Below the pieces are notes generated by a model. It was given only the letters and a program-made list of their open reading frames with translations. It was not told the DNA's origin and ran no database searches. From positions 87,414 through 151,413 of the forward strand of contig NZ_JAQTQD010000001.1 of assembly GCF_028712425.1 (NCBI RefSeq): 64,000 bases of DNA. Direction: 5' to 3'. Source of the DNA: Methanoregula sp. GTDB taxonomy: Archaea > Halobacteriota > Methanomicrobia > Methanomicrobiales > Methanospirillaceae. Positions 1-64,000 of the stretch are shown here, in pieces. A program made the translations under genes and the position numbers. Numbering within the stretch: position 1 is the stretch's first letter; the number at the start of each line of letters is the position of its first letter.

Positions 1-387
1 TGATGGTGTCACTTTGTAGGTGATATACATCGGGGGATTTTTCAGGTCAAAGGTAAAAGCAGTCCCGTTATAAGTGAATGTCTGGGTATGTGTAAAGATC
101 CTGCAACTACGGTCTTCAGGAGGAATAGTCTGGGTGACAATTTCACTATATCCCTGAGATTCCATTGTGGTCGTGGCAGCAGGTGTCGGAGTGACCAGAG
201 TTACATAGACTGATCCAGAAGTGGCTGTTGGAGGAAGTGTTGTTGCAGCAACCGGGGGTGCACCAGAATTGCTGTTTGTGTTTGATGAACCTGCTGTTGA
301 GGTTTCTTTCGGAGGTGCGACACAGCCAGCAAGAATGACAAGTGCAATTACAAAAAGACTTAAGTGAATTAATCTTCGTTTTGTCAT
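1..387 (-). CDS. Secreted lipoprotein, C-terminal part outside the window
   Basis: An open frame of 129 codons begins with ATG at 385-387 and runs leftward past position 1 without a stop. The N terminus is a lipoprotein signal: basic MTKRR, a hydrophobic core, then a lipobox LAGC with Cys at residue 22. The next 50 residues or so are rich in Thr, Ser, Pro, Asn and Gly, typical of a linker that lifts an archaeal lipoprotein through the S-layer. A more structured part follows, containing the stretches FTHTQTFTYNG and NPPMYITYKV. The protein should be anchored outside the cell. Its function cannot be told because the C-terminal domain is missing. It is transcribed away from the neighbouring gene at 1369. 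Confidence 0.8.
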   Translation of the reverse strand, partial: MTKRRLIHLSLFVIALVILAGCVAPPKETSTAGSSNTNSNSGAPPVAATTLPPTATSGSVYVTLVTPTPAATTTMESQGYSEIVTQTIPPEDRSCRIFTHTQTFTYNGTAFTFDLKNPPMYITYKVTPS

Positions 388-1368
388 TATTATTGATTAC
401 TGCAATTACTGATTTATATTTTTTTCAGAGAGGAATCCGAGACTTTCAGGAACCGGTTCCAAAAAATGGTTCCAGATAATTTTGCAATTGTTATATTCGT
501 CAAGAAAATGATAATGTCAATCAAAATCCGTTTGTTGAAAACGTATCGTTTCGATTATGGACACAACATCTGTACTTCTCTAATATTTAGCCCGATCTAA
601 AAAAAAGGTGTAAGATATCACGAGACAGTGGGCACCGGATATTGTCACTCTGCGGCAAAAAAACAGGATGAATGCTAAAACCTCCTTCAAAACTATAATA
701 ATCGAGTACCTGTTGATCATCATTTTATTCCTGCCCGGGAATATCCGGGGTCCCTCTGATCGATATTCCAGGTCAGTTTTCTACGTGTTCCCGGATCGAT
801 GATGATGAATTCCGGTTCTTTGAAGGTTAAAGTGGATTTGAGGTGATGTCAGTTACTGACATTCCACTATGAATGGACAAAGATTTACAGACTCATATGT
901 TTCGCATAAAGTGTTTGGATTAAGGTCTTTTCAGTTCACTTTTTTTTCAAGCAGACTCTGCTAAAAAATTTTCAATCGCGATCATAAGGTGTTAGTTATA
1001 GAGACTACAATCGGATAATTATCCTACAAAATGTATGTACATGCTACAAAAATTTCAAGTCTCCGGCGTGATTGCCCGGAAATTGCAATCAAGTGTTGCA
1101 AGAAAAAAAACAAGCAGAGTATGAGGGAGTGATTAAAATTTTATTGGATATCCATCATGATAGTAAGAATGGTGTAACTTTTCATTCAGGTTTTTGGCAG
1201 GTAGCGTATACTGCCAGGATTCATGGAGGAATAATTAGGTAAGTACTGAATCCCCATAATTTATTTTACGGTTGATTATCATTAGATATAGAAAGAATTA
1301 CAATTTAAGAAATTTTCTTCGGGAATATCCGCATACATCATGTTATGAGAGGTTCATGGTAGGTTTCT
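388..1368. other. Long AT-rich gap without a recognised gene
   Basis: About 980 bases between two divergently transcribed exported-protein genes. The stretch is AT-rich and has many stops in all frames. The only coding-like piece is a 44-codon frame at 668-802 beginning MNAKTSF with a hydrophobic middle; it has no convincing ribosome binding site and is not called. A perfect 17-bp palindrome lies at 846-862. The size of the gap suggests long regulatory leaders or a decayed gene, but nothing recognisable remains. Confidence 0.6.
846..862. promoter_or_regulatory. Perfect 17-bp palindrome, possible operator
   Basis: The sequence ATGTCAGTTACTGACAT has two 8-base arms around one central T, with no mismatch. 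It lies in a non-coding stretch about 500 bp from the gene at 1369 and 460 bp from the lipoprotein start. The form fits a dimeric helix-turn-helix regulator site. No regulator is encoded nearby and no second copy was seen. Confidence 0.35.
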
Positions 1369-2667
1369 ATGGCAGTAATTAAAAGAATCATTATCCTTGT
1401 GCTGTTCGTCATGGCTGCAATTTTTGTCACGCCGGTAATGGGCGGCACATTGTATCTTTCCGGCAGCCCAAATCTTTCAGCATCGGTATCAGGAACCAAT
1501 GAGTTCACACCTAATTCAGAAGTACAGATTAGCATCACAGTCCAGAACACCGGGCAGAGCGAAGATAAACTTGTCCAGTCGGGGATTACGGACCGGGACG
1601 ATTTGCCGACAACTGCGAAATTCCTCACAGCATCGCTGTCGCCCGGCGATGCTCCACTTACGATAAAAACCGATCCGGTAATGCTTGGCGACCTTGCAGA
1701 ATCATCATCCACCATCGCACGATACACGATTAAGATCCAGGAGAATGCGAAAGGCGGAACGTTCATTCTTCCTCTTACGCTGAATTATTCTTACCTCTCT
1801 TATGCGAATCAGTACAATGATGCGGCAATGGAATATTCCTACCAGTCAAAAGAGATTACTCTGGGTATCCCTGTCACGATTAAACCGGAACTGGCAATTG
1901 AGGTAATCTCTGCCGAGCCTGAACATATAACGGCAGGGGCTGAGGGATACATCAACCTGAAGATAAAAAATTCCGGCACGGCGCACGGTTCGCAGGCCAT
2001 TGTGATTCTTACCCGTAATGGAGAAAGCCCGGTTGTTCCGGTTGACGATAGCGTCTATATAGGAGATTTCCCCGTCGGGAGCACAGCAACTGTCCAATAC
2101 AAGGTATCGGTCTCGGACCGGGCGGAATCGCAATCCTACCCAATGGGTGTTGGTGTCATATACCAGAATGATGAAGGGGACAGTGTATCGGCCCGGGAAA
2201 AAACCATCGGTGTTCCTGTTGGCGGAAAGGTAAAATTTGCCATTGTCTCACCACCGGCTGAAATGCACCCGGGGAACAAGAAGGAGATCACCGTTGAATA
2301 CAAAAACACCGGTGAGAGTCCGGTTTACAGTGCACAGGCAAGGATAAGTGCTGTAGATCCGTTCACCAGCGTTTCAGATATCGCTTATATCGGCGAACTT
2401 CCGCCCAATGAATCGAGAGTCGTAGCCTTCCAGCTGGGCGTGGACCGTACCGCGACGATAAAAGAGTATGGTCTTGATTCCGAGATCCGGTACCGGGATG
2501 CTCTTGATAATACTCACATCTCGGATCCTATGAAAGTCACAGTAAACGTAACTTCACCGGAAGGACTTGCCATTATCCTGACAAATCCCATCTACCTGTC
2601 GATAGTAGCCGCTGCAATTATCGGCATTGCCTACCTGGTACTCTATTACAGGAGGAAAAAGGAATAA
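1369..2667 (+). CDS. COG1361-type surface protein with C-terminal membrane anchor
   Basis: A 432-residue exported protein. Residues 1-25 form a signal peptide (basic VIKR, hydrophobic run, VMGG). Three beta-rich modules follow at about 30-165, 170-280 and 285-395, each carrying the NTG/NSG-type turn seen in CARDB/NEW3 domains (VQNTGQSEDK, IKNSGTAHGS, YKNTGESPVY). The end is a transmembrane helix at about 405-425 followed by YYRRKKE, so nearly all of the protein is outside. COG1361 proteins are common on methanogen surfaces, often beside RND-type exporters; no such partner is visible here. The start is the first ATG of the frame, preceded by a weak purine stretch. The role is probably structural or adhesive, which is inference. 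Confidence 0.8.
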   Translation: MAVIKRIIILVLFVMAAIFVTPVMGGTLYLSGSPNLSASVSGTNEFTPNSEVQISITVQNTGQSEDKLVQSGITDRDDLPTTAKFLTASLSPGDAPLTIKTDPVMLGDLAESSSTIARYTIKIQENAKGGTFILPLTLNYSYLSYANQYNDAAMEYSYQSKEITLGIPVTIKPELAIEVISAEPEHITAGAEGYINLKIKNSGTAHGSQAIVILTRNGESPVVPVDDSVYIGDFPVGSTATVQYKVSVSDRAESQSYPMGVGVIYQNDEGDSVSAREKTIGVPVGGKVKFAIVSPPAEMHPGNKKEITVEYKNTGESPVYSAQARISAVDPFTSVSDIAYIGELPPNESRVVAFQLGVDRTATIKEYGLDSEIRYRDALDNTHISDPMKVTVNVTSPEGLAIILTNPIYLSIVAAAIIGIAYLVLYYRRKKE

Positions 2668-2834
2668 TCAATAAGCCTTTTTTTCTCAAATACACTTTTA
2701 TCTGCGATACTGCCAGAATATGATAACGATACCATTCAGCCGGAACTCAAATAAGATCTGGTGATATGGGGAACTCATACCATAAACAGGCAGGTAATCA
2801 TGATCATTTCACCAGGAAGAACGGAAAAGCCCTC

Positions 2835-4163
2835 ATGACAATTCCCCGTATCGTTATTGCCGGTACGCACAGCGGGTGCGGGAAGACAACCGTGGCTGGC
2901 GGGCTTATGGGAGCCCTTGTCGCAAAAGGGTACCGTGTCCAGCCTTTCAAGGTCGGCCCTGACTTCATCGATCCAAGCCACCATTCCCGGATCTGCGGCA
3001 GGGAATCCCGCAACCTCGATCCATTCATGATGGGAGAAACCGGGTGCCGTGATACGTTCCTCCGTGCATCGGAAACGTCCGATGTGGCGATCATTGAAGG
3101 AGTAATGGGGATGTTTGACGGGGTCGACGGAACAGACCTTGCCAGCACCGCACACGTAGCCAGAATCCTCCAGGCCCCGGTCATCCTTGTTGTCGATGCA
3201 AAAGGGATGTCACGGAGTATCCATGCCCTTATCCGTGGTTTCCGGGAATTTGATCCAACCGTTTCGATTGCCGGAGTGATTGTCAACCGCACCGGCAGCC
3301 CGCGTCACCGGGCGATGATAGAGCCGTTTCTTGCACTCCCCGCGCTGGGGTGGCTCCCACGGAGTGATGAAATTGCCGTAAAGAGCCGTCACCTCGGGCT
3401 GGTCATGGGCCATGAGCCCGCGCCCCACCGTGAAATTGCAGCCCTGATCGCTGAACATTGCAATCTTGATGCGATCATATTGGCAGCACGCGCCGCTCCT
3501 CCCCTTCCCGCTACGGCACATGCCGATATCAAAGTTGCACCCGGGTCACGGATCGGCATTGCATATGACAAGGCCTTCTGCTTCTACTACCGTGACAACC
3601 TCGACCTGCTGGAACGTTCCGGTGCTGAACTCGTCTTTTTCTCCGCGCTTACAGATCACCTGCCATCCGTAGACGCAGTCTATATTGGTGGCGGGTATCC
3701 TGAGTTGTTTCTTCCCAATCTTGCATCGGCTTCCTGTACAATGGAACTCAAAAAAGCAGCTGGAGATAACCTGCCCATCCTTGGTGAATGTGGAGGACTG
3801 ATGTATCTTGCGCGGGATGTTTTAGGAGAAGCAAATCACCGTATGACCGGGATCCTCCCGGCTTCAGCAACCATGACAAAACGTGTCCAGGCTCTCGGGT
3901 ACACAAAAGGCACAATAACTTCCAAAGGCGCGGGATTTCTCACCCCCGGCCAAACCATTACCGGACATGAATTTCATTATTCCCAGCTCGATCCCGATCG
4001 TGATGCGCGGTTCACCATCACGCTCTCCCGGGGAAAGGGAATTTTTAATGGCAGGGACGGGCTCGTGTCCCTGAATGCCCTGGGACAGTACACCCATGCA
4101 TATTTCTCTCCGGAATTCGCCCGGTGCTTTGTTGATGCAGCAGTTTCCTTCTCGCGTACCTGA
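2835..4163 (+). CDS. cfbB: Ni-sirohydrochlorin / cobyrinate a,c-diamide synthase
   Basis: The enzyme performs ATP-dependent, glutamine-driven amidation of the a and c acetates of a corrin or Ni-sirohydrochlorin, feeding cobalamin or coenzyme F430. An N-terminal P-loop amidoligase domain starts with IPRIVIAG followed by Walker A THSGCGKTT, then the family stretch KVGPDFIDPSHH. The C-terminal half is a class I glutamine amidotransferase domain with nucleophile Cys in GECGGLMYLA and the GHEFHYS motif. From ATG 2835 the length is 442 residues, normal for the family. An upstream ATG at 2766 in the same frame would add 23 non-conserved residues; the start at 2835 fits the family better. CfbB (F430) and CbiA (B12) are paralogues that I cannot separate by eye, so the symbol is provisional. 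ilvD follows 83 bp downstream on the same strand. Confidence 0.88.
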   Translation: MTIPRIVIAGTHSGCGKTTVAGGLMGALVAKGYRVQPFKVGPDFIDPSHHSRICGRESRNLDPFMMGETGCRDTFLRASETSDVAIIEGVMGMFDGVDGTDLASTAHVARILQAPVILVVDAKGMSRSIHALIRGFREFDPTVSIAGVIVNRTGSPRHRAMIEPFLALPALGWLPRSDEIAVKSRHLGLVMGHEPAPHREIAALIAEHCNLDAIILAARAAPPLPATAHADIKVAPGSRIGIAYDKAFCFYYRDNLDLLERSGAELVFFSALTDHLPSVDAVYIGGGYPELFLPNLASASCTMELKKAAGDNLPILGECGGLMYLARDVLGEANHRMTGILPASATMTKRVQALGYTKGTITSKGAGFLTPGQTITGHEFHYSQLDPDRDARFTITLSRGKGIFNGRDGLVSLNALGQYTHAYFSPEFARCFVDAAVSFSRT

Positions 4164-4246
4164 CATTCCTGCACCACATCGCACGCAGACACAAGGGATA
4201 ATCATTCAGAAGCACGAATCTTTTTTCACAGGTAGTCTGGTTTTTT

Positions 4247-5890
4247 ATGCGCAGTGATAATGCAAAGAAAGGATATGAGCGGGCACCAAACCGGGCGCTT
4301 CTCCGCTCGCTTGGGGTGACCGATCGCGAGATGGGACTCCCGTTCATCGGAATCGCTAATGCATATAACACGATCGTGCCCGGTCATGTCCACCTCAACC
4401 AGCTGACCGGGAAGGTTAAAGAGGGTATCGCTGCTGCCGGGGGCGTACCTTTTGAGTTTGGCACAATCGGTATCTGCGATGGTATCGCAATGGGTCACGA
4501 AGGAATGCGGTATTCCCTTCCGTCGCGTGAGAACATCGCTGACTCGATCGAGCTGATGGTTCAGGCCCATTGTTTTGACGGCCTCGTCTGTGTCGGTACC
4601 TGCGACAAGATCGTGCCCGGTATGCTGATGGCGGCAGTCCGGTGCAATATCCCGACAGTTGTCCTGACCGGCGGGGCCATGCTCTCCGGCTTCCAGGACG
4701 GAAAGGAGCTCTCTCTCATTGATATCTTCGAAGGCGTGGGAAAAGTCGCCGCGGGATCCATGACCGAGAAAGCTCTTGGCGAGCTCGAGTGCTGCGCTAT
4801 GCCGGGGTGCGGCTCCTGCCAGGGACTCTACACCGCGAACACTATGGCCTGCATGACTGAAGCTATGGGGATGTCACTCCCCGGATGTGCGGCAACACCC
4901 GCGGTCGATGCCGGAAAACTCCGGATCGCCCGTGAGACCGGAGAGGCAATTATCCCGCTCGTGAAAAAACAGGTCCTTCCCCGCAATATCATCACGAGAA
5001 AAAGCCTCCGGAATGCCATACGGGTTGATATGGCGCTTGGAGGTTCCACCAACACGGTCCTTCACTTCATGGCAATCGCTACCGAGGCCGGAATTCCGCT
5101 TTCCCTTGATGATTTTTCAGAACTTGCGGAGAAGATTCCCCATATCTGCTACATGCAGCCTTCAGGCCCGCACTCGATGCAAACCCTGCACCGGTCCGGC
5201 GGGATCCCGGCGGTTATGAAACAGCTGGAAAAGGTCCTTGACAATACTCCCACGGTCTCCGGCAGGAAAGTCCTTGAAATTGCAAAGTCGGCAGTCGTGA
5301 GGGACAGCGAAGTGATCCGGCCGGTGAAAAACCCTGTCAATGCAGAAGGCGGACTCCGGATCCTTTCCGGTTCGCTTGCGCCTGACGGGGCTGTAGTAAA
5401 GAGCGCTGCTGTTCCCAAAGAGATGTGGAAGCATACCGGTCCGGCCCGCGTCTTTGATGGGGAAAGTCCAGCCATGAAAGCAATCCTGGGAAGGAAGATC
5501 CGGGAAGGGGACGTTGTCGTGATCCGGTACGAAGGCCCCCGCGGTGCACCGGGAATGCCGGAGATGCTCTCGCCCACATCCGCGATGATGGGGCTCGGGT
5601 TCAAAAAGGTCGTGCTCATTACTGACGGGAGGTTCTCCGGCGGCACCCGCGGTCCCTGTATCGGCCATGTTGCACCGGAAGCCGCGATTGGCGGTCCGAT
5701 TGCGCTGGTAAAAGACGGGGATGTCATCGCCGTCGACCTTCACAAAAAGACAATCGATCTCAAAGTATCGGCACAGGAACTCAAAAAGCGGAAGAGTGCA
5801 TGGAAACCCGTCACAAAGAACCTGACGGGTGTACTTGCGAGATACGCAAAGACCGTTGAGCAGGCCAATCTTGGCGCTGTCCAGCGCTGA
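4247..5890 (+). CDS. ilvD: Dihydroxy-acid dehydratase
   Basis: This cytoplasmic enzyme dehydrates 2,3-dihydroxy acids to 2-keto acids, the third step of valine, leucine and isoleucine synthesis. It has 547 residues, full length. Family signatures are present: GTCDKIVPG with Cys about 119, [16 protein letters not shown] with Cys about 188 and 191, and the C-terminal [15 protein letters not shown]. At the site where [2Fe-2S] enzymes carry a third cluster Cys this protein has VPGHVHL, as in the oxygen-labile [4Fe-4S] type; this is family knowledge applied by eye and fits an anaerobe. No other branched-chain genes are adjacent. The first ATG is used. A T-rich run follows the stop codon at about 5895 and may end transcription. 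Confidence 0.95.
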
Positions 5891-6083
5891 TCCTTTTTTT
5901 AACGCTCCTTTCCCTCCTGCCGAATTTCTTCGCTCTGGATTCAAGTATGCAGGTGAATCACCAGCCAGGAGATGTTCCCTTTTTTTAATGGACCAGTCTT
6001 TCGCAGCGAACGGCAGTCTGTTGGTTATGAGTCAAAGATAACCAGCGGTTGAATCTATAAAAGGGAGAAAAAGTGTTGAAGGA

Positions 6084-6725
6084 TTATGCTGCGCTATCGT
6101 AGATCAGGCAGAAATAGCGCGATTGCCAGAGCACGAGGGGCGGGATGATGAGGAACAGGATGAGTGTTCCAACAGAGGGGATTAACATGAGGATAAACTC
6201 GATGATCCCGATGATGATACCGATGATGATGAGGGCAATGATGTAGTTGACCCATCCGATCTTGCCAATGGTTTCGAGGATTGCCCCGAAGTTGAATGCC
6301 TCACCCATGGATCCAGTCCGTGCAAACCGGATGATACCGATCGTTGCAAGAAGGCCCGTGATGAAGAGAACAATGAAGAAAAGGAGGAAGCCTACGAGCA
6401 TGCCTCCCATGATTCCTACAATTGCCGCGGGGTTTGTCACATAGGAGGTTACCGTTGCACCAATCATGACAAAGAAGATAATCAGGCTCGGGATGGCCCA
6501 GATAAGCGAGATGATGAGATACTTGATGCCGTCAATGATGAGAGTCCCCCATCCTGTGACTTCAGGCGCAGGTTTCTCACCGCGATAGATCTTCAGGGTG
6601 TACCCCAGGAGCGGGATACAGAGAAGGATGGTCGCTATCAGGAGCAAAATCCATTGCATCCATTTACCAACAACCCCGTCTTTTGCATAGGCAAAAGACT
6701 CGCCAAGCATGTTTCCGAAATCCAT
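6084..6725 (-). CDS. DUF4013-family membrane protein
   Basis: A 214-residue polytopic membrane protein. After a short soluble N terminus (MDFGNMLGESFAYAKDG) come about five hydrophobic helices rich in Ile, Leu and Gly, including two long Ile/Gly segments in the C-terminal half. The N-terminal F-x-Y-x-K-D-G-V-x-G-K-W layout and helix pattern match DUF4013 proteins, which are widespread in methanogens and of unknown function. The start at 6725 is chosen over an upstream in-frame ATG because GAGGCG lies 6-7 bases before it. It is convergent with ilvD and reads in the same direction as purH upstream, 134 bp away. Confidence 0.75.
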   Translation of the reverse strand: MDFGNMLGESFAYAKDGVVGKWMQWILLLIATILLCIPLLGYTLKIYRGEKPAPEVTGWGTLIIDGIKYLIISLIWAIPSLIIFFVMIGATVTSYVTNPAAIVGIMGGMLVGFLLFFIVLFITGLLATIGIIRFARTGSMGEAFNFGAILETIGKIGWVNYIIALIIIGIIIGIIEFILMLIPSVGTLILFLIIPPLVLWQSRYFCLIYDSAA

Positions 6726-6858
6726 TCTTTTCGCCTCAGTATAGTCAAATCGTCCATGACCGGAAGCGGGCACAAACGATTTAAAGAAGGTATGGAAACT
6801 TCGCAGAATAAATATCTATCGCAGATTCCTGCGTGTTTTTTAAAAAAGAGGAAAATTT

Positions 6859-8349
6859 TCAGTGCCTGAAGTATCGTATGCCCGTAAAGACCATTGCCAT
6901 GTGAAGGCGGTTCGCTGCATCGATGACTTCCTTGTCCCGGATCGATCCACCCGGCTGGACAAGCGCTGTTGCACCTGCCTCTGCTGCAACTTCCAGCGTG
7001 TCCGGGAACGGGAGGAATGCATCGGAAGCTACAGCAGATCCTTTGAGGGAACCACATGCCTTGCTGATGGCGATCTTTGCCGAGTCCACCCTGCTCATCT
7101 GGCCGGCTCCAATCCCGAGCGTCCTCTTCTGGTCAGCAAAGATGATCGTATTGCTCTTGGTATGCTTGCAGACCTTCCAGGCGAGCTGGAGCCCCTTCAT
7201 CTCATCCGCTGTGGGGTCGCGGTCCGTAATGACCTGCCAGTGCTCCTGGTAGGCCGGTGTCCGCTGGACAAGGATTCCGCCATCGATGGTCCGGACTTCA
7301 TCAGAAGAACAGGGTTCTGGAAGGAGGAGAACTCTCATGTTCTCCTTCTTCTTCATGACCTCAAGAGCATCAGGTGCAAACTCCGGGGCAACAATTACTT
7401 CGACAAAGGTACCGCAGATCTCTTCGGCAAATGCTTTTGTGACGGTCTGGTTCACGGAAACAACAGAACCATATGCTGAAACCGGGTCCACTTCGCGGGC
7501 AGTGATGTAAGCATCGAGAACATCGTTTCCGGTTGAGACTCCGCAGGGGTTGTTGTGCTTGACAATAACCGCAGCCGGACCATCGAATTCGCGGAGCAGC
7601 GAGACACTGGCGTGAACATCGAGATAATTGTTATAAGACATCTGCTTTCCCTGGAGCGGTTCCGCGCCTGCAATCCCGGCTGTCCCGTACACGGCCGCCA
7701 TCTGGTGCGGGTTCTCCCCATAGCGGAGAGGCCTGCCATGGGTGAACTGCATCGAGAGCGCAGGGGGGAACGGGGAATCGAGTCGCTGGAGATAATTGCT
7801 GATGGCAGCGTCATAGGCAGCCGTGCGGGCAAACACTTTTTTTGCCAGTTCAAGGCGCTGCTTGTCAGAGATCCCTCCGCTTTTGATGGCTTCAAGGATA
7901 GCAGGATAGTCTGAAGGGTCGACAACAACGGCAACATCGCGATAGTTCTTCGCAGCGGCCCGGATCATCGCAGGTCCGCCGATATCGATGAACTCTATCA
8001 GTTTCTCTAGGTCCATGTCCTGTTGTGACATTGTCTCGAACGGGTAGAGATTGACAACGAGGAGATCGATCCGGTTGATGCCATGCTTGGCCATTACCGC
8101 GTCATCGATCTGCCGACGGCCAAGAAGACCGCCGTGGACCCGGGGGTGGAGGGTCTTGACCCGGCCATCCATCATCTCGGGAAACCCGGTATAACTGGAG
8201 ACTTCCGTAAAGCGGATCCCGGCAGCGGCAAGAGCCTTGCCAGTGCCCCCGGAACTCATGATATTGTATTTCTGCCCGGCAAGTTCCCGCGCCAGATCCA
8301 CAATTCCGGTCTTGTCCCAGACTGAAAGTAATGCCCACTTCATGGTCAT
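6859..8349 (-). CDS. purH: Bifunctional AICAR transformylase / IMP cyclohydrolase
   Basis: The enzyme catalyses the last two steps of purine synthesis: formylation of AICAR with 10-formyl-tetrahydrofolate, then ring closure to IMP. It has 496 residues. The N-terminal MGS-like cyclohydrolase domain (to about 190) shows SVWDKTGI, SSGGTGKAL and KTLHPRVHGG. The C-terminal transformylase domain shows KHNNPCGVS, HTKSNTIIFA and SDAFLPFPD, ending RYFRH. Many archaea use the unrelated PurP/PurO instead, so a bacterial-type PurH is notable though found in some methanogens. Two starts are possible (8349 or 8343, MTMK or MK); neither has a clear Shine-Dalgarno site. Confidence 0.95.
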   Translation of the reverse strand: MTMKWALLSVWDKTGIVDLARELAGQKYNIMSSGGTGKALAAAGIRFTEVSSYTGFPEMMDGRVKTLHPRVHGGLLGRRQIDDAVMAKHGINRIDLLVVNLYPFETMSQQDMDLEKLIEFIDIGGPAMIRAAAKNYRDVAVVVDPSDYPAILEAIKSGGISDKQRLELAKKVFARTAAYDAAISNYLQRLDSPFPPALSMQFTHGRPLRYGENPHQMAAVYGTAGIAGAEPLQGKQMSYNNYLDVHASVSLLREFDGPAAVIVKHNNPCGVSTGNDVLDAYITAREVDPVSAYGSVVSVNQTVTKAFAEEICGTFVEVIVAPEFAPDALEVMKKKENMRVLLLPEPCSSDEVRTIDGGILVQRTPAYQEHWQVITDRDPTADEMKGLQLAWKVCKHTKSNTIIFADQKRTLGIGAGQMSRVDSAKIAISKACGSLKGSAVASDAFLPFPDTLEVAAEAGATALVQPGGSIRDKEVIDAANRLHMAMVFTGIRYFRH

Positions 8350-8575
8350 TACTATGGGCTGGAAGGAAGAAAAAAGATATGGAGGGAAATTTCCCGTTTC
8401 ATCCTAAGATTGCGCGGGTAACCGGCCGAACACTGCAAAAATTACCGGATTCCGGTAAGATTTTCCATAAAACCGACAATCCTGCCTTGTCGGATGTTCA
8501 TTTCACGCGAAATTTAGTCCCAGTTTCTGAAACAGGCCAATAATTGCGGCTTGCTTAATATTCACACACCAAAAA

Positions 8576-8583
8576 TTTATATA
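8576..8583 (+). promoter_or_regulatory. TATA box of the grpE-dnaK-dnaJ operon
   Basis: TTTATATA preceded by an A run lies 45-52 bases upstream of the grpE start. Transcription would be expected to begin about 25 bases downstream, near 8605, leaving a short leader containing GGGATGG before the ATG. This is the best-defined archaeal promoter in the window. Confidence 0.6.
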
Positions 8584-8627
8584 GAACCACAATGCAATAG
8601 ATATTGGAACATCGAATGGGATGGACT

Positions 8628-9173
8628 ATGAGCAATGCAGAGAACGGGCAGGAGCCCCCGGAACAGGAGATATCGGACATGACTGCACAAAATGCGGGAT
8701 CCCCGGTGCCTGGAACTGCGGAAGCTGATGAACAGAAGGGAGCCTACGCAGAACTGAACGACCGGTTCCTGCGTCTTGCTGCCGATTTTGAGAATTTCAG
8801 GAAACGCAGTGAGCGGGAGCGGGCCCAGACCATTGCCCTTGCCAACGAGAGATTTGCCTGTGATATTCTCGAAGTTGCGGACAACATCGAGCGGGCACTG
8901 AAATCGGATGACGCCCACTTACGGGAGGGAATGCTCCAGATCCGGCAGCTCCTCTCTGCCCAGCTGCAACGCCACGGCGTCTGTCCCATAGAGTCGCTTA
9001 ACACATTGTTCGATCCGGAGGTGCATGAGGCAATTGCCCATGTGCCATCGGATGCCTGCACCGGAACCGTCATTGACGAAGTCTGCCGCGGGTACCGGAT
9101 GCATGACAAAGTAATCAGGTATGCAAAAGTAGCAGTATCCAAGGGAAATGAGAATAATCACAAGGAGGTCTGA
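8628..9173 (+). CDS. grpE: Nucleotide exchange factor GrpE
   Basis: GrpE releases ADP from DnaK and thereby resets the chaperone cycle. The protein has 181 residues from ATG 8628. The first 45 or so are acidic and disordered. A long helix follows with the signature [15 protein letters not shown] at about 52-66, and the C-terminal beta domain ends [15 protein letters not shown]. The start at 8628 is preferred over 8604 because GGGATGG sits just upstream, within the expected transcript. It is the first gene of an operon with dnaK only 5 bp downstream; the dnaK Shine-Dalgarno lies within the last grpE codons. Confidence 0.93.
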
Positions 9174-9178
9174 ATACA

Positions 9179-11047
9179 ATGGCAAATGAGAAGGTTCTGG
9201 GAATCGATCTGGGAACAACCAATTCCTGTATCTCGATCATGGAGGCCGGGAAACCTATTATCATCCCGAACTCCGAAGGCGGCCGGACAACCGCGTCGGT
9301 TGTCGCGTTCACCAAGGAAGGCGAACGCCTTGTTGGCAGCCTTGCAAAGAGACAGGCAGTGACCAATCCCCAGAGGACGATCCAGTCCATCAAGCGCAAG
9401 ATGGGGACGAGCGAGAAGGTGACCATTGACGGAAAGGGATACTCCCCCCAGGAGATCTCTGCAATGATCCTGCAGAAACTGAAGATCGATGCGGAAGCCT
9501 ACCTGGGCGAGAAGATCTCAAAAGCCGTTATCACCGTCCCGGCATACTTCAACGATGCGCAGCGGCAGGCAACCAAGGATGCCGGCCAGATCGCCGGGCT
9601 CGAAGTGCTCCGTATCATCAACGAACCGACTGCCAGCGCCCTTGCCTACGGCATTGACAAGGAAACCGATGCCACGATCCTCGTGTACGACCTTGGCGGC
9701 GGGACCTTCGATGTCTCAATCCTGACGCTTGGCGATGGCGTTTTCGAGGTCAAGTCAACAGCCGGCAACAACCACCTCGGTGGCGACGACTTTGACAAGC
9801 TGGTCCAGGATCACCTGATTGAGGAATTTAAGAGAAAGGAGGGCATCGATCTCCGCAACGATCCCTATGCCATGCAGCGGCTGCGCGATGCGGCGGAGAA
9901 CGCGAAGATCGAGCTCTCCCAGCGCCAGTCCACAAACATCAACCTCCCGTACATCACCACGGACGCAAGCGGTCCCAAGTTCCTTAACATCGATCTCACA
10001 CGGGCAAAGCTCGAGCAGTTGATCAGCAGCCTTGTCGAATCCACCATGGGCCCGGTCAAGCAGGCGCTCTCGGACGCCAAGCTGGAGCCCAAGGACATCG
10101 ACCATGTCCTGCTTGTAGGTGGTTCGACCCGCGTTCCGCTCGTGCAGGAGACTGTCAAGAAGCTCCTCGGAAAAGAACCCGACAAGGGCATCAATCCCGA
10201 TGAGTGTGTCGCCCTCGGTGCCGGGATCCAGGGAGCAGTCCTCACCGGTGAAGCAAAGGACATTGTCCTGCTGGATGTCACCCCGCTGACCCTGGGTATC
10301 GAGACGCTTGGGGGTATCGCCACAAAGCTCATCGAGCGAAACACCACCATCCCGACACGGAAGAGCCAGATCTTCTCGACTGCGGCCGATGGCCAGACCA
10401 GTGTCGAGATCCACGTTGTCCAGGGCGAGCGTGCGCTCGCAAAGGATAACTTCACGCTCGGGCGTTTCCAGCTGACCGGCATCCCGCCGGCACCCCGGGG
10501 CATCCCGCAGATCGAGGTCACGTTCGATATCGACTCCAACGGCATCATCCACGTCTCCGCAAAGGACATGGGTACCGGCAATCAGCAGGCCATCTCCATC
10601 AAGGGCGACCGCAAGCTTTCAGAAGAGGACATCAAGAAGGCGATGGACGCAGCAAAGCAGTTCGAGGCCGACGACAAGAAGAAGCGTGAGGAGATCGAGC
10701 TCAGAAACCAGGCTGACACAGCAGTCTTCACTGCCGAAAAGATGCTCAAAGAGAGTGGCGACAAGCTCGAGACGGCAGACAAGACGAAGATCGAAGAAGG
10801 CATTGCAGAAGTAAGGAAGGTTTTACCTGGTGAAGACCTCGAAGCGATCAAGAAGGCAATGGAATCCCTGACCGAAGCAGTCTATGCAGCAACCACGAAA
10901 ATTTACCAGAAGATGCAGGCCGAGCAGCAGGCAGCAGCACAACAGCAGGCCGGCGCTGCGGGAGGAGCCGGCGGAGAGGCTCCCGGGCAGGAGCCTAAGA
11001 CCGACGACAATGTGGTCAACGCAGACTATAAAGTGAAAGACGAGTGA
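9179..11047 (+). CDS. dnaK: Molecular chaperone DnaK (Hsp70)
   Basis: An ATP-driven chaperone that binds unfolded segments in the cytoplasm. It has 622 residues. The ATPase domain shows [11 protein letters not shown] at the N terminus, [17 protein letters not shown] and [12 protein letters not shown]. The linker and substrate domain begin near [16 protein letters not shown]. The helical lid is rich in Lys and Glu, and the tail is a Gln/Ala/Gly stretch ending in an acidic [10 protein letters not shown] very strong ribosome site AAGGAGGTC precedes the ATG. Archaeal dnaK genes are generally thought to come from bacteria; this one keeps the complete bacterial three-gene set. Confidence 0.98.
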
Positions 11048-11059
11048 AGTGATCAGGGA

Positions 11060-12193
11060 ATGAGTGCGGGCGACTACTACGACACCTTAGGTGTCCCGCG
11101 GAATGCTGACGAGAAGGAGATCAAGAAAGCCTACCGCAACCTTGCCCGCAAGTACCACCCCGATGTCTGCAAGGAGCCCGGAGCAGAGGAGAAGTTTAAG
11201 AAGATCAACGAGGCGTATAGCGTACTCTCCGATGCCCAGAAGAAGGCCCAGTACGACAACATGGGCCACGAGACCTTCACCAATGCATCAAAAGGCTCCT
11301 ACACCGGTGGAGGCAGCGGCTTTGGGAACGGCGGGTTCTACTCAGACTTCTCGGGTTTTGGGGATATCTTCGACTTCTTTGGCGGTGGCGGCCACCGGAG
11401 GTCCGGCCCGCAACCCGGTGCCGATCTCCTGATGCGGATCCAGATCCGGCTTGAGGACGCGGTTGCCGGCACCGACCGGGAGATCGAGGTGATGCATTCG
11501 GAGCCATGTGCAACCTGCAGCGGCTCCGGCAGCGAGACGAAACGATTGAATGTCTGCCCGCGGTGCGGCGGGAGCGGCCAGATGCGGCAGGCAACAAACT
11601 CCCCGTTCGGGCAGTTTGTCCGGATGTCTACCTGTACCCAGTGCGGCGGCAGGGGAAAGATCCCGGAGAAGACCTGCCATGAGTGCCACGGGTCCGGCCA
11701 TAAGCGTGTCAAGCGGAAGGTCTCGGTCCATATCCCGGCAGGGATTGACAGCGGCATGCGGCTCCGGATGGAAGGGTATGGCGAGGCAGGTGACTTTGGC
11801 GCGCAAAACGGGGACTTATTCCTCGAAGTCTATGTCATGCCCCACGAGCGCTTCATCCGTTCGGGCGACAATCTCGAGACGCTCATCGAGATCTCGCCGG
11901 CCCAGGCAGTTCTCGGCACAGATGTGGAGATCGAGACCATCGACAAGCGCCATATCGACATCAAGATCCCTGCCGGAGTGCAATACAACACGGCATTAAA
12001 AATTGCCGGTGAGGGGGTCAAACGACGCGGAAAACCCGGCGATCTTCTTGTCCGGGTGAAAATTGTCACCCCCAAATCTGTCAGCAGCGAACAGAAAGAA
12101 CTGTACCAGAAAATCATCGATCTTGAAGGCAAAGGTGGCGGTGTCGGGGGTTTCTTTTCCGGTATAATGGGAAAGAAGAAAGGGAAGAAGTAA
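11060..12193 (+). CDS. dnaJ: Chaperone co-factor DnaJ (Hsp40)
   Basis: DnaJ stimulates the DnaK ATPase and delivers substrates. It has 377 residues with the full type I layout. The J domain at about 5-70 has the HPD triad in KYHPDVCK. A Gly/Phe-rich linker runs to about 115. The zinc domain has four CxxCxGxG repeats: [24 protein letters not shown] and CHECHGSG. The C-terminal substrate domains follow, and the tail is KKKGKK. It lies 12 bp after dnaK and ends the operon; a T run is found about 20 bases after the stop. Confidence 0.97.
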
Positions 12194-12261
12194 AACCCTG
12201 ATACTCCACATACTTTTTTTCTGGCACACCTATTTGAGCGCCCGGGTACCATCTGATCAGG

Positions 12262-13230
12262 ATGAAGCTGCTCTTTGAGCTCTCGGGAGAGAACGCGACA
12301 CTCCCGTTTGCCGAGATCGATTGTATCGGCACCCTTACCGACAAAAGGCTCCAGGCAGCTGTTGCCGAATGCCCGGATCCGGATGCAACCCGTCGCCTTG
12401 CCATGACCCAGGTTGTCCTGGAATACCTTGGCGAATGTGATCCGGACCTTGTTTCATTCAAAAACCTGCTCAAAGACCTTGCCCTGGCAACCGACCTGCC
12501 TTTTGCCGGCCGGGCAAAGAAAGTCCACGGGGGATCGCAGGAACGAAACCCTGCATCGCAGCGCGAGTTCGAACGCCTTATCGGTACCATGATCGATGGC
12601 CCGGTCTCCCTGCTCCACCCAGATGTCGAGTACCGTGCCATCCTTTCCGAAGACCGCTGCTATTTTGGAAAAGTGCTGCACCGGATCGATCGCGGAGGAT
12701 ATGACCACCGGAACCCCGGCAAACGCGATTTCTTCCATCCAGGCGTGATGATGCCGCGGATGGCGCGGACTCTTGTCAATATCGCGTGTACCCGGGCGGG
12801 TGATACACTTCTTGACCCGTTCTGCGGGACCGGGGGCATTCTCATCGAGGCTGAACTCCTCGGCATGCACGCGATCGGCAGCGACTTCGATCCCTTCATG
12901 ATTGCCGGCAGCCGGCTGAACGCAAAGGATTCCGATCTTCTCACTGGTGACGCGACCTGCCTCCCGTTCCCGGATCATTCCATTGACAGCATCGTCACCG
13001 ACTTTCCCTATGGCCAGTCAGTGTGCATCCTCAAGGTCGACACCATGGACCGGCTGTACAGTGACGCGCTCTCGGAAATCTGCCGTGTGCTCCGGCCCGG
13101 TCGAAGGGCCGTAGTGGTCACCCACCGCGATATCTCTGCGATTGCTGCACAGCATATGACCATCCTGCAACAGCACAGCCAGCGTGTCCACAAGAGCCTG
13201 ACCCGCCGGGTGCTTGTCCTCACCAGGTAA
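12262..13230 (+). CDS. Trm11/Trm-G10-type tRNA (guanine-N2) methyltransferase
   Basis: Predicted to methylate the N2 of a guanosine in tRNA, probably G10, using S-adenosylmethionine. It has 322 residues. The N-terminal 160 residues match the NFLD/THUMP-like part of archaeal Trm-G10, ending in YFGKVLHRIDRGGYDHR and KRDFFHPGVMMPR. The C-terminal Rossmann domain shows motif I LLDPFCGTGGILIEAELLG, an acidic GSDFDP, and the catalytic motif as TDFPYGQS, where DPPY is commoner. It reads in the same direction as the chaperone operon but with a 68-bp gap that includes a T run. Target position is inferred from family membership only. Confidence 0.82.
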   Translation: MKLLFELSGENATLPFAEIDCIGTLTDKRLQAAVAECPDPDATRRLAMTQVVLEYLGECDPDLVSFKNLLKDLALATDLPFAGRAKKVHGGSQERNPASQREFERLIGTMIDGPVSLLHPDVEYRAILSEDRCYFGKVLHRIDRGGYDHRNPGKRDFFHPGVMMPRMARTLVNIACTRAGDTLLDPFCGTGGILIEAELLGMHAIGSDFDPFMIAGSRLNAKDSDLLTGDATCLPFPDHSIDSIVTDFPYGQSVCILKVDTMDRLYSDALSEICRVLRPGRRAVVVTHRDISAIAAQHMTILQQHSQRVHKSLTRRVLVLTR

Positions 13231-13262
13231 TTCTGTGCCTGCCTGGGGAGAACGCTTTTTTC

Positions 13263-13979
13263 ATGTTACGTCAGATAGTATCACACGTTATGAAATACCA
13301 GTACCCGATCCTGATTTTGCTCCTCCTCTCACTGCTCTTCCTGTCTGTTCCTGCATCCGGTTATTCTCCGGACGCCGTTACTTTGTATGAACAGGGAACA
13401 GCATCGGTAGCTGCCGGCAACCTGTCCGACGCAATAACCGCATTCGACCAGGCTCTCCTGCTTGAGCCGGAGTATTACGAAGCCTGGGACGCCCGGGCTG
13501 ATGCCCTGAACCGTGACGGGCAGTTCTCCAGTGCCCTCGAATCCTCCTCCCGTGCCCTTGCCGTCAATTCCAGTTACCTGCCGGGCTGGATCAACCGGGG
13601 CCAGATCCTGTATAATCTCGGGTACGTATACGAGGACCAGATAAAAGATCCGGTGAAAGCAAACGAGTATTATCTTGAGCAGGTCCAGGCATTCGAGAAA
13701 GCGATTGTACTTGACCCGACAAATGCCGATGCCTGGTTCAACAAGGCATATGCGCTGGCCGGCCTGAAACGGTACGATGAAGCGATCGCAGCGTTCGACA
13801 AGGTAAAGGAGCTAAATCCCGCATATCCCAAGATTGACAAGAACCGCGAGATTGCCCGCCAGCTCCGGGATTCCGTCACGCCGTTCTATGTTACGTATGC
13901 ACCCGTGATCATCGGCATTGCCGCGATCATCATCGGGATCCTGTTCTGGGTCCTCTTCTTAAGGGAAAAAGAAGATTAA
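13263..13979 (+). CDS. Exported, membrane-anchored TPR protein
   Basis: A 238-residue protein with a signal peptide (residues about 10-34, ending VPASG), three or four tetratricopeptide units and a C-terminal transmembrane helix (FYVTYAPVIIGIAAIIIGIL) followed by a short charged tail. One unit contains an insertion (YEDQIKDPVKANEYYL). TPR domains bind other proteins, so it is likely an extracellular scaffold held to the membrane. ATG 13263 is the first start; ATG 13290 would give a more typical signal peptide. It sits 42 bp from the end of the giant convergent TPR gene, and its repeats resemble that gene's, but it is secreted while the giant protein is not. Confidence 0.78.
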   Translation: MLRQIVSHVMKYQYPILILLLLSLLFLSVPASGYSPDAVTLYEQGTASVAAGNLSDAITAFDQALLLEPEYYEAWDARADALNRDGQFSSALESSSRALAVNSSYLPGWINRGQILYNLGYVYEDQIKDPVKANEYYLEQVQAFEKAIVLDPTNADAWFNKAYALAGLKRYDEAIAAFDKVKELNPAYPKIDKNREIARQLRDSVTPFYVTYAPVIIGIAAIIIGILFWVLFLREKED

Positions 13980-14021
13980 TTTTTCAGGTTTTTTTCAATA
14001 TTACCAGAGAAATGGCCGGTT

Positions 14022-17000
14022 TTACCGTCCCTTCTCATAACAGATCCGGGCTTCTTCGTGCTTCCCGATCTTTTCGAGAATGTCCCCGATATCATTCCAG
14101 CATTCCTTGCGCATAGGATCAATTTCAAGCGCATGCTTGAAGACTGCAAGGGCATCCTGATACAGCTCCAGCTCCTGGAGCGCCCGGCCCTTGTGGATAT
14201 ACGCGTCCACGAAGTCCGGCTGAATTTGGAGCATGGCATCGAATGCCTCAACCGCATCCTGGTACCGTTTCATCGCGATGAGGGCACTCCCTCTGGTAAA
14301 GTAGGCAATGGAAAATGTCGGATCAATCATGAGAGCCCGGTCATAGTGTTCGAGCGCCTCCTCGAATTTCTGCTGGGCTGAGAGAACCATCCCCTGCCGT
14401 GTCCAGGCCTCAGTATTCTCCGGGTCGAGCGCAAGACCGCGTTCGTAGGCCTGCTCGGCATCGGCATATTTCCCAAGATCGTACAGGACATTCCCCTTGC
14501 CCATCCACGCCTCGGCAAGATTCCCGTCATACTCGATCGCCTTGTCGAATGCCTCAATGGCATCACGGTACATCCCCAGCTCGGCAAGGGCGATACCCTT
14601 GTGGGCAAAGACCCGAGCAAGGGGCTCGATCTCCAGGGCCCGGTCATAGGACTGCACCGCATCGCGGTACTGTTCAAGGGCCGCATAGGCAAGTCCTTTC
14701 TGGTCATGGAGGATCGCCTTCTTCGGCATAATCTCCAGAGCATGGTCAAGCGCAGTAATTGCTCCATCATAGTTGCCCTGGTAGGCCTCCGCCCTTCCCT
14801 TCCCGGCGAGTGCCTGCCAGCAGGACGGGTTGATGTCGATGGCCCGGTCAAAGGCGGTTATGGCATCGGCATGGTTACCAAGAGCGATCAGGGCACGGCC
14901 TTTCTCGAAATGTGCGCCGGCATTACCGGGAGCAAGAACCAGAACCTTGTCAAAGGAGGCAATGGCTTCCCGGAACATGCCGGTATATACGAGCGATCTC
15001 CCGCGTTCGAAGAGTGCTTCGGCATAGTCGGACCGTATCCCGAGTGCTGTATTAAACGCAGCGATTGCCTCTTCATGCTGCCCGGTGCGGGCAAGGGCGA
15101 CACCTTTGTTGTGCCATGCCTCGGAATACCGGCTGTTGACAGCAAGTGCCTGGTCGAAGACCGGGATTGCCTCGGCATACCGCTTCTGTTCCAGGAGTGC
15201 AAGCCCCTTGTAGAACAGGGCTTCGGGGTATTCCGGCTCTACGGTCAGCGCCTTGTTGAAGGCCTCCACGGCCTGATCATGACGGGAGAGATGGATAAGA
15301 GTAATGCCCCGGAAAAGATGCGCTGGTGCATACTCTGGCCTGAGGCCAAGTGCATGGTCATAGTCCTGGATCGCCCGGTCGTACTGGTTGAGGCTGGCCT
15401 GCGAGATGCCGCGGTACAACCAGGCTTCAGCTAAGTCCTCTTTTCCGGCAAGTGCCTTGTCATACGCCGTGATGGCGTCGTTATGCATCCCGAGCATCGC
15501 AAGCGCACGGCCTTTCTGGTAATTAGCTTCAACGCAGGCAGGCTTCTGTGCCAGGGCCGCCTCAAAATACCGTATGGCCTCATGGTATTTCCCAAGTTTT
15601 AAGTAGGATACTCCAAGATGGTATGCGGCACGGGCATCCTTACTGTCGATTCCCAGTGCCTTTGTGAAAAATCTGACGGCATCCTGGTCCTTTCCAAGCG
15701 AAGAGAGGGCAATGCCTTTTCCGGTCCAGAGATGGGCATGGTTAGGCCGTATCTTCAGGGCAAGGTCGAACGCCTGGATGGCCTCGTCGTACTGTTCCAG
15801 CCGCAGGAGGGAGGTGCCCTTGTGATACAGGGCATCCACGTTCTTCTGCTGAAGGGCAAGCGCATTGTCGAACGCAATAACTGCTTCGCGAAACATGCCC
15901 ATGTGGAAGAGTGACCGGCCCTTGTCGTTGTATGCAGATACATAGTCCGGCCGGAACTCCAGTGCCTTGTTGAAAGCCTCAATGGCATCCTCATATCCTC
16001 CTGATGCGAAGATGGCACTTCCTTTGAAATACCATGCTTCGGCATTCGATGGGTCGATGGCTATGGCACGTACATAGGATTCCACGGCATCGTTGTATTT
16101 CCCAAGGGCAAACAGGGACAATCCCCGGTGGACCCATCCTTCAACTGAACCTGGTTGCCGTTCGATTACCCGATCGAATGCCTCGATGGCATCCGGGTGC
16201 CGGCCGGTCGTAGCAAGCGAGAGCCCCTTGTGATAGGCAGCCTGCGCACTGCCCGGGTCAAGGTCGAGAGCTTTGTTGAATGCAACAATGGCATCATCAT
16301 GCCGCCCCAGGTGCGCGAGCGCAATCCCTTTATCATAGAACACTTCCGCATTGCCTGCATCAGTCCCGAGCAGCTTGTCATACGTCTTGACAGCCTCGCG
16401 GTACATCCCGAGGGCCGAGAGTGCCCTGCCTTTGTCGTATACCGCATCGGAACAGGCAGGATCGATCTCAAGTGCACGGTCAAAGATCTTGATGGCTTCT
16501 TCGTATCGTTCCAGGCGGATGAGTGCAACTCCCTTGCGGTGCAGCGAGGGGACATGCATCGGCTGGAGGGCCAGCGCCCGGTTGTACGCGTCAATCGTCT
16601 CCTTTGGATCGTCAAGGCTGTCAAATGACCTGGCCCGCATTTCGTGGGCATCGAAATAATCCGGCCTGACCCGGATTGCCTGGTCGAACGCATGGATGGC
16701 ATCCTTATGACGTTTCAGGCGCGAAAGGGCGAGACCGTCTTCGTACCAGGCAGTAGCGTTGTCGGGCGCCAGGGCAAGGAGACGCTCAAACGACTCCACC
16801 GCTTCGGCATCCTTCCCGAGGGCAGCATATGCAAGAGCGCTGTAGTACAGCGCGTCATGGTTTCCACCGTCTTCTTCAAGCGCCTTGTCAAACGCTGCAA
16901 TAGCCTCTTCGTACCTGCGAAGGTCATAGAGCGCCATCCCTTTTTCATGCCAGGCTGCTGCATGCTGCGGGAGATAACCGATGACCCGGTCAAAGGATTC

Positions 17001-20000
17001 AATGGCCCGGTCAAACGACTTCAGGGAATAATATGCCCTGCCCCTCCCGAGGAATGCCTCAGCATCGTCCGGACGCAGTTCGAGTACTTTGTCAAAGGCA
17101 GGAACCGCCTCCTCTGCCCTGCCCAGGTGGAAAAGGGAGATGGCCTTGTGGTACCAGATATCCGGGTCCGTTTCGTTCAGGGCAAGGGCCTTCCCGAATG
17201 ACAGGACTGCATCGTCATACCGCCCAATCAGCATGAGCGAGAGTCCCCGGAGGAACGGGGGTTCGAACCGGTCCGGCAGTCTGTCTGCGGACTGGGCGAA
17301 CACAACCTCCGCTTCCTCATGGCGTTCGAGATGGGCAAGGGCAATCCCCTTTTCCAGCAGGAACTCCCCATCGGAAGGCACAAGGGAGAGGGCATGATCG
17401 TAGACCCGGATTGCCATCTCGAACTGCCCGAGACGCGACCGTACCTTCCCGAGCGAAAGGAGGATTGCCGGGTTGTCCGGCTCGGTCCTGCGGGCTTGTT
17501 CGAAGGCTTCCATAGCCTCCTCATCGTTTTCAAGGTGCTCCAGGGCAAGGCCCTTGTGGTACCATGCCATCGCATGGTCGGGCACTACTGCTATCGTGCG
17601 GTCGAACGAAGAAACCGCCTCAGGATACTGCGTAAGACATTCTGATGAGAGGCCTTCATAGTAGTGGGCGTCGGTATACCCGGCGTCCAGTGCTGCTGCG
17701 GCTGTGAACGCATCCCGTGCGTCCGCATATTGCACAAGCGCGAACAGGGCAAGACCAAGAGCATAGTGCGCTTCCTTTCTTTCCCTGTCGCACTCAATCG
17801 CCGTGCGGAGTTCGGTAACCGCGGCTTCCCACTGCTCCTGCGAAGAGAGGACAAGGCCTTTCTCATAGTGTGCAGCAAACGAATGAGGGTCAAGCCGGAT
17901 TGCCTGATTGAACGATGCTATGGCTTCTGGTGCATTCCCGAGATGCCGGTATGCAAGGCCCTGGTGATACCAGGCATCGAAAATTCCCGGATCAAGGTCG
18001 AGAGCAGCACCCAGCGATGAGGCTGCCTCTTCGTATTGCTGGAGCGAAAAGAGCGAGAGGCCTTTTTGGCAGAGTGTGGGGACAAACGATCCATTGATGG
18101 CGAGCGCCCCATCGAATGCCGAAACCGCGTCCGTGTGCTCCCCGAGGCGGGCAAGGGCCAGCCCCTTGTCATAAAACGCGTTCATGAACCGGGGATCGAT
18201 TGCGGTCGTATTCTCGAATGCCTGGATAGCGTCTGTGTCCCTCCCGAGGTGGACCAGCGCAACTCCCTTGTCGTACCAGGCATTGGCATATTTCCGGTTG
18301 ATCGCGATAGCCCGGTCATAAGATGCAACCGCATCTTCAAACTGTTTCATCTCCGCAAGGGCAATGCCGCGGTCGTACCACCCGTTGGCATTCTCCGGTT
18401 TGAGATCGAGCGAACGGGTGAGCGCTTCGATTGCCGGCGCAAACTTACCCAGTGAGAGCAGGGAACTTCCTTTCCGTAACCATGCTCCCGCACAGGTCTC
18501 ATCGACCCCGATGACCCGGTCAAAACAGGGGATTGCCTCCTCGTACCGTGCCAGGTCGGAGAGCGACCGGCCTTTTAAGTACCAGCAGGTGATGCTGTCA
18601 GGATTGAGGGCCAGGGCCCGGTCATAAGCTTCGAGCGACTCCTCGTACCGCCCGAGCTCGTAGAGTGTCCTGCCTTTCAGTTCCCATACGGTAAGGTCAT
18701 TGTTCTCTATGGCAAGCGAAGCGTCAATCGCAGCGAGCGCCTCCTCATACCGCAGGAGGCGGAAGAGCGCCCTGCCCTTGTGGAACAGGACATCAGGTCG
18801 TTCCGGGAATGTCTCCAGTATCCGGTCAAATGTTTTTAATGCCTGCTCGTTTCTGCCAAGGCTTTCATAGGAGAGCCCGGTCTGGTACACAGCATCTGTT
18901 ATGCTGCCATCGTGTGTCAGTGCCTGCTTGTAGGACCGGATTGCTTTCTCGTACTTCCCCTGCGCCTGCAGGGCAAGGCCCTTGCGGTAATGCGCCTGGG
19001 CATGATCGGGAGCGTACTGGATCGTGTAGTCGAACGAAGAGACAGCCTCTGTGTGTTTCGCGAGCCGGAGATACGCATATCCCCGGAGGTATGCGGCCTC
19101 ATACCGCGTAGAGTCGAGTTCAAGCGTGCGGGTAAACGCGGCAATTGCTTCCTCGTCCCTTCCCAGTTCCGCCAGCGACTGGCCCCGGCCGAAAGCAGCG
19201 GAAACGGACATGGGATCAAGCGCTGACGTTTTCTCAAAAGCCTCGGCTGCAGCGGCGTGATAGTTCAGTTTCTGGAGGGAAAGGCCCTTGTTGAGCCAGG
19301 CCGGGGCATTGTCCGGGACAAGCGCGATCGTTTTATTGAATGAATCCAGCGCCTCCTGCCACCGGGCCAGCTGCATGAGAGAAGTCCCGCGGCAGTACCA
19401 GAGTTCGCCATTATCCACGCCAAGGGAAGCGGCCGCATCGAATGCAGCTACGGCATCCTCATGACGGTTAAGAGCTGCAAGGGCGAAACCCTTATGGTAC
19501 GCGGCATCCCGCATGTCAGGTTGCAATTCCAGCGCCCGGTCAAATGCGGCAACGGCGTCCGCATGTTTTGCAAGCGAACTGAGCGCACGCCCTTTATGGT
19601 ACCATGCAACTGCGCAGGGCTCCTCAAGCGAGAGTGTAGTCTCAAACGCGGAAAGGGCATCCTCGTAGAGATCTTTGGCCGCAAGGGCCTGCCCTTTGTA
19701 ATACCAGCCCTTCACATGCTTCGGGTCGACAGCGGTCAGTCTGTCGAACATCCCGTATGCATCTTCCCACCGGCCCAGCCGGAGGTATGCTTTTCCGCGG
19801 AAGAGCAGGACGGTCCGGTCCTTTGCTTTCCGTTTCAGTGCCTTACCGAGATACTCTACCGTCTCCTTGTACCGCGCAAGGCGGTAAAGCGAATAGCCTT
19901 TGCAGGTGAGGAGTTCGGCATTTGTGGCATCGTTCTCCAGCGCATGGTCCAGTTCAATGACCGCGTCCTCGTAGCGCCTGAGCTGTACAAGGGAGATTCC

Positions 20001-23000
20001 CCGGCCGCGGCGGGCCCGGTCGTTCTCCGCATCCCGTGCGATCACGCCCTCGAATGCAACGACTGCCTCTTCATGGCGGCCAAGCCGGGCAAGTGACTCC
20101 CCCTTTGCCAGCAGCGCCCGTGTCTCGCCGGCATCAAGCGCAAGGGCACGGTCCGCCGAAAGGATGACCTCCTCGTCCCGCCCGAGTTTTAAGAAGCAGA
20201 GCGCCTGTTCGGTATGGACTGCGGGAGTGTTCATTCCCTTATCGATGGCATTGGTGAATGCAGCCAGCGCGTCTTCGAACCGGTCGAGTTTTACAAGGGA
20301 CAGGCCTTTCGCGTACAGGATCTCCGGATCGTCCGGCTTCTGCTTAAGATACCCGTCAAATGCTTCCAGCGCCTGAGCATATTTTTCCAGGACAACGAGT
20401 GCTTTTCCCTTCTCGTGCCAGGCACCGGTATTTGCGGGATTGATCTCAATGACCCGGTTAAATGCAACAACCGCCTCTTCGTACTCGCGGACATCCCGGT
20501 GAGCGAATCCCTTGTAGAGGAATGCCCGTTCGCAATCGGGGGCGATCCGGTTGACCCTGGCATATACCGGGATCGCCTCTTTTGCCGATCCAAGAAGGTC
20601 AAGGGACCGGGCCAAACCGTATGTTGCATGAAGGTCGCGTGGCACCGCAGCAAGCACCTGTTCGAAGGCTGTGGCTGCCTCGCGATACCTGCCCAGCGCA
20701 AAGAGGGCCCGGCCCTTCTCCTGGAATGCTTCGGGGAAGTCCGGCATCAGGCGGTTTGCCTCTTCGAATGCAACGGCAGCCTCGGCAAGTTTCTTCTGCC
20801 GGAAGAGGGCAAGGCCCATGTAGTGGAACGCCTCGCCGAAATCCGGCACGATCTTTATCGCCTGCTCAAACGCCAGAACGGCATCGCTGTCGTTCCCGAG
20901 GTTCAAACAGGCCCTGCCCTTGTAGAACCACGTGTGGGGATTGTGCGCCTCCAGCTCGAGGGCCTTGTCGTACGAGGCGAGTGCATCAGAGTAGCGCTCG
21001 ACAGCAAAGAGGCAGAATCCCTGGATCAGCCACGCATTGGCAATCTTCTGGTTCCTCTCCAGGGTTTTTGTCAGGTCTTCGATTGCCTCACTGAACCTGC
21101 CCAGTTCGGCAAGCGACAGGCCCTTGTGGTACAGCGCATCCTGGTTGTCCTTATCCCGTGCAAGTGCTGCAGAGAACGCTGCCTCTGCCTCGTCATGCCT
21201 TCCCAGTGCGGCAAGGGCAAGACCTTTCTGGTACGGGTATTCTGTTTTTTGCGCATCGATCGCAAGGGCAGCATCGAATGCACTGATGGCATCCTCGTAA
21301 CTCTCCAACCGCATCAGGGCAAGGCCTTTCTGGTACAGGACAGCAGGGTCATCCGGCAGGATCTCAAGGGCGATATTGAAGGATAAGACCGCTTCCTCCT
21401 GCATCCCCGTAGCCATCAGGGCCAGTCCCTTGTTGTAAAACGCCGGCACATAGTTCGGGATCAGGGAGAGTGACTGGTCAAAGGCCTGGATTGCTTCAAG
21501 GTGCCGGCCAAGCCTTGCAAGCGTAAGGCCGCGTTCGAAATGCGACCGTGCATTCGCAGGATCGATCTCGATGGCACGGTCGAACGCTGCCAGTGCTTCG
21601 GGGACCCGGTCGAGTTCCGCAAGTGCACTCCCCTTCCGGTGCCATGCCTGGGCCAGTTCCGGCCGAATGGCGATGGCAACATCTGCCGCCCCCAGTGCGT
21701 CGGCATGCCTTCCGATACTGGCAAGTGCAATTGCTTTCTGGAGTGCTGCATCCGACATCTGCGGGTCGGCTGAAAGCGCCCCGTCAAACGATTCCAGGGA
21801 TTCCCGGTACCGCCCGAGCGAGTTTAAGGCAAGGCCCCGCTGGTACTGGGCCGGAGCGTACCGGGGAGAAAGGGCGATGCTCTGGTCCAGCACCGGGATT
21901 GCATCGTTCTCCCGTTCGAGTCGTACCAGCGCAAGGCCGTGCAAATAGAAAGCCATGGCATTTGCGGGCGTGAGTGCTTCGGTGCGCTCGAACTCCGGAA
22001 TGGCTTTCTCGTACTGCGAGAGTTCCATGAGCGAGAATCCCTTGTGGTAATGGATATCCGCAGTGTCGGGATCGAGCCTGAGCGCGAGGTCATACTCTTC
22101 AACGGCTTCCTCATGCCGTTTCAGGTCAGCAAGGGCCCGGGCCTTGTAGTAATGGGCCTGCAAATTGTTTGCGTTATCGGCTATGGTCTTGTCGAAATCA
22201 TGGATGGCTTCGATGAATTTTCCGAGGTTGTACTCGGCAATCCCCATCCGGAGGCGGGCATCGGTGTACCGAGGTTTCAGCTGCAGGGTCTTGTCAAAAG
22301 CAAAGGCCGCGTCGGCATGCCGTCCCAGGTCTGCATAGACCTTCCCCTTGTGGTAGAATGCGAGAGCATTCCCCGGATCGTAGATGAGGGATTTGTCAAA
22401 CGATTCAAGCGCTTCCTCAAACCGCCGGCTCTTTTCGAGCGCGATCCCACGGTTGAAATGTCCCGGGGCATTGCTGCCGTCCCGCGCAAGGTTGCGGTCG
22501 AATGCCTCGATGGCACCGGTGTAGTCACCGGTTTTTAAGAGCGCATAACCGAAGTAATAGAACGCTTCCGTATAGGCTGGCTCGATCTCTATTGCACGTT
22601 TCAGTGCCGCAATCGCATCCGGGTATCTCCCGATCTCGATAAGCGATTTACCCTTATTGTACCATGCCGGGGCGGAGTCCGGAAGGATCTGGAGGGTCTT
22701 GTCAAAACTTCCGATAGCATCACGGTGATCGCCAAGGACAGCAAGTGCGAGCCCCTTGTGGAACTGCGCATCGCCGTTCTTCGGATCGATCTCCAGCAGG
22801 ATCTCAAAGACATGGATAGCGCCCTCATGCCGGTTGACCTTTTCAAGAGCGAGACCTTTATACCAGAACGCCTCGATACTCCGCTGGTTTAAGGAAATGG
22901 CATTGTCAAAGGCATCGATGGCATCCTGGTACCGGGTGAGGTCAAAGAATGCCTTGCCCTGCCGTATCCAGCCGGGCTCATTGTCCGGATCGATCTTCAG

Positions 23001-26000
23001 GGACTTGCCGTACGCAAGGATGGCATCCTCGGTCTTTCCCAGCTGCTGCAGGGCATCGCCTTTCCTCATCCAGATGTCGCAGAGTGCCGGGTTGATCTCA
23101 AGCGCCCGCGAGTACGCGCCAACCGCGTCCTGGATCTTGTTAAGGTCCATGAGGGCGTTCCCTTTCCGGATCCATGCATCGGTAAAACCGGAATTGATCT
23201 CCAAGGCCTTGCTGTAAGCCCCGATTGCTTCCTGTTTCAGCGACTGGCTTGCAAGGGCATCGCCTTTCTGCATCCAGACATCGATGAGTGTCGGGTTGAG
23301 AGAAAGGATCCGGTCATCTGTCTCGACAACCTCAGAAAAACGTTCGAGGACCATGAGCGAACGGGCCCGGGCTGTCATAGCATCGATATGTGTCGGGTTT
23401 CCGGCAAGGCACTTATCGAAGAGCGGGACGGCCTCAGCATGCTGACCAATGGCTGCAAGGGCAATTCCATGGTACAGGTATGCGTCAAGAAGCGATGGGT
23501 CGAGCTCCGTTGCGCGGGAAAACTCCGGGATCGCGTTTTTAAACTGCTTGTCCTGCAGGTATGCAAGCCCCAGGTAATAGTGGGTAGCAGGGTTGTCGGG
23601 ATCGCGTTTCAGGGCGCTTAAAAACGCCGTGATTGCTTCCGGGTAACGTTCGCGCTGGACAAGGGCTATCCCCTTGAAGTGGAATGCCTGACCCTGCGTG
23701 GGGTCAAGCGCAATCGCATTGTCGAACGCCCGGATCGCGTCATCGTACCGTTCGCGCCCGGCATAGGCCACGCCCAGGTAATAGGCGCCGGAAGCATTCT
23801 CCGGTTCGAGGGACTGGGCGCTTTCGAAAGCCTGGATGGCCTCATCGAAACGCTCCCGCTGGGTCAGGGCCAGGCCTTTCTGGTACAGGATCTTCGGGTC
23901 ATCGGGAGAGAGCTCCAGCGCCTGGTCGTATGAAACCACTGCCTCGAGAGGCTTGCCCAGTTTCAGGAGCGCGTTGCCCCGTTCGAAGAATGCCCGGGCG
24001 CACCGTCGGTTGATCTCAAGCGCCTTGTCAAAGGAGCGGACCGCCTCCTCGAACCTCCCGAGGGCAGAGAGGGCAAGACCCTTGTAGCACCAGCCGTACA
24101 CGTCCTTTGCATTCTCATCCAGCGCACGGTTGAGGGTACTGACAGCCTCATCGTGTCGTTCAAGGGTGAAGAGGACAATCCCCTTCCGCACGTGGGCCTC
24201 GGCAAGTTTCGGGTTCAGCGCGATTACCTTGTCAAACGCAGGGAGTGCTTCTTCCAGTTGGCCGATGTGCGCAAGCGAGATGCCCATGTACAGCCAGCCG
24301 TTGACAAGCGCCGGGTTCTGTTCGAGGGCCTCGTGGAATTCCTGCACTGCCTCCGCGTAGCGCAGGAGGTGGAAGAGGGCAATACCTTTTTCGTACCGGG
24401 CATTGGTATTTTCCGGTGAGATGGCGAGGACCGCATCGAACGCAACCACCGCTTCCATGAACCGGTTGAGCCGCCCGAGCGTCAGCCCGCGGTGGTAGAG
24501 CGAGAGCGTATGGGTCGGGTCGATAACTGCCGCCTGTTCGAACGCCGTGATTGCATCGGAAAACCGTTCCAGCTGGACAAGGGTCAGGCCCTTCTGGTAA
24601 TAGGCATTGACATACTTGGGATTGGTCGCAATTGCCTGGTCGAATGCCTGAAGTGCATCCCCGAATTTCCCGACCCGTATAAGAGCTGCGCCCTTATCGA
24701 ACGCTGCCTGGGCAAACCCGGGCTTTAATGCAAGGCTCTCGTCAAATGCTTCGATTGCTTCATCGAACCTGCCGATCTTCACCAGCTGCAGGCCTTTCTG
24801 GTGGAATGCCTTTGCATTATTCGGGTCGAACGCAACGGTCCGCTCGAACTCCTGCACGGCATCCTCGGTCCTGCCGAGTTTCGAGAGTGCAAACCCCTTG
24901 TGGTAGATGGCATCGGAAAGCCCCGGGTTGATCCGCAGGGCATGGTCGTACGATGCAACCGCCTCGGAAAAACGGCCCAGGCTCGCGTACGCAACGCCCT
25001 GCTGGAACGCGGCTGAAGCACACGATGGATCGACCTGAAGCGCTCCATCAAAAGATTCGATTGCTTCCTTGTTGCGTCCGAGACGCGCCTGTGCAATACC
25101 CCGGAAGTACAACGAGCCGGCATGGTTCTGCCCAAGAGCAAGGCGGCGGTTGAAGGACTCGAGCGCCTCCTCGTACCGGCTCAGGTTGACGCAGGCGATC
25201 CCGCGGCGGTACCACGCCTCCTTGTTCCCGGGCTCCGGCTCAAGGGTTGCATCGAAATCCTGCACCGCTTCCCGGTACTGCTTCAGCCGGTAATGCGCAA
25301 GCCCGCGGTGGTAGAGTGCCCCGGCATTTCCAGGATGGATCTCAAGGTTCCGGGTGAATGCCTCGACTGCATCGTCATTCTGCCGGGTCTCGACACCAGC
25401 AAGCCCGAGGTAGTACCATGCATCGGAGAGATCGGGATTGATCGCTGTGGCCTGCCGGAGGGCATCGAGTGCTTCATCATACCTGCCCAGCTTGAAGAGG
25501 GACATGCCCCGGATCGCCCAGATGTCCGCATGATCGGGTTCCTGCGCCAGAAATTTTTCTGCGGACTGGGCTGCAAATTCATTCTGGTCCTGCCTGGAGA
25601 GGATGAAACTCCGGTAATACCAGACCCAGATATCTTCGGGATCGAGTTCCGCGGCCCGGTTGAATGCCGACAGCGCATCGTCGAGGTTCCCGAGCTCGTA
25701 GAGCGAGATGCCCTTGTTGTAATATGCCCGTGCATATCCCGGCACGATCTCGATTGCCTTGTTGTGAGAATAGATGGCTTCCTGGTGCCGGCCAAGGTCC
25801 GCAAGGGCGATGCCCTTGTTGTAGTAGACCTTCGCGTGCCGCGGGTCGATCATCAGGGCATGGTCGTACGCGGAGATGGCATCCGTGAACCGGCCCAGTT
25901 CGTACAGGGCGATGCCTTTTAAGATCCATGCCTCGGCATTGTCGTACCGGATCGCAAGGAGGTGGTCGCAGGCCTCAAGGGCTTCCTCGTTCCTGCCGAT

Positions 26001-26258
26001 CTGCGCAAGCGTGGCAGCCTTGTTGTACCAGGCATTGGGATCGGACGGTTCGATGGAGACTGCCATGTCGTACGCGGCAATCGCGTCCTCGAACTTCCCG
26101 AGATCGTATAAAGCAATGCCCTTGAAATAGTGGGCCTTTGCAAGCCGGGGGTAAAGGGCAAGCCCCCGGTCGAACATGACAATGGCCTCCTCGTACCGGC
26201 CAAGGTCATAGAGTTCAATGCCCTGCCGCAACAATGCTTCTGCATCACTCTTGTTCAT
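14022..26258 (-). CDS. Giant protein of about 120 tandem tetratricopeptide repeats (4078 aa)
   Basis: One uninterrupted frame of 4078 residues, about 450 kDa. It has no signal peptide, no membrane helix and no other domain seen. From residue 6 to the end it is a chain of 34-residue TPR units on the pattern AWYxKGxALxxLGRYEEAxxAFDxALxxxP; 4078/34 gives about 120 units. Units are clearly related but not identical, for example KGIALYELGRFTDAISAYDH near the N terminus and KGNVLYDLGKYADAEQAYER near the C terminus. The last unit ends EEARICYEKGR. TPR solenoids bind peptides and proteins, so a cytoplasmic scaffold is likely. The ATG at 26258 has GGGGC about 11 bases before it. The gene has no co-directional partner close by: downstream is the convergent small TPR gene, upstream a hairpin-rich non-coding block. 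Confidence 0.9.
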   Translation of the reverse strand: MNKSDAEALLRQGIELYDLGRYEEAIVMFDRGLALYPRLAKAHYFKGIALYDLGKFEDAIAAYDMAVSIEPSDPNAWYNKAATLAQIGRNEEALEACDHLLAIRYDNAEAWILKGIALYELGRFTDAISAYDHALMIDPRHAKVYYNKGIALADLGRHQEAIYSHNKAIEIVPGYARAYYNKGISLYELGNLDDALSAFNRAAELDPEDIWVWYYRSFILSRQDQNEFAAQSAEKFLAQEPDHADIWAIRGMSLFKLGRYDEALDALRQATAINPDLSDAWYYLGLAGVETRQNDDAVEAFTRNLEIHPGNAGALYHRGLAHYRLKQYREAVQDFDATLEPEPGNKEAWYRRGIACVNLSRYEEALESFNRRLALGQNHAGSLYFRGIAQARLGRNKEAIESFDGALQVDPSCASAAFQQGVAYASLGRFSEAVASYDHALRINPGLSDAIYHKGFALSKLGRTEDAVQEFERTVAFDPNNAKAFHQKGLQLVKIGRFDEAIEAFDESLALKPGFAQAAFDKGAALIRVGKFGDALQAFDQAIATNPKYVNAYYQKGLTLVQLERFSDAITAFEQAAVIDPTHTLSLYHRGLTLGRLNRFMEAVVAFDAVLAISPENTNARYEKGIALFHLLRYAEAVQEFHEALEQNPALVNGWLYMGISLAHIGQLEEALPAFDKVIALNPKLAEAHVRKGIVLFTLERHDEAVSTLNRALDENAKDVYGWCYKGLALSALGRFEEAVRSFDKALEINRRCARAFFERGNALLKLGKPLEAVVSYDQALELSPDDPKILYQKGLALTQRERFDEAIQAFESAQSLEPENASGAYYLGVAYAGRERYDDAIRAFDNAIALDPTQGQAFHFKGIALVQRERYPEAITAFLSALKRDPDNPATHYYLGLAYLQDKQFKNAIPEFSRATELDPSLLDAYLYHGIALAAIGQHAEAVPLFDKCLAGNPTHIDAMTARARSLMVLERFSEVVETDDRILSLNPTLIDVWMQKGDALASQSLKQEAIGAYSKALEINSGFTDAWIRKGNALMDLNKIQDAVGAYSRALEINPALCDIWMRKGDALQQLGKTEDAILAYGKSLKIDPDNEPGWIRQGKAFFDLTRYQDAIDAFDNAISLNQRSIEAFWYKGLALEKVNRHEGAIHVFEILLEIDPKNGDAQFHKGLALAVLGDHRDAIGSFDKTLQILPDSAPAWYNKGKSLIEIGRYPDAIAALKRAIEIEPAYTEAFYYFGYALLKTGDYTGAIEAFDRNLARDGSNAPGHFNRGIALEKSRRFEEALESFDKSLIYDPGNALAFYHKGKVYADLGRHADAAFAFDKTLQLKPRYTDARLRMGIAEYNLGKFIEAIHDFDKTIADNANNLQAHYYKARALADLKRHEEAVEEYDLALRLDPDTADIHYHKGFSLMELSQYEKAIPEFERTEALTPANAMAFYLHGLALVRLERENDAIPVLDQSIALSPRYAPAQYQRGLALNSLGRYRESLESFDGALSADPQMSDAALQKAIALASIGRHADALGAADVAIAIRPELAQAWHRKGSALAELDRVPEALAAFDRAIEIDPANARSHFERGLTLARLGRHLEAIQAFDQSLSLIPNYVPAFYNKGLALMATGMQEEAVLSFNIALEILPDDPAVLYQKGLALMRLESYEDAISAFDAALAIDAQKTEYPYQKGLALAALGRHDEAEAAFSAALARDKDNQDALYHKGLSLAELGRFSEAIEDLTKTLERNQKIANAWLIQGFCLFAVERYSDALASYDKALELEAHNPHTWFYKGRACLNLGNDSDAVLAFEQAIKIVPDFGEAFHYMGLALFRQKKLAEAAVAFEEANRLMPDFPEAFQEKGRALFALGRYREAATAFEQVLAAVPRDLHATYGLARSLDLLGSAKEAIPVYARVNRIAPDCERAFLYKGFAHRDVREYEEAVVAFNRVIEINPANTGAWHEKGKALVVLEKYAQALEAFDGYLKQKPDDPEILYAKGLSLVKLDRFEDALAAFTNAIDKGMNTPAVHTEQALCFLKLGRDEEVILSADRALALDAGETRALLAKGESLARLGRHEEAVVAFEGVIARDAENDRARRGRGISLVQLRRYEDAVIELDHALENDATNAELLTCKGYSLYRLARYKETVEYLGKALKRKAKDRTVLLFRGKAYLRLGRWEDAYGMFDRLTAVDPKHVKGWYYKGQALAAKDLYEDALSAFETTLSLEEPCAVAWYHKGRALSSLAKHADAVAAFDRALELQPDMRDAAYHKGFALAALNRHEDAVAAFDAAASLGVDNGELWYCRGTSLMQLARWQEALDSFNKTIALVPDNAPAWLNKGLSLQKLNYHAAAAEAFEKTSALDPMSVSAAFGRGQSLAELGRDEEAIAAFTRTLELDSTRYEAAYLRGYAYLRLAKHTEAVSSFDYTIQYAPDHAQAHYRKGLALQAQGKYEKAIRSYKQALTHDGSITDAVYQTGLSYESLGRNEQALKTFDRILETFPERPDVLFHKGRALFRLLRYEEALAAIDASLAIENNDLTVWELKGRTLYELGRYEESLEAYDRALALNPDSITCWYLKGRSLSDLARYEEAIPCFDRVIGVDETCAGAWLRKGSSLLSLGKFAPAIEALTRSLDLKPENANGWYDRGIALAEMKQFEDAVASYDRAIAINRKYANAWYDKGVALVHLGRDTDAIQAFENTTAIDPRFMNAFYDKGLALARLGEHTDAVSAFDGALAINGSFVPTLCQKGLSLFSLQQYEEAASSLGAALDLDPGIFDAWYHQGLAYRHLGNAPEAIASFNQAIRLDPHSFAAHYEKGLVLSSQEQWEAAVTELRTAIECDRERKEAHYALGLALFALVQYADARDAFTAAAALDAGYTDAHYYEGLSSECLTQYPEAVSSFDRTIAVVPDHAMAWYHKGLALEHLENDEEAMEAFEQARRTEPDNPAILLSLGKVRSRLGQFEMAIRVYDHALSLVPSDGEFLLEKGIALAHLERHEEAEVVFAQSADRLPDRFEPPFLRGLSLMLIGRYDDAVLSFGKALALNETDPDIWYHKAISLFHLGRAEEAVPAFDKVLELRPDDAEAFLGRGRAYYSLKSFDRAIESFDRVIGYLPQHAAAWHEKGMALYDLRRYEEAIAAFDKALEEDGGNHDALYYSALAYAALGKDAEAVESFERLLALAPDNATAWYEDGLALSRLKRHKDAIHAFDQAIRVRPDYFDAHEMRARSFDSLDDPKETIDAYNRALALQPMHVPSLHRKGVALIRLERYEEAIKIFDRALEIDPACSDAVYDKGRALSALGMYREAVKTYDKLLGTDAGNAEVFYDKGIALAHLGRHDDAIVAFNKALDLDPGSAQAAYHKGLSLATTGRHPDAIEAFDRVIERQPGSVEGWVHRGLSLFALGKYNDAVESYVRAIAIDPSNAEAWYFKGSAIFASGGYEDAIEAFNKALEFRPDYVSAYNDKGRSLFHMGMFREAVIAFDNALALQQKNVDALYHKGTSLLRLEQYDEAIQAFDLALKIRPNHAHLWTGKGIALSSLGKDQDAVRFFTKALGIDSKDARAAYHLGVSYLKLGKYHEAIRYFEAALAQKPACVEANYQKGRALAMLGMHNDAITAYDKALAGKEDLAEAWLYRGISQASLNQYDRAIQDYDHALGLRPEYAPAHLFRGITLIHLSRHDQAVEAFNKALTVEPEYPEALFYKGLALLEQKRYAEAIPVFDQALAVNSRYSEAWHNKGVALARTGQHEEAIAAFNTALGIRSDYAEALFERGRSLVYTGMFREAIASFDKVLVLAPGNAGAHFEKGRALIALGNHADAITAFDRAIDINPSCWQALAGKGRAEAYQGNYDGAITALDHALEIMPKKAILHDQKGLAYAALEQYRDAVQSYDRALEIEPLARVFAHKGIALAELGMYRDAIEAFDKAIEYDGNLAEAWMGKGNVLYDLGKYADAEQAYERGLALDPENTEAWTRQGMVLSAQQKFEEALEHYDRALMIDPTFSIAYFTRGSALIAMKRYQDAVEAFDAMLQIQPDFVDAYIHKGRALQELELYQDALAVFKHALEIDPMRKECWNDIGDILEKIGKHEEARICYEKGR

Positions 26259-26340
26259 ATACTATTTGCCCCGGATGAAATCTGGCGATCGGTATTCTGT
26301 TATTGTGCGCCTTTTTTACTGACGCAAATCCTGTTAAAGA

Positions 26341-26350
26341 TTTTATAAAG
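26341..26350 (-). promoter_or_regulatory. Probable TATA box of the giant TPR gene
   Basis: On the minus strand the sequence CTTTATAAAA lies about 85-90 bases upstream of the start codon at 26258. Transcription would start near 26315, giving a leader of about 55 bases. Confidence 0.4.
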
Positions 26351-26501
26351 ACCACATATACCCTTTCCGGTATTTACTATGGTACAATACTGTTGGTTTG
26401 CCAGAGTTTTTATACTCAATCCGTATTAAGGGCGGCGGGAACGATCTGGTCTGCTCATGATAAAACTCTCGCACCATGGGGAAAATGCGGGCGAAATATC
26501 A

Positions 26502-26897
26502 GCTCTGTAGAATTCATTCTGGTTTTCATACTCAGTGGATTTGTATGAGTGAAATCCCCTTCTTCGGTTCTTTGTTCCGTTGAACTCATCAAAAATAAGA
26601 TGGGGGCTGATGCCCCCATACCCCACATTGAGACGTATGCCGCTGCCAAAGTCGAAGGCTGATGCCTTCTCCAGGTAATCCTCGCTGATGCGACGATTAC
26701 CTCCCCGAAGGGCGAGTCGAAGGTATCATTTCTCCACAGCCTGCGACTGTCCCCGCGGCGGCATTAATTCCCTGTTCGGATCGTGGCATTTTTCCTTTAC
26801 CGATAGTACCGAGGCATCTCCTGCATACCCACCGCATCAAACGCTGCGCTGGCGCTAAGGGGGCGATCATAACAGGAAGAATAGGATTCTACAGAAC
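26502..26897. repeat. Possible MITE-like element with imperfect terminal inverted repeats
   Basis: The left end GCTCTGTAGAATTC (26502-26515) and right end GGATTCTACAGAAC (26884-26897) are inverted repeats matching at 12 of 14 positions. The left end shares its first eleven bases with the perfect terminal repeat of the element at 30169-30624. The inside is non-coding and carries hairpins. No transposase gene is present. I treat it as a degenerate member of the same family. Confidence 0.45.
26600..26701. repeat. Three consecutive hairpins with identical TGAT loops
   Basis: ATGGGGGC-TGAT-GCCCCCAT at 26600-26619; GAAGGC-TGAT-GCCTTC at 26654-26669; and a 12-bp stem around TGAT at 26674-26701 with one mismatch. 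The stems differ completely in sequence but the loop is the same each time. A fourth, weaker hairpin with loop GAAG follows at 26701-26716. Confidence 0.7.
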
Positions 26898-27023
26898 AGA
26901 TTTCTTGGTGATACGCTGTCCCCGGTCATGCTCCACGGGGCAAGCCCCGACGAGGCGGCGAGCGCCCGTGGCTCCATCGTAATCAATCAAAGATTATTAT
27001 GGGGAATTTTATAAAGCCAAAAA

Positions 27024-28256
27024 TCAGGAGCGATCCATATCCCGGATCACCCGGGCGAGCCGCTCGATGCCGGCCCGGATCTTCTCGGGCGACGAGTTGG
27101 AGAAGTTGAGCCGCAGCGTGTCTTTTCCGCCGCCGTCCGTGTAGAATGGTGTGCCGGGCAGGACCGCTACATTTTCTTTAAGCGCCCGCTCGAAGACTTC
27201 CATTGAAGAGATCCCTTCCGGCAGCGTAACCCAGACAAACATGCCGCCCTGCGGCGTCGTGAACCGGACTGACACCGGCATCAGTTCCTTCATGAGGCTG
27301 ACCATCAGTTCTGCCTGGGCCTTGTACCGCGCCTGGATAATGCGGATCTTTGCATCGATATCCTCATGCGTGAGGTACTCGTACGCGATCCGCTGCGAGA
27401 GGTAATTGGAGTGGAGATCCGACGCCTGTTTTGCAATAACGAGCTGCTCCATGATGGCCGGCGGTGCGACAACCCAACCCATCCGTATGCCCGGGGCAAG
27501 GATCTTGGAGAACGATCCGGTGATGATGGTCTGCTCCGGAAGGTACTGCCGGAACGATGGCAGCGATTTCCCGGCAAAATTCAGTTCGCCATAGGCATCG
27601 TCCTCGACCAGCAGTGTGTCTTTTCCACGGAGCAGTTCTGCGATATCCTGTCTCCGCTGCTCCGAGTACGTGACCCCTGATGGATTCTGCGAGTTCGGGA
27701 CGCCATAGAAGAACCGGATCGGGTGTGCTTTCAGTTCATGAGCGAACTGCGCCGGGTCCAGACCATCATCATGGAGCAGGATTGGGTGGAAGACCGGTTC
27801 GTACAGCGAGAATGCCTGGATTGCTCCAAGATACCCGGGCCGCTCGATGGCCACATGGTCACCGGCACTGATGAGGACTTTTCCGATCAGGTCAAGGCAC
27901 TGCTGCGATCCGTTCGTGATCAGGATCTCGTCCGGAGAGATCTCGAGGCCTAGGCGTTTTTTGTACCGGTCCGCAATGAACTGCCGGAGGGGCCGGTAGC
28001 CTTCAGTGGTCGAGTACTGCAGCGCCGCCCGGCCATCGTCTTTCAGTACGGCAGCCGTTGCCCGGGCTACGCCATCGACATCGATAAGCTCCGGGTTCGG
28101 AAGGCCGCCGGCAAACGAGATGATGCGGGGATCTTCGGTCACCTTGAGGATCTCACGGATGAAGGACTTGGGCGTCTTTGCCATCCGCGCTGCAAACGTG
28201 TACTTATAGCCAGAGGACGCTTTGGCCCCGGCCTTTGACAATGTCTGCTGACTCAT
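27024..28256 (-). CDS. PLP-dependent class I/II aminotransferase
   Basis: A 410-residue fold type I aminotransferase of the LysN/MocR-like group, which includes 2-aminoadipate and aromatic or branched-chain aminotransferases. Motifs: FAGGLPNPEL near the N terminus, NGSQQCLDL in the PLP-phosphate region, GVPNSQNPSG, DDAYGEL, the Schiff-base lysine in GSFSKILAPGIRMGW, and RLNFSN with the substrate-binding Arg near the C terminus. The first about 30 residues are basic and variable. The start is well supported by AGGTGAACC before ATG on the minus strand. The substrate cannot be told from sequence alone, and no amino-acid pathway genes are adjacent. Confidence 0.88.
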   Translation of the reverse strand: MSQQTLSKAGAKASSGYKYTFAARMAKTPKSFIREILKVTEDPRIISFAGGLPNPELIDVDGVARATAAVLKDDGRAALQYSTTEGYRPLRQFIADRYKKRLGLEISPDEILITNGSQQCLDLIGKVLISAGDHVAIERPGYLGAIQAFSLYEPVFHPILLHDDGLDPAQFAHELKAHPIRFFYGVPNSQNPSGVTYSEQRRQDIAELLRGKDTLLVEDDAYGELNFAGKSLPSFRQYLPEQTIITGSFSKILAPGIRMGWVVAPPAIMEQLVIAKQASDLHSNYLSQRIAYEYLTHEDIDAKIRIIQARYKAQAELMVSLMKELMPVSVRFTTPQGGMFVWVTLPEGISSMEVFERALKENVAVLPGTPFYTDGGGKDTLRLNFSNSSPEKIRAGIERLARVIRDMDRS

Positions 28257-28515
28257 GGTTCACCTGATTTGTGCGGATAAACTTGGAGGGGGTGGTGGAT
28301 AAAGTGATCCGTAACGGGAAGGACTGGAGAAATAGTTTTAGAAAAAAAAAATTTAAAAACTTCCGAAATGATTTTTTTAATTTTTTTATGAACGCAAAAT
28401 TTTCCAAAAAAAAATTTTGATATTCCAGAACATTTTCCGGATGCATCGCAGGACCGGATCACTTTCACGCTGCGCCCGGCCCGCGTTCAAATATCTATTC
28501 GCCAATCTCCTGCTC

Positions 28516-28692
28516 ATGATGATGGATATGGCAAGACCAACAATTGCATCGGCCTATGATTACCAGCGCCTTGACCGGATCCGGGAAAAATTTTATCAAG
28601 TGTTCGGACGCGAATGTACACTTCGGGACGATGTTTTACTAAAGAGGTACAACCTGTCGCCGGATGGCGAGCTGATCATGTTCATCCGGTGA
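28516..28692 (+). CDS. Small hypothetical protein
   Basis: A 58-codon frame starting MMMDMARPTIAS and ending SPDGELIMFIR. Its composition is protein-like (amphipathic stretch DYQRLDRIREKFYQVFGREC), and the GC content of the frame is higher than in the surrounding AT-rich DNA. Four in-frame ATG codons lie close together (28516, 28519, 28522 and 28528); the true start may be 28528. The frame is open further upstream to 28417, but that part is AT-rich leader. Function unknown. Confidence 0.45.
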   Translation: MMMDMARPTIASAYDYQRLDRIREKFYQVFGRECTLRDDVLLKRYNLSPDGELIMFIR

Positions 28693-29179
28693 GGTCTAAA
28701 ACAACCCCCGGTCACTCAGATTACCGACGGAGAAATACTCATTTTCCCAAAAAGGTCACAATGCGCTCCGGACAGCCCCGGGACACCCGGATCAGATTAA
28801 GTCCATCAACCTTCCCAAAAGGCTGTACAAAAGGGACTAAAAAGACATGTTTTTGGGGCTGTATTCTATCGATTTTTGCTCATCCGGGGCTGAATATACG
28901 ATATCTGAAAATAATTGGCAGGTAAATCTGCGAATTCGACATGTTGGATCGATAAAACCAGGGAAACGGAGCACGTATTGGCCCTGGATTGGAGGCGCCC
29001 GATTCAGGATGCTGAAAAAATGGGCTCTTCCCCATATGATTCCCGTCCGGGGATACACCACCACAATAAACCTGATAAATTGGTTCCTGTACCTTCGCAT
29101 TATAGAGAGAAGAATCACAATAATCCAAAGAAAAATACAGGAAAGTATTCGAACGTGAAACAATATTAAAATCAAAAAG
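28693..29179. other. Gap without a recognised gene
   Basis: Nearly 490 bases of mixed composition. Open frames of about 100 codons exist on both strands (28847-29158 plus, 28837-29175 minus), but their translations have unbalanced composition and no ribosome site, and they overlap one another. On the minus strand a TCTTTTTGATTTT tract directly follows the tRNA gene and probably ends its transcript. Confidence 0.5.
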
Positions 29180-29253
29180 AGCCTATGCCGAGATTTGAAC
29201 TCGGGACTTCCTCCTTACCAAGGAGGCACACTGCCGGGCTGTGTCACATAGGC
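29180..29253 (-). tRNA. tRNA-Thr (anticodon GGT)
   Basis: The minus strand folds into a complete cloverleaf of 74 nt. Acceptor GCCTATG pairs with CATAGGC; the D stem is ACAC/GTGT with loop AGCCCGGCA; the anticodon stem CCTCC/GGAGG carries loop TTGGTAA, giving anticodon GGT; a five-base variable loop follows; the T arm is CCGAG-TTCAAAT-CTCGG. The discriminator base is U73, as usual for archaeal tRNA-Thr. CCA is not encoded. A T-rich terminator follows. A possible TATA element (GTTTTATA on the minus strand, about 29314-29321) lies 60 bases upstream. Confidence 0.95.
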
Positions 29254-29397
29254 ATACAACATCCGACGAAAGAAGCTCCCGCACGGACTGCCTAACTACG
29301 TTGTGGTTACTCCCTATAAAACATTGCGGAGATGGCGGCACGGGAAATCGGGAGAATATCGTCGATTCTCCGACCGGATTGCAGGTTCTGGCGGGCA

Positions 29398-30108
29398 CTA
29401 CAGCGCATTGAGCCGGTCGATGCTCTTCTGCACGTCCTCGAATTTTTCGACCTCGATGATCGGCTCGATACCGGACTTCTTCACTGCGTTCATGACAATG
29501 GAAAAATCGATCGACCCGTCGCCAACCGCCATATGCGAATCGGCATCTCCACAATTGTCGTGCAGGTGGTAATGCGCTGCAGGGTATTCGAGGAACTCGT
29601 CAAGGCAGTGCATCTGGTGCGCATGCCCGACATCGAGCGCGAACAGGGAGTTTCCAATGAGCGGGAGTTCGTCCGGCACTTTTAAGAGAAAGTATTCCCA
29701 GTTTCCCATGTTCTCGATATAGAACGGGACCGAGAGGTCAGTCGAGAGGACAGTGAGGTCGTCAATTGACCGCTCCAGCTGCCGGCAGGCCTTGTCCCGT
29801 TCCTCGGCCCACGCAAAATAGCCCGGGTGGACGACGATGCCTGCATTGACTTCAGCTGCGATCTTCATGCACTGGGCCATCACCTCAACGCTTGCCCTGC
29901 GGATCGGTTCGAGCAGGCTCGCGATATTCGTGCCCCGGCAGGGCGTGTGGATGGAGAAGTGGTGGTTATAGGAGAGCAGCGGTTCAGCGGAGTGCAGGTA
30001 ATGGAGCCCCTCGTCCATCACCTCAATCCGGTCGGTAAATTCGGAGATCTGTTCCAGCGCCTTTTCGAGTGGCAGCTTGTGGAGACAGAATGTTGAAACT
30101 CCGAACAT
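29398..30108 (-). CDS. Sugar phosphate isomerase/epimerase-like TIM barrel protein
   Basis: A 236-residue protein of the xylose isomerase-like/AP endonuclease 2 superfamily. Likely metal ligands follow the family order: HTPCRGTN, VVHPGYFAW, IENMGNW (Glu), LDVGHAHQ (Asp and His), YHLHDN (His) and IIEVEKF (Glu near the C terminus). These proteins use a divalent metal for sugar isomerisation or phosphodiester cleavage. The exact reaction cannot be read from the sequence. The gene lies alone between the tRNA and the hairpin element, which begins about 60 bp upstream of its start codon. Confidence 0.8.
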   Translation of the reverse strand: MFGVSTFCLHKLPLEKALEQISEFTDRIEVMDEGLHYLHSAEPLLSYNHHFSIHTPCRGTNIASLLEPIRRASVEVMAQCMKIAAEVNAGIVVHPGYFAWAEERDKACRQLERSIDDLTVLSTDLSVPFYIENMGNWEYFLLKVPDELPLIGNSLFALDVGHAHQMHCLDEFLEYPAAHYHLHDNCGDADSHMAVGDGSIDFSIVMNAVKKSGIEPIIEVEKFEDVQKSIDRLNAL

Positions 30109-30168
30109 GATGAGTGATCACGCGGCAACGGACATAAAATAAGCGGGTTGGAGTTTTGAAAAAAATGA

Positions 30169-30624
30169 GCTCTGTAGAAAACATATATGAGATAGTGTTA
30201 GATGGGGATGGAGCCACGGGCGCTCGGGGTCTTCCGACCCTCGCCCCGCGAAGAATCCTTCGGATTCTTCTCATCCTCACAGTCTGACGACTGTTCGAAC
30301 CGTGGAACTTGGCAGTATACAAGCTTTAAAAAAATGAAAAACGGGGGTCAAGGGGGCTTGCCCCCTTGGGCTGTCTTCACAGTCATTGGACTGCGAGACG
30401 AGAAGATGCGCGGCATCTTCTCCTTCCTCATGGCCCTGATGGACCATTCGGACTCCCCCACGGGGGAACGACCGCAGGGAGGTTGTAGAATGCCACAGGT
30501 CGTCTGACCTGTAGCAGGAGAAGGTCGGCGACCTTCTCCTGAACGCATCGGCGTTCTTCGAGGAGAGAGGGGGTCACACTCATAATTCCACTGAGTGCGT
30601 TGAGAGAAGGTTTTCTACAGAGCC
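30169..30624. mobile_element. MITE-like element with 14-bp perfect terminal inverted repeats
   Basis: GCTCTGTAGAAAAC at 30169-30182 and its exact complement GTTTTCTACAGAGC at 30611-30624 bound a 456-bp non-coding segment. The ten bases AAAAAAATGA occur directly outside the left end (30159-30168) and one base beyond the right end (30626-30635), as a target-site duplication would, although this sequence is of low complexity. The inside has no transposase and consists largely of consecutive hairpins. The block shares its terminal motif with the segment at 26502 and a 20-bp internal sequence with 26959-26978. Confidence 0.6.
30227..30556. repeat. Array of ten consecutive short hairpins
   Basis: Stems and loops follow in close order: 30227-30240 (GGGTC, loop TTCC); 30250-30270 (9-bp stem GAAGAATCC, loop TTC); 30279-30294 (ACAGTC, loop TGAC); 30349-30368 (CAAGGGGG, loop CTTG); 30380-30393 (CAGTC, loop ATTG); 30400-30422 (10-bp stem, loop GCG); 30454-30467 (TCCCCC, loop AC); 30495-30512 (ACAGGTC, loop GTCT); 30515-30541 (12-bp stem, loop GGC); 30541-30556 (GAACGC, loop ATCG). 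The listed stems have no mismatches, while stem sequences differ from one another. Confidence 0.8.
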
Positions 30625-30675
30625 AAAAAAATGAGACTATCACATCCCATTCTTTACGGTGAAAAAAATGCGGTA

Positions 30676-31728
30676 TTATTTCTTCAAATGCACATCCATC
30701 TGCGGGAACGGGATCTCGATACCCTCTTCTGCGAACCGCTCGGCAATGCGGGTATTGATTATGTCCTTCACTTCATCCGGGACATTGTATTTTTTCATCC
30801 AGACACGGAGGATGAAGTTCAGGCTGGACTCGGCAAACTCGGTGAAGAAGACCGTGGGCTTCGGGTCTTCAAGAAGGTACTCCGTGTTGCGGATGGCCTC
30901 GCGTGCAATCTCGAGCAGGATTGTCTTGACCCGTTTCGGGTCGGTGCCATATGCGACAGTCACTGGAATAGTGAGACGGAGTTTCTCGTCCGGCTCCGAG
31001 TAGTTCACGATGACGTTTGTCGTTATCTTGTTGTTGGGCAGGGTCACGACCTGGTAATCAAGGGTTTTAATCCGCGTGCTGCGGGTACCGACCGATATGA
31101 CATCCCCATAATAATCATCGATCCTGACACGGTCCCCCACCTTGAACGGCTTGTCGACCTTGATGATCGCTCCGCCAAAGAAGTTGGAGATGAAGTCCTG
31201 GGCCGCGAGTGCAACAGCGATACCTGCGATACCCGCACCGGCCAGGAACGGGGTGATATCGATGTTGAAGACCTTGAGCACCGCCATGATCGCGGCAAAC
31301 CATATGACATAGCGGATCACCAGTTCCAAAAGATCAATGAGCCGGTCATCGAGGTCGGTATCGGATTTCCCGGCAAGGATCCGCCCGTACGTTGCAATGA
31401 TATCGTGGAGGAGCGAGGAGACGATCCAGGCGCTGATGAGAATATAGAAGGAGGTGACGTAGGCCGGGTTAAGGAGAAACTTCGCATTCTCCGGAAGGAT
31501 GTCAAACCAGATAACGGCAAGGTATACCGAGATGACGATAATGGTGATCTGGACCGGGATGCCGAGAGCGGCAATGAGGATGTCATCCCATTTCGTCTCG
31601 GTGGTTTCGGCCTTGGCTTCCAGCCACCTGACAAACGCGCGGACAAAAAACGCGATGATTATGCCGGCAAGGATGGTGAGGGCAGCAAAGATATAATTTG
31701 GTTGGAATCCTGCGAATTCGAGCACCAT
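30676..31728 (-). CDS. MscS-family mechanosensitive ion channel
   Basis: A small-conductance mechanosensitive channel that opens under membrane tension to release solutes during osmotic downshock. It has 350 residues from ATG 31728. Three or more transmembrane helices lie in the first 190 residues. The pore helix carries the Gly/Ala pattern AGIAGIAVALAAQDF and is followed by the typical beta domain start FFGGAIIKVDKPFKVGDRV. The alpha/beta cytoplasmic domain ends FPQMDVHLKK. An upstream in-frame ATG (32001) would add 91 residues that overlap hypD antisense and look non-coding, so it is rejected. It is divergent from hypD with only 46 bp between start codons. Confidence 0.92.
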   Translation of the reverse strand: MVLEFAGFQPNYIFAALTILAGIIIAFFVRAFVRWLEAKAETTETKWDDILIAALGIPVQITIIVISVYLAVIWFDILPENAKFLLNPAYVTSFYILISAWIVSSLLHDIIATYGRILAGKSDTDLDDRLIDLLELVIRYVIWFAAIMAVLKVFNIDITPFLAGAGIAGIAVALAAQDFISNFFGGAIIKVDKPFKVGDRVRIDDYYGDVISVGTRSTRIKTLDYQVVTLPNNKITTNVIVNYSEPDEKLRLTIPVTVAYGTDPKRVKTILLEIAREAIRNTEYLLEDPKPTVFFTEFAESSLNFILRVWMKKYNVPDEVKDIINTRIAERFAEEGIEIPFPQMDVHLKK

Positions 31729-31774
31729 ATACGTACACTTATGTGAGTTTACAGTTAATACTTCCGGGACTTTT

Positions 31775-32803
31775 ATGGCGACGGGAAAGGAGATTGCAGA
31801 CACGCTGCACGACATGGTTGACCGGGAGATGACCTTCATGCATATCTGCGGCACGCATGAGGCCGCGATCGCCCGGACCGGCCTCCGGAGCCTGCTCCCG
31901 GAACAGCTGAAGATCGTGATGGGGCCCGGCTGCCCGGTCTGCATCACGCCGCAGGGCGAGATCGATGCAGCACTCGACCTTGTCGACAAAAACTGCATCA
32001 TCGCAACCTACGGCGACCTGCTCCGCGTACCCGGCACCCGGGGCTCGCTTGAGTCCTGCGGCGGCGATGTCCGGGTTGTACAGGGTGTGCACAAGGCTGT
32101 CGGGATCGCGCAAAAGACCGACAAGGAGGTTGTCTTCATCTCGGTTGGCTTTGAGACCACGGCCCCCACCGTTGCCGCAACTCTCCTGACAAAACCGCCG
32201 GAGAACTTTTCGATCCTCTCCTGTCACCGCATTGTCCCGCCCGCCATGAAATGGCTGCTCGACCAGGGCGAGGCAAAGCTGCACGGGTTTATGCTCCCCG
32301 GCCATGTCTGCACGGTGATGGGGTACGAGGAGTACGAGGCGTTTCCCGTGCCGCAGGTCGTTGCCGGCTTCGAGGCCGAGGACATCCTCTTAGGCCTGCT
32401 GATGCTCGTGAAGCAGGTGAAAGAAGGGACGCACCGGGTTGACAATGCCTACCCGCGTGCTGTCAGCCGCGAAGGAAACGTCAAGGCGAAGAAGCTGATG
32501 TACGAAGTCTTCGAGCCGTCCGATGTCGAGTGGCGGGGCTTCCCGGTTATTCCCGGGTCAGGGCTCCGGCTCAAAAAAGAGTTCGAGCAGTACGATGCGC
32601 AGAAGAAGTTCGGCATTGTCTTTAAGCACGTGAGCAAGCACTCGGCCTGCATCTGCGACCGGGTGCTCCGCGGGCTTGCCACGCCTTCGGACTGCAAACT
32701 GTTCGGGAAAGTCTGCTCTCCCCGTACTCCGGTGGGCCCGTGCATGGTCAGCCACGAGGGCGCATGCAAGATCTGGCATATGTACCAGGCAAAGAAGGCG
32801 TGA
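31775..32803 (+). CDS. hypD: Hydrogenase maturation factor HypD
   Basis: HypD carries an Fe-S cluster and acts with HypC in assembling the Fe(CN)2CO centre of [NiFe] hydrogenases. It has 342 residues, full length. All family motifs are visible: HICGTHEAAI, GPGCPVCITP, FETTAPT, CHRIVPPAM, PGHVCTVMG, and the C-terminal Cys cluster SACICDRVLRG, SDCKLFGKVCSPRTP and GPCMVSHEGACKIW. The start ATG is the first of the frame. No Shine-Dalgarno is obvious, so a short-leader or leaderless mRNA is likely. Other hyp genes are not adjacent. Confidence 0.97.
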   Translation: MATGKEIADTLHDMVDREMTFMHICGTHEAAIARTGLRSLLPEQLKIVMGPGCPVCITPQGEIDAALDLVDKNCIIATYGDLLRVPGTRGSLESCGGDVRVVQGVHKAVGIAQKTDKEVVFISVGFETTAPTVAATLLTKPPENFSILSCHRIVPPAMKWLLDQGEAKLHGFMLPGHVCTVMGYEEYEAFPVPQVVAGFEAEDILLGLLMLVKQVKEGTHRVDNAYPRAVSREGNVKAKKLMYEVFEPSDVEWRGFPVIPGSGLRLKKEFEQYDAQKKFGIVFKHVSKHSACICDRVLRGLATPSDCKLFGKVCSPRTPVGPCMVSHEGACKIWHMYQAKKA

Positions 32804-33092
32804 GAATTTTCTTTTCCAGTTTTTTATCAATAGAGAACGTAACGAACAACCCTTTTTTCAATTGCTCAATATGAGATACCGACCATTCCATCGCAATTGA
32901 TAGATCTGCCGCCTGCCCACCTGGCTGCACGATAAGATGCCGCACTGGGAAGGGCTCATCATGCCAGAGGTTTGGTGGTTACACCCCCATACAGGTATTT
33001 CCGGGGAAAACCACAAATTCCGATTGCGGGGAGTGGTCTTGATTGAGGGATCGTATTAAAAAAGTATTTAAAAAGGTGTTTATTAGGGGAAC

Positions 33093-34538
33093 TTACTTTT
33101 TCCCGAACAGCGAGTTGAACCAGTTGACGATACCGTCAAATATTCCGCCCTGCTGGGTCGGGGTTGCAACGGGCGCCATCTGGGTCGGTGCCGGAGTCAC
33201 TGCGGGAGCTGCTGTTGTCACCCGGGGCTGGTATGGGGTAACCTGGGCGAGTTCACCGATGGTCTTGATGCCTGCTGCTGCCTGAGACTTGTAGAACACG
33301 GCATACGTGCTGAAGTGGGTGACCTGGGCGCTGACCGTGTGGGTGACCGGGTCGACAACGGTCGGTACTTCCACCCATGCATTGGTTGCCGGATCGAAGG
33401 TCTGGATAGTCATCGCTGCAATGTTGCCGTTGACTGCCGCAAGTGCATCTGCCCACTGCGCTGCGGTCATGGTGAAGGATACAGTGACAGGTGATCCTGA
33501 GAACTGCGCTCCTTCGGGACCGCATTCAATGGCCAGGCCGGAGAAAGAGAAGGTTCCGCTCGTTGCCGTGTCAACAGTAACCGTTGCGGGGTCGAGCGGA
33601 GTGACCGAGATCTCCCCTACCGGCTGGCCGGGGTTCGGTGTCCCGGGTCCCATGACTGCTGTTGTACCGACATTGATACTGACTGATGACGAATACCCTG
33701 CGTCCGGATCTGTTTCAATCTCATAATTGGCAAGGACCTGGCCCTGCTCATTGTGGGCAATGGTTGCCGTGGTCGCCGTTGTTCCCTGCACCGGGGCTAA
33801 CTGGGCTGGAGCCTGCTGCTGGGGTGCAGCGGGACCGACAGGTCCTGCAGGTCCTTCAGGAGCGCCGCCATACCCTTCACTCCCTCCGCTCGGGTTGGGT
33901 GGGGTCGGGGGCTGGGTTATGGTGAAGCTCTTTTGTTTAACCACGCTGTCCTTATCGCTTATTGTGATGGTGATAGTCCCGGTTTTCACTTCCTTGATAG
34001 TGAAACTTAAATCATTCGTGGAATGTTGAGGAGCGTCCACCGTCCCTGATACGGAGAAATCTATCCCGACATTCCCACCGGTTTTTGTCCCGGTTAATGT
34101 AAAATCGTATGTATCGGCTTTAATGTTGCTCTCGATGGTGATGTCAGGATTACCTGAATAGGGATCCCGATTTTGATTTACTTCAGTGGAATCGGAATGC
34201 CGTTTGATTGTTAGCGAAGTAGCTCCAGAAACTCCGTTTGTAAATTTTAACGCTGTCTTAGATGAGCCACTTTTAAAACCGAACGGCAGTACCACATCTG
34301 GAAGAGTTACCGTGTTTCCTGTAGTATCAAGATTTGAAGAGGTAATCTGGTATTTGAACGTATCACCAGCATCAAGATTTGTGATTTGAGCGGTAATGAC
34401 AGTGCCGGAATGAATCGCTGCTCCGTCTGCAGGTGCAGTGAATTCTGCGTCAAATTGTGCTGCCGAGACTGCCGGCACCAGGGCGCAGCAGAGCATGGCA
34501 ACAAGGACAAGCATAAGAAGGTCGTGTTTTTGTCTCAT
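33093..34538 (-). CDS. Secreted surface protein with proline-rich linker
   Basis: A 481-residue exported protein. The signal peptide ends near residue 27 (CCALVPAVSAAQ). Residues 30-205 are beta-rich and Thr/Ser-rich, resembling Ig-like modules. A low-complexity hinge of Pro, Gly, Ala and Gln follows at about 206-250. A second beta domain at about 255-410 contains FDPATNAWVEVPT and THFSTYAVFY, typical of large archaeal and bacterial cell-surface proteins. The tail is a Thr/Pro/Ala-rich stretch and an amphipathic end (GIFDGIVNWFNSLFGKK) that might lie on the membrane. The start has GGGGGAT a few bases upstream. Two T runs follow the stop codon. Function is presumably structural or adhesive. 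Confidence 0.75.
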   Translation of the reverse strand: MRQKHDLLMLVLVAMLCCALVPAVSAAQFDAEFTAPADGAAIHSGTVITAQITNLDAGDTFKYQITSSNLDTTGNTVTLPDVVLPFGFKSGSSKTALKFTNGVSGATSLTIKRHSDSTEVNQNRDPYSGNPDITIESNIKADTYDFTLTGTKTGGNVGIDFSVSGTVDAPQHSTNDLSFTIKEVKTGTITITISDKDSVVKQKSFTITQPPTPPNPSGGSEGYGGAPEGPAGPVGPAAPQQQAPAQLAPVQGTTATTATIAHNEQGQVLANYEIETDPDAGYSSSVSINVGTTAVMGPGTPNPGQPVGEISVTPLDPATVTVDTATSGTFSFSGLAIECGPEGAQFSGSPVTVSFTMTAAQWADALAAVNGNIAAMTIQTFDPATNAWVEVPTVVDPVTHTVSAQVTHFSTYAVFYKSQAAAGIKTIGELAQVTPYQPRVTTAAPAVTPAPTQMAPVATPTQQGGIFDGIVNWFNSLFGKK

Positions 34539-34984
34539 AATCAGTATCCCCCATCAATATATCCAACTTTATTATTTCGTTCTCTGATAAATCTTCTGAT
34601 TACCATTGTGTCATAGTATTAAAACATTTGCCACCATTTTTCCTCTTTGACAGTACTTTAAAGATGGATTTAAACCTTTTGAGGAAAATTCTGTCATTTT
34701 TGCGGATTTTCGCAGGAATCGGAAGGAGAGATGGGGTGCGTTGGCGCTGAATACTGTGGTTTTCTGACAGGGTTGTGGTTTTTCTTCCGGCGTAAATGAG
34801 GTATTTTAGCCTGCAAATTGCCGGGCAATTATCAAACGGACGTTTGTGCATGGCCGGAGTATTTTTCGCGTATTATTGATTGTGGAATGAAAGAAATAAA
34901 TGGAATAATGGTGGATGTATGTTTCCTGAGTATATTTTCAAAAAATTGGAAAATTTCAAAAATTGACGACGAAAGAAGACCGAT
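34539..34984. other. Divergent intergenic region with a 15-bp palindrome
   Basis: About 446 AT-rich bases separate the surface protein gene from the polysaccharide locus. No gene is seen. A perfect palindrome AATTGCCGGGCAATT (34816-34830, arms of 7 around one G) lies 155 bp upstream of the glycosyltransferase start and could be an operator for the locus; this is inference from position and symmetry only. Confidence 0.4.
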
Positions 34985-36673
34985 ATGACTGACAGCGGCA
35001 TATACCCGATTCCGATCCCATCTGATCCGCCGATTACGAGCGGAGAAGAACATTCAGAAAAGACTGGAGAGTTTAAGGTTTCACCAGATCCCCGTATCGC
35101 TGTTGTCATACCGGCGCAGAACAATGAATTATCCATTGGCAGTCTTGTTCTTCTTGCGCGCCAGTATACGCCTCACGTGATTGTTGTTGATGACAACTCG
35201 TATGACAATACCGCTACTGTCTCCGAACATGCAGGTGCAACAGTCATCAATGCCCGGGAATATGACGAAGGGCGGGTCTTTTCGATCCTTGCCGGGTGTC
35301 GGAGAGCACTCGGGTACGGGTGCACGGTAGTTATTCTCATCGACAGTTCCGGAAAGCACCTGACACGGGATATCCCTGCGATTGCTGAACCGGTTTTAAA
35401 CGGCAGTACCGATCTTGTCATTGGATCCCGTTATTTGAAAGGACGAAGAGTCATTCCCCCTTTCCGGTTCAATAATGGCGTTAAGGAAGGGAAGCTCGAG
35501 AAATCGCAGCATGAGTTCAGGAGCACAGACCCGGAATCAACATTCCGGGCATTAAGCGTGAAAGGGGTCATGTTGCTCGACTTGCTCCCGAACAACGAAC
35601 AATTCGATTCCCTCATGGTCACCCTTTTTTCCCGGAAGGGGCTGTCTGTCCAGGACATGGCCATTACTCGTCGGAAAGACCTGACCGCCGCAGCAGAATG
35701 CGACGCTAAGGTGTGCCTGTACCGCGGAAGTAAGATTGGGGTCGTTGTCCCTGCATATAATGAGGAGCGACTGATTGGAGATACATTGGCCGGCATTCCG
35801 GAGTTTGTATGCCGGGTGTATGTAGTGAACGATTGCTCGAAAGACCGGACGCAGGAAGTTGTAGAATATTATGCAAAAAACGATCCATCCATCGTCCCCA
35901 TTACGCATGAGGTGAACCAGGGAGTTGGTGCAGCAATCGTTACCGGATACAAAAAAGCGCTGGAAGACAAGATGGACTATGTGGCCGTGATGGCCGGAGA
36001 TAACCAAATGGATCCGCGATTCCTCCCGGAACTACTCGATCCTGTTGTCGAACAGCGCTGCGATTACACCATGGGTAACCGGCTCATCAACCAGGAATTC
36101 CGGAAGGGCATGAGCAAGTGGCGGTATCTCGGCAACAGTGTTCTGACAATGCTTACGAAGATAGCATCCGGTTACTGGCAGATGATGGATCCCCAGAATG
36201 GATATACAGTAATCTCGCGACGGGCGCTCGAACGGATCAGTCTTACCGGCATCTACCCACGCTATGGGTATTGTAACGATGTCCTTGTGAAGCTGAACGT
36301 TCTCGGTTTCCGGGTCATCAATGTCCCGCACCCGGCACGGTACGGGATGGAGAAGTCGAAGATTAAGTATAGTACGTATATTTACCGGGTGTCGTGGCTG
36401 TTGCTGAAAGATTTCCTCTGGCGGCTGAAGATGAAGTATATTGTACTGAACTTCCACCCGCTGGTGTTTTTCTATGTGGCGGGGGCGGTGTTTACGGGGA
36501 TTGGCATAATTGGTGGACTGTATACATTATACTATAAATACATCCTTGATTATGCCATGTTTGTTCCCCTAACCGTTTCCTTGCTTATGTTTGGATTCGG
36601 GTTGCAGATGCTGTTCTTTGCAATGTTCTATGATATGGAGCAGGAGAAGATGCCGAATGGGTGGTATCAGTAA
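34985..36673 (+). CDS. Glycosyltransferase with two tandem GT2 domains and C-terminal membrane helices
   Basis: A 562-residue protein holding two family 2 (GT-A fold) domains. The first, at about 35-235, begins RIAVVIPAQNNE and has VVDDNSYDNT, but at the usual metal-binding site has only LIDSSGKH. The second, at about 243-480, begins IGVVVPAYNEE, has VVNDCSKDRT, and AGDNQMDP at the metal site, so it looks like the active unit, close to dolichol-phosphate mannose synthase-like enzymes. The end has two transmembrane helices. The likely role is sugar transfer to a lipid carrier on the cytoplasmic face at the head of the surface-glycan locus. Its composition matches the genome background, unlike the AT-rich genes that follow 15 bp downstream. 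Confidence 0.85.
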   Translation: MTDSGIYPIPIPSDPPITSGEEHSEKTGEFKVSPDPRIAVVIPAQNNELSIGSLVLLARQYTPHVIVVDDNSYDNTATVSEHAGATVINAREYDEGRVFSILAGCRRALGYGCTVVILIDSSGKHLTRDIPAIAEPVLNGSTDLVIGSRYLKGRRVIPPFRFNNGVKEGKLEKSQHEFRSTDPESTFRALSVKGVMLLDLLPNNEQFDSLMVTLFSRKGLSVQDMAITRRKDLTAAAECDAKVCLYRGSKIGVVVPAYNEERLIGDTLAGIPEFVCRVYVVNDCSKDRTQEVVEYYAKNDPSIVPITHEVNQGVGAAIVTGYKKALEDKMDYVAVMAGDNQMDPRFLPELLDPVVEQRCDYTMGNRLINQEFRKGMSKWRYLGNSVLTMLTKIASGYWQMMDPQNGYTVISRRALERISLTGIYPRYGYCNDVLVKLNVLGFRVINVPHPARYGMEKSKIKYSTYIYRVSWLLLKDFLWRLKMKYIVLNFHPLVFFYVAGAVFTGIGIIGGLYTLYYKYILDYAMFVPLTVSLLMFGFGLQMLFFAMFYDMEQEKMPNGWYQ

Positions 36674-36688
36674 TTCATTTTTGATATT

Positions 36689-37450
36689 ATGGACTTTACT
36701 ATAGAAAAATATGAAAACTTGTGTTCTGCATTATCGCAGTTCTTTGAGATTTTTCCGGTCAATCGATATCTCATAGAAAAACCACAGAAAAATTTTTTAA
36801 TTCTCAGACATGATATCGACAGAAAAATTTGCAATGCACTTCAGATGGCAAAATTCGAGCATACAAGAGGCATTCAGTCAACATATTATTTTCGCTATCC
36901 CTATACATTTAAACCAGATATGATTAAAAAAATTCAGTCATTAGGCCATGAAATTGGTTACCACTACGAGGTATTAAGTAAATCAAAAGGAAATTTTCCC
37001 GAAGCCATACAACTTTTTGAAAATGAACTTACAGAATTTAAAAAAATCTGCGACATTCAGACCATTTGCATGCATGGAAGCCCTTTGTCAAAATTTAATA
37101 ACCTTGATTTGTGGAAGAAATATGAGTACTCACGATTTGGTATCATCGGGGAGGCTTTTTTATCAGTCAAGAATATTCCCTACTTTTCCGATACGGGTAG
37201 ATCATGGTCTGGTGAAAACAATCTGCGCGATCATATAGATGAAAAAGAATGTATCGGAATTTGCCATTCCACAGATGATCTGATCAAAAAAATTCAACAA
37301 AATTCCTTCTCAAAGCTTTATCTGAACATTCATTCTGAGCGATGGGCAACCTCCAATCGAGACTGGATATATCAACAATGTTTTGATGAATGTGTAAATA
37401 TTGGGAAAAAAGTGATCCGGCGGGTTCGAAATGTTACTCATCATAAATGA
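36689..37450 (+). CDS. Polysaccharide deacetylase-like (NodB superfamily) protein
   Basis: A 253-residue protein. The motif LILRHDIDR (about 41-49) matches the Asp-Asp start of NodB-type deacetylases, HEIGYHYE (about 94-101) resembles the second motif with metal-binding His residues, and CMHGSP provides a further His. The fold may act on acetylated sugars of the surface glycan or on related substrates; an intracellular location is likely because no signal peptide is present. The gene overlaps the next one by 20 bases, so the two are probably co-translated. Assignment is by motif only. Confidence 0.6.
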   Translation: MDFTIEKYENLCSALSQFFEIFPVNRYLIEKPQKNFLILRHDIDRKICNALQMAKFEHTRGIQSTYYFRYPYTFKPDMIKKIQSLGHEIGYHYEVLSKSKGNFPEAIQLFENELTEFKKICDIQTICMHGSPLSKFNNLDLWKKYEYSRFGIIGEAFLSVKNIPYFSDTGRSWSGENNLRDHIDEKECIGICHSTDDLIKKIQQNSFSKLYLNIHSERWATSNRDWIYQQCFDECVNIGKKVIRRVRNVTHHK

Positions 37451-38438
37451 TATCTCAGATTGTGATTGGAATAAATTCGTTGATTCGCATCCTCAGGGTA
37501 ATGTCTATCAGCATTCTTCGATATTTGAAATTTATAAAAACACAAAAAATTATGAGCCGGTCCGCTTTGCTCTCTTGGAGGTGGAATCAAAAACCATCAA
37601 AGGTGTGATTCAGGGCGTTATTATCAAGGAAATGAACAACGTGTTCAGTCAATTTTCATCAAGAGCTATTATTTTCGGTGGACCCCTGATTTCTTCAGAT
37701 CTCTCAAAAAAATATGCCTTGGACTTGATTCAAAATTTTGACGATGAAGTGAAAAAACGGACCATATATACAGAAATACGGAATTTATTTGAGATGAAGG
37801 ATACTCTTGACACAATCCCGGATTATTCTTTCATAGAACATCTGAATTTCCTTATTAATCTGGACAGAACAGAGAATGAATTGTGGAAATCAATTCACAA
37901 AGACAGAAGGAAAAACATTACCCGTTCTGAAAAATATGGTTTGGTTTTCGAAGAGATGAAGGACGATTCAAAAATGGATATTTTCTATTCACTTTTGAAA
38001 ACCACGTACACGAATGTCCAAATCCCTCTTGCCGATAAATCATTATTTCTTGCAGCGATGAAACTGCTCGTTCCTTCGGGGCATGCAAAATTTTTCTTGG
38101 CACGGTATGAGGATCGATACATCGGCGCCAGGGCAATATTACTCTATAATAAGACAATTTATGACTGGTACGCTGGTGCCTCTTTGGAAGATTTATCCAA
38201 TTATCCAAATGAATTCCTCGTATGGAATATTCTGAAATGGGGTATTCAGAATAATTATTCAAGATTCGACTTTGGGGGAGCGGGTGATCCCAACAAACCT
38301 TACGGGCCCAGGGAATTTAAAAGACGATTTGGCGGGGATCTGGTTAATTTTGGCCGGTTTACAAAAATTCACAAACCTCACATGATGAAGATCACCCAGT
38401 ACGGATTTGAGCTCTATCGAAAAATTGTATACAAGTAG
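37431..38438 (+). CDS. FemAB/GNAT-like acyl transferase
   Basis: A 335-residue protein with the double-GNAT FemAB/FemX pattern: an N-terminal WNKFVDSHPQGNVYQHSSIFEIYK block, a central SIHKDRRKNITRSEKYG helix, and the C-terminal acetyltransferase core LARYEDRYIGARAILLYNKTIYDWY followed by FDFGGAGDPNKPYGPREFKRRFGG. Proteins of this kind in polysaccharide loci transfer acyl or aminoacyl groups to sugars. It overlaps the upstream gene by 20 bases and lies 9 bp before the next. It has no membrane segment, so it acts on nucleotide- or lipid-linked sugar inside the cell. The donor and acceptor cannot be told. It stops with TAG. Confidence 0.75.
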   Translation: MLLIINDISDCDWNKFVDSHPQGNVYQHSSIFEIYKNTKNYEPVRFALLEVESKTIKGVIQGVIIKEMNNVFSQFSSRAIIFGGPLISSDLSKKYALDLIQNFDDEVKKRTIYTEIRNLFEMKDTLDTIPDYSFIEHLNFLINLDRTENELWKSIHKDRRKNITRSEKYGLVFEEMKDDSKMDIFYSLLKTTYTNVQIPLADKSLFLAAMKLLVPSGHAKFFLARYEDRYIGARAILLYNKTIYDWYAGASLEDLSNYPNEFLVWNILKWGIQNNYSRFDFGGAGDPNKPYGPREFKRRFGGDLVNFGRFTKIHKPHMMKITQYGFELYRKIVYK

Positions 38439-38447
38439 TAATGAGGA

Positions 38448-38939
38448 TTGGTTAAAATGGTCAACATAATAAAAAAAGGTTTTAGAAAAATCTGCCGTTC
38501 TCTTGTAAAGAATGCATTTTTACCCAACTCGATCCGTGTTTTTCTATTGAAAATGACCGGAGTCACTATTGGATCCCAAGTAATCATTAATGAAGGATTT
38601 ACATTAGCTTGCGATATCGGCTACGAAGAAAATTTGATTATTGAGGATCGCGTTGCATTCGGACCTAATGTTACAATTATCATTACATCTCACCCGAACC
38701 ACTCACTCTTAAGAGAATTACACTCAATTTATCCACATTTTGAAGTTTTTGGAAATGTCAGGATAAAACATGATTCCTGGATCGGTGCCGGTAGCATTAT
38801 TTTACCTGATACCTGTATCAATGAATCATCGCTTGTCGGGGCAGGATCCGTGGTAACAAAAGATGTGCCGTCTTTCTGTGTCGTTGCTGGAAATCCCGCA
38901 AAAATAATCCGTGAAATTAGCACTGCGAGGAAAAATTAA
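38448..38939 (+). CDS. Left-handed beta-helix (hexapeptide) acyltransferase
   Basis: A 163-residue protein of the xenobiotic/maltose acetyltransferase type. Hexapeptide repeats run from about 35 to 155: GVTIGSQV, IEDRVAFGPNVTIII, KHDSWIGAGSIILPD and SSLVGAGSVVTKDVPS, ending with VVAGNPAKIIRE, the usual C-terminal signature. The catalytic His is in ITSHPNHS. It likely O- or N-acetylates a sugar of the surface glycan. It shares one base with the following gene (TAATG). Confidence 0.85.
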   Translation: MVKMVNIIKKGFRKICRSLVKNAFLPNSIRVFLLKMTGVTIGSQVIINEGFTLACDIGYEENLIIEDRVAFGPNVTIIITSHPNHSLLRELHSIYPHFEVFGNVRIKHDSWIGAGSIILPDTCINESSLVGAGSVVTKDVPSFCVVAGNPAKIIREISTARKN

Positions 38940-40039
38940 TGAAAATTCTGATTAGTGTAAATCATCCGGCTCATGTTCATCTTTTCAAGAATTTTATCTG
39001 GAAGATGCAGGAAAAGGGTCATGAATTTCTAATCGTGGCCCGGGACAAAGACAAGACTATTAATTTGCTGGATATTTATGGATTCAAGTATGTCTTGACA
39101 GGAAAGGCGGAGACAACGCCTTTGGGCTATTTAAAAGAGATGATAAAGAGAACAAGGCAGTTTTACTCCCTTATCGGGAAATTTCATCCTCATATCATTC
39201 TTACGCAAATGGATCCATCACCCGGACTTGCCGCAACATTACGAAGGGTTCCTTACATTTGTCTAGCGGATTCAGAACCTGCTAAAATAATATTATACAG
39301 CACGATGCCGTTGACGCAGGCTGTATTAACGCCGGAATCGTTTCGGATGAATTTAGGAAAAAAACAGATTGTGTATGCCGGATATAAAGAACTGGCTTAT
39401 CTCCATCCGAATATCTTCAAACCGGATGTTTCAATATTAGATGAACTTGGTGTACAAAATGGTGAACCATTTATTATCTTGAGATTTGTTTCTTGGGGAG
39501 CACATCATGATATTGGTAAAAAAGGGATCCAGGATAAGCTTGAACTTGTAAAGAAATTAGAAAAATTCGGTCGGATCTTTATTTCTTCTGAAGCCACTCT
39601 TGATGAAAATTTAAAGAAGTATGAACTTACGGTATCATCAGAAAAGATGCATGATGTACTCTATTATGCCAGATTGTTTTTTTGTGACTCACAGACCATG
39701 GCAACGGAAGCCGCAATTTTAGGCACACCTACTGTGAGGTGTAACTCTTTTGTCGGTACAAAAGATATGGGAAATTTTATTGAACTGGAGGAAAAATACG
39801 GACTTGTTTATAACTTTAGTGATGAGAATGCGGCAATTAACTGTGCAATCTCTTTCTTAAATAATCCAAATATTAAGAATGAGTGGGCAAAAAAATTGAA
39901 AATCCTCTTGGGAGATAAAATTGACGTCACTGCATTTTTGGTCTGGTTCATAGAAGCCTATCCCCAAAGTGTGGTGGAAATACGAGAGAATCCAGATTTG
40001 CAATCTTTCTGGGGTCATGTTACGGGAGAAACATTATGA
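38939..40039 (+). CDS. DUF354-family (GT-B-like) glycosyltransferase
   Basis: A 366-residue protein with a GT-B double Rossmann fold. The N-terminal MKILISVNHPAHVHLFKNFI and the C-terminal MATEAAILGTPTVRCNSFVG are both typical of DUF354 proteins, which are common in archaeal surface-polysaccharide clusters and related to UDP-GlcNAc 2-epimerases and MurG-like transferases. No signal or membrane helix. It sits in an overlapping chain of genes and shares an ATGA junction with the next gene. The sugar transferred is unknown. Confidence 0.8.
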   Translation: MKILISVNHPAHVHLFKNFIWKMQEKGHEFLIVARDKDKTINLLDIYGFKYVLTGKAETTPLGYLKEMIKRTRQFYSLIGKFHPHIILTQMDPSPGLAATLRRVPYICLADSEPAKIILYSTMPLTQAVLTPESFRMNLGKKQIVYAGYKELAYLHPNIFKPDVSILDELGVQNGEPFIILRFVSWGAHHDIGKKGIQDKLELVKKLEKFGRIFISSEATLDENLKKYELTVSSEKMHDVLYYARLFFCDSQTMATEAAILGTPTVRCNSFVGTKDMGNFIELEEKYGLVYNFSDENAAINCAISFLNNPNIKNEWAKKLKILLGDKIDVTAFLVWFIEAYPQSVVEIRENPDLQSFWGHVTGETL

Positions 40040-41178
40040 TCAAAAAACAAATTTGTGCAAGATGTGTCTGTGATGATAGCATACCAGGAATCACATTCGA
40101 TAATAACGGAATTTGCAGTCTCTGCAAAAATTATGACCTTATTGAGCACGAGTTCCCTGGTAATGAGATCACGTATAAAAAATTTCAACAGATCGTTGAT
40201 AATATTAAAAACAATCAAAATAAAGCAAAATATGATTGTCTTATTGGAGTTAGTGGGGGAACAGATAGCATCTACACATTATATCTTGCACGAAAATATG
40301 GTCTCAATCCACTTGCGATCCATGTTGATGATGGGAGTGATACGGAAATCTCTGTTCATAATGTTCAAACCGCAGTAAAAAAACTGAATGTTGATTTGTA
40401 TACTGTAAAAATAGATGAGTCTGAACTATCTGATCTCGAATTAGCTTTTTTCAGGGCATCGATTCCTGATGTTGAAACCCCTCCGGATATGGCAATTACT
40501 GCGTCATTGTATCGCTGTGCTGTGCAGTTTGGAATAAAATATATTTTTATTGGAAATTGTTTTAAAACTGAAGGAAAAATGCCGCCCGGTTGGAGTTATG
40601 GTGATGGGAAATACCTGACTGACATTCATAATCGGTTCGGTCATGTTCGTTTGAAGAGTTTCCCAAATCTAATGCTCAGCGATTATCTGTATTATTTCCT
40701 GATTAAGAGGATACAGATTGTCCGTCCTCTCTATTATTTATCATATATTAAATCTGATGTAAAAAAGATACTCGAAAAAGAGTTGGGATGGATTGATTAT
40801 GGTATCGGTCATCATGAATCTCGATATTGTCGATTTGTCCAAGGATATTTCCTACCGAAAAAATTTGGAATTGATAAAAGGAAAATTCATTTTTCAGCAT
40901 TAATTAGATCCAATCAGATGAGCCGACAAGAAGCTTTGATTAAACTTGGATTGCCAGCATGCAGTGATGAAATGGTAAAGGAAGATATTCAATATCTCTG
41001 TACTAATTTTGGTATTAATCAAGATGAGTTTGAGGAGATTATTAATTCTAAACCGAGATCCCAGGCCGAATTCGATTCGTATTATTCTCTGGTTTGTAAA
41101 TTAAAACCACTCATTGAGATTGCATACAAACTGCATTTATTCCCGACGAAGATTTATGGAAGTTATGATCGGAAATGA
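40036..41178 (+). CDS. N-acetyl sugar amidotransferase (PseA/WbpG-like)
   Basis: A 380-residue ATP pyrophosphatase-type enzyme. The PP-loop is SGGTDS at residues 73-78. Cys pairs CARCVC at 7-12 and CSLCKNY at 27-33 probably bind zinc or position the substrate. The family is known to convert an acetyl group on a nucleotide sugar to an acetamidino group, with ammonia supplied by HisH/HisF-like partners; such partners are not encoded nearby, so they may be elsewhere. It starts within an ATGA overlap with the DUF354 gene. Its presence predicts an acetamidino-modified sugar in the surface glycan. Confidence 0.85.
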   Translation: MIKKQICARCVCDDSIPGITFDNNGICSLCKNYDLIEHEFPGNEITYKKFQQIVDNIKNNQNKAKYDCLIGVSGGTDSIYTLYLARKYGLNPLAIHVDDGSDTEISVHNVQTAVKKLNVDLYTVKIDESELSDLELAFFRASIPDVETPPDMAITASLYRCAVQFGIKYIFIGNCFKTEGKMPPGWSYGDGKYLTDIHNRFGHVRLKSFPNLMLSDYLYYFLIKRIQIVRPLYYLSYIKSDVKKILEKELGWIDYGIGHHESRYCRFVQGYFLPKKFGIDKRKIHFSALIRSNQMSRQEALIKLGLPACSDEMVKEDIQYLCTNFGINQDEFEEIINSKPRSQAEFDSYYSLVCKLKPLIEIAYKLHLFPTKIYGSYDRK

Positions 41179-41179
41179 T

Positions 41180-42382
41180 ATGACAGAAAAAATAATGAAC
41201 AATTTCCAAAAGAAATTTTTTTCTGACAAAGTTCTATTAGTCCTGACACCTTGCTATCCAAACAAGGACACCTCTGTAATAGGAGATATGTTTGTAAAAA
41301 CACAACTTGATGAAATAAGAAAATATTTCAAAAAAATTATCGTTATTTCTCCAATCTTATTTTCTTTGGGCCTGTTTTCAAAGGACAGGTTGTGTAGGGA
41401 CTATGCATATGAAAATATTGAAGTATATTACCCTCGTTGCTACTATATTCCAATTTTTTGGTCAGGACCATTTGTCATCGACAATCGCGTAACGGTAATC
41501 GACAAATTTATTTTGGATAAAAAACTTACTTTCGATCTTATTCATTCACATTTTACCTGGCCTTTTGCATATATCGGTTTGAAGCTTAAAGAGAAATATA
41601 GGAAGCCCGTAATCACAACAATTCATGAGAACGGTGACTGGTTTAATCAGGAAGTTCAAATGGCCCATCCCCTCATCAATTTATCTTGGTCAGCTAACGA
41701 TGCTCTCATTAGGGTGAACCAAAAAGACATCCCAATCCTGCAGCGTTATAATAAGAATGTTTATGCAATTCCGAATGCATTTTCCCCGGCTTTTCATCCT
41801 GTTGATATGAGGATTGCACGAAAGAATTTGTCCATTTCTATGGATTCAAAAATAATCTTCTCTTTAGGATTTCTTATTAAGAGGAAGGGATTTAATTACT
41901 TGATCGATGCGATGAAGCAGATCAGTAATCAACGACCGGATGTGGTCTGTTATATCGGGGGGGTGGGCCCCGATCGGTCGAGTTTGCAGGTACAAATCGA
42001 CCGGTTAAACCTCAAACATAAAGTATTCCTTCTTGGATCTATTCCCGGGGATCAACTCACTTTCTGGATAAATGCATCTGATCTTTTCGTACTATCGAGC
42101 CTTAACGAAGGCAATCCGACGGTAATGTTTGAGGTACTTGGATGTGGGAAGCCATTTATTGGAACGAATGTTGGTGGCGTACCAGAAGTTATTTCTTCTG
42201 AAAATTATGGTATTCTCGTTGAACCCGCAAATACTAGTGACCTTGCTAAAAAAATTATGAATGCATTGGATCGAGATTGGGATAGAGATACGATCCTTGC
42301 ATATGCAGAACAGTATTCCGCAGAGAATATTGCTAAAAAAATTATTGACGTATATTTGGATGTTTTAAGGAGAAATAAATGA
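41180..42382 (+). CDS. Family 4 glycosyltransferase
   Basis: About 400 residues with a GT-B fold. N-terminal region: VLLVLTPCYPNKDTSVIGDMFVK. C-terminal donor domain: IFSLGFLIKRKGFNYLI, GGVGPDRSSL and the E-x7-E type motif EGNPTVMFEVLGCGKPF followed by GTNVGGVPEVIS. It transfers a sugar from a nucleotide donor during assembly of the surface glycan. ATG 41180 directly follows the previous stop and has GGAAATGAT before it; earlier in-frame ATGs at 41156 and 41165 are possible. It overlaps the next gene as ATGA. Confidence 0.9.
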   Translation: MTEKIMNNFQKKFFSDKVLLVLTPCYPNKDTSVIGDMFVKTQLDEIRKYFKKIIVISPILFSLGLFSKDRLCRDYAYENIEVYYPRCYYIPIFWSGPFVIDNRVTVIDKFILDKKLTFDLIHSHFTWPFAYIGLKLKEKYRKPVITTIHENGDWFNQEVQMAHPLINLSWSANDALIRVNQKDIPILQRYNKNVYAIPNAFSPAFHPVDMRIARKNLSISMDSKIIFSLGFLIKRKGFNYLIDAMKQISNQRPDVVCYIGGVGPDRSSLQVQIDRLNLKHKVFLLGSIPGDQLTFWINASDLFVLSSLNEGNPTVMFEVLGCGKPFIGTNVGGVPEVISSENYGILVEPANTSDLAKKIMNALDRDWDRDTILAYAEQYSAENIAKKIIDVYLDVLRRNK

Positions 42383-43455
42383 AGGTTGCTCTAATCACAA
42401 ATTATTGGAAGAACAGTGATGGTGGCGGTATCAAGACTTTTCTTGTTAATTTTGTGCAAACTTTGAAGGATGTGGGAACAGATGTTTCCGTAGTTTTCAG
42501 AGACGGCTATGATCCGGAGCAATTCAATGGTGGGAGAAATAAAATTGCATTCTCTTTCAATTGTTTCTGGTACTTATGGAAAATTAAACCAGATGTCATT
42601 CACACTCAAGAAACATGGTACTGTCTCCTGCCAGGTGTAATCTACAAGAAAATTTTTGGATGCAAGTTAATCCATACCTTCCATACCGAACCTGATAAAA
42701 GCTTACAATTATTTGCAAAGACCTTCTTTCAGATTCTCCTGAATACATGTGATTGTGTGACATTTGTTTCAATGAGATTACAAGAGCGAATTATTGAAGT
42801 TGACAGGCTCTCATTCCAAAATACTGCAATTACCTATGCGGGAGTTCCTGCAATTACTGTTTCAGACTACCAAGTAAAGGAATTTAAAAAACAATTTGGT
42901 ATTAGTGATGATTCGATTATTCTTGCAGCAATTGGTATGACGGCTCTTTCCTACAAAGCGGAAGGACTAAAGGTTCTACTTCGGGCCATCCAATTGCTAA
43001 AAGAATCACATCCTGATATTGTACTCATCGTTACAAGAGAGGGAAAATATTCAGATGATGTGAAGGCATTTGCCCACGAGATTGGTTTGGAGAGACATGT
43101 AATTTTTACGGGGAACATCGAGAATCCCTTTATTCCATTGAAGATGAGTAAGATGTATACTCATATAACGTTAGGCGATGGGTTGCCAATAGCATTGTTA
43201 GAAGCGATGTCAATGGGAAAACCTATTATCGCAACACCAATTGCTGGTATCCCAGAAGCGATAGAAAGTGGTACCAATGGGTTTTTGGTAGAACCGAATC
43301 CCGAAAAAATTGCTGAAAAAATTGATTTTCTTCTTCAGAACCCCGAAACATGTGAAAAAATATCTCAAAATGCTCATTACACTGCAAAAAACAAATTTTC
43401 ATGGGAAAATGCAACAAAGAGATTTATATTATTATACCATGGAGAGTGCAGATAG
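42379..43455 (+). CDS. Family 4 glycosyltransferase
   Basis: A 358-residue GT-B glycosyltransferase. The acceptor domain begins MKVALITNYWKNSDGGGIKTFLVNF; the donor domain has IGMTALSYKAEGLKVLLRA, GDGLPIALLEAMSMGKPI (the Glu-containing donor motif) and ATPIAGIPEAIESGTNGFLV. It is distinct enough from its upstream neighbour to use a different acceptor. It is the last of a run of genes joined by overlaps or very short gaps. Confidence 0.9.
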   Translation: MKVALITNYWKNSDGGGIKTFLVNFVQTLKDVGTDVSVVFRDGYDPEQFNGGRNKIAFSFNCFWYLWKIKPDVIHTQETWYCLLPGVIYKKIFGCKLIHTFHTEPDKSLQLFAKTFFQILLNTCDCVTFVSMRLQERIIEVDRLSFQNTAITYAGVPAITVSDYQVKEFKKQFGISDDSIILAAIGMTALSYKAEGLKVLLRAIQLLKESHPDIVLIVTREGKYSDDVKAFAHEIGLERHVIFTGNIENPFIPLKMSKMYTHITLGDGLPIALLEAMSMGKPIIATPIAGIPEAIESGTNGFLVEPNPEKIAEKIDFLLQNPETCEKISQNAHYTAKNKFSWENATKRFILLYHGECR

Positions 43456-43478
43456 ATTATAAATTCGCCGTGATTTGT

Positions 43479-45293
43479 ATGGTTTTTTCTATTCAACTCC
43501 CTACATTCTCCCAATCGAATTCTAGAATGATTCAAATTATTTCTTCTCGCCTTAAAAAAGAATGGATGTTGAAAATCCTATTGACAACAGGATATTTCTT
43601 AACAATACATAATTTCCTTGTCTTATTTTTTTGTGTACCTCAAGGATATATTGTAGATATCTATTCGGCACTACCCCTTAATTTTTTCTTGTCATTGATC
43701 GTTTGTTATGGAATAGGATCTACAACGATATTTTGTGGCCAGGGAATTTACAGAAAACTTGGCATATTATTAATTATTTTCTCGTATTCTGCAGTCCTCA
43801 TTATTCCATATATGCTTGGCTATTACTCAATGGGGCGAGCAGATGACATGTCATATATTGGCGAATATCTCCAGATTAGTACCTCTGGCAGTATTTCTGG
43901 GTGGGATATTTATCCAGCCAGCCATATTATTGGCGCTGCTCTCTCAATAGTAACAGGCCTTGATCCCCATATTATCTCTTTCGTAATTCCGCTTGTTTGT
44001 TCCTTCCTTTTTGCAGGAGGACTGTTTTTTTGCTGTTGTCTTTTCCTCGAAGATCAGATTCTTATTAATATTGCCATCCCCGCATCATTTATTTTTTATC
44101 TCGGTCCTTATAATTTTCTAAATGTTCCACATGGTTTATTTTTTGCAATTATTCCTCTTATCCTCTATCTAGTGTTCAAATTTATCAAACATCAAAATTT
44201 TATTAATACCGTATTAGTATTTCCTTTCATACTTCTTGTTCCATTTATGCACCCATTCATTGTTTTTTTGGTAGTTTCTACATTTCTCGCTTTAATAATA
44301 TTCAGCCAAATTCTTAAAAAAGTTGAAAATTTGAACTATTTACGAATTCTGCACTTATTCTTAATGGTTGTAATTGGATTTCTTTCGTGGTTTATTTTAT
44401 GTTCAACACTCATGGGGGACTTTTACCAAAGTTATCGATCTTATCTGCAGAGAGTAACGGAACCGGTTTTTTTCGAGACCACTGCTAAATTGACCCGTAT
44501 AAATATGAATCCCGATAAACTTTTTAAATTGTTGACGGTATACTATGGACGTTATACAATTCCACTTCTGATTATAATAATCGCTATTATTATCATCTAT
44601 TTAAAACGAGACAGAATTTCCCTTGTTTTAAAAAATTATATATCTTTTTGGGCTTTTTTTTACCTGTTTTTTTTAATGTTAGAACTAATCCTTTTTTTCA
44701 ATCCAATAATTTCTCATCAATCAGATCGATTAACAAATTTAAATTTTATTATCTACGCTCAGGTGCCGCTATTTGTTGTATCTCTTTATGTGATTTCCAT
44801 GAGATTTAAATCCCCGCTAGTAAAAATATTTTTATTTTTATTGATATTATCTGGTATATGGAGCCTGAGTCTTTTTGGTACTTTTAATTCACCAAATATT
44901 TTTAAAACAAATGATGCCTTGACCAATAATGAAATCCACGGAATGAAATGGTTCTTTGGAACAAAGATTACTGAAAAAGTATTAACTCCCTTGAGTTCAA
45001 TCAGAAGGTTTCAGGATTTATTATCAGATAAAAATTATGATTCAATTGTAATGGTACCTGATCATTTTGGTTATTCAGATAACACTCAATCATTCACGGA
45101 AATAAATTTAAAACATGGTGAACAAAGTTATGTCGTTTTACTGACAATTGATGAACTTATGTATCAGAAAATCCCGGGATATATCGAAGTTGGCAGATAT
45201 ACTGAAACAGATTATTCTCGATTTAGAAATGATCAATCGATTAATGCGAAAATTTACGATAGCCTTAATGTCCAGATATTTGATATATGTTAA
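43479..45293 (+). CDS. Large multi-pass membrane protein of the polysaccharide locus
   Basis: About 600 residues with roughly ten to twelve hydrophobic helices spread over residues 30-460, then a hydrophilic C-terminal domain of about 130 residues (from NSPNIFKTN) that probably lies outside the cell. An early loop contains MGRADDMSYIGEY, whose paired Asp residues resemble the first-loop acidic motif of GT-C glycosyltransferases that use lipid-linked sugars. The C-terminal end IYDSLNVQIFDIC resembles other archaeal membrane proteins in such loci. A GT-C transferase or polymerase role is inference. Start is uncertain: 43479 follows the previous stop by 23 bases; 43527 and 43566 are alternatives. 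A hairpin terminator follows. Confidence 0.65.
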   Translation: MVFSIQLPTFSQSNSRMIQIISSRLKKEWMLKILLTTGYFLTIHNFLVLFFCVPQGYIVDIYSALPLNFFLSLIVCYGIGSTTIFCGQGIYRKLGILLIIFSYSAVLIIPYMLGYYSMGRADDMSYIGEYLQISTSGSISGWDIYPASHIIGAALSIVTGLDPHIISFVIPLVCSFLFAGGLFFCCCLFLEDQILINIAIPASFIFYLGPYNFLNVPHGLFFAIIPLILYLVFKFIKHQNFINTVLVFPFILLVPFMHPFIVFLVVSTFLALIIFSQILKKVENLNYLRILHLFLMVVIGFLSWFILCSTLMGDFYQSYRSYLQRVTEPVFFETTAKLTRINMNPDKLFKLLTVYYGRYTIPLLIIIIAIIIIYLKRDRISLVLKNYISFWAFFYLFFLMLELILFFNPIISHQSDRLTNLNFIIYAQVPLFVVSLYVISMRFKSPLVKIFLFLLILSGIWSLSLFGTFNSPNIFKTNDALTNNEIHGMKWFFGTKITEKVLTPLSSIRRFQDLLSDKNYDSIVMVPDHFGYSDNTQSFTEINLKHGEQSYVVLLTIDELMYQKIPGYIEVGRYTETDYSRFRNDQSINAKIYDSLNVQIFDIC

Positions 45294-45308
45294 TTAATAA
45301 TGTAAAGT

Positions 45309-45337
45309 AAAGACCTATAAATTGAAAGGTCTTTTTT
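45309..45337 (+). terminator. Hairpin plus T-run terminator
   Basis: An 8-bp perfect stem AAAGACCT/AGGTCTTT with a 10-base loop is followed directly by more T residues. It lies 15 bases after the membrane protein gene and before the methyltransferase, marking the end of the main transcript. Such a bacterial-style terminator is unusual for archaea and agrees with the foreign look of the island. Confidence 0.65.
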
Positions 45338-45355
45338 AATTGTAGGACTCACAAT

Positions 45356-46297
45356 ATGCCAGTAAAATTATGCCCAATATGTTGTTCAGAATCCGATTTC
45401 CTTTGTTCACTTCCATCGGATTATTTGAAAAACGAATTAGAAAATAATTTCAACAAAAAAATACCTGAAACCGTAGAAATAATTGATTATTCCATCTATA
45501 AATGTCGACAATGTTCATTAGAATGGGCTGATCCTTCAGTACCAGGATCAACCGAATTTTATGCATGGATCACGAACCAATCTGATTACTATCCTACAAA
45601 AAGATGGGAATGGGATATTCTGCTTGATGAAATGAAAAAGAGAAATAAAAAACAGATTTCACTATTGGAGATTGGTTGTGGAAATGGTGAGTTTTTAAAA
45701 ACAATTCGACAAAAATTAATTGTTCACGGAATAGGTCTTGATACTAGTTTACAATCAATTGAAAAATGTAAGAAACAAGATTTGATAGCATATTGTGAAA
45801 ATATTGATTTATTCTCTCAAAGAGAAGAGTATCAAAATTTTTTTGATTACGTTGTCATATTTCATTGTCTCGAACACATCAGTAATCCTAAAGATCTTAT
45901 TAATTCAATACTCCCATTATTGCGAGATAATGGTAAAATTTTTATTAGCGTTCCTTTCTCCCCCACATCATACGAAACTTTTTTATTCGATCCTCTGAAT
46001 AACCCCCCACACCATTTAACGCGATGGAATTATTCATCATGTCTACAACTTGCCAGTGAGGTAAATTTGAAAATAAAAATATCAATGCCAAAATCAAAAC
46101 CTGCATGGTATCGGACATTTTCGAATTTTGAAAAATTTTGTAAAAACAAAACGAAGAAAAATACATTTTTTTTCACTTTATTGCATATTCTAAAAAATCC
46201 ATATGAAATATATAATGAATATTATCTTCAAAAAAATAGAGTCCGAATTAACAATCAAACCACAGCGAATGTGATATTAATTGAATTGTATAAATAA
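45356..46297 (+). CDS. SAM-dependent methyltransferase with N-terminal zinc-finger-like motif
   Basis: A 313-residue class I methyltransferase. The first 60 residues have two Cys pairs (CPICC near the start and YKCRQCSLEW) as in the zinc-binding N terminus of sugar C-methyltransferase-like proteins. Motif I is LLEIGCGNGEFLKT (about 102-115), and the post-motif VIFHCLEHISNPKDLI is typical. It probably methylates a sugar of the surface glycan. It is preceded by a terminator, so has its own promoter, and converges on the next gene with only two bases between their stop codons. Confidence 0.8.
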   Translation: MPVKLCPICCSESDFLCSLPSDYLKNELENNFNKKIPETVEIIDYSIYKCRQCSLEWADPSVPGSTEFYAWITNQSDYYPTKRWEWDILLDEMKKRNKKQISLLEIGCGNGEFLKTIRQKLIVHGIGLDTSLQSIEKCKKQDLIAYCENIDLFSQREEYQNFFDYVVIFHCLEHISNPKDLINSILPLLRDNGKIFISVPFSPTSYETFLFDPLNNPPHHLTRWNYSSCLQLASEVNLKIKISMPKSKPAWYRTFSNFEKFCKNKTKKNTFFFTLLHILKNPYEIYNEYYLQKNRVRINNQTTANVILIELYK

Positions 46298-46299
46298 TA

Positions 46300-47124
46300 T
46301 CATACGATTTTTTTCACTGATACGTTAAGTGTAAAAACTTTGTTCGGAACGCTAGGGAAATCGAATGTTTTTGTAATAAATTTTCTTCTGATGAATATTG
46401 CACAGAGTGAATTAGATACATGAAATATATTATCTCTAAATTCTGGTGGACATCCCCCCATGATTCCTGCCAATGTTTCCCATCTAATGCGTTCGGGCGT
46501 ATGTCCATAATCATGCCAAATAATAACAGAATCGTCGTTTTTAAGTAATTTAAATGCATTTTGGGTATCTGATATTATAGCATCCTCACTATGATCTCCA
46601 TCAATAAATATGATATCAAATTTTTTATTAATTGACCCAAAATCAAAGTTATTTGAATTTGCTCCGATATGAATAACATTTTTTAATTTTTCTGAAAAAA
46701 ATCTCATTGATCTTACCATTTCTTCTGAATATCCTTCTTTTAAAAGATCTTCTTTTGCTAAACTTATGGAATAACATTCTTCAGCAAATGGTGATACATT
46801 TGCAATACTTTCCCCCCTCCAGGTTCCAATCTCCAGATATTGACAGTGATCATACTTTTTTGCTAGTGAGTTTAGCAGAAGATAATCAATTGGCGTGGAT
46901 CCATCACTTAAAAAACTGATGGGATAGACTGTATCGACAAATTCGGGCAAAAGATCTAATAAATCTAATGTTGGTAAACCTCGTTCAAAACCATATTTTT
47001 GAATTATCCGTTTTCGTATTACAACCTCATCTGTTAAAACATTACCAATTGAACTAGGATTTGTTATAATTGTTCGAAATATTTGAATGATATGATGACC
47101 TTTTCGTATCCACTTATTATTCAT
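46300..47124 (-). CDS. Class I methyltransferase (Methyltransf_24-like)
   Basis: A 274-residue SAM-dependent enzyme. Motif I is YLEIGTWRGESIANV; the acidic motif FDIIFIDGDHSEDAI is characteristic of the Methyltransf_24/cephalosporin hydroxylase-like group often found in polysaccharide clusters, where members O-methylate sugars. VIIWHDYGHTPE follows. The sequence is AT-rich like the rest of the island. It reads toward the other methyltransferase and has no co-directional neighbour overlapping it. Confidence 0.8.
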   Translation of the reverse strand: MNNKWIRKGHHIIQIFRTIITNPSSIGNVLTDEVVIRKRIIQKYGFERGLPTLDLLDLLPEFVDTVYPISFLSDGSTPIDYLLLNSLAKKYDHCQYLEIGTWRGESIANVSPFAEECYSISLAKEDLLKEGYSEEMVRSMRFFSEKLKNVIHIGANSNNFDFGSINKKFDIIFIDGDHSEDAIISDTQNAFKLLKNDDSVIIWHDYGHTPERIRWETLAGIMGGCPPEFRDNIFHVSNSLCAIFIRRKFITKTFDFPSVPNKVFTLNVSVKKIV

Positions 47125-47260
47125 ACATCCATTCCGGATTTAAAAAGATTTTATTTTATCGGATCATTTTTTTTATCACCCAATCAGAAATCATTAGATT
47201 TTATTTTCGTGCTAGTTGGGATAAATATTAAGAAAAAATGAAAATGGATAATATGTTAGA

Positions 47261-48532
47261 TTATACCAAAGGGGTATGCAAACATTTGTTAATTATCCTG
47301 ATGAGAATCAAGAAAATGATAATAATTGTGGCACTTGTCGCCATTGCTGCTCCAACAATTCCAAAGATCGGGATTAATAATAAATTTATGATGATGTTTA
47401 TCACGAGACCTACGACACCCACATAGAAACTGACCTGTACCTTTCCGATACTTGAGAGTGTGGTTCCAACCGCTGCAAATGATGCACCAATCGCATATCC
47501 TGATAACAATATCAATAAAGGAATGTATGATGCCAAAAAAATGTCACCAAACAAGAGAATTATGACATATGGCCCAAAAACTGCAATAACTATTGCACTA
47601 CCCGCAGTAAGAAGAAAACTTTTCTTGAGTGTAGAATAAAAGACACGGCGAACTCCTTCAATATCTCCCTTTCCGTATAATGATGCAATTACTGGGTTCG
47701 TTACTGTCTGTATAGCCCCGGGAATTAATACTAATATTTGGGCAAGAATCGCAGCAACCGCATAAATACCAACATCTGATGGAGATAAGAAGTAACCCAT
47801 AAGAATGATACTCATTTGTGTATTAAGAAACGAAACAGAATCGCCAAGCACTATATAAAATCCAAAAAACGTTGTATCTCGTAATGCTGAATAAATCCAA
47901 AAAAAACTCGTTTGAAGATATTCTCGAATCAGAATCGGGCTTAAGATTCCTATCACAATGGTAGGTGCAACAAATCCTATCACGGCCCCTGTAATCCCTC
48001 TGTCAAAGAACAGTACTAAGATTGTTGACGTTACGAGAATAGTAACATTCTGGATGACATTTAAAAATGCATAAAGATGCATTTTTCGAAAACCATTTAA
48101 TGTTCCAAGCACTGCTTTCTGAATCGCGATGAACGGGAGGCTAATCGCTATCAAATGGAGCAATCCCACTAATTCCGGAACCTTAAAAAAAGAAATAGCA
48201 ATAAATGGTGCAAAGATGAAGAGTATAATGCACATAAGGGTACCGGTTATAATCGAACTGGTCAGCCCGGATGATACGTAATTACGGACGGTTGTAGTAT
48301 TATCAATAAATTCAGCGACGTATTTTGTTAATGCAGATCCAATCCCAAATGCCGCGAACTGCATTCCGAAAAGATATATTGTGAATGCAAGAGTATAGAT
48401 CCCAAGTCCCTCTGGTCCGAGTTCCCTCCCAAATATAATTCTAAGAATGAAATGAGCTAATGATGCTGTAATTATACTAATGAAAGCCCATTGAACATCC
48501 ACCATTGCTTTACTTAGGGATATTTTTGGCAA
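47261..48532 (-). CDS. Oligosaccharide flippase (Wzx/MATE-like)
   Basis: A 423-residue protein with about 12 hydrophobic helices and few charged loops. The N terminus (KISLSKAMVDVQWAFISI) and IIFGRELGPEGLGIYTLAFT match the polysaccharide biosynthesis protein family RfbX/Wzx. It would move lipid-linked repeat units of the surface glycan across the membrane. It is on the opposite strand to the glycosyltransferases and 21 bp downstream of wecB, with which it may be co-transcribed. Confidence 0.88.
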   Translation of the reverse strand: MPKISLSKAMVDVQWAFISIITASLAHFILRIIFGRELGPEGLGIYTLAFTIYLFGMQFAAFGIGSALTKYVAEFIDNTTTVRNYVSSGLTSSIITGTLMCIILFIFAPFIAISFFKVPELVGLLHLIAISLPFIAIQKAVLGTLNGFRKMHLYAFLNVIQNVTILVTSTILVLFFDRGITGAVIGFVAPTIVIGILSPILIREYLQTSFFWIYSALRDTTFFGFYIVLGDSVSFLNTQMSIILMGYFLSPSDVGIYAVAAILAQILVLIPGAIQTVTNPVIASLYGKGDIEGVRRVFYSTLKKSFLLTAGSAIVIAVFGPYVIILLFGDIFLASYIPLLILLSGYAIGASFAAVGTTLSSIGKVQVSFYVGVVGLVINIIINLLLIPIFGIVGAAMATSATIIIIFLILIRIINKCLHTPLV

Positions 48533-48553
48533 CTGCAGACAAACTCACCTTTT

Positions 48554-49615
48554 TTACTTAGAGAATTGAAGAATTTCGCAGATTTTTTCGCTCGCACCAA
48601 CAGGATACAACTCCGGCTGCGGTTTTAAGGGTAAAGGGGCTTTCAGCGCACCCAGGATCTTCCCCTCATCCGTCCCCACCAGCACATTCCACCCGTTCTG
48701 CAACGTCTCAACCCATTCAGTTTTTTCCCTTAGCGTGATGCAGGGTATCCCGAGAATGTATGCCTCTTTCTGGATCCCGCCCGAATCAGTGATAATCTTT
48801 ATTGCGTTACTCATCAATCGGATCATGTCAAGATATCCTAGCGGTTCGGTGATGCGAACATTCTTCGGCATTCGTTTGAACAGGCCGTATTCAACAAGAT
48901 ATTTCCGGGTGCGGGGATGAACCGGAAACACAATCGATATCTCTGCTTTCTCAAATGCTCGGATGATGGATGAAATCGCTTCACGGTCGTCCGTGTTTAC
49001 AGGTCGGTGAATTGTTGCGACAGCATAGTCGCCATGAGTAAGCCCCAATTTTTTGATCACGTGGAAATTTTTTTTGGCGAGTTCCTTGTTGAACCACAGC
49101 ACATCCGCCATCACATCCCCAACCAGATGCACCCCTTTACGAATTCCTTCATAAGCAAGGTTACTGACTGCGGTTTCCGTTGGGCAGAACAAAAGATCCG
49201 AAACGTGATCCGTGACAACCCGGTTGATCTCTTCCGGCATCGTGCGGTCGAACGATCGCAGGCCGGCCTCCACATGGGCAACCGGAATATGCAGTTTCAC
49301 CGCGGCAAGCGCACCGGCAAGCGTGGAGTTCGTATCGCCGTACACCATGACAAGTTCGGGTTTTTCTTTCAGCAGGATTTCCTCGATCTTCTCCAGGATC
49401 TGGCCGGTCTGCTTCCCGTGGGTACCCGATCCCACGCCAAGATAATAATCCGGCCGGGGAATCTGGAGTTCCTTAAAGAAAATATCCGACATCTCCGGGT
49501 CATAGTGCTGTCCGGTATGTACGAGGATCTCGGTATGGTCTTTCCGGAGCTTCCTTGACACCGCAGCGCACTTGACAAACTGCGGCCGTGCCCCGACAAT
49601 GGTGACTATCTTCAT
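48554..49615 (-). CDS. wecB: UDP-N-acetylglucosamine 2-epimerase (non-hydrolysing)
   Basis: The enzyme interconverts UDP-GlcNAc and UDP-ManNAc in the cytoplasm, supplying precursor for the surface glycan. It has 353 residues from ATG 49615 (MKIVTIVGARPQF); the frame is open for 10 more codons upstream, but the family begins here. Motifs: HTGQHYDPEMSD, MVYGDTNSTLAG, AHVEAGLRSFD, MPEEINRVVTDH and ITDSGGIQKEA. Composition returns to the genome background here, marking the end of the AT-rich island. A truncated second copy of the first 15 codons lies at 50480-50524. Confidence 0.95.
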   Translation of the reverse strand: MKIVTIVGARPQFVKCAAVSRKLRKDHTEILVHTGQHYDPEMSDIFFKELQIPRPDYYLGVGSGTHGKQTGQILEKIEEILLKEKPELVMVYGDTNSTLAGALAAVKLHIPVAHVEAGLRSFDRTMPEEINRVVTDHVSDLLFCPTETAVSNLAYEGIRKGVHLVGDVMADVLWFNKELAKKNFHVIKKLGLTHGDYAVATIHRPVNTDDREAISSIIRAFEKAEISIVFPVHPRTRKYLVEYGLFKRMPKNVRITEPLGYLDMIRLMSNAIKIITDSGGIQKEAYILGIPCITLREKTEWVETLQNGWNVLVGTDEGKILGALKAPLPLKPQPELYPVGASEKICEILQFSK

Positions 49616-49649
49616 GGTACCAGACTTCCGTTCACGATATACCACAGAT

Positions 49650-50054
49650 TCAGGATCTCTTTTCCCGGATTATCGTCTCAGCCCAGCGGACAACATCTCC
49701 GGCAATCGAAAGGGATCTCTGGTATTCATCAAGGCGAACCGGTGGATGAATGCGGGGATACCGGGTGGCAACGGCAAACCGCGTGAGTTTTGCAGATTCT
49801 TTCACCCGGTCCGGAACCACAATACCATGGTTCATAAGGATAGTGACAAGCGCTGCCAGGTCATGGACATAAGGATACGGGATATCGTAGGATATACAAA
49901 CTGCCTTGATTGCTTTCTCCGCTGCCTGTTGGGCATTGTAGCAGAGATCTTCCAGGTAAAGTTCGTTACGCGGAACCGTACTGGCAAGCGAGAGGTTGGA
50001 ATGCGCACGGTTCAGCCATTCCCGGGGATCATCAGGAGGAAATCGTGCCGGCAC
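49650..50054 (-). CDS. HEPN-domain protein (toxin partner of MNT)
   Basis: A 134-residue protein starting with GTG at 50054, chosen because GGGAGGGAGG lies 6 bases before it; the upstream part of the frame overlaps the MNT gene and is not needed. The core DDPREWLNRAHSNLSLA, DLCYNAQQAAEKAIKA and HDLAALV is the COG2250 HEPN fold. The R-x4-H ribonuclease motif is present as RYPRIH, but the HxY tyrosine of HepT-type toxins is absent (H is followed by PP), so it is the other HEPN subgroup. It overlaps the MNT gene by 23 bases, which implies coupled translation. Probably one half of a toxin-antitoxin pair; activity is inferred. Confidence 0.85.
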   Translation of the reverse strand: MPARFPPDDPREWLNRAHSNLSLASTVPRNELYLEDLCYNAQQAAEKAIKAVCISYDIPYPYVHDLAALVTILMNHGIVVPDRVKESAKLTRFAVATRYPRIHPPVRLDEYQRSLSIAGDVVRWAETIIREKRS

Positions 50055-50376
50055 GATAGACCTCCCTCCCCTGAAGCAGTGCAGGCTGCACAACAAAAAA
50101 CGGTGAGTTGTGGAATCGTTCCACATCTGCAGCAGAAATCACGACAACATCGACTGCTTTACCAATACCGATCAGGCGCATATAGATCTCCTCCGTCAGC
50201 GAACCCTCGTCAAATGCACCATTCTTGATCACCAGGAGATCAATATCGCTGTCCGGCCCCATATCTTCCCGTGCAGCAGAACCAAATAAAATTATTTTTT
50301 CCGGTTTTGCGACATCCACAATACGCGTGAGGATCTCGTTCAACACATCGTTCCGGATTGTTCTTCCTTCCTGCAT
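50032..50376 (-). CDS. Minimal nucleotidyltransferase (MNT), antitoxin partner
   Basis: A 114-residue nucleotidyltransferase of the Pol beta superfamily. The catalytic motif LFGSAAREDMGPDSDIDLLV has the GS-x(n)-D-x-D pattern, and a third Asp lies in KAVDVVVIS. In related MNT/HEPN systems the MNT inactivates the HEPN RNase by AMPylation; here the modified tyrosine motif is missing from the partner, so neutralisation may work differently. ATG 50376 has an excellent CGGAGGAT six bases upstream. It is first in a two-gene unit with the HEPN gene. Confidence 0.88.
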   Translation of the reverse strand: MQEGRTIRNDVLNEILTRIVDVAKPEKIILFGSAAREDMGPDSDIDLLVIKNGAFDEGSLTEEIYMRLIGIGKAVDVVVISAADVERFHNSPFFVVQPALLQGREVYRAGTISS

Positions 50377-50479
50377 AGATCCTCCGTGGGATAAATCCCC
50401 GTTCTACACTGGATTGTTTTTATTTTGATTCATAAATGCATATCTGTCCTAAGAGACGGTCATGATCATCCCCCGGTTT

Positions 50480-50524
50480 TTTCACATACTGCGGCCGTGC
50501 CCCGACAACAGATACAATCTTCAT
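50480..50524 (-). pseudogene. Remnant of a second wecB: first 15 codons only
   Basis: The minus strand reads MKIVSVVGARPQYVK and then leaves homology (KPGDDHD, running to a stop). This matches the start of the intact wecB (MKIVTIVGARPQFVK) at 12 of 15 residues, with synonymous differences too, so it is a separate paralogue that has lost everything after codon 15. It lies downstream of the broken dehydrogenase gene, where a wecB-like gene is expected in sugar operons of the wbp type. Confidence 0.75.
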
Positions 50525-50589
50525 AGCGATCGCAAATCAGGTTTTATTCTGACTACTGATGCAGAATTTATCGTGCTGCCAACTGGCAT

Positions 50590-51510
50590 TTACCCGGCCC
50601 GGTGAATTCCCTCATGAATCCTCTCACATATCACCATATTCTCCAGCGCCTGCTGTGGTGTAACCGTGAACGGTTTCTTATCCCGCACAGCACGATGGAA
50701 TGTCTTAAGTTCTTTCTTTAAAGGTTCAGACTTATTAACCTGCACCTTCTCGATCGTGCTCTCCTGCGAGTACCGCTCACCATCAATAGAGAACCGGCCG
50801 GGTTTCCGGTGAATATAGATCTCTTGGGCCATGTAGTCCCCTTCAACCGTGAAATGCTCCTCTTCAATATAGATCCTCCGAATTTTCTTGGATGACTTCC
50901 GGCTGGCAGTAAGGATTGCCGGGCAGGTATCAAGAGTGAAAAGGGCTGTTGCGACATCGTCATTACCGGAACATGCCAGGCTCCACTCTTGTATCGGGAA
51001 GAGGTTGAGGAGAATGTCAATATCGTGGATCATGAGGTCCTCGATGATCGAAGTACCAACGATACGCGAAGAACCCGGGTTGTGCCGGTTGATCTCGACA
51101 TAGACCGGATGCTTGATGATCTGGGCGAGTTCGGGGATGATCGCATTGAACCGCTCGATATGCCCGACACCAACAGTTAGGTCATCGGGAATCATCTTCA
51201 CAAGTTCACGAGCCTCTTCTACGGTCTGGCAGATCGGCTACTCTATAAGGCAGGGGATATGCGATTCGATCAGCTGTTTTGCAGCCCGGAAATGGTCGGG
51301 GGTCGGGACACAGATGCTGGTTGCATCGACCTTCTTGATCAGGTCCTCAATGGTCGGGCAGACGGTCACAGACTCGCACGTGGATTTCAAGTGGCTGATC
51401 GATTTGGGATCGGGATCATACACATAGATCTGATCAACGAGTTTCAATTCAGAATAGACCCGGATATGATTCTTTCCCATAATCCCGCAGCCGATAACGC
51501 CAACATCCAT
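50590..51510 (-). pseudogene. Gfo/Idh/MocA-family sugar dehydrogenase interrupted by an in-frame TAG
   Basis: A 306-residue NAD(P)-dependent nucleotide-sugar dehydrogenase frame. The N-terminal Rossmann motif is VGVIGCGIMGKNH, and the second part contains HIERFNAIIPEL and EDLMIHDIDILLNL. Both parts are in the same frame and are separated only by a TAG codon (51238-51240) after IPCLIE; the next residues are PICQTVEEA. In this family that position is the conserved EKP motif, so the TAG replaces its lysine (AAG to TAG would be one base change). The rest of the frame is intact and well conserved. Either a recent nonsense mutation or, less likely, recoding. Related enzymes oxidise UDP-GlcNAc or UDP-GlcNAcA at C3. 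Confidence 0.85.
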
Positions 51511-51526
51511 CTTTCTTCACCCCGTT

Positions 51527-51606
51527 GATGGTTGAACAGATCGTTTCAAGCATCGGATTTGTGACATTCGGGTGGACCGGCAGCGAGAGGACCTCATCAC
51601 AGAGAC
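51527..51606 (-). pseudogene. C-terminal remnant of a DegT/DnrJ/EryC1-type aminotransferase
   Basis: In a frame shifted relative to the epimerase fragment the minus strand reads ESLCDEVLSLPVHPNVTNP followed by METICSTI after one Leu. The block EVLSLPVHPNVT is typical of the last 25 residues of sugar aminotransferases of the DegT family. The remainder of the gene is missing and the fragment is joined directly to an epimerase start. Confidence 0.65.
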
Positions 51607-51609
51607 TTT

Positions 51610-51753
51610 CAGGCCGGCCAGAAGATCGCTCACGTTCTCTTTTTTTCCGGAAAAAAAGTTATCAAAGATCACAACCTCATGTCCGTTTGCGACAAGTCCT
51701 TCGGCAATGTGTGAGCCAATGAACCCTGCCCCGCCGGTTACAACATACCTCAT
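51610..51753 (-). pseudogene. N-terminal remnant of a UDP-sugar epimerase (GalE/SDR type)
   Basis: From ATG 51753 the frame reads MRYVVTGGAGFIGSHIAEG with the TGGxGFIG NAD-binding motif, then VIFDNFFSGKKENVSDLLAG, as at the start of UDP-glucose 4-epimerases. After about 48 codons the homology stops and the frame runs into the aminotransferase remnant out of frame, ending in a meaningless tail. This is the scar of a deletion that removed most of both genes. Confidence 0.8.
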
Positions 51754-52362
51754 GATGCGAATCCTTGAAAATCCCGGAGATTTCTCACAGGATTGAACAA
51801 TGATAATAGTATGTGAAAGAAGATTATCCTGATTATCCGGTGCTATGATTCAGGAGAGAACAGTTCCCTGTCCCGGAATAATTTCTCAAATCTTTAAAAT
51901 TATGAGCACACACACCCATCGGTGTATCGAATTCCGAAGGAACGAGATATGAGAAGATCCGCAAGGTTCTTCGAGTGGGGGTGGGATTTATAAGTTCCAC
52001 CACCCCCTTCGGGTGTCGCCCGGCCGCCTCGAAACATGATGCTTCTGCGGATCAGGCATCGCTTACGTAATGTCAGATACTCATCGGGGCCTTGCCGGGC
52101 AGGAATGTTGTTTGAAAACGTTCATCTCAAAGTGGGACCAAAGGGGCGCACCCATTAAGCGGCCTCCCGCCCATGGAGGAGAAAGGCGGTTACTCACATA
52201 ACACATTTTTTTCGATCACCCGCAAGGTATTTCCTGGCAATCATTGAGTGAAGGTAACTCGGGATATCACACAGAGTAAGTATTCAGCCACAATCATGTA
52301 CTCCCTTAAATATATACGACATCATGATACAATAGTATCAACACGGATAAAAGGTGAGCATA
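51754..52362. other. Non-coding stretch with decayed and palindromic DNA
   Basis: About 600 bases between the remnant operon and the RHH/PIN module. No credible gene. It contains small palindromes: ACACC-CATC-GGTGT near 51910, and an 8-bp inverted repeat GGGGGTGG/CCACCCCC at 51977-51984 and 52000-52007. The composition is mixed, and the hairpins resemble those of the blocks near 26.6 and 30.3 kb, but I find no GCTCTGTAG terminal repeat here. Confidence 0.5.
52305..52340 (+). promoter_or_regulatory. TATA box and palindromic operator of the RHH/PIN module
   Basis: TTAAATATATA at about 52306-52316 is a good archaeal TATA box. Nine bases downstream lies the inverted repeat TGATAC-AATA-GTATCA (52325-52340), covering the expected transcription start. 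The RHH gene begins 22 bases further on, behind AAGGTGA. The arrangement fits autorepression by the RHH protein. Confidence 0.6.
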
Positions 52363-52593
52363 ATGTCAGTATCAGTAAAGATTAATCCTGATCTTGCCCG
52401 GCGCCTGAATGCACTGGTCGAAGACAAAGCCTATTCTACGCAGGAAGAGGCACTTGAAGATGCAATCAGGTTGTTAATCGCGGTTAAAGGAAACCTTTAC
52501 TCCCGTAACGAAGTGCGGGAGGTCTTGAGCAAATATATTACCATTCCTACCGGGAAGATCCTGCAGGATGTCAAACAAGAAGAAGAATCATGA
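52363..52593 (+). CDS. Ribbon-helix-helix antitoxin-type protein
   Basis: A 76-residue protein. The N-terminal strand MSVSVKINPDLARRLNALVED and helix YSTQEEALEDAIRLLIAV form a ribbon-helix-helix DNA-binding domain; the C-terminal 30 residues are charged and probably wrap the toxin. ATG 52363 has AAGGTGA at the right distance; a GTG at 52354 is in the same frame but less likely. Its stop overlaps the start of the PIN gene (ATGA). It probably represses its own promoter through the palindrome at 52325. Confidence 0.82.
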   Translation: MSVSVKINPDLARRLNALVEDKAYSTQEEALEDAIRLLIAVKGNLYSRNEVREVLSKYITIPTGKILQDVKQEEES

Positions 52594-53078
52594 CATTCGC
52601 GTATATCGAGACCAGTGCTCTTTTCCGTGCTTATACAAGGGAAGCCGGATCTGACATAATAGATGAGGTTTTCTCACAGATGGAGGCTCACCGGGTAACC
52701 GGACTTATATCAAATCTCAGTATTCCGGAAATCATACGGGGAATTATCAAAAGAAAGAACCTTCGTGAACTCAGCGAGGACGAAGCCCAGAAGATTATTG
52801 ATTCAATCCTTTTCGACCTGAATACCCGCATCATGAATAACGAGCTTGCGATCCTTGGTCTGGACAAAGTGTATCTGCCCGAGGTCAACCAGATTATCCG
52901 GAACTCCAACTTTTACGTTATTGATGCAATTCAACTCGTTACCGCCCATCATGCTGCGCCGGCACTCTTTCTTCATGCGGACACTCATTTCTCCACATCT
53001 CTTGTTGACGGGATGGTTCACCCGGTAGATATCAGGAAACCCGGGGCATTGAAAACCGTGTCACATATGTTCACCTGA
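52590..53078 (+). CDS. PIN-domain protein (VapC-type toxin)
   Basis: A 162-residue PIN-fold protein, predicted Mg-dependent ribonuclease. Expected acidic residues: the first is Glu rather than Asp (FAYIETSALFRAY), the second Glu is in SIPEIIRGI, then Asp in YVIDAIQLVTA and Asp in FLHADTHF. The first-position substitution is conservative but unusual and may reduce activity. It is longer than typical VapC (about 130). It is co-transcribed with the RHH gene through an ATGA overlap. Confidence 0.82.
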   Translation: MTFAYIETSALFRAYTREAGSDIIDEVFSQMEAHRVTGLISNLSIPEIIRGIIKRKNLRELSEDEAQKIIDSILFDLNTRIMNNELAILGLDKVYLPEVNQIIRNSNFYVIDAIQLVTAHHAAPALFLHADTHFSTSLVDGMVHPVDIRKPGALKTVSHMFT

Positions 53079-53441
53079 TCTGCACACGTGGGGATCATAG
53101 GTACCCCGGTTTGGGTGTTTTGAAAAACTGTCTCATTGCAACAACACTATCCCCACTCCCTCATGGGAAATCCATGGCCCACATTAAATCTTTTATTTTG
53201 AATTTTAATGCATATTTGTTCTTTGGGATGTGCCGGTGAACAAACCGGCTTGTAGCCGGGTTACGGTAAGCCCGCCGAACAAATTGTCCTGGACGAGCAT
53301 CAGTACATAGAGGTCAAGACCGGAAATCCTGCTGACGGGCATGGTTACCCGGTCACCCCTTCCGTTAGATTAGAGAGTTGTCAAAAACCATAATACAAAA
53401 TTTTAACTACTTTTTTGTATTATAATTATTCAGAACACACA
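53079..53441. other. Gap between PIN gene and ATPase gene
   Basis: No gene is seen. It contains a segment (about 53190-53225) resembling 50418-50460 at roughly three quarters of positions, a hairpin GCCGGT-GAACAA-ACCGGC near 53232, and a 20-base stretch at 53334-53354 nearly equal to the end of the PIN gene (53007-53026). A TATA-like ATTATAATTATT lies about 25 bases before the ATPase start. Confidence 0.4.
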
Positions 53442-54710
53442 ATGACCGTCAGGGATGCTCTTTTACAGCAGAAGCGGGAACTCGAGCTCCGGAAAGCAGA
53501 GCCGTACATCGAGCGCACGGCAGAGATCCGTAACGGGAAAAGCCGGCTTATCCGGATTATTATTGGTCCCCGCAGGGCCGGGAAATCATTTTTTGTAACC
53601 CGGTACCTCATGGCGCAGGGCCCGTTCGGCTATGTAAATTTTGATGACGAAGAGCTCAATAATACAGAAAAAATCCCTGATGTTCTCACTGAGATAGCTG
53701 ATCTCTATAACGGATCAAAAACGCTCCTGCTTGATGAAATCCAGAATATTCCGGGATGGGAACTCCTGGCAAACCGGCTGGCACGGCAGGGTTATACGCT
53801 CTATATCACCGGAAGCAATGCACACCTGCTCAGTAAAGAACTCGCAACGCACCTGACCGGCCGACACACCATTACAACCATCTTCCCCTTTTCCTTTGCT
53901 GAATACCTGCGGACAAAACCCGGGGAATATACCGAAAGTGAATACCGTGCATACCTTGCGGAATATTCTGTCACCGGGGGATTTCCCGAACACCTGGTAA
54001 CTGCCATAGACCGGAAAGATTACCTCCTGCGCCTTTTCGATGCCGTGGTGTACAAGGACATTATCCAGCGCTACCGGGTCCGCTCCCCTCAGGGCCTGGG
54101 AAATCTCGCCCACTACCTCTGTTCCACGATTGCGGGGGAATATTCCGTGCACGGTCTCACGCGGGTGACCGGTTGCAGGAGTGACCGGACCGTGCGGAAG
54201 TACCTTGAGTACCTAAAAGAAGCATTTCTCTTTTTTTCCGTCCCGAGATTCTCGTACAAGGTAAAGGAACAGGTTATGGCAAACCGGAAGATCTATTGTA
54301 TCGATAACGGGTTTGTCACGGCCAAAGGATTCAGGTTTTCCCGGAATGATGGGTGCCTGAATGAAAACCTGGTTGCAATTGCACTTCACCAGATGGAACT
54401 TTCCGGAAACCTGAACCTGTACTACTGGAAGAACGCACATAACCATGAAGTGGATTTTGTCCTGCACCAGGAAACGAAGGTGGTTGCACTCATCCAGGTC
54501 TGTATCAATCTGACCGGTGAAAAGACACGACGGCGGGAAGTTAACGCTCTCCTGATAGCAGGCCGGGATCTGGCGTGCGAAAACCGCATCATCCTGACCG
54601 GGGAAGAAGAACACATAACAACTGAGGAATGGTTTGGCATACGGGGAAAGATCCAGTATATCCCCCTCTGGAAATGGTTACAGCGACCAGGAATTCCCGG
54701 ATATAGGTGA
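53442..54710 (+). CDS. AAA-type ATPase of the DUF4143 family
   Basis: A 422-residue protein. Walker A is IIGPRRAGKSFF, Walker B is TLLLDEIQNIPGW, and a sensor-like ITGSNAHLLSKELATHLTGR follows. The C-terminal DUF4143 part holds a winged-helix-like region and the motif HNHEVDFVLHQETKVVALIQV, which resembles the D-x(n)-E-x-K core of restriction-like nucleases. Family members are common in archaea and in mobile regions; their role is not established. The ATG at 53442 is preferred to a TTG nine codons earlier. It stands alone between two toxin-antitoxin modules. Confidence 0.88.
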   Translation: MTVRDALLQQKRELELRKAEPYIERTAEIRNGKSRLIRIIIGPRRAGKSFFVTRYLMAQGPFGYVNFDDEELNNTEKIPDVLTEIADLYNGSKTLLLDEIQNIPGWELLANRLARQGYTLYITGSNAHLLSKELATHLTGRHTITTIFPFSFAEYLRTKPGEYTESEYRAYLAEYSVTGGFPEHLVTAIDRKDYLLRLFDAVVYKDIIQRYRVRSPQGLGNLAHYLCSTIAGEYSVHGLTRVTGCRSDRTVRKYLEYLKEAFLFFSVPRFSYKVKEQVMANRKIYCIDNGFVTAKGFRFSRNDGCLNENLVAIALHQMELSGNLNLYYWKNAHNHEVDFVLHQETKVVALIQVCINLTGEKTRRREVNALLIAGRDLACENRIILTGEEEHITTEEWFGIRGKIQYIPLWKWLQRPGIPGYR

Positions 54711-55321
54711 TTCGATATCCTTAAGCATCAGCATAAGGATTGAGCAACAGAACAGGTGATCAATCCGTTATTCTTCATCGGATAGGGGATAAAAATAAAC
54801 CAGGTTCTTTCTGAAGTTTTTTTCATAAAGATCCCCCGTCCGGGAAAACGAAATCCATGGCTTCACGGACAATTCTGAAATCTCCATATCCCTGCATCAA
54901 CCAATAATTTGCGGGGATTACCCCGAATATATGACAAGTTTTCTGCCGCCTGCCACTGCACAGCATGAGCCCTTGGCAATACTTACTCCCACCCCCTGCC
55001 AAAAGGAGCCTGTATAGGGCTCCGCTCACGTTTCCGGAAATGTGTGGACACGCAATATGACAACTCATGTCCACATCGCGGCCCCATCCGGTTATTCACG
55101 TCGGAGAATTCAGGCAATAGATACCATAACTATGTCCACATTTAAACGTGGCCGGAAAAACGCACATTCTCTCCCCGATGGACATAAAAACCAGTTGCCG
55201 GCTACCACTGTGTGAGACTTTTTTTGGATGCGGATCAGGGAAAAATGGGGATTATCTGGGGGTAATTCCACCGGGCAGAGGTTTTTATTATCCCCGACAA
55301 GCTTCACCCCAAACCGAAGAA
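54711..55321. other. Gap without a recognised gene
   Basis: About 610 bases. A minus-strand frame at 54823-55074 exists, but its Cys/Trp-rich translation has no family resemblance and no ribosome site. The motif ATGTCCACAT occurs near 55064 and 55132, with GTGTGGACAC near 55035, and a CCCCTGCCAAAAGG core (54993-55006) is shared with repeats at 58870 and 61154. Confidence 0.45.
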
Positions 55322-55735
55322 TTACTCAAGCACCCGTACCCTGCATACCTTCTTTGCTATAGCTCCAAGTTCTTTATCCGCCGTGAACAGTGCCTCGCGT
55401 TCGCGTACCGCGGCAGCCACGAACAGCGCATCGTATAGTGAAATATTGAGCTCGCAGGCTAGGTCGAGGGCCGGATCGATCAATTCGGCTGAGGGGATCG
55501 GATCGCAGAGCTCAGTGATATAGTAGATGGCATCGTGGAGCATCTCCTTCACGTCATCGGGACTGTCCGCCCCTGATGCCAACCGTTTTGCGGCAACCTG
55601 TGCTGCGTCTGCCACGGCACTGTCCACCGTGAGATAGGGTTCAAAACCAAGCTTCCTGATCGTCCTTGTTGTCATGTCTTCCGGGAAAAAGAGCGTGGCA
55701 ATGACGCTTGAATCGAGAACAGTCCTACCGGTCAT
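55322..55735 (-). CDS. PIN-domain toxin VapC
   Basis: A 137-residue PIN ribonuclease, the toxin of a type II pair. The acidic residues are all in place: VLDSSVIATLFFPED (Asp), TVDSAVADAAQVA in the second region, SLYDALFVAAA (Asp) and LFTADKELG (Asp). ATG 55735 lies inside the last codons of the antitoxin gene (11-base overlap), so translation is coupled. Longer upstream readings of the frame overlap vapB and are not needed. Confidence 0.88.
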   Translation of the reverse strand: MTGRTVLDSSVIATLFFPEDMTTRTIRKLGFEPYLTVDSAVADAAQVAAKRLASGADSPDDVKEMLHDAIYYITELCDPIPSAELIDPALDLACELNISLYDALFVAAAVREREALFTADKELGAIAKKVCRVRVLE

Positions 55736-55955
55736 CGCGGGCCTCACGGATAATCCGGGCAGCAGGCATGCCCGGAGCCTTTGTTTCCTGTCTCTTCTGC
55801 GCAGCATCCAGCAGCTGTTGCCTGCGTTTCATCCTGACCGTATTCTCGATGAGGACCCGGATCTCCTCCTGGCATTTTTTTCCCGGAAGCTCATCGATCA
55901 TCTTCCGTACCCGTGAATCGATCCGGATACTGTAAACAGATGTTGGCACAATCAT
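55725..55955 (-). CDS. Ribbon-helix-helix antitoxin VapB
   Basis: A 76-residue protein. SVYSIRIDSRVRKMIDELPG and EEIRVLIENTVRM form an RHH DNA-binding domain; the tail is basic and charged for toxin binding. It precedes vapC with an 11-base overlap. The start codon is only about 17 bases from a TATA box and is overlapped by a palindrome, so the transcript is probably leaderless and the protein probably represses itself. Confidence 0.85.
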   Translation of the reverse strand: MIVPTSVYSIRIDSRVRKMIDELPGKKCQEEIRVLIENTVRMKRRQQLLDAAQKRQETKAPGMPAARIIREARDDR

Positions 55956-55980
55956 ATTGTGTACAATATTTGTATATAAA
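55954..55980 (-). promoter_or_regulatory. vapBC promoter: TATA box and 16-bp operator palindrome
   Basis: On the minus strand TTTATATAC (55972-55980) is a TATA box. Between it and the start codon lies a 16-bp inverted repeat (55954-55969; plus strand ATATTGTGTACAATAT, arms of 7 around GT) that reaches into the ATG. A start of transcription 20-25 bases after the TATA box would fall at or very near the ATG. Confidence 0.65.
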
Positions 55981-56240
55981 AATACCGCCTTTTTTTGCGC
56001 AGCCGGAATCGCGAAATTTTCGCTCTGTTGTTCCTGAAACCTGCGCAGAGTCTCCGGTTTTGAAAATTTTTAGTTTATTCAGATAAGCATACCTTTTATC
56101 CGCTCCAACAAGGTTGTGCCACACGACCGGTCACCAGGAGCCGGGTGGAAAGAGAAAACTTCTCCTTAAAGACTCATTACGGATAGCGTACGCTCTCGCG
56201 TTCCACCGGTCCGGCACGGCGTGTGGCAGGAGTTGAGAAA

Positions 56241-57086
56241 ATGCAGACTATGAACACAAAGAACGAGATGAACCGGATCAACGATTATCGCAGGAACGAT
56301 GGATCGCGGATCGCCGGTTGGGGACACGATGCCGGATGCAAAGATGGTGCCGGAAACATGTCCCCTGTATCGCACGAAGAACAGCAAAAAACCATTGACC
56401 AGATGGGAAAACCGCAGGAAGACCAGAAAAGTACAATGGAAATGATGGGAAAACCGCACAAAGAACAGACAGGAACCATGGACTGGACGGGAAAACCGCA
56501 AGAAGACCAGAAAAGTACAATGGAAATGATGGGAAAACCGCACAAAGAACAGACAGGAACTATGGACCGGATCGGAACACTGCCGGAAGCGACACGAAAA
56601 GATCCCGGCCCGGGCCGGAACAAAAGGCCGGTTGTGGCCATCCGGGAAGCAAAGCGGCGGGCTGCCATCTGGGGGTTTACTGTCGCCGATGTTGTATCAG
56701 ATGGAGAACTCCCGTACGATTTCATCGCCATGAAGGACGGGATCACAAGTTTCGTCCGTATCCGCCGCATCCGTGACTCCTGGTTCAACAGCAAAAAAAT
56801 CCAGGAACGATGCAGGAAAGAGATCGCTGCGTTCCGGGCAATGAAACCGCAGCAGGGGCTCATATTCGAACTCTGGATACGGGGATTTGCCCGGGCATTC
56901 CAAAGGTATCGTATCCTCCAGGATGCAATCGAGAATATCGGGATTGTCCTGGAACCGGAAACACGGGCAGGAAAGAAGGCCCTTGATGAAGAACAGCGTG
57001 CCACTACTGTCATCCCAAAACATGACAACCGGATGAGGATGGCGATTGAACCTGTTTTGGCAATTTCAGAATGCAAAAGCCTGTAA
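56241..57086 (+). CDS. Putative coiled-coil protein with a nuclease-like C-terminal domain
   Basis: A 281-residue protein from ATG 56241, chosen because AGGAGTTGAG lies just upstream; a GTG six codons earlier is possible. Residues 40-110 contain four near-exact 14-residue repeats (consensus MGKPxxxQxxTM) plus one degenerate unit, a length of two heptads that suits a coiled coil. A Pro/Lys linker leads to a domain (about 130-240) with LPYDFIAMKDGITSFVRIRR and later FELWIRGFARAF, whose D-x(n)-[FV]-x-R/K arrangement recalls PD-(D/E)xK nuclease-like folds such as Hjc; the resemblance is loose. The tail is variable. No close family is recognised. It lies next to TA modules. Confidence 0.7.
   Translation: MQTMNTKNEMNRINDYRRNDGSRIAGWGHDAGCKDGAGNMSPVSHEEQQKTIDQMGKPQEDQKSTMEMMGKPHKEQTGTMDWTGKPQEDQKSTMEMMGKPHKEQTGTMDRIGTLPEATRKDPGPGRNKRPVVAIREAKRRAAIWGFTVADVVSDGELPYDFIAMKDGITSFVRIRRIRDSWFNSKKIQERCRKEIAAFRAMKPQQGLIFELWIRGFARAFQRYRILQDAIENIGIVLEPETRAGKKALDEEQRATTVIPKHDNRMRMAIEPVLAISECKSL
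56397..56564 (+). repeat. Tandem repeat in coding sequence: 84-bp period, 42-bp half units
   Basis: Two copies of an 84-bp unit (56397-56480 and 56481-56564) are nearly identical; each splits into two 42-bp halves of 14 codons with related sequence (DQMGKPQEDQKSTM and EMMGKPHKEQTGTM). The high DNA identity shows a recent duplication that keeps the reading frame. Confidence 0.9.
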
Positions 57087-57224
57087 GAGAATGAGCCATG
57101 CCGATCAGGGATTCCTGGTAACAGGCCCAAAACCTGTCATTTTTTTGTTGGTATGAAGATCTTCAGGATATTCATCAGCGTTCTGAATTGCTTATTAGAT
57201 CCTGGAATTGCTTAAAAACCTGAT

Positions 57225-57785
57225 TCAGTTCCCCTTTGCGCGCTCCGGATTAGCCGGAATATCTGACGTAACAACTGCCCCTTCATCGACAACTGCCCCG
57301 ACTCCGATACTGACGCCCGGGGCAATGATCGCCTTCTTCCCGATCACGCAGCCTTCGCCAAGAACGATCGCCCGGTCCGTCACCAGTGACGAGGATGAGA
57401 ATTCCGGTTCACCGACAAGCCGGACACCCGCCCCAACCTCAACATTATCCCCAATCCGTGTAAACCGGGGGATCCAGACATCCTCTCGGACCGTCACGTT
57501 ATTCCCGATTACCACGTCCATGTCAATACAAGTCCCGGTGCATAAGGTTACATCGTCCCCAAGCGCGGTTTCGCTCCGGATCAGAACATCATTCCCGCAC
57601 CGGAACCGGTCGCCGATAAAGACATTGCCATAGATAATACAGTGCCGGCCAATCGATGGGTCCGCACCCAGACGTACGCCGGGAAAGATCTCGGACTTCA
57701 GGGCCGCGGGCGAAGGAAAACCAATCAGGGTGGACTCCACCATACGGAACGAGGTCTGGAACTGCTGCAGGTTTCCGGGAATCAT
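57225..57785 (-). CDS. Hexapeptide-repeat (left-handed beta-helix) protein
   Basis: A 186-residue protein starting at ATG 57785 with TTGGAGAT upstream; a TTG five codons earlier is less likely. From about residue 35 it is a chain of hexapeptide units (IIYGNVFIGDRFRCGNDVLI, IDMDVVIGNNVTVREDVWIP, IGKKAIIAPGVSIGVGAVVD), ending VVTSDIPANPERAKG. Such proteins are acyltransferases or, in archaea, gamma-carbonic anhydrase-like or sugar nucleotidylyl C-terminal domains; it has no His where carbonic anhydrases bind metal. A sugar acetyltransferase role is the simplest guess. It stands alone. Confidence 0.75.
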   Translation of the reverse strand: MIPGNLQQFQTSFRMVESTLIGFPSPAALKSEIFPGVRLGADPSIGRHCIIYGNVFIGDRFRCGNDVLIRSETALGDDVTLCTGTCIDMDVVIGNNVTVREDVWIPRFTRIGDNVEVGAGVRLVGEPEFSSSSLVTDRAIVLGEGCVIGKKAIIAPGVSIGVGAVVDEGAVVTSDIPANPERAKGN

Positions 57786-57994
57786 TGTGTAAATCTCCAA
57801 CGAAATTTTGAGGGATTTATTTTTTTGTATTGTATCATAGCAACAACAATAAGATAAAAATTTTCATTTATCTGAAATGAAAAATTATCCCCAAAATTCA
57901 GCCGGTTTGGTCATGATTACACCGGATAACAAGAACAGAAAATGTCCGGTCTTCGTTCTTCTTCCATAGAGAAACACTACAGTCTCGCCTCTCT

Positions 57995-58002
57995 TTTTAT
58001 AC
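57995..58002 (+). promoter_or_regulatory. TATA box of the DUF457-like gene
   Basis: TTTTTATA lies 26-33 bases before the ATG at 58028, so the transcript would start within a few bases of the start codon. No Shine-Dalgarno is present, in keeping with a leaderless mRNA. Confidence 0.5.
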
Positions 58003-58027
58003 CATCCGTTTCACAAGTTAATCACCG

Positions 58028-58735
58028 ATGTATTTCTTTTTCCATCTCTTTACCGGCATCGTGCTCGGGTTCCTCTGTGCAGAACTCTTCCATGACCGGC
58101 GGTGGCTCATTCCCTGCACCATCGGTGCCATCCTCCCGGATCTCATCGACAAGCCGCTCGGGCTCCTTGTCCTCTCCTCATCGATAGGCTATGGGAGGAT
58201 CTTCACCCATACTCTCGCCCTCGCGCTCCTGGTTCTCGGGGCCGGGATCGTGTACTGGCGCTTGCGGCAGGATCCCGGGCTTTTTGCGCTCGGCACCGGG
58301 ATTCTCTCCCACCAGGTTCTTGACCTGATGTGGCGCCAGCCGGTGAACTGGTACTATCCTTTCCTCGGATCGTTCTCCGGTTCCCATACCGAGGACTTCT
58401 TCTGGGTGAAATTTCTTGAAGAACTCCATAATCCCTTCGAAGTCATTCTCGGGGCAATGGTCCTCATCCTGGTCCTTGCTGTCCTCTTCCGGTCCCGCAT
58501 CTCCCCGGTACTCAAAGAAAAACGGGCGGTCATCACCCTTATCATGACATTCAGTGCACTGGTGTTTGGCAGCCTTGCCGGGATCCTCATTGGCTGGGGG
58601 CTGGGCGGGCACAAACTTCCGCAGATCGGCTGGGGCAGGCCGGAGGAACTGATCCTGGGGGGCCTTGTCATTGCCGCTGCATCGCTCCTCTTCTGGCGGT
58701 GGCTTAATATCGTGACCAGTATAGAAGAGCAGTAA
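58028..58735 (+). CDS. DUF457/YdjM-like membrane-bound hydrolase family protein
   Basis: A 235-residue membrane protein with about six hydrophobic helices. It shows the family's metal-binding pattern: FHLFTGIVLGF at the N terminus, GAILPDLIDKP, YGRIFTHTLALALL, and ILSHQVLDLMW with paired His and Asp residues. Members are annotated as inner-membrane metal-dependent hydrolases; the substrate is unknown. It is flanked by opposite-strand genes and reads toward the membrane protein gene that ends at 59009. Confidence 0.8.
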   Translation: MYFFFHLFTGIVLGFLCAELFHDRRWLIPCTIGAILPDLIDKPLGLLVLSSSIGYGRIFTHTLALALLVLGAGIVYWRLRQDPGLFALGTGILSHQVLDLMWRQPVNWYYPFLGSFSGSHTEDFFWVKFLEELHNPFEVILGAMVLILVLAVLFRSRISPVLKEKRAVITLIMTFSALVFGSLAGILIGWGLGGHKLPQIGWGRPEELILGGLVIAAASLLFWRWLNIVTSIEEQ

Positions 58736-58869
58736 GGATTTTTTTGAATCTCCAGACCCAATTATTTGAAGAGAAGGAATAATCCCACGTTTCCTCGTCT
58801 TTATCTGATGACAGGGCGGCTTGATGTGCAGGAGAATTCACGGTTCTTGAAAAAAGAAAAATTCGATTG

Positions 58870-58921
58870 CCCCTGCCAAAAAGCGAATTCTCCCATTGAA
58901 GAAGACCGGAAAAGAAGGGGG
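58870..58921 (+). repeat. Dispersed 52-bp repeat, copy 1
   Basis: Begins CCCCTGCCAAAAAGC and ends in AAGGGGG. It matches 61154-61205 at 40 of 52 positions without gaps. The ends CCCCT and AGGGG are complementary, so the transcript could fold into a long hairpin. It lies between two membrane-protein genes. Confidence 0.6.
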
Positions 58922-59008
58922 CTGTTGGCATCCTCAATAGTATCTGACAATGGCGTTCATCCGGCCCTGCATTATCAATCTCGAACATGAAAATAAAACC
59001 GATGAAAA

Positions 59009-60898
59009 TTACAGGCCAAGAACTGTCTTAACCTGCGCCTTTGTCATACCCCAGGTAATTTTTTTACCAAACATTATCTGGATGGCTTTCCAGTCAATCG
59101 AATTTGGTTCCACCGCTGTGTTGGTATTTGTGTAGAAGATGCTATCTGTATACTTGTAGGTCTCGCCAAAGAAACCCATCCTTGTGAGTGCGCTGCGCAC
59201 CAGCCATTTCTTTCGCGCGGCACCGGTCAGGTCGGAATTGACATACACTTTATCAGCCGTAGTGATGATATAGAATCTCCCATTATCAGTATCCCTGAAC
59301 TCATCTGTCCGGGATTCCTGGTCTACCTGCTTCAACCCATCTTCCGGAATAAAGAAGATCGGGATATCACCCTGTCCCTGGACGTTTAAGTTGGTAGAGA
59401 GTTTGGTTGTGGCAGAATACATGTTGAAATCATCGATGAATTTCTTCAGGTGATCTACATCACTGTCGGAATAGGATCCGGAGATAGAGAGTGAGACAAG
59501 GGATTTATTTACTTTCTCCAGTTTGCTGTTATCCGGCCCAAAAGCAATATCGAGCAGGTGGTTGCCGATATCGGCAGCGCTGTACACCTTTGGCGTCGGA
59601 GTGGCGGTTACCTTAATCGTTGTCGCGGCAGGTTTAGCTGTTGTCTTGACAGGTTTTGCCGTTGTTACAGCGGGTTTTGCGGTCGTTGCAGCCGGTTTTG
59701 CCGTAGTCTTCGTTGCTGTCACATTCTTCTGGCCAGGGCTTGTCGTATTAGTCGCGTTGCCAAAGGGTTCCCAGTCTCCGGATATGAACATTGTCCCGAC
59801 AATGAAGAGCACGATGATGGAAAAACCGATGATAAGGGGGAGATAGGGTTTCAGCGCGCCAAAATCCGGGGCTTTCACTGGTTCATCGGCAAGGGGATAA
59901 GCCTTGATCGGGGACTCGACCTGAGTCGAACCATTCGCCGTAACAGCGATATCGAATGTTTTCCCGCCCAGCGGAACAGGATATCCCGGAGCAGGTGAGA
60001 CCGCAGGTGTCGGCCGGTCGTCCCCGCCGGACCCGAGCGCCATCAGCAGGGCCGGGTCTGCAAGGGTCGATGCTTCGCGGGCAAGCCGTTCGCGCTGCCG
60101 GTTGACATCAGAGGACACCCTCTCCAATGGCCCGGCAATCGCTTCCCAGTCGATATCCGTTTCCTGGTCGTATTTGAGCGCTTCCGGGGTACGGTTCAGG
60201 AGCGACTCGAACTCATCGAGTTCGCATTCCTCATAGCAGGAAGAGAGGGCAGATAAGATCTCTTTTATCCCGACATCCCGGTTGAAATGTGCAATAACAT
60301 GCGGGGCCACCAGCTGGACGATCTCGGCTTCGAAGGCCGGCTCCGGGAATTTCTGGGAGAACCGGGTGGCAATGAACGAGAGTTCCTTGAGAACCGATCG
60401 CCACTCACGGTCCGTGCCCAGCCGTTTCCGGATGATCGCAGCAAGGGGGGTGGCCAGGTTATCGAGGAGGGCGCGGTCGACATCGTATAATCCCACAGCT
60501 GATGCATCGCGCATCTCCTCAATGACTTTCGAGAATGTGGCAAGGAGCATCAGGTAATTGGGGACAAGTCCCTGTTTCCTGACAAGCCGGTACATCTTTT
60601 CCAGGTCGTCGAGGAACGTGAGGAGATCCGAGCAGAGCCGGGCGCGGACAGCAACAGGCGCATCGCCTTCAACAGCATGGTCCTTCTCCGCCTTCAGTTC
60701 ATTGCATTTTTCCGTAAGGAAATGACGGGCCGGGCGGAGGTCCTGCTCTTCCACGACAAGAATGCCCTTTGTATACAGTTCCAGGAACGCATGGATTGCC
60801 TGCCGCCTACCGGTACCCTGGACCTGGTAATATTTCAGGCAATAATCATGGTAAGTTGTATAATCAGATTCATTAAACTGGATCTGAATTTTTTCCAT
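59009..60898 (-). CDS. Membrane protein with DUF2927-like extracellular domain
   Basis: A 629-residue protein. Residues 1-280 are soluble and helical. A Pro/Gly linker leads to one transmembrane helix (LPLIIGFSIIVLFIVGTMFI, about 355-375). Then comes a Thr/Lys/Ala/Pro-rich stalk with repeated TTAKPA units. The outer domain of about 190 residues contains IFFIPEDG, GRFYIITTADKVYVNSDL, TDSIFY, SIDWKAIQIMF and a final TWGMTKAQVKTVLGL. This order resembles DUF2927, a predicted peptidase-like family, but the usual Glu-rich helix is replaced by LVRSALTRMG. The first 280 residues resemble nothing I recognise. The protein seems to couple a cytoplasmic domain with a surface domain. Confidence 0.65.
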   Translation of the reverse strand: MEKIQIQFNESDYTTYHDYCLKYYQVQGTGRRQAIHAFLELYTKGILVVEEQDLRPARHFLTEKCNELKAEKDHAVEGDAPVAVRARLCSDLLTFLDDLEKMYRLVRKQGLVPNYLMLLATFSKVIEEMRDASAVGLYDVDRALLDNLATPLAAIIRKRLGTDREWRSVLKELSFIATRFSQKFPEPAFEAEIVQLVAPHVIAHFNRDVGIKEILSALSSCYEECELDEFESLLNRTPEALKYDQETDIDWEAIAGPLERVSSDVNRQRERLAREASTLADPALLMALGSGGDDRPTPAVSPAPGYPVPLGGKTFDIAVTANGSTQVESPIKAYPLADEPVKAPDFGALKPYLPLIIGFSIIVLFIVGTMFISGDWEPFGNATNTTSPGQKNVTATKTTAKPAATTAKPAVTTAKPVKTTAKPAATTIKVTATPTPKVYSAADIGNHLLDIAFGPDNSKLEKVNKSLVSLSISGSYSDSDVDHLKKFIDDFNMYSATTKLSTNLNVQGQGDIPIFFIPEDGLKQVDQESRTDEFRDTDNGRFYIITTADKVYVNSDLTGAARKKWLVRSALTRMGFFGETYKYTDSIFYTNTNTAVEPNSIDWKAIQIMFGKKITWGMTKAQVKTVLGL

Positions 60899-61288
60899 CA
60901 GATATAATCCGCAATGCTATTATTCAACTTTTTTGGTATCGCTGCGGATTGAATCTCTCCTGTAAATAAGCTCAATGTGCCAGCATTTTCCCCGGAGAGA
61001 TCGTGAGAGAAATACAACGGAAGGTAATCCGGTAAAAAGGAGACCGGAAATTCTCAATGACGGGAACACGGTGATGTCATGGGAAACATACCCGGGAAGC
61101 CGTACAGTTTTTTCCACTTTTTCCAATATGTAATCCCCAGAGAATTTCCATTACCCCTGCCAAAAGGCAACTTCTCCCGGGAAAGAAGATCAAAAAAAGA
61201 GGGGGTTATCAGTAATCCTCCTCCATATTGAAACCAGCATATAAAAAGAAAATTACCTATATCCCAATATCCAACAGAATGATCGGGA
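60899..61288. other. Divergent intergenic region
   Basis: About 390 bases between the DUF2927-like gene and the operon at 61289. No gene. It contains the second copy of the 52-bp repeat (61154-61205) and a TATA-like CATATAAAAAG at about 61238-61248, placed about 45 bases before the first gene of the operon. Confidence 0.5.
61154..61205 (+). repeat. Dispersed 52-bp repeat, copy 2
   Basis: Begins CCCCTGCCAAAAGGC and ends GAGGGGG; 40 of 52 positions equal copy 1 at 58870. An inner inverted repeat CTTCT/AGAAG adds to the outer CCCCT/AGGGG pairing, so the element can fold on itself. The first 14 bases also occur at 54993-55006. Confidence 0.6.
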
Positions 61289-61549
61289 ATGAAAAAGAAG
61301 GACCTCGCCATCATTGCCGTTACAGTCTGGCTCGTTGTTATCACGATATTCATGCTCCTTGCCGCACGGATCGACCTTGAGATCTTTTTTGTTCTCTGGC
61401 TGATTGGGTTGCTTGTCATCGTTGAACTGATGGACACGCGGTTCTCCCTGCCACCCTACATGCGGTACCTCAAGTACGTGGTTGCCGCGGGCATCCTTCT
61501 CTTCGGGTGCATCGTGGCGATGAAAGTCATGGAGATCCTTGCACGATGA
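61289..61549 (+). CDS. Small membrane protein of the DUF4129 operon
   Basis: An 86-residue protein with three hydrophobic segments (about 6-26, 30-47 and 63-82) and a KKK start. Its stop overlaps the start of the next gene (ATGA), so it belongs to the same operon. No family recognised. A TATA-like element lies about 45 bases upstream. Confidence 0.75.
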   Translation: MKKKDLAIIAVTVWLVVITIFMLLAARIDLEIFFVLWLIGLLVIVELMDTRFSLPPYMRYLKYVVAAGILLFGCIVAMKVMEILAR

Positions 61550-63357
61550 ACGCAAAGGCACGGTACGCGGTTTTTTTCCTTCTGGTTATTGCGATACTGG
61601 CAGCACTGGCTCTCACAATCCCCGCGCCGCTTTTGTATGCGCTGGAAAAAGACTCCTTCCCGTCCCCGTTCCACAAGAACACTGAAGTCCTGAAACAGCT
61701 GGCAACCAACAGTACGGACGACATCGTACCGGAGATCCAGGAGTTTGTCGATTTCACGGGCCCGCTCTCGCTCTCGATCCGGGTTCACGATATCGAACAG
61801 GCGCGACGGGACTTCGAGCGGTTCCAGAACAGCCACGGTTCATTAAAGAACCTGATCGTGAAGCTGGACATGAACGAGAGCGAGATCCAGGAACTGGAGC
61901 GAAACACGGCCATGCAGAAGGAGATTTTAGACTCCCTCCTCAACACAACCATTTCCTTAGACGAACTCCAGGTCATGGAGATCCAGTATCACAGCGAGAA
62001 CAACCAGGATATGCTCACCACGGTCCGTCTCCGGGGAGAGGAACTTCGGAAAAAAGTCCGCGGCATGGGCGCCCGGTATCGCAATGCAACGGAACGCGTG
62101 GCCGAAAGCAGCAGGAAACTCGGCATCAACTCAACAAAGAACCTGGAAAGCCAGGTTGTTGTCGACCAGATTATCGAACAGATCGAGAACCCGCAGGCAG
62201 AGACGCTGCTCCGGGTCGATACCTCGCTTGTTCCGGGTGAGGAACGCATCTCCCTCTTCCTCCGGCCCGAAACCGGAGAATACCGCGACGTGATCGAGTA
62301 CATGGGGATTGCACTCACCCTCACGGGAAATGTCACTGTGAGGGGGAGCGGAAAACAGGTTGTCCTGTACATGGATGACATCCCATACTCCACCGTCACC
62401 ACAGACAGTTTCGGCTATTACAACACAAAGATCCCGGTAGAACGCACCCTCTCGGGGACCCATACAGTCTATTCCCGCTCCCCCACCTCGCGCTCCGTGA
62501 ACCGGACTCTTACAGTAGAGCAGGTACCCTCCGCGACAAACCTCTCGGTGAGCCCGACCAATAAGACCACGACCGTCAACTGTTCCGGCGCGGTCATGGC
62601 CAATTACCCGGTCCGGTCCGCCTCCGTCGAGCTGGTATGGGACGAGACGCATGTGCTGGTCACCAAGACCGACAGCCGGGGATGGTTCATGAAAGAGATC
62701 GATCTGCCTCCCGGGAGGCACACGATCCTTGCACGGTTCAATGGTGTGGGATACCCGATCGATCCGTCAGAAAGCGATCCGCAGGTGATTGAGATCTCGC
62801 TCATCGCAAAGACTGGCGATGAACTGGAACTCTGGGACATCCTCCTGATCATATTCGGCATCGCAATCCTTGCGGGCTTTGTAAAAGCCACCCTGTATTA
62901 CATCCAGCGGATGACCCGTAAGATCGAGGCCCGGGCGGAACGGAGCGGGGAGGTCTCCGGTTCCGCGGCCACGGGGAGTTCTCCGGAGATCCTGGCCGGG
63001 GATCAACCGGCCCAACCAACAGATACCAGCGAACTGATGGACCTGGATACCGAGACTATCGTCTCGTATTATTCCCGCCTGCTCCAGGAAAAAGGGCTGA
63101 AGGCGGCATCCTGGCGCGTGTACCAGCAGCTGGCTGCCCGGGTTGCCCGCGACCAGGAGATCCGCCGCCACCGCACCCTGACTGCGCGCGAGATCTCCCG
63201 CGGCTGCAAGGGCAAGCCCTACTGCAGACCGTTTGCCCGGTTCATCGCGGTATACGAGCGTATAAGGTACGGCAGCATCGTTTCAGTCAGGGACCAGAAC
63301 GTGTTCGAAACTGCCCTGCATGTTACGGACGAGCAGATGGAAGGTGATCGCCATTAG
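61546..63357 (+). CDS. Membrane protein with coiled coil, Ig-like region and DUF4129-like C terminus
   Basis: A 603-residue protein from ATG 61546 (MNAKARYAVFFLL). A signal or anchor helix comes first. An extracellular part follows with a coiled-coil-like stretch (about 85-200, rich in Glu, Arg, Leu and Asn) and one or two beta modules including SFGYYNTKIPVERTLSGTHTV. A transmembrane helix lies at about 430-452 (LWDILLIIFGIAILAGFVKA). The cytoplasmic C terminus of about 150 residues has IVSYYSRLLQEKGLKA and TAREISRGC, as in DUF4129 domains. Such proteins usually sit with DUF4350, MoxR ATPase and DUF58 genes, which are thought to act in assembly or stress roles; the next gene agrees. An earlier ATG at 61507 lies inside the preceding gene. 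Confidence 0.78.
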   Translation: MNAKARYAVFFLLVIAILAALALTIPAPLLYALEKDSFPSPFHKNTEVLKQLATNSTDDIVPEIQEFVDFTGPLSLSIRVHDIEQARRDFERFQNSHGSLKNLIVKLDMNESEIQELERNTAMQKEILDSLLNTTISLDELQVMEIQYHSENNQDMLTTVRLRGEELRKKVRGMGARYRNATERVAESSRKLGINSTKNLESQVVVDQIIEQIENPQAETLLRVDTSLVPGEERISLFLRPETGEYRDVIEYMGIALTLTGNVTVRGSGKQVVLYMDDIPYSTVTTDSFGYYNTKIPVERTLSGTHTVYSRSPTSRSVNRTLTVEQVPSATNLSVSPTNKTTTVNCSGAVMANYPVRSASVELVWDETHVLVTKTDSRGWFMKEIDLPPGRHTILARFNGVGYPIDPSESDPQVIEISLIAKTGDELELWDILLIIFGIAILAGFVKATLYYIQRMTRKIEARAERSGEVSGSAATGSSPEILAGDQPAQPTDTSELMDLDTETIVSYYSRLLQEKGLKAASWRVYQQLAARVARDQEIRRHRTLTAREISRGCKGKPYCRPFARFIAVYERIRYGSIVSVRDQNVFETALHVTDEQMEGDRH

Positions 63358-64000
63358 GTACGCGTCCTGGATCGCCGGGGGAGTCTTTGTTGCGGCCCTG
63401 GTTCTCCTCTTCCTTCACCTCTCGGCCAATGACATGGAGTTCTCGCGGTACAACACCGGCTGGAACGGGGCGTCTGCATTCTTCTTTGACCTTGACCGCG
63501 ACAAAACAACCGATGTCTTCTACCCGGCAGTCCTGGAAAAACAGCAGGGAAACGCGACGCTTCTTATCATTGCCCCGCACCGGAAGCCCACGGAAAATGA
63601 GATAGCGGGATACAGGGCATTCCTTGCACAAGGTCACACCATCTTCCTAGCCGATGACTTTGGTTCCGGTAATGAAATCCTGGCAGGGATCGGGAGCAGG
63701 GTCACTATCATTCCCGTGAATGTCTCAAGCCTCGACCGCCAGTATGCTGACCCGTATCTCATCATCACGTACCGCACACCGGAACAGGGCCCCTTTGTAA
63801 TGCCCTCTGAAATAATCCTGAACGGGGCGGCGCTGCTGGGGGGAGGAACGCCGCTTGCACTCACGTCCGTTATGAGCTGGGCTGACCGGAACGGGAACAA
63901 CCGGCTTAATATTGGCGAGGAGATGGGTACTTTGCCGGTGATGGTCCAGGAATCCATCGGACCCGGCAGGCTGGTTGTCCTGTCCGATCCCAGTATCTTC
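63344..64000 (+). CDS. DUF4350-like membrane-anchored protein, cut by the window end
   Basis: An open frame of 219 codons to the window edge, probably starting with GTG 63344, which overlaps the previous gene by 14 bases. The N-terminal helix (ASWIAGGVFVAALVLLFLHL) is a membrane anchor. The following domain contains SAFFFDLDR, ATLLIIAPHRKPTENEIAGY and HTIFLADDFGSGNEI, then GRLVVLSDPSIF at the edge. This is the glutamine amidotransferase-like fold of DUF4350 proteins, which accompany DUF4129/MoxR/DUF58 genes. The nucleophile Cys of true amidotransferases is not seen. The C-terminal part lies outside the window. Confidence 0.75.
   Translation, partial: MIAIRYASWIAGGVFVAALVLLFLHLSANDMEFSRYNTGWNGASAFFFDLDRDKTTDVFYPAVLEKQQGNATLLIIAPHRKPTENEIAGYRAFLAQGHTIFLADDFGSGNEILAGIGSRVTIIPVNVSSLDRQYADPYLIITYRTPEQGPFVMPSEIILNGAALLGGGTPLALTSVMSWADRNGNNRLNIGEEMGTLPVMVQESIGPGRLVVLSDPSIF

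Follow-up and report, generated by a model that had tools for sequence, protein, structure and literature searches.

The locus and its giant TPR gene

The window (the whole 64,000-nt stretch of Methanoregula DNA analyzed here) contains a gene that begins with ATG and runs for 4078 codons without an internal stop (Table 1). An earlier, sequence-only reading had described the product as an uninterrupted protein of about 120 TPR units, and our analysis bears this out. Residue autocorrelation reached 0.31 at lags of 34, 68, 102 and 136, and was no higher than 0.14 at other lags. The 34-residue register shows zero insertions or deletions from the start to residue 3876. Segmentation gave exactly 120 units, each of 34 residues except unit 114, which has 33, and the truncated last unit or helix. 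Of the four main Methanoregula groups, three share the short unit 114. Pfam TPR profiles matched N-terminal, middle and C-terminal pieces of the protein with E < 1e-130, and among the families listed in these searches there was no catalytic domain, as that reading had also proposed. The protein has a calculated mass of 454 kDa and a pI of 5.3. GC3 and codon usage of the gene resemble those of the adjacent DnaK and DnaJ genes (r 0.93).

Table 1. Giant TPR gene, its subregions and other features of the window
Feature	Position	Strand	Description or basis
Giant TPR protein gene	14022..26258	-	4078 aa, 120 TPR units of 34 residues
Conserved head	25533..26246	-	units 1-7, residues 5-242; conservation in 25 orthologues
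Length-variable middle	17067..24104	-	units 22-90; unit alignment, site of 8-unit indels between species
Unit 114	14622..14720	-	sole 33-residue unit in the window protein (segmentation)
Conserved tail	14025..14720	-	units 114-120, residues 3847-4078; across most of its length, 6-13 residues of each unit invariant
Convergent 238-aa protein	13263..13979	+	signal-like N-terminus, TPRs, C-terminal membrane segment
GrpE-DnaK-DnaJ genes, then UPF0020-type methyltransferase	8604-13230	+	
630-aa ORF	43401-45293	+	probable foreign island

The repeat is a 34-residue helix-turn-helix that scores above the TPR profile cut-off. For units 1–24, fold prediction gave 48 helices with a mean pLDDT of 94.3. The predicted fold has, among its best full-domain Foldseek matches, the TPRs of O-GlcNAc transferase (6eou) and an array of consensus TPRs (CTPR; 9qhb), with target TM scores of 0.78 and 0.74. 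The prediction and these matches agree with a superhelix of that kind, in which a turn would take 7–8 units. Near-identical units, which the sequence-only reading had not seen either, are absent among the 120; the closest pair is alike at 20 of 34 residues. With no signal found, the earlier picture of a cytoplasmic solenoid of about 15 turns is supported.

The convergent neighbor had been called a small secreted TPR protein. Its orientation, signal-like start and TPRs agree with that description, but because of the C-terminal membrane segment ‘membrane-anchored’ fits better than ‘secreted’. The gene adjoins the giant gene in most, not all, relatives. The order GrpE-DnaK-DnaJ-methyltransferase beside the giant gene is kept in many genomes of Methanoregula and the sister genus g8, while the chaperone genes and the 238-aa gene are both missing from this place in G034 and G068–G071. 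The nearby chaperone genes raised the possibility of an Hsp70/Hsp90 TPR co-chaperone. Such proteins have a two-carboxylate clamp, in which one unit carries Lys at position 5 and Asn at position 9 of helix A and the next two units supply partner residues. This pair was not found in units 1–8. We withhold the co-chaperone label because the head has no clamp residues and the neighbors are not constant, synteny being lost in several relatives. Elsewhere in the window, the 630-aa ORF has a GC of 0.315 and a GC3 of 0.277, far under its surroundings, and a codon usage unlike that of neighboring genes; it is probably a foreign island.

Orthologues and purifying selection

A pattern scan recovered full-length relatives of the giant TPR protein in two Methanoregula MAGs. 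Among 108 genomes of the family, collinear orthologues are present in most Methanoregula (g1) and in g8, and they are intact in closed genomes. Since orthologues are present in closed genomes, we reject an assembly artefact, including a fusion of several genes. The N-terminal 272 residues have no comparable match beyond g1 and g8 among 232 genomes of the order. G058, a fairly complete Methanoregula genome, gave no match in either the family or the order-wide search. In the single-contig genome G065, the orthologue (L067) is broken into two frames by a frameshift that is either real or from sequencing.

The nearest orthologue, in the 2.82-Mb closed genome G035, also counts 120 units exactly, and its amino acids are 93% identical to those of the window protein. 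Between the two genes, dN is 0.039 and dS is 0.474, a ratio of ∼0.08, and every turn has dN well below dS. By this measure the gene is under purifying selection. The ORF product is thus one real, conserved, unusually long pure-TPR protein.

Unit number changes in steps of eight

Orthologous genes were extracted whole, segmented into units and aligned unit by unit. Genes with Ns (G045, 134 units), an internal scaffold gap (G040) or a frameshift (G065) were left out of the count, as were the incomplete ones of G017, G044, G047, G056 and G059. In 21 of the 25 complete, gap-free orthologues the number of units is a multiple of 8 (112, 120, 128, 136 or 144). The remaining four have 121, 121 (both from g8), 151 and 159 units. 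Single- and two-contig genomes alone give 112 (G068), 120 (G034, G035) and 128 (G016, G069, G070, G071). In close pairs the difference amounts to exactly 8 or 16 units and sits at a single place (G057/G000, G068/G071, G062/G043, G062/G067 and G037/G038). All gaps in the unit alignment are of 8, 16, 24 or 32 units, or are accounted for by 7-unit events, of which there are two (G037/G038 clade; G010/G011). An erratic unit count, which would have pointed to an artefact, is therefore not what relatives show; the count is stepped by 8. This stepped unit number is the notable discovery of the analysis.

The steps fall in the middle of the protein. Unit indels are absent from the first 20 and the last 30 units of the unit-level alignment. 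Across the 25 orthologues, head units 1–7 contain 9–21 invariant residues each, and the number falls to 2 in unit 8. Inner-face residues of units 1–5 are about 91–100% identical. Together with the conserved tail (Table 1), this is the pattern that a partner-binding head and tail with a spacer between them would produce. A molecular ruler of fixed absolute length, one of the roles suggested earlier, is unsupported: species differ in unit number, from 112 to 159, and what they conserve instead is both ends and a register of 8n units.

Block duplications behind the steps

Each protein was scanned for mutually similar unit blocks at any lag, with shuffled unit orders as the null. Strong block matches appeared only at lags 8, 16 and 24, plus lag 15 (8 + 7) in the G037/G038/G045 clade, and shuffled orders gave zero at any lag. 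The frameshifted G065 contributes one more match, of two units at lag 16. In DNA, 8-unit copies lie exactly 816 bp apart, with identity up to 0.97. In G000 numbering, blocks start at unit 17/18 and 66/67 in the G062 group, at 38–44 in G034, G048 and G055, at 73 in G042, at 74 in G037/G038 and at 82 in G069–G071. Clades carrying different block starts are well separated on the tree, with good support. Parsimony on raw unit counts suffered from an unreliable root and was set aside in favor of founder blocks. These number ∼6, later copy changes at an existing site not being independent.

The independent events are thus few, about six founders plus the two of 7 units, and might simply have happened to be 8 units long. 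This is barely credible. Were sizes of 1–16 equally likely, six multiples of 8 out of six would have a probability of 4e-6; at 1/8 each, six or more out of eight would have a probability of 9e-5. Control arrays (below) favor small sizes, which makes chance still less likely.

It is also conceivable that 8-unit blocks went into the array when it first formed, long ago, so that the steps are relics of a few old events under no present constraint. Absolute counts in multiples of 8 and the clustering of length states on the tree would fit such an origin. Yet several of the 8-unit duplications are young (DNA identity 0.77–0.97), each restricted to one clade, and we regard common ancestry alone as quite improbable. 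The young duplications also bear on the earlier view that the array is old, kept under selection and not freshly amplified. For this species the view stands, but relatives carry recent block duplications, nearly all of them of 8n units. In the window protein itself, identity between units is not raised at lag 8, which rules out a strong 8-unit sequence super-repeat there that could steer recombination.

Control TPR arrays

Other giant TPR arrays of the same genera and order expand at lags of 1–2 units (102–204 bp). In a control family from g8 (L080–L083), lag 8 appears only among all lags 1–8 in one amplified region. In another family, controls with frames of 3923 aa (L097) and 6719 aa (L098/L099) show lags of 1–2. 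Because control arrays expand by 1–2 units, the eight-unit rule is not general to TPR DNA; it is specific to the window protein's family.

Several of these arrays are themselves unusual. L080–L083 form a second giant TPR family of the sister genus, ∼2450–2530 aa long, in which an acidic proline-rich linker joins two arrays. L085, L087 and L089 come from Methanoregula and represent a TPR protein that reaches 3032 aa; its near-identical repeats are amplified by 1–2 units each time. L098/L099 (G108:C6), from another Methanomicrobiales family, is a frame made almost entirely of TPRs that exceeds the window protein in length and has lag-1 duplications close to its N-terminus.

The controls help in weighing a mutational bias, that is, DNA recombining preferentially over 816 bp with no need for selection on register. 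An existing 8-unit tandem duplication can indeed pass to 16 or 24 units by homologous exchange (G037, G038, G067), and the breakpoints of most blocks lie close together within the 34-residue unit, at its positions 12–20. But founder duplications arose at ∼6 different registers in different clades, similarity in the window protein is not raised at lag 8, and TPR arrays elsewhere in these genomes grow by 102–204 bp. A bias of this kind is an unlikely cause of the steps.

Turn geometry and periodicity along the array

Consensus TPRs have eight repeats per superhelical turn (PMC7885266), and the TPR superhelix has been described with 7–8 repeats per turn and a pitch of ∼72 Å (PMC4191447). By analogy, eight units would make one turn in the window protein, and 120 units at the consensus TPR pitch would span a calculated ∼108 nm. 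Adding or removing a whole turn leaves other orientations unchanged; therefore only whole-turn changes would persist. The steps thus likely reflect superhelical register.

Spectral analysis of the array gave related periods. Averaged over the alignment, net charge per unit has its strongest peak at 8.25 units (p ∼0.001 in a 7.5–8.5 band chosen in advance on the basis of the indels, as one of about a dozen series tested). Conservation of the outer helix B likewise peaks at 8.25 units (p 0.012), while alignment-wide conservation of the inner face has no period near 8 (p 0.76). The charge period is weaker in the window protein alone (p 0.02). These data lend moderate support to an eight-unit turn, with the peak at 8.25 rather than 8 and with old block ancestry as a potential contributor. 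Covariation of charge pairs between units 8 apart is not above that at other lags, leaving direct turn-to-turn contact unsupported.

A period in net charge and outer conservation that the inner face lacks might mean that one side of the rod is special. Many copies could then line up laterally, or on a linear partner, as a filament or sheet whose lattice, rather than the two ends, demands whole turns. Both periodic signals (net charge and outer helix-B conservation), with none on the inner face, would suit this arrangement, but conservation is strongest at both ends and, within the head, on its inner face, not over the whole outer side. Lateral assembly as the source of the steps is doubtful.

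A proposed two-ended scaffold under selection for register

The reading we prefer, with a probability of roughly 60%, is that of a two-ended superhelical scaffold in which whole-turn register is selected rather than absolute length. The gene product would be one continuous right-handed TPR superhelix of ∼15 turns with 8 units per turn, forming a rod of ∼100 nm if its pitch equals that of consensus TPR arrays. The groove of the head (units 1–7) and the tail (last 7 units) may bind fixed partners, as their conservation suggests, with the middle acting as a spacer. Unequal recombination would keep inserting and deleting blocks of units. Only whole-turn changes would keep head, tail and outer surface correctly oriented, so that almost only 8-unit changes would survive. 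We infer that selection on register, not mutation, produces the steps. Counting against the register reading are the four proteins with 121, 121, 151 and 159 units, the fact that DNA alone would make repeat changes 8n wherever such a duplication already exists, and the lack of the gene in the fairly complete genome of G058.

More tentatively, and at slightly less than even odds, the protein may belong to a new kind of intracellular scaffold in archaea: one chain forming a superhelical rod of ∼100–140 nm that evolves in whole-turn quanta because selection acts on azimuthal register, either between the two conserved ends or along one face. It would then be a natural example in which comparing genomes is enough to tell how many repeats make a superhelical turn. 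In either case, unit number in this conserved protein (112–159) is stepped in eights, as many repeats as consensus TPRs need for one turn. If the register reading is true, selection acts on how a solenoid twists, and genome sequences provide a direct way to test superhelical geometry. The protein also points to a structural element so far unseen in this genus of methanogens.

Comparison with known systems

We found no earlier description of such a protein in the open-access papers searched, a set that omits most subscription journals. A recent review of alpha-solenoids gives human TPR proteins of 19 and 28 units as examples of repeat number, and describes archaeal TPR functions as little known (PMC11514114).

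CTPR arrays resemble the window protein in being pure stacks of 34-residue TPRs and are matched by its predicted fold (9qhb); they take eight units per turn (PMC7885266). However, they consist of designed identical repeats, up to 26 (PMC8944806), whereas the window protein has 120 diverged natural units, conserved ends and inherited steps in length that probably are whole turns. The TPR domain of O-GlcNAc transferase is likewise a long unbroken natural TPR superhelix (6eou), but the matched domain has far fewer units (a 343-residue chain) and is joined to a glycosyltransferase domain. Identity with O-GlcNAc transferase is ruled out, as TPRs run to the final residues of the ORF and no glycosyltransferase domain is among the families listed for it.

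Among giant repeat proteins, the A-band part of titin is also described as a giant modular scaffold with higher-order super-repeats (PMC10665226). It differs in being a muscle protein of Ig/FnIII domains in which sequence super-repeats are present. Nebulin grew mainly by seven domains at once, for which its analysts see a functional or structural constraint as the likely cause; their study also reports that repeat arrays grow in the middle (PMC1553488). Like the giant TPR family, it is thus a giant repeat protein growing by blocks of a fixed number, seven there and eight here. Its fold is unrelated, and it keeps a sequence super-repeat, which at 8 units is absent from the window protein. By this analogy, the giant TPR protein is an alpha-solenoid counterpart of nebulin's block growth.
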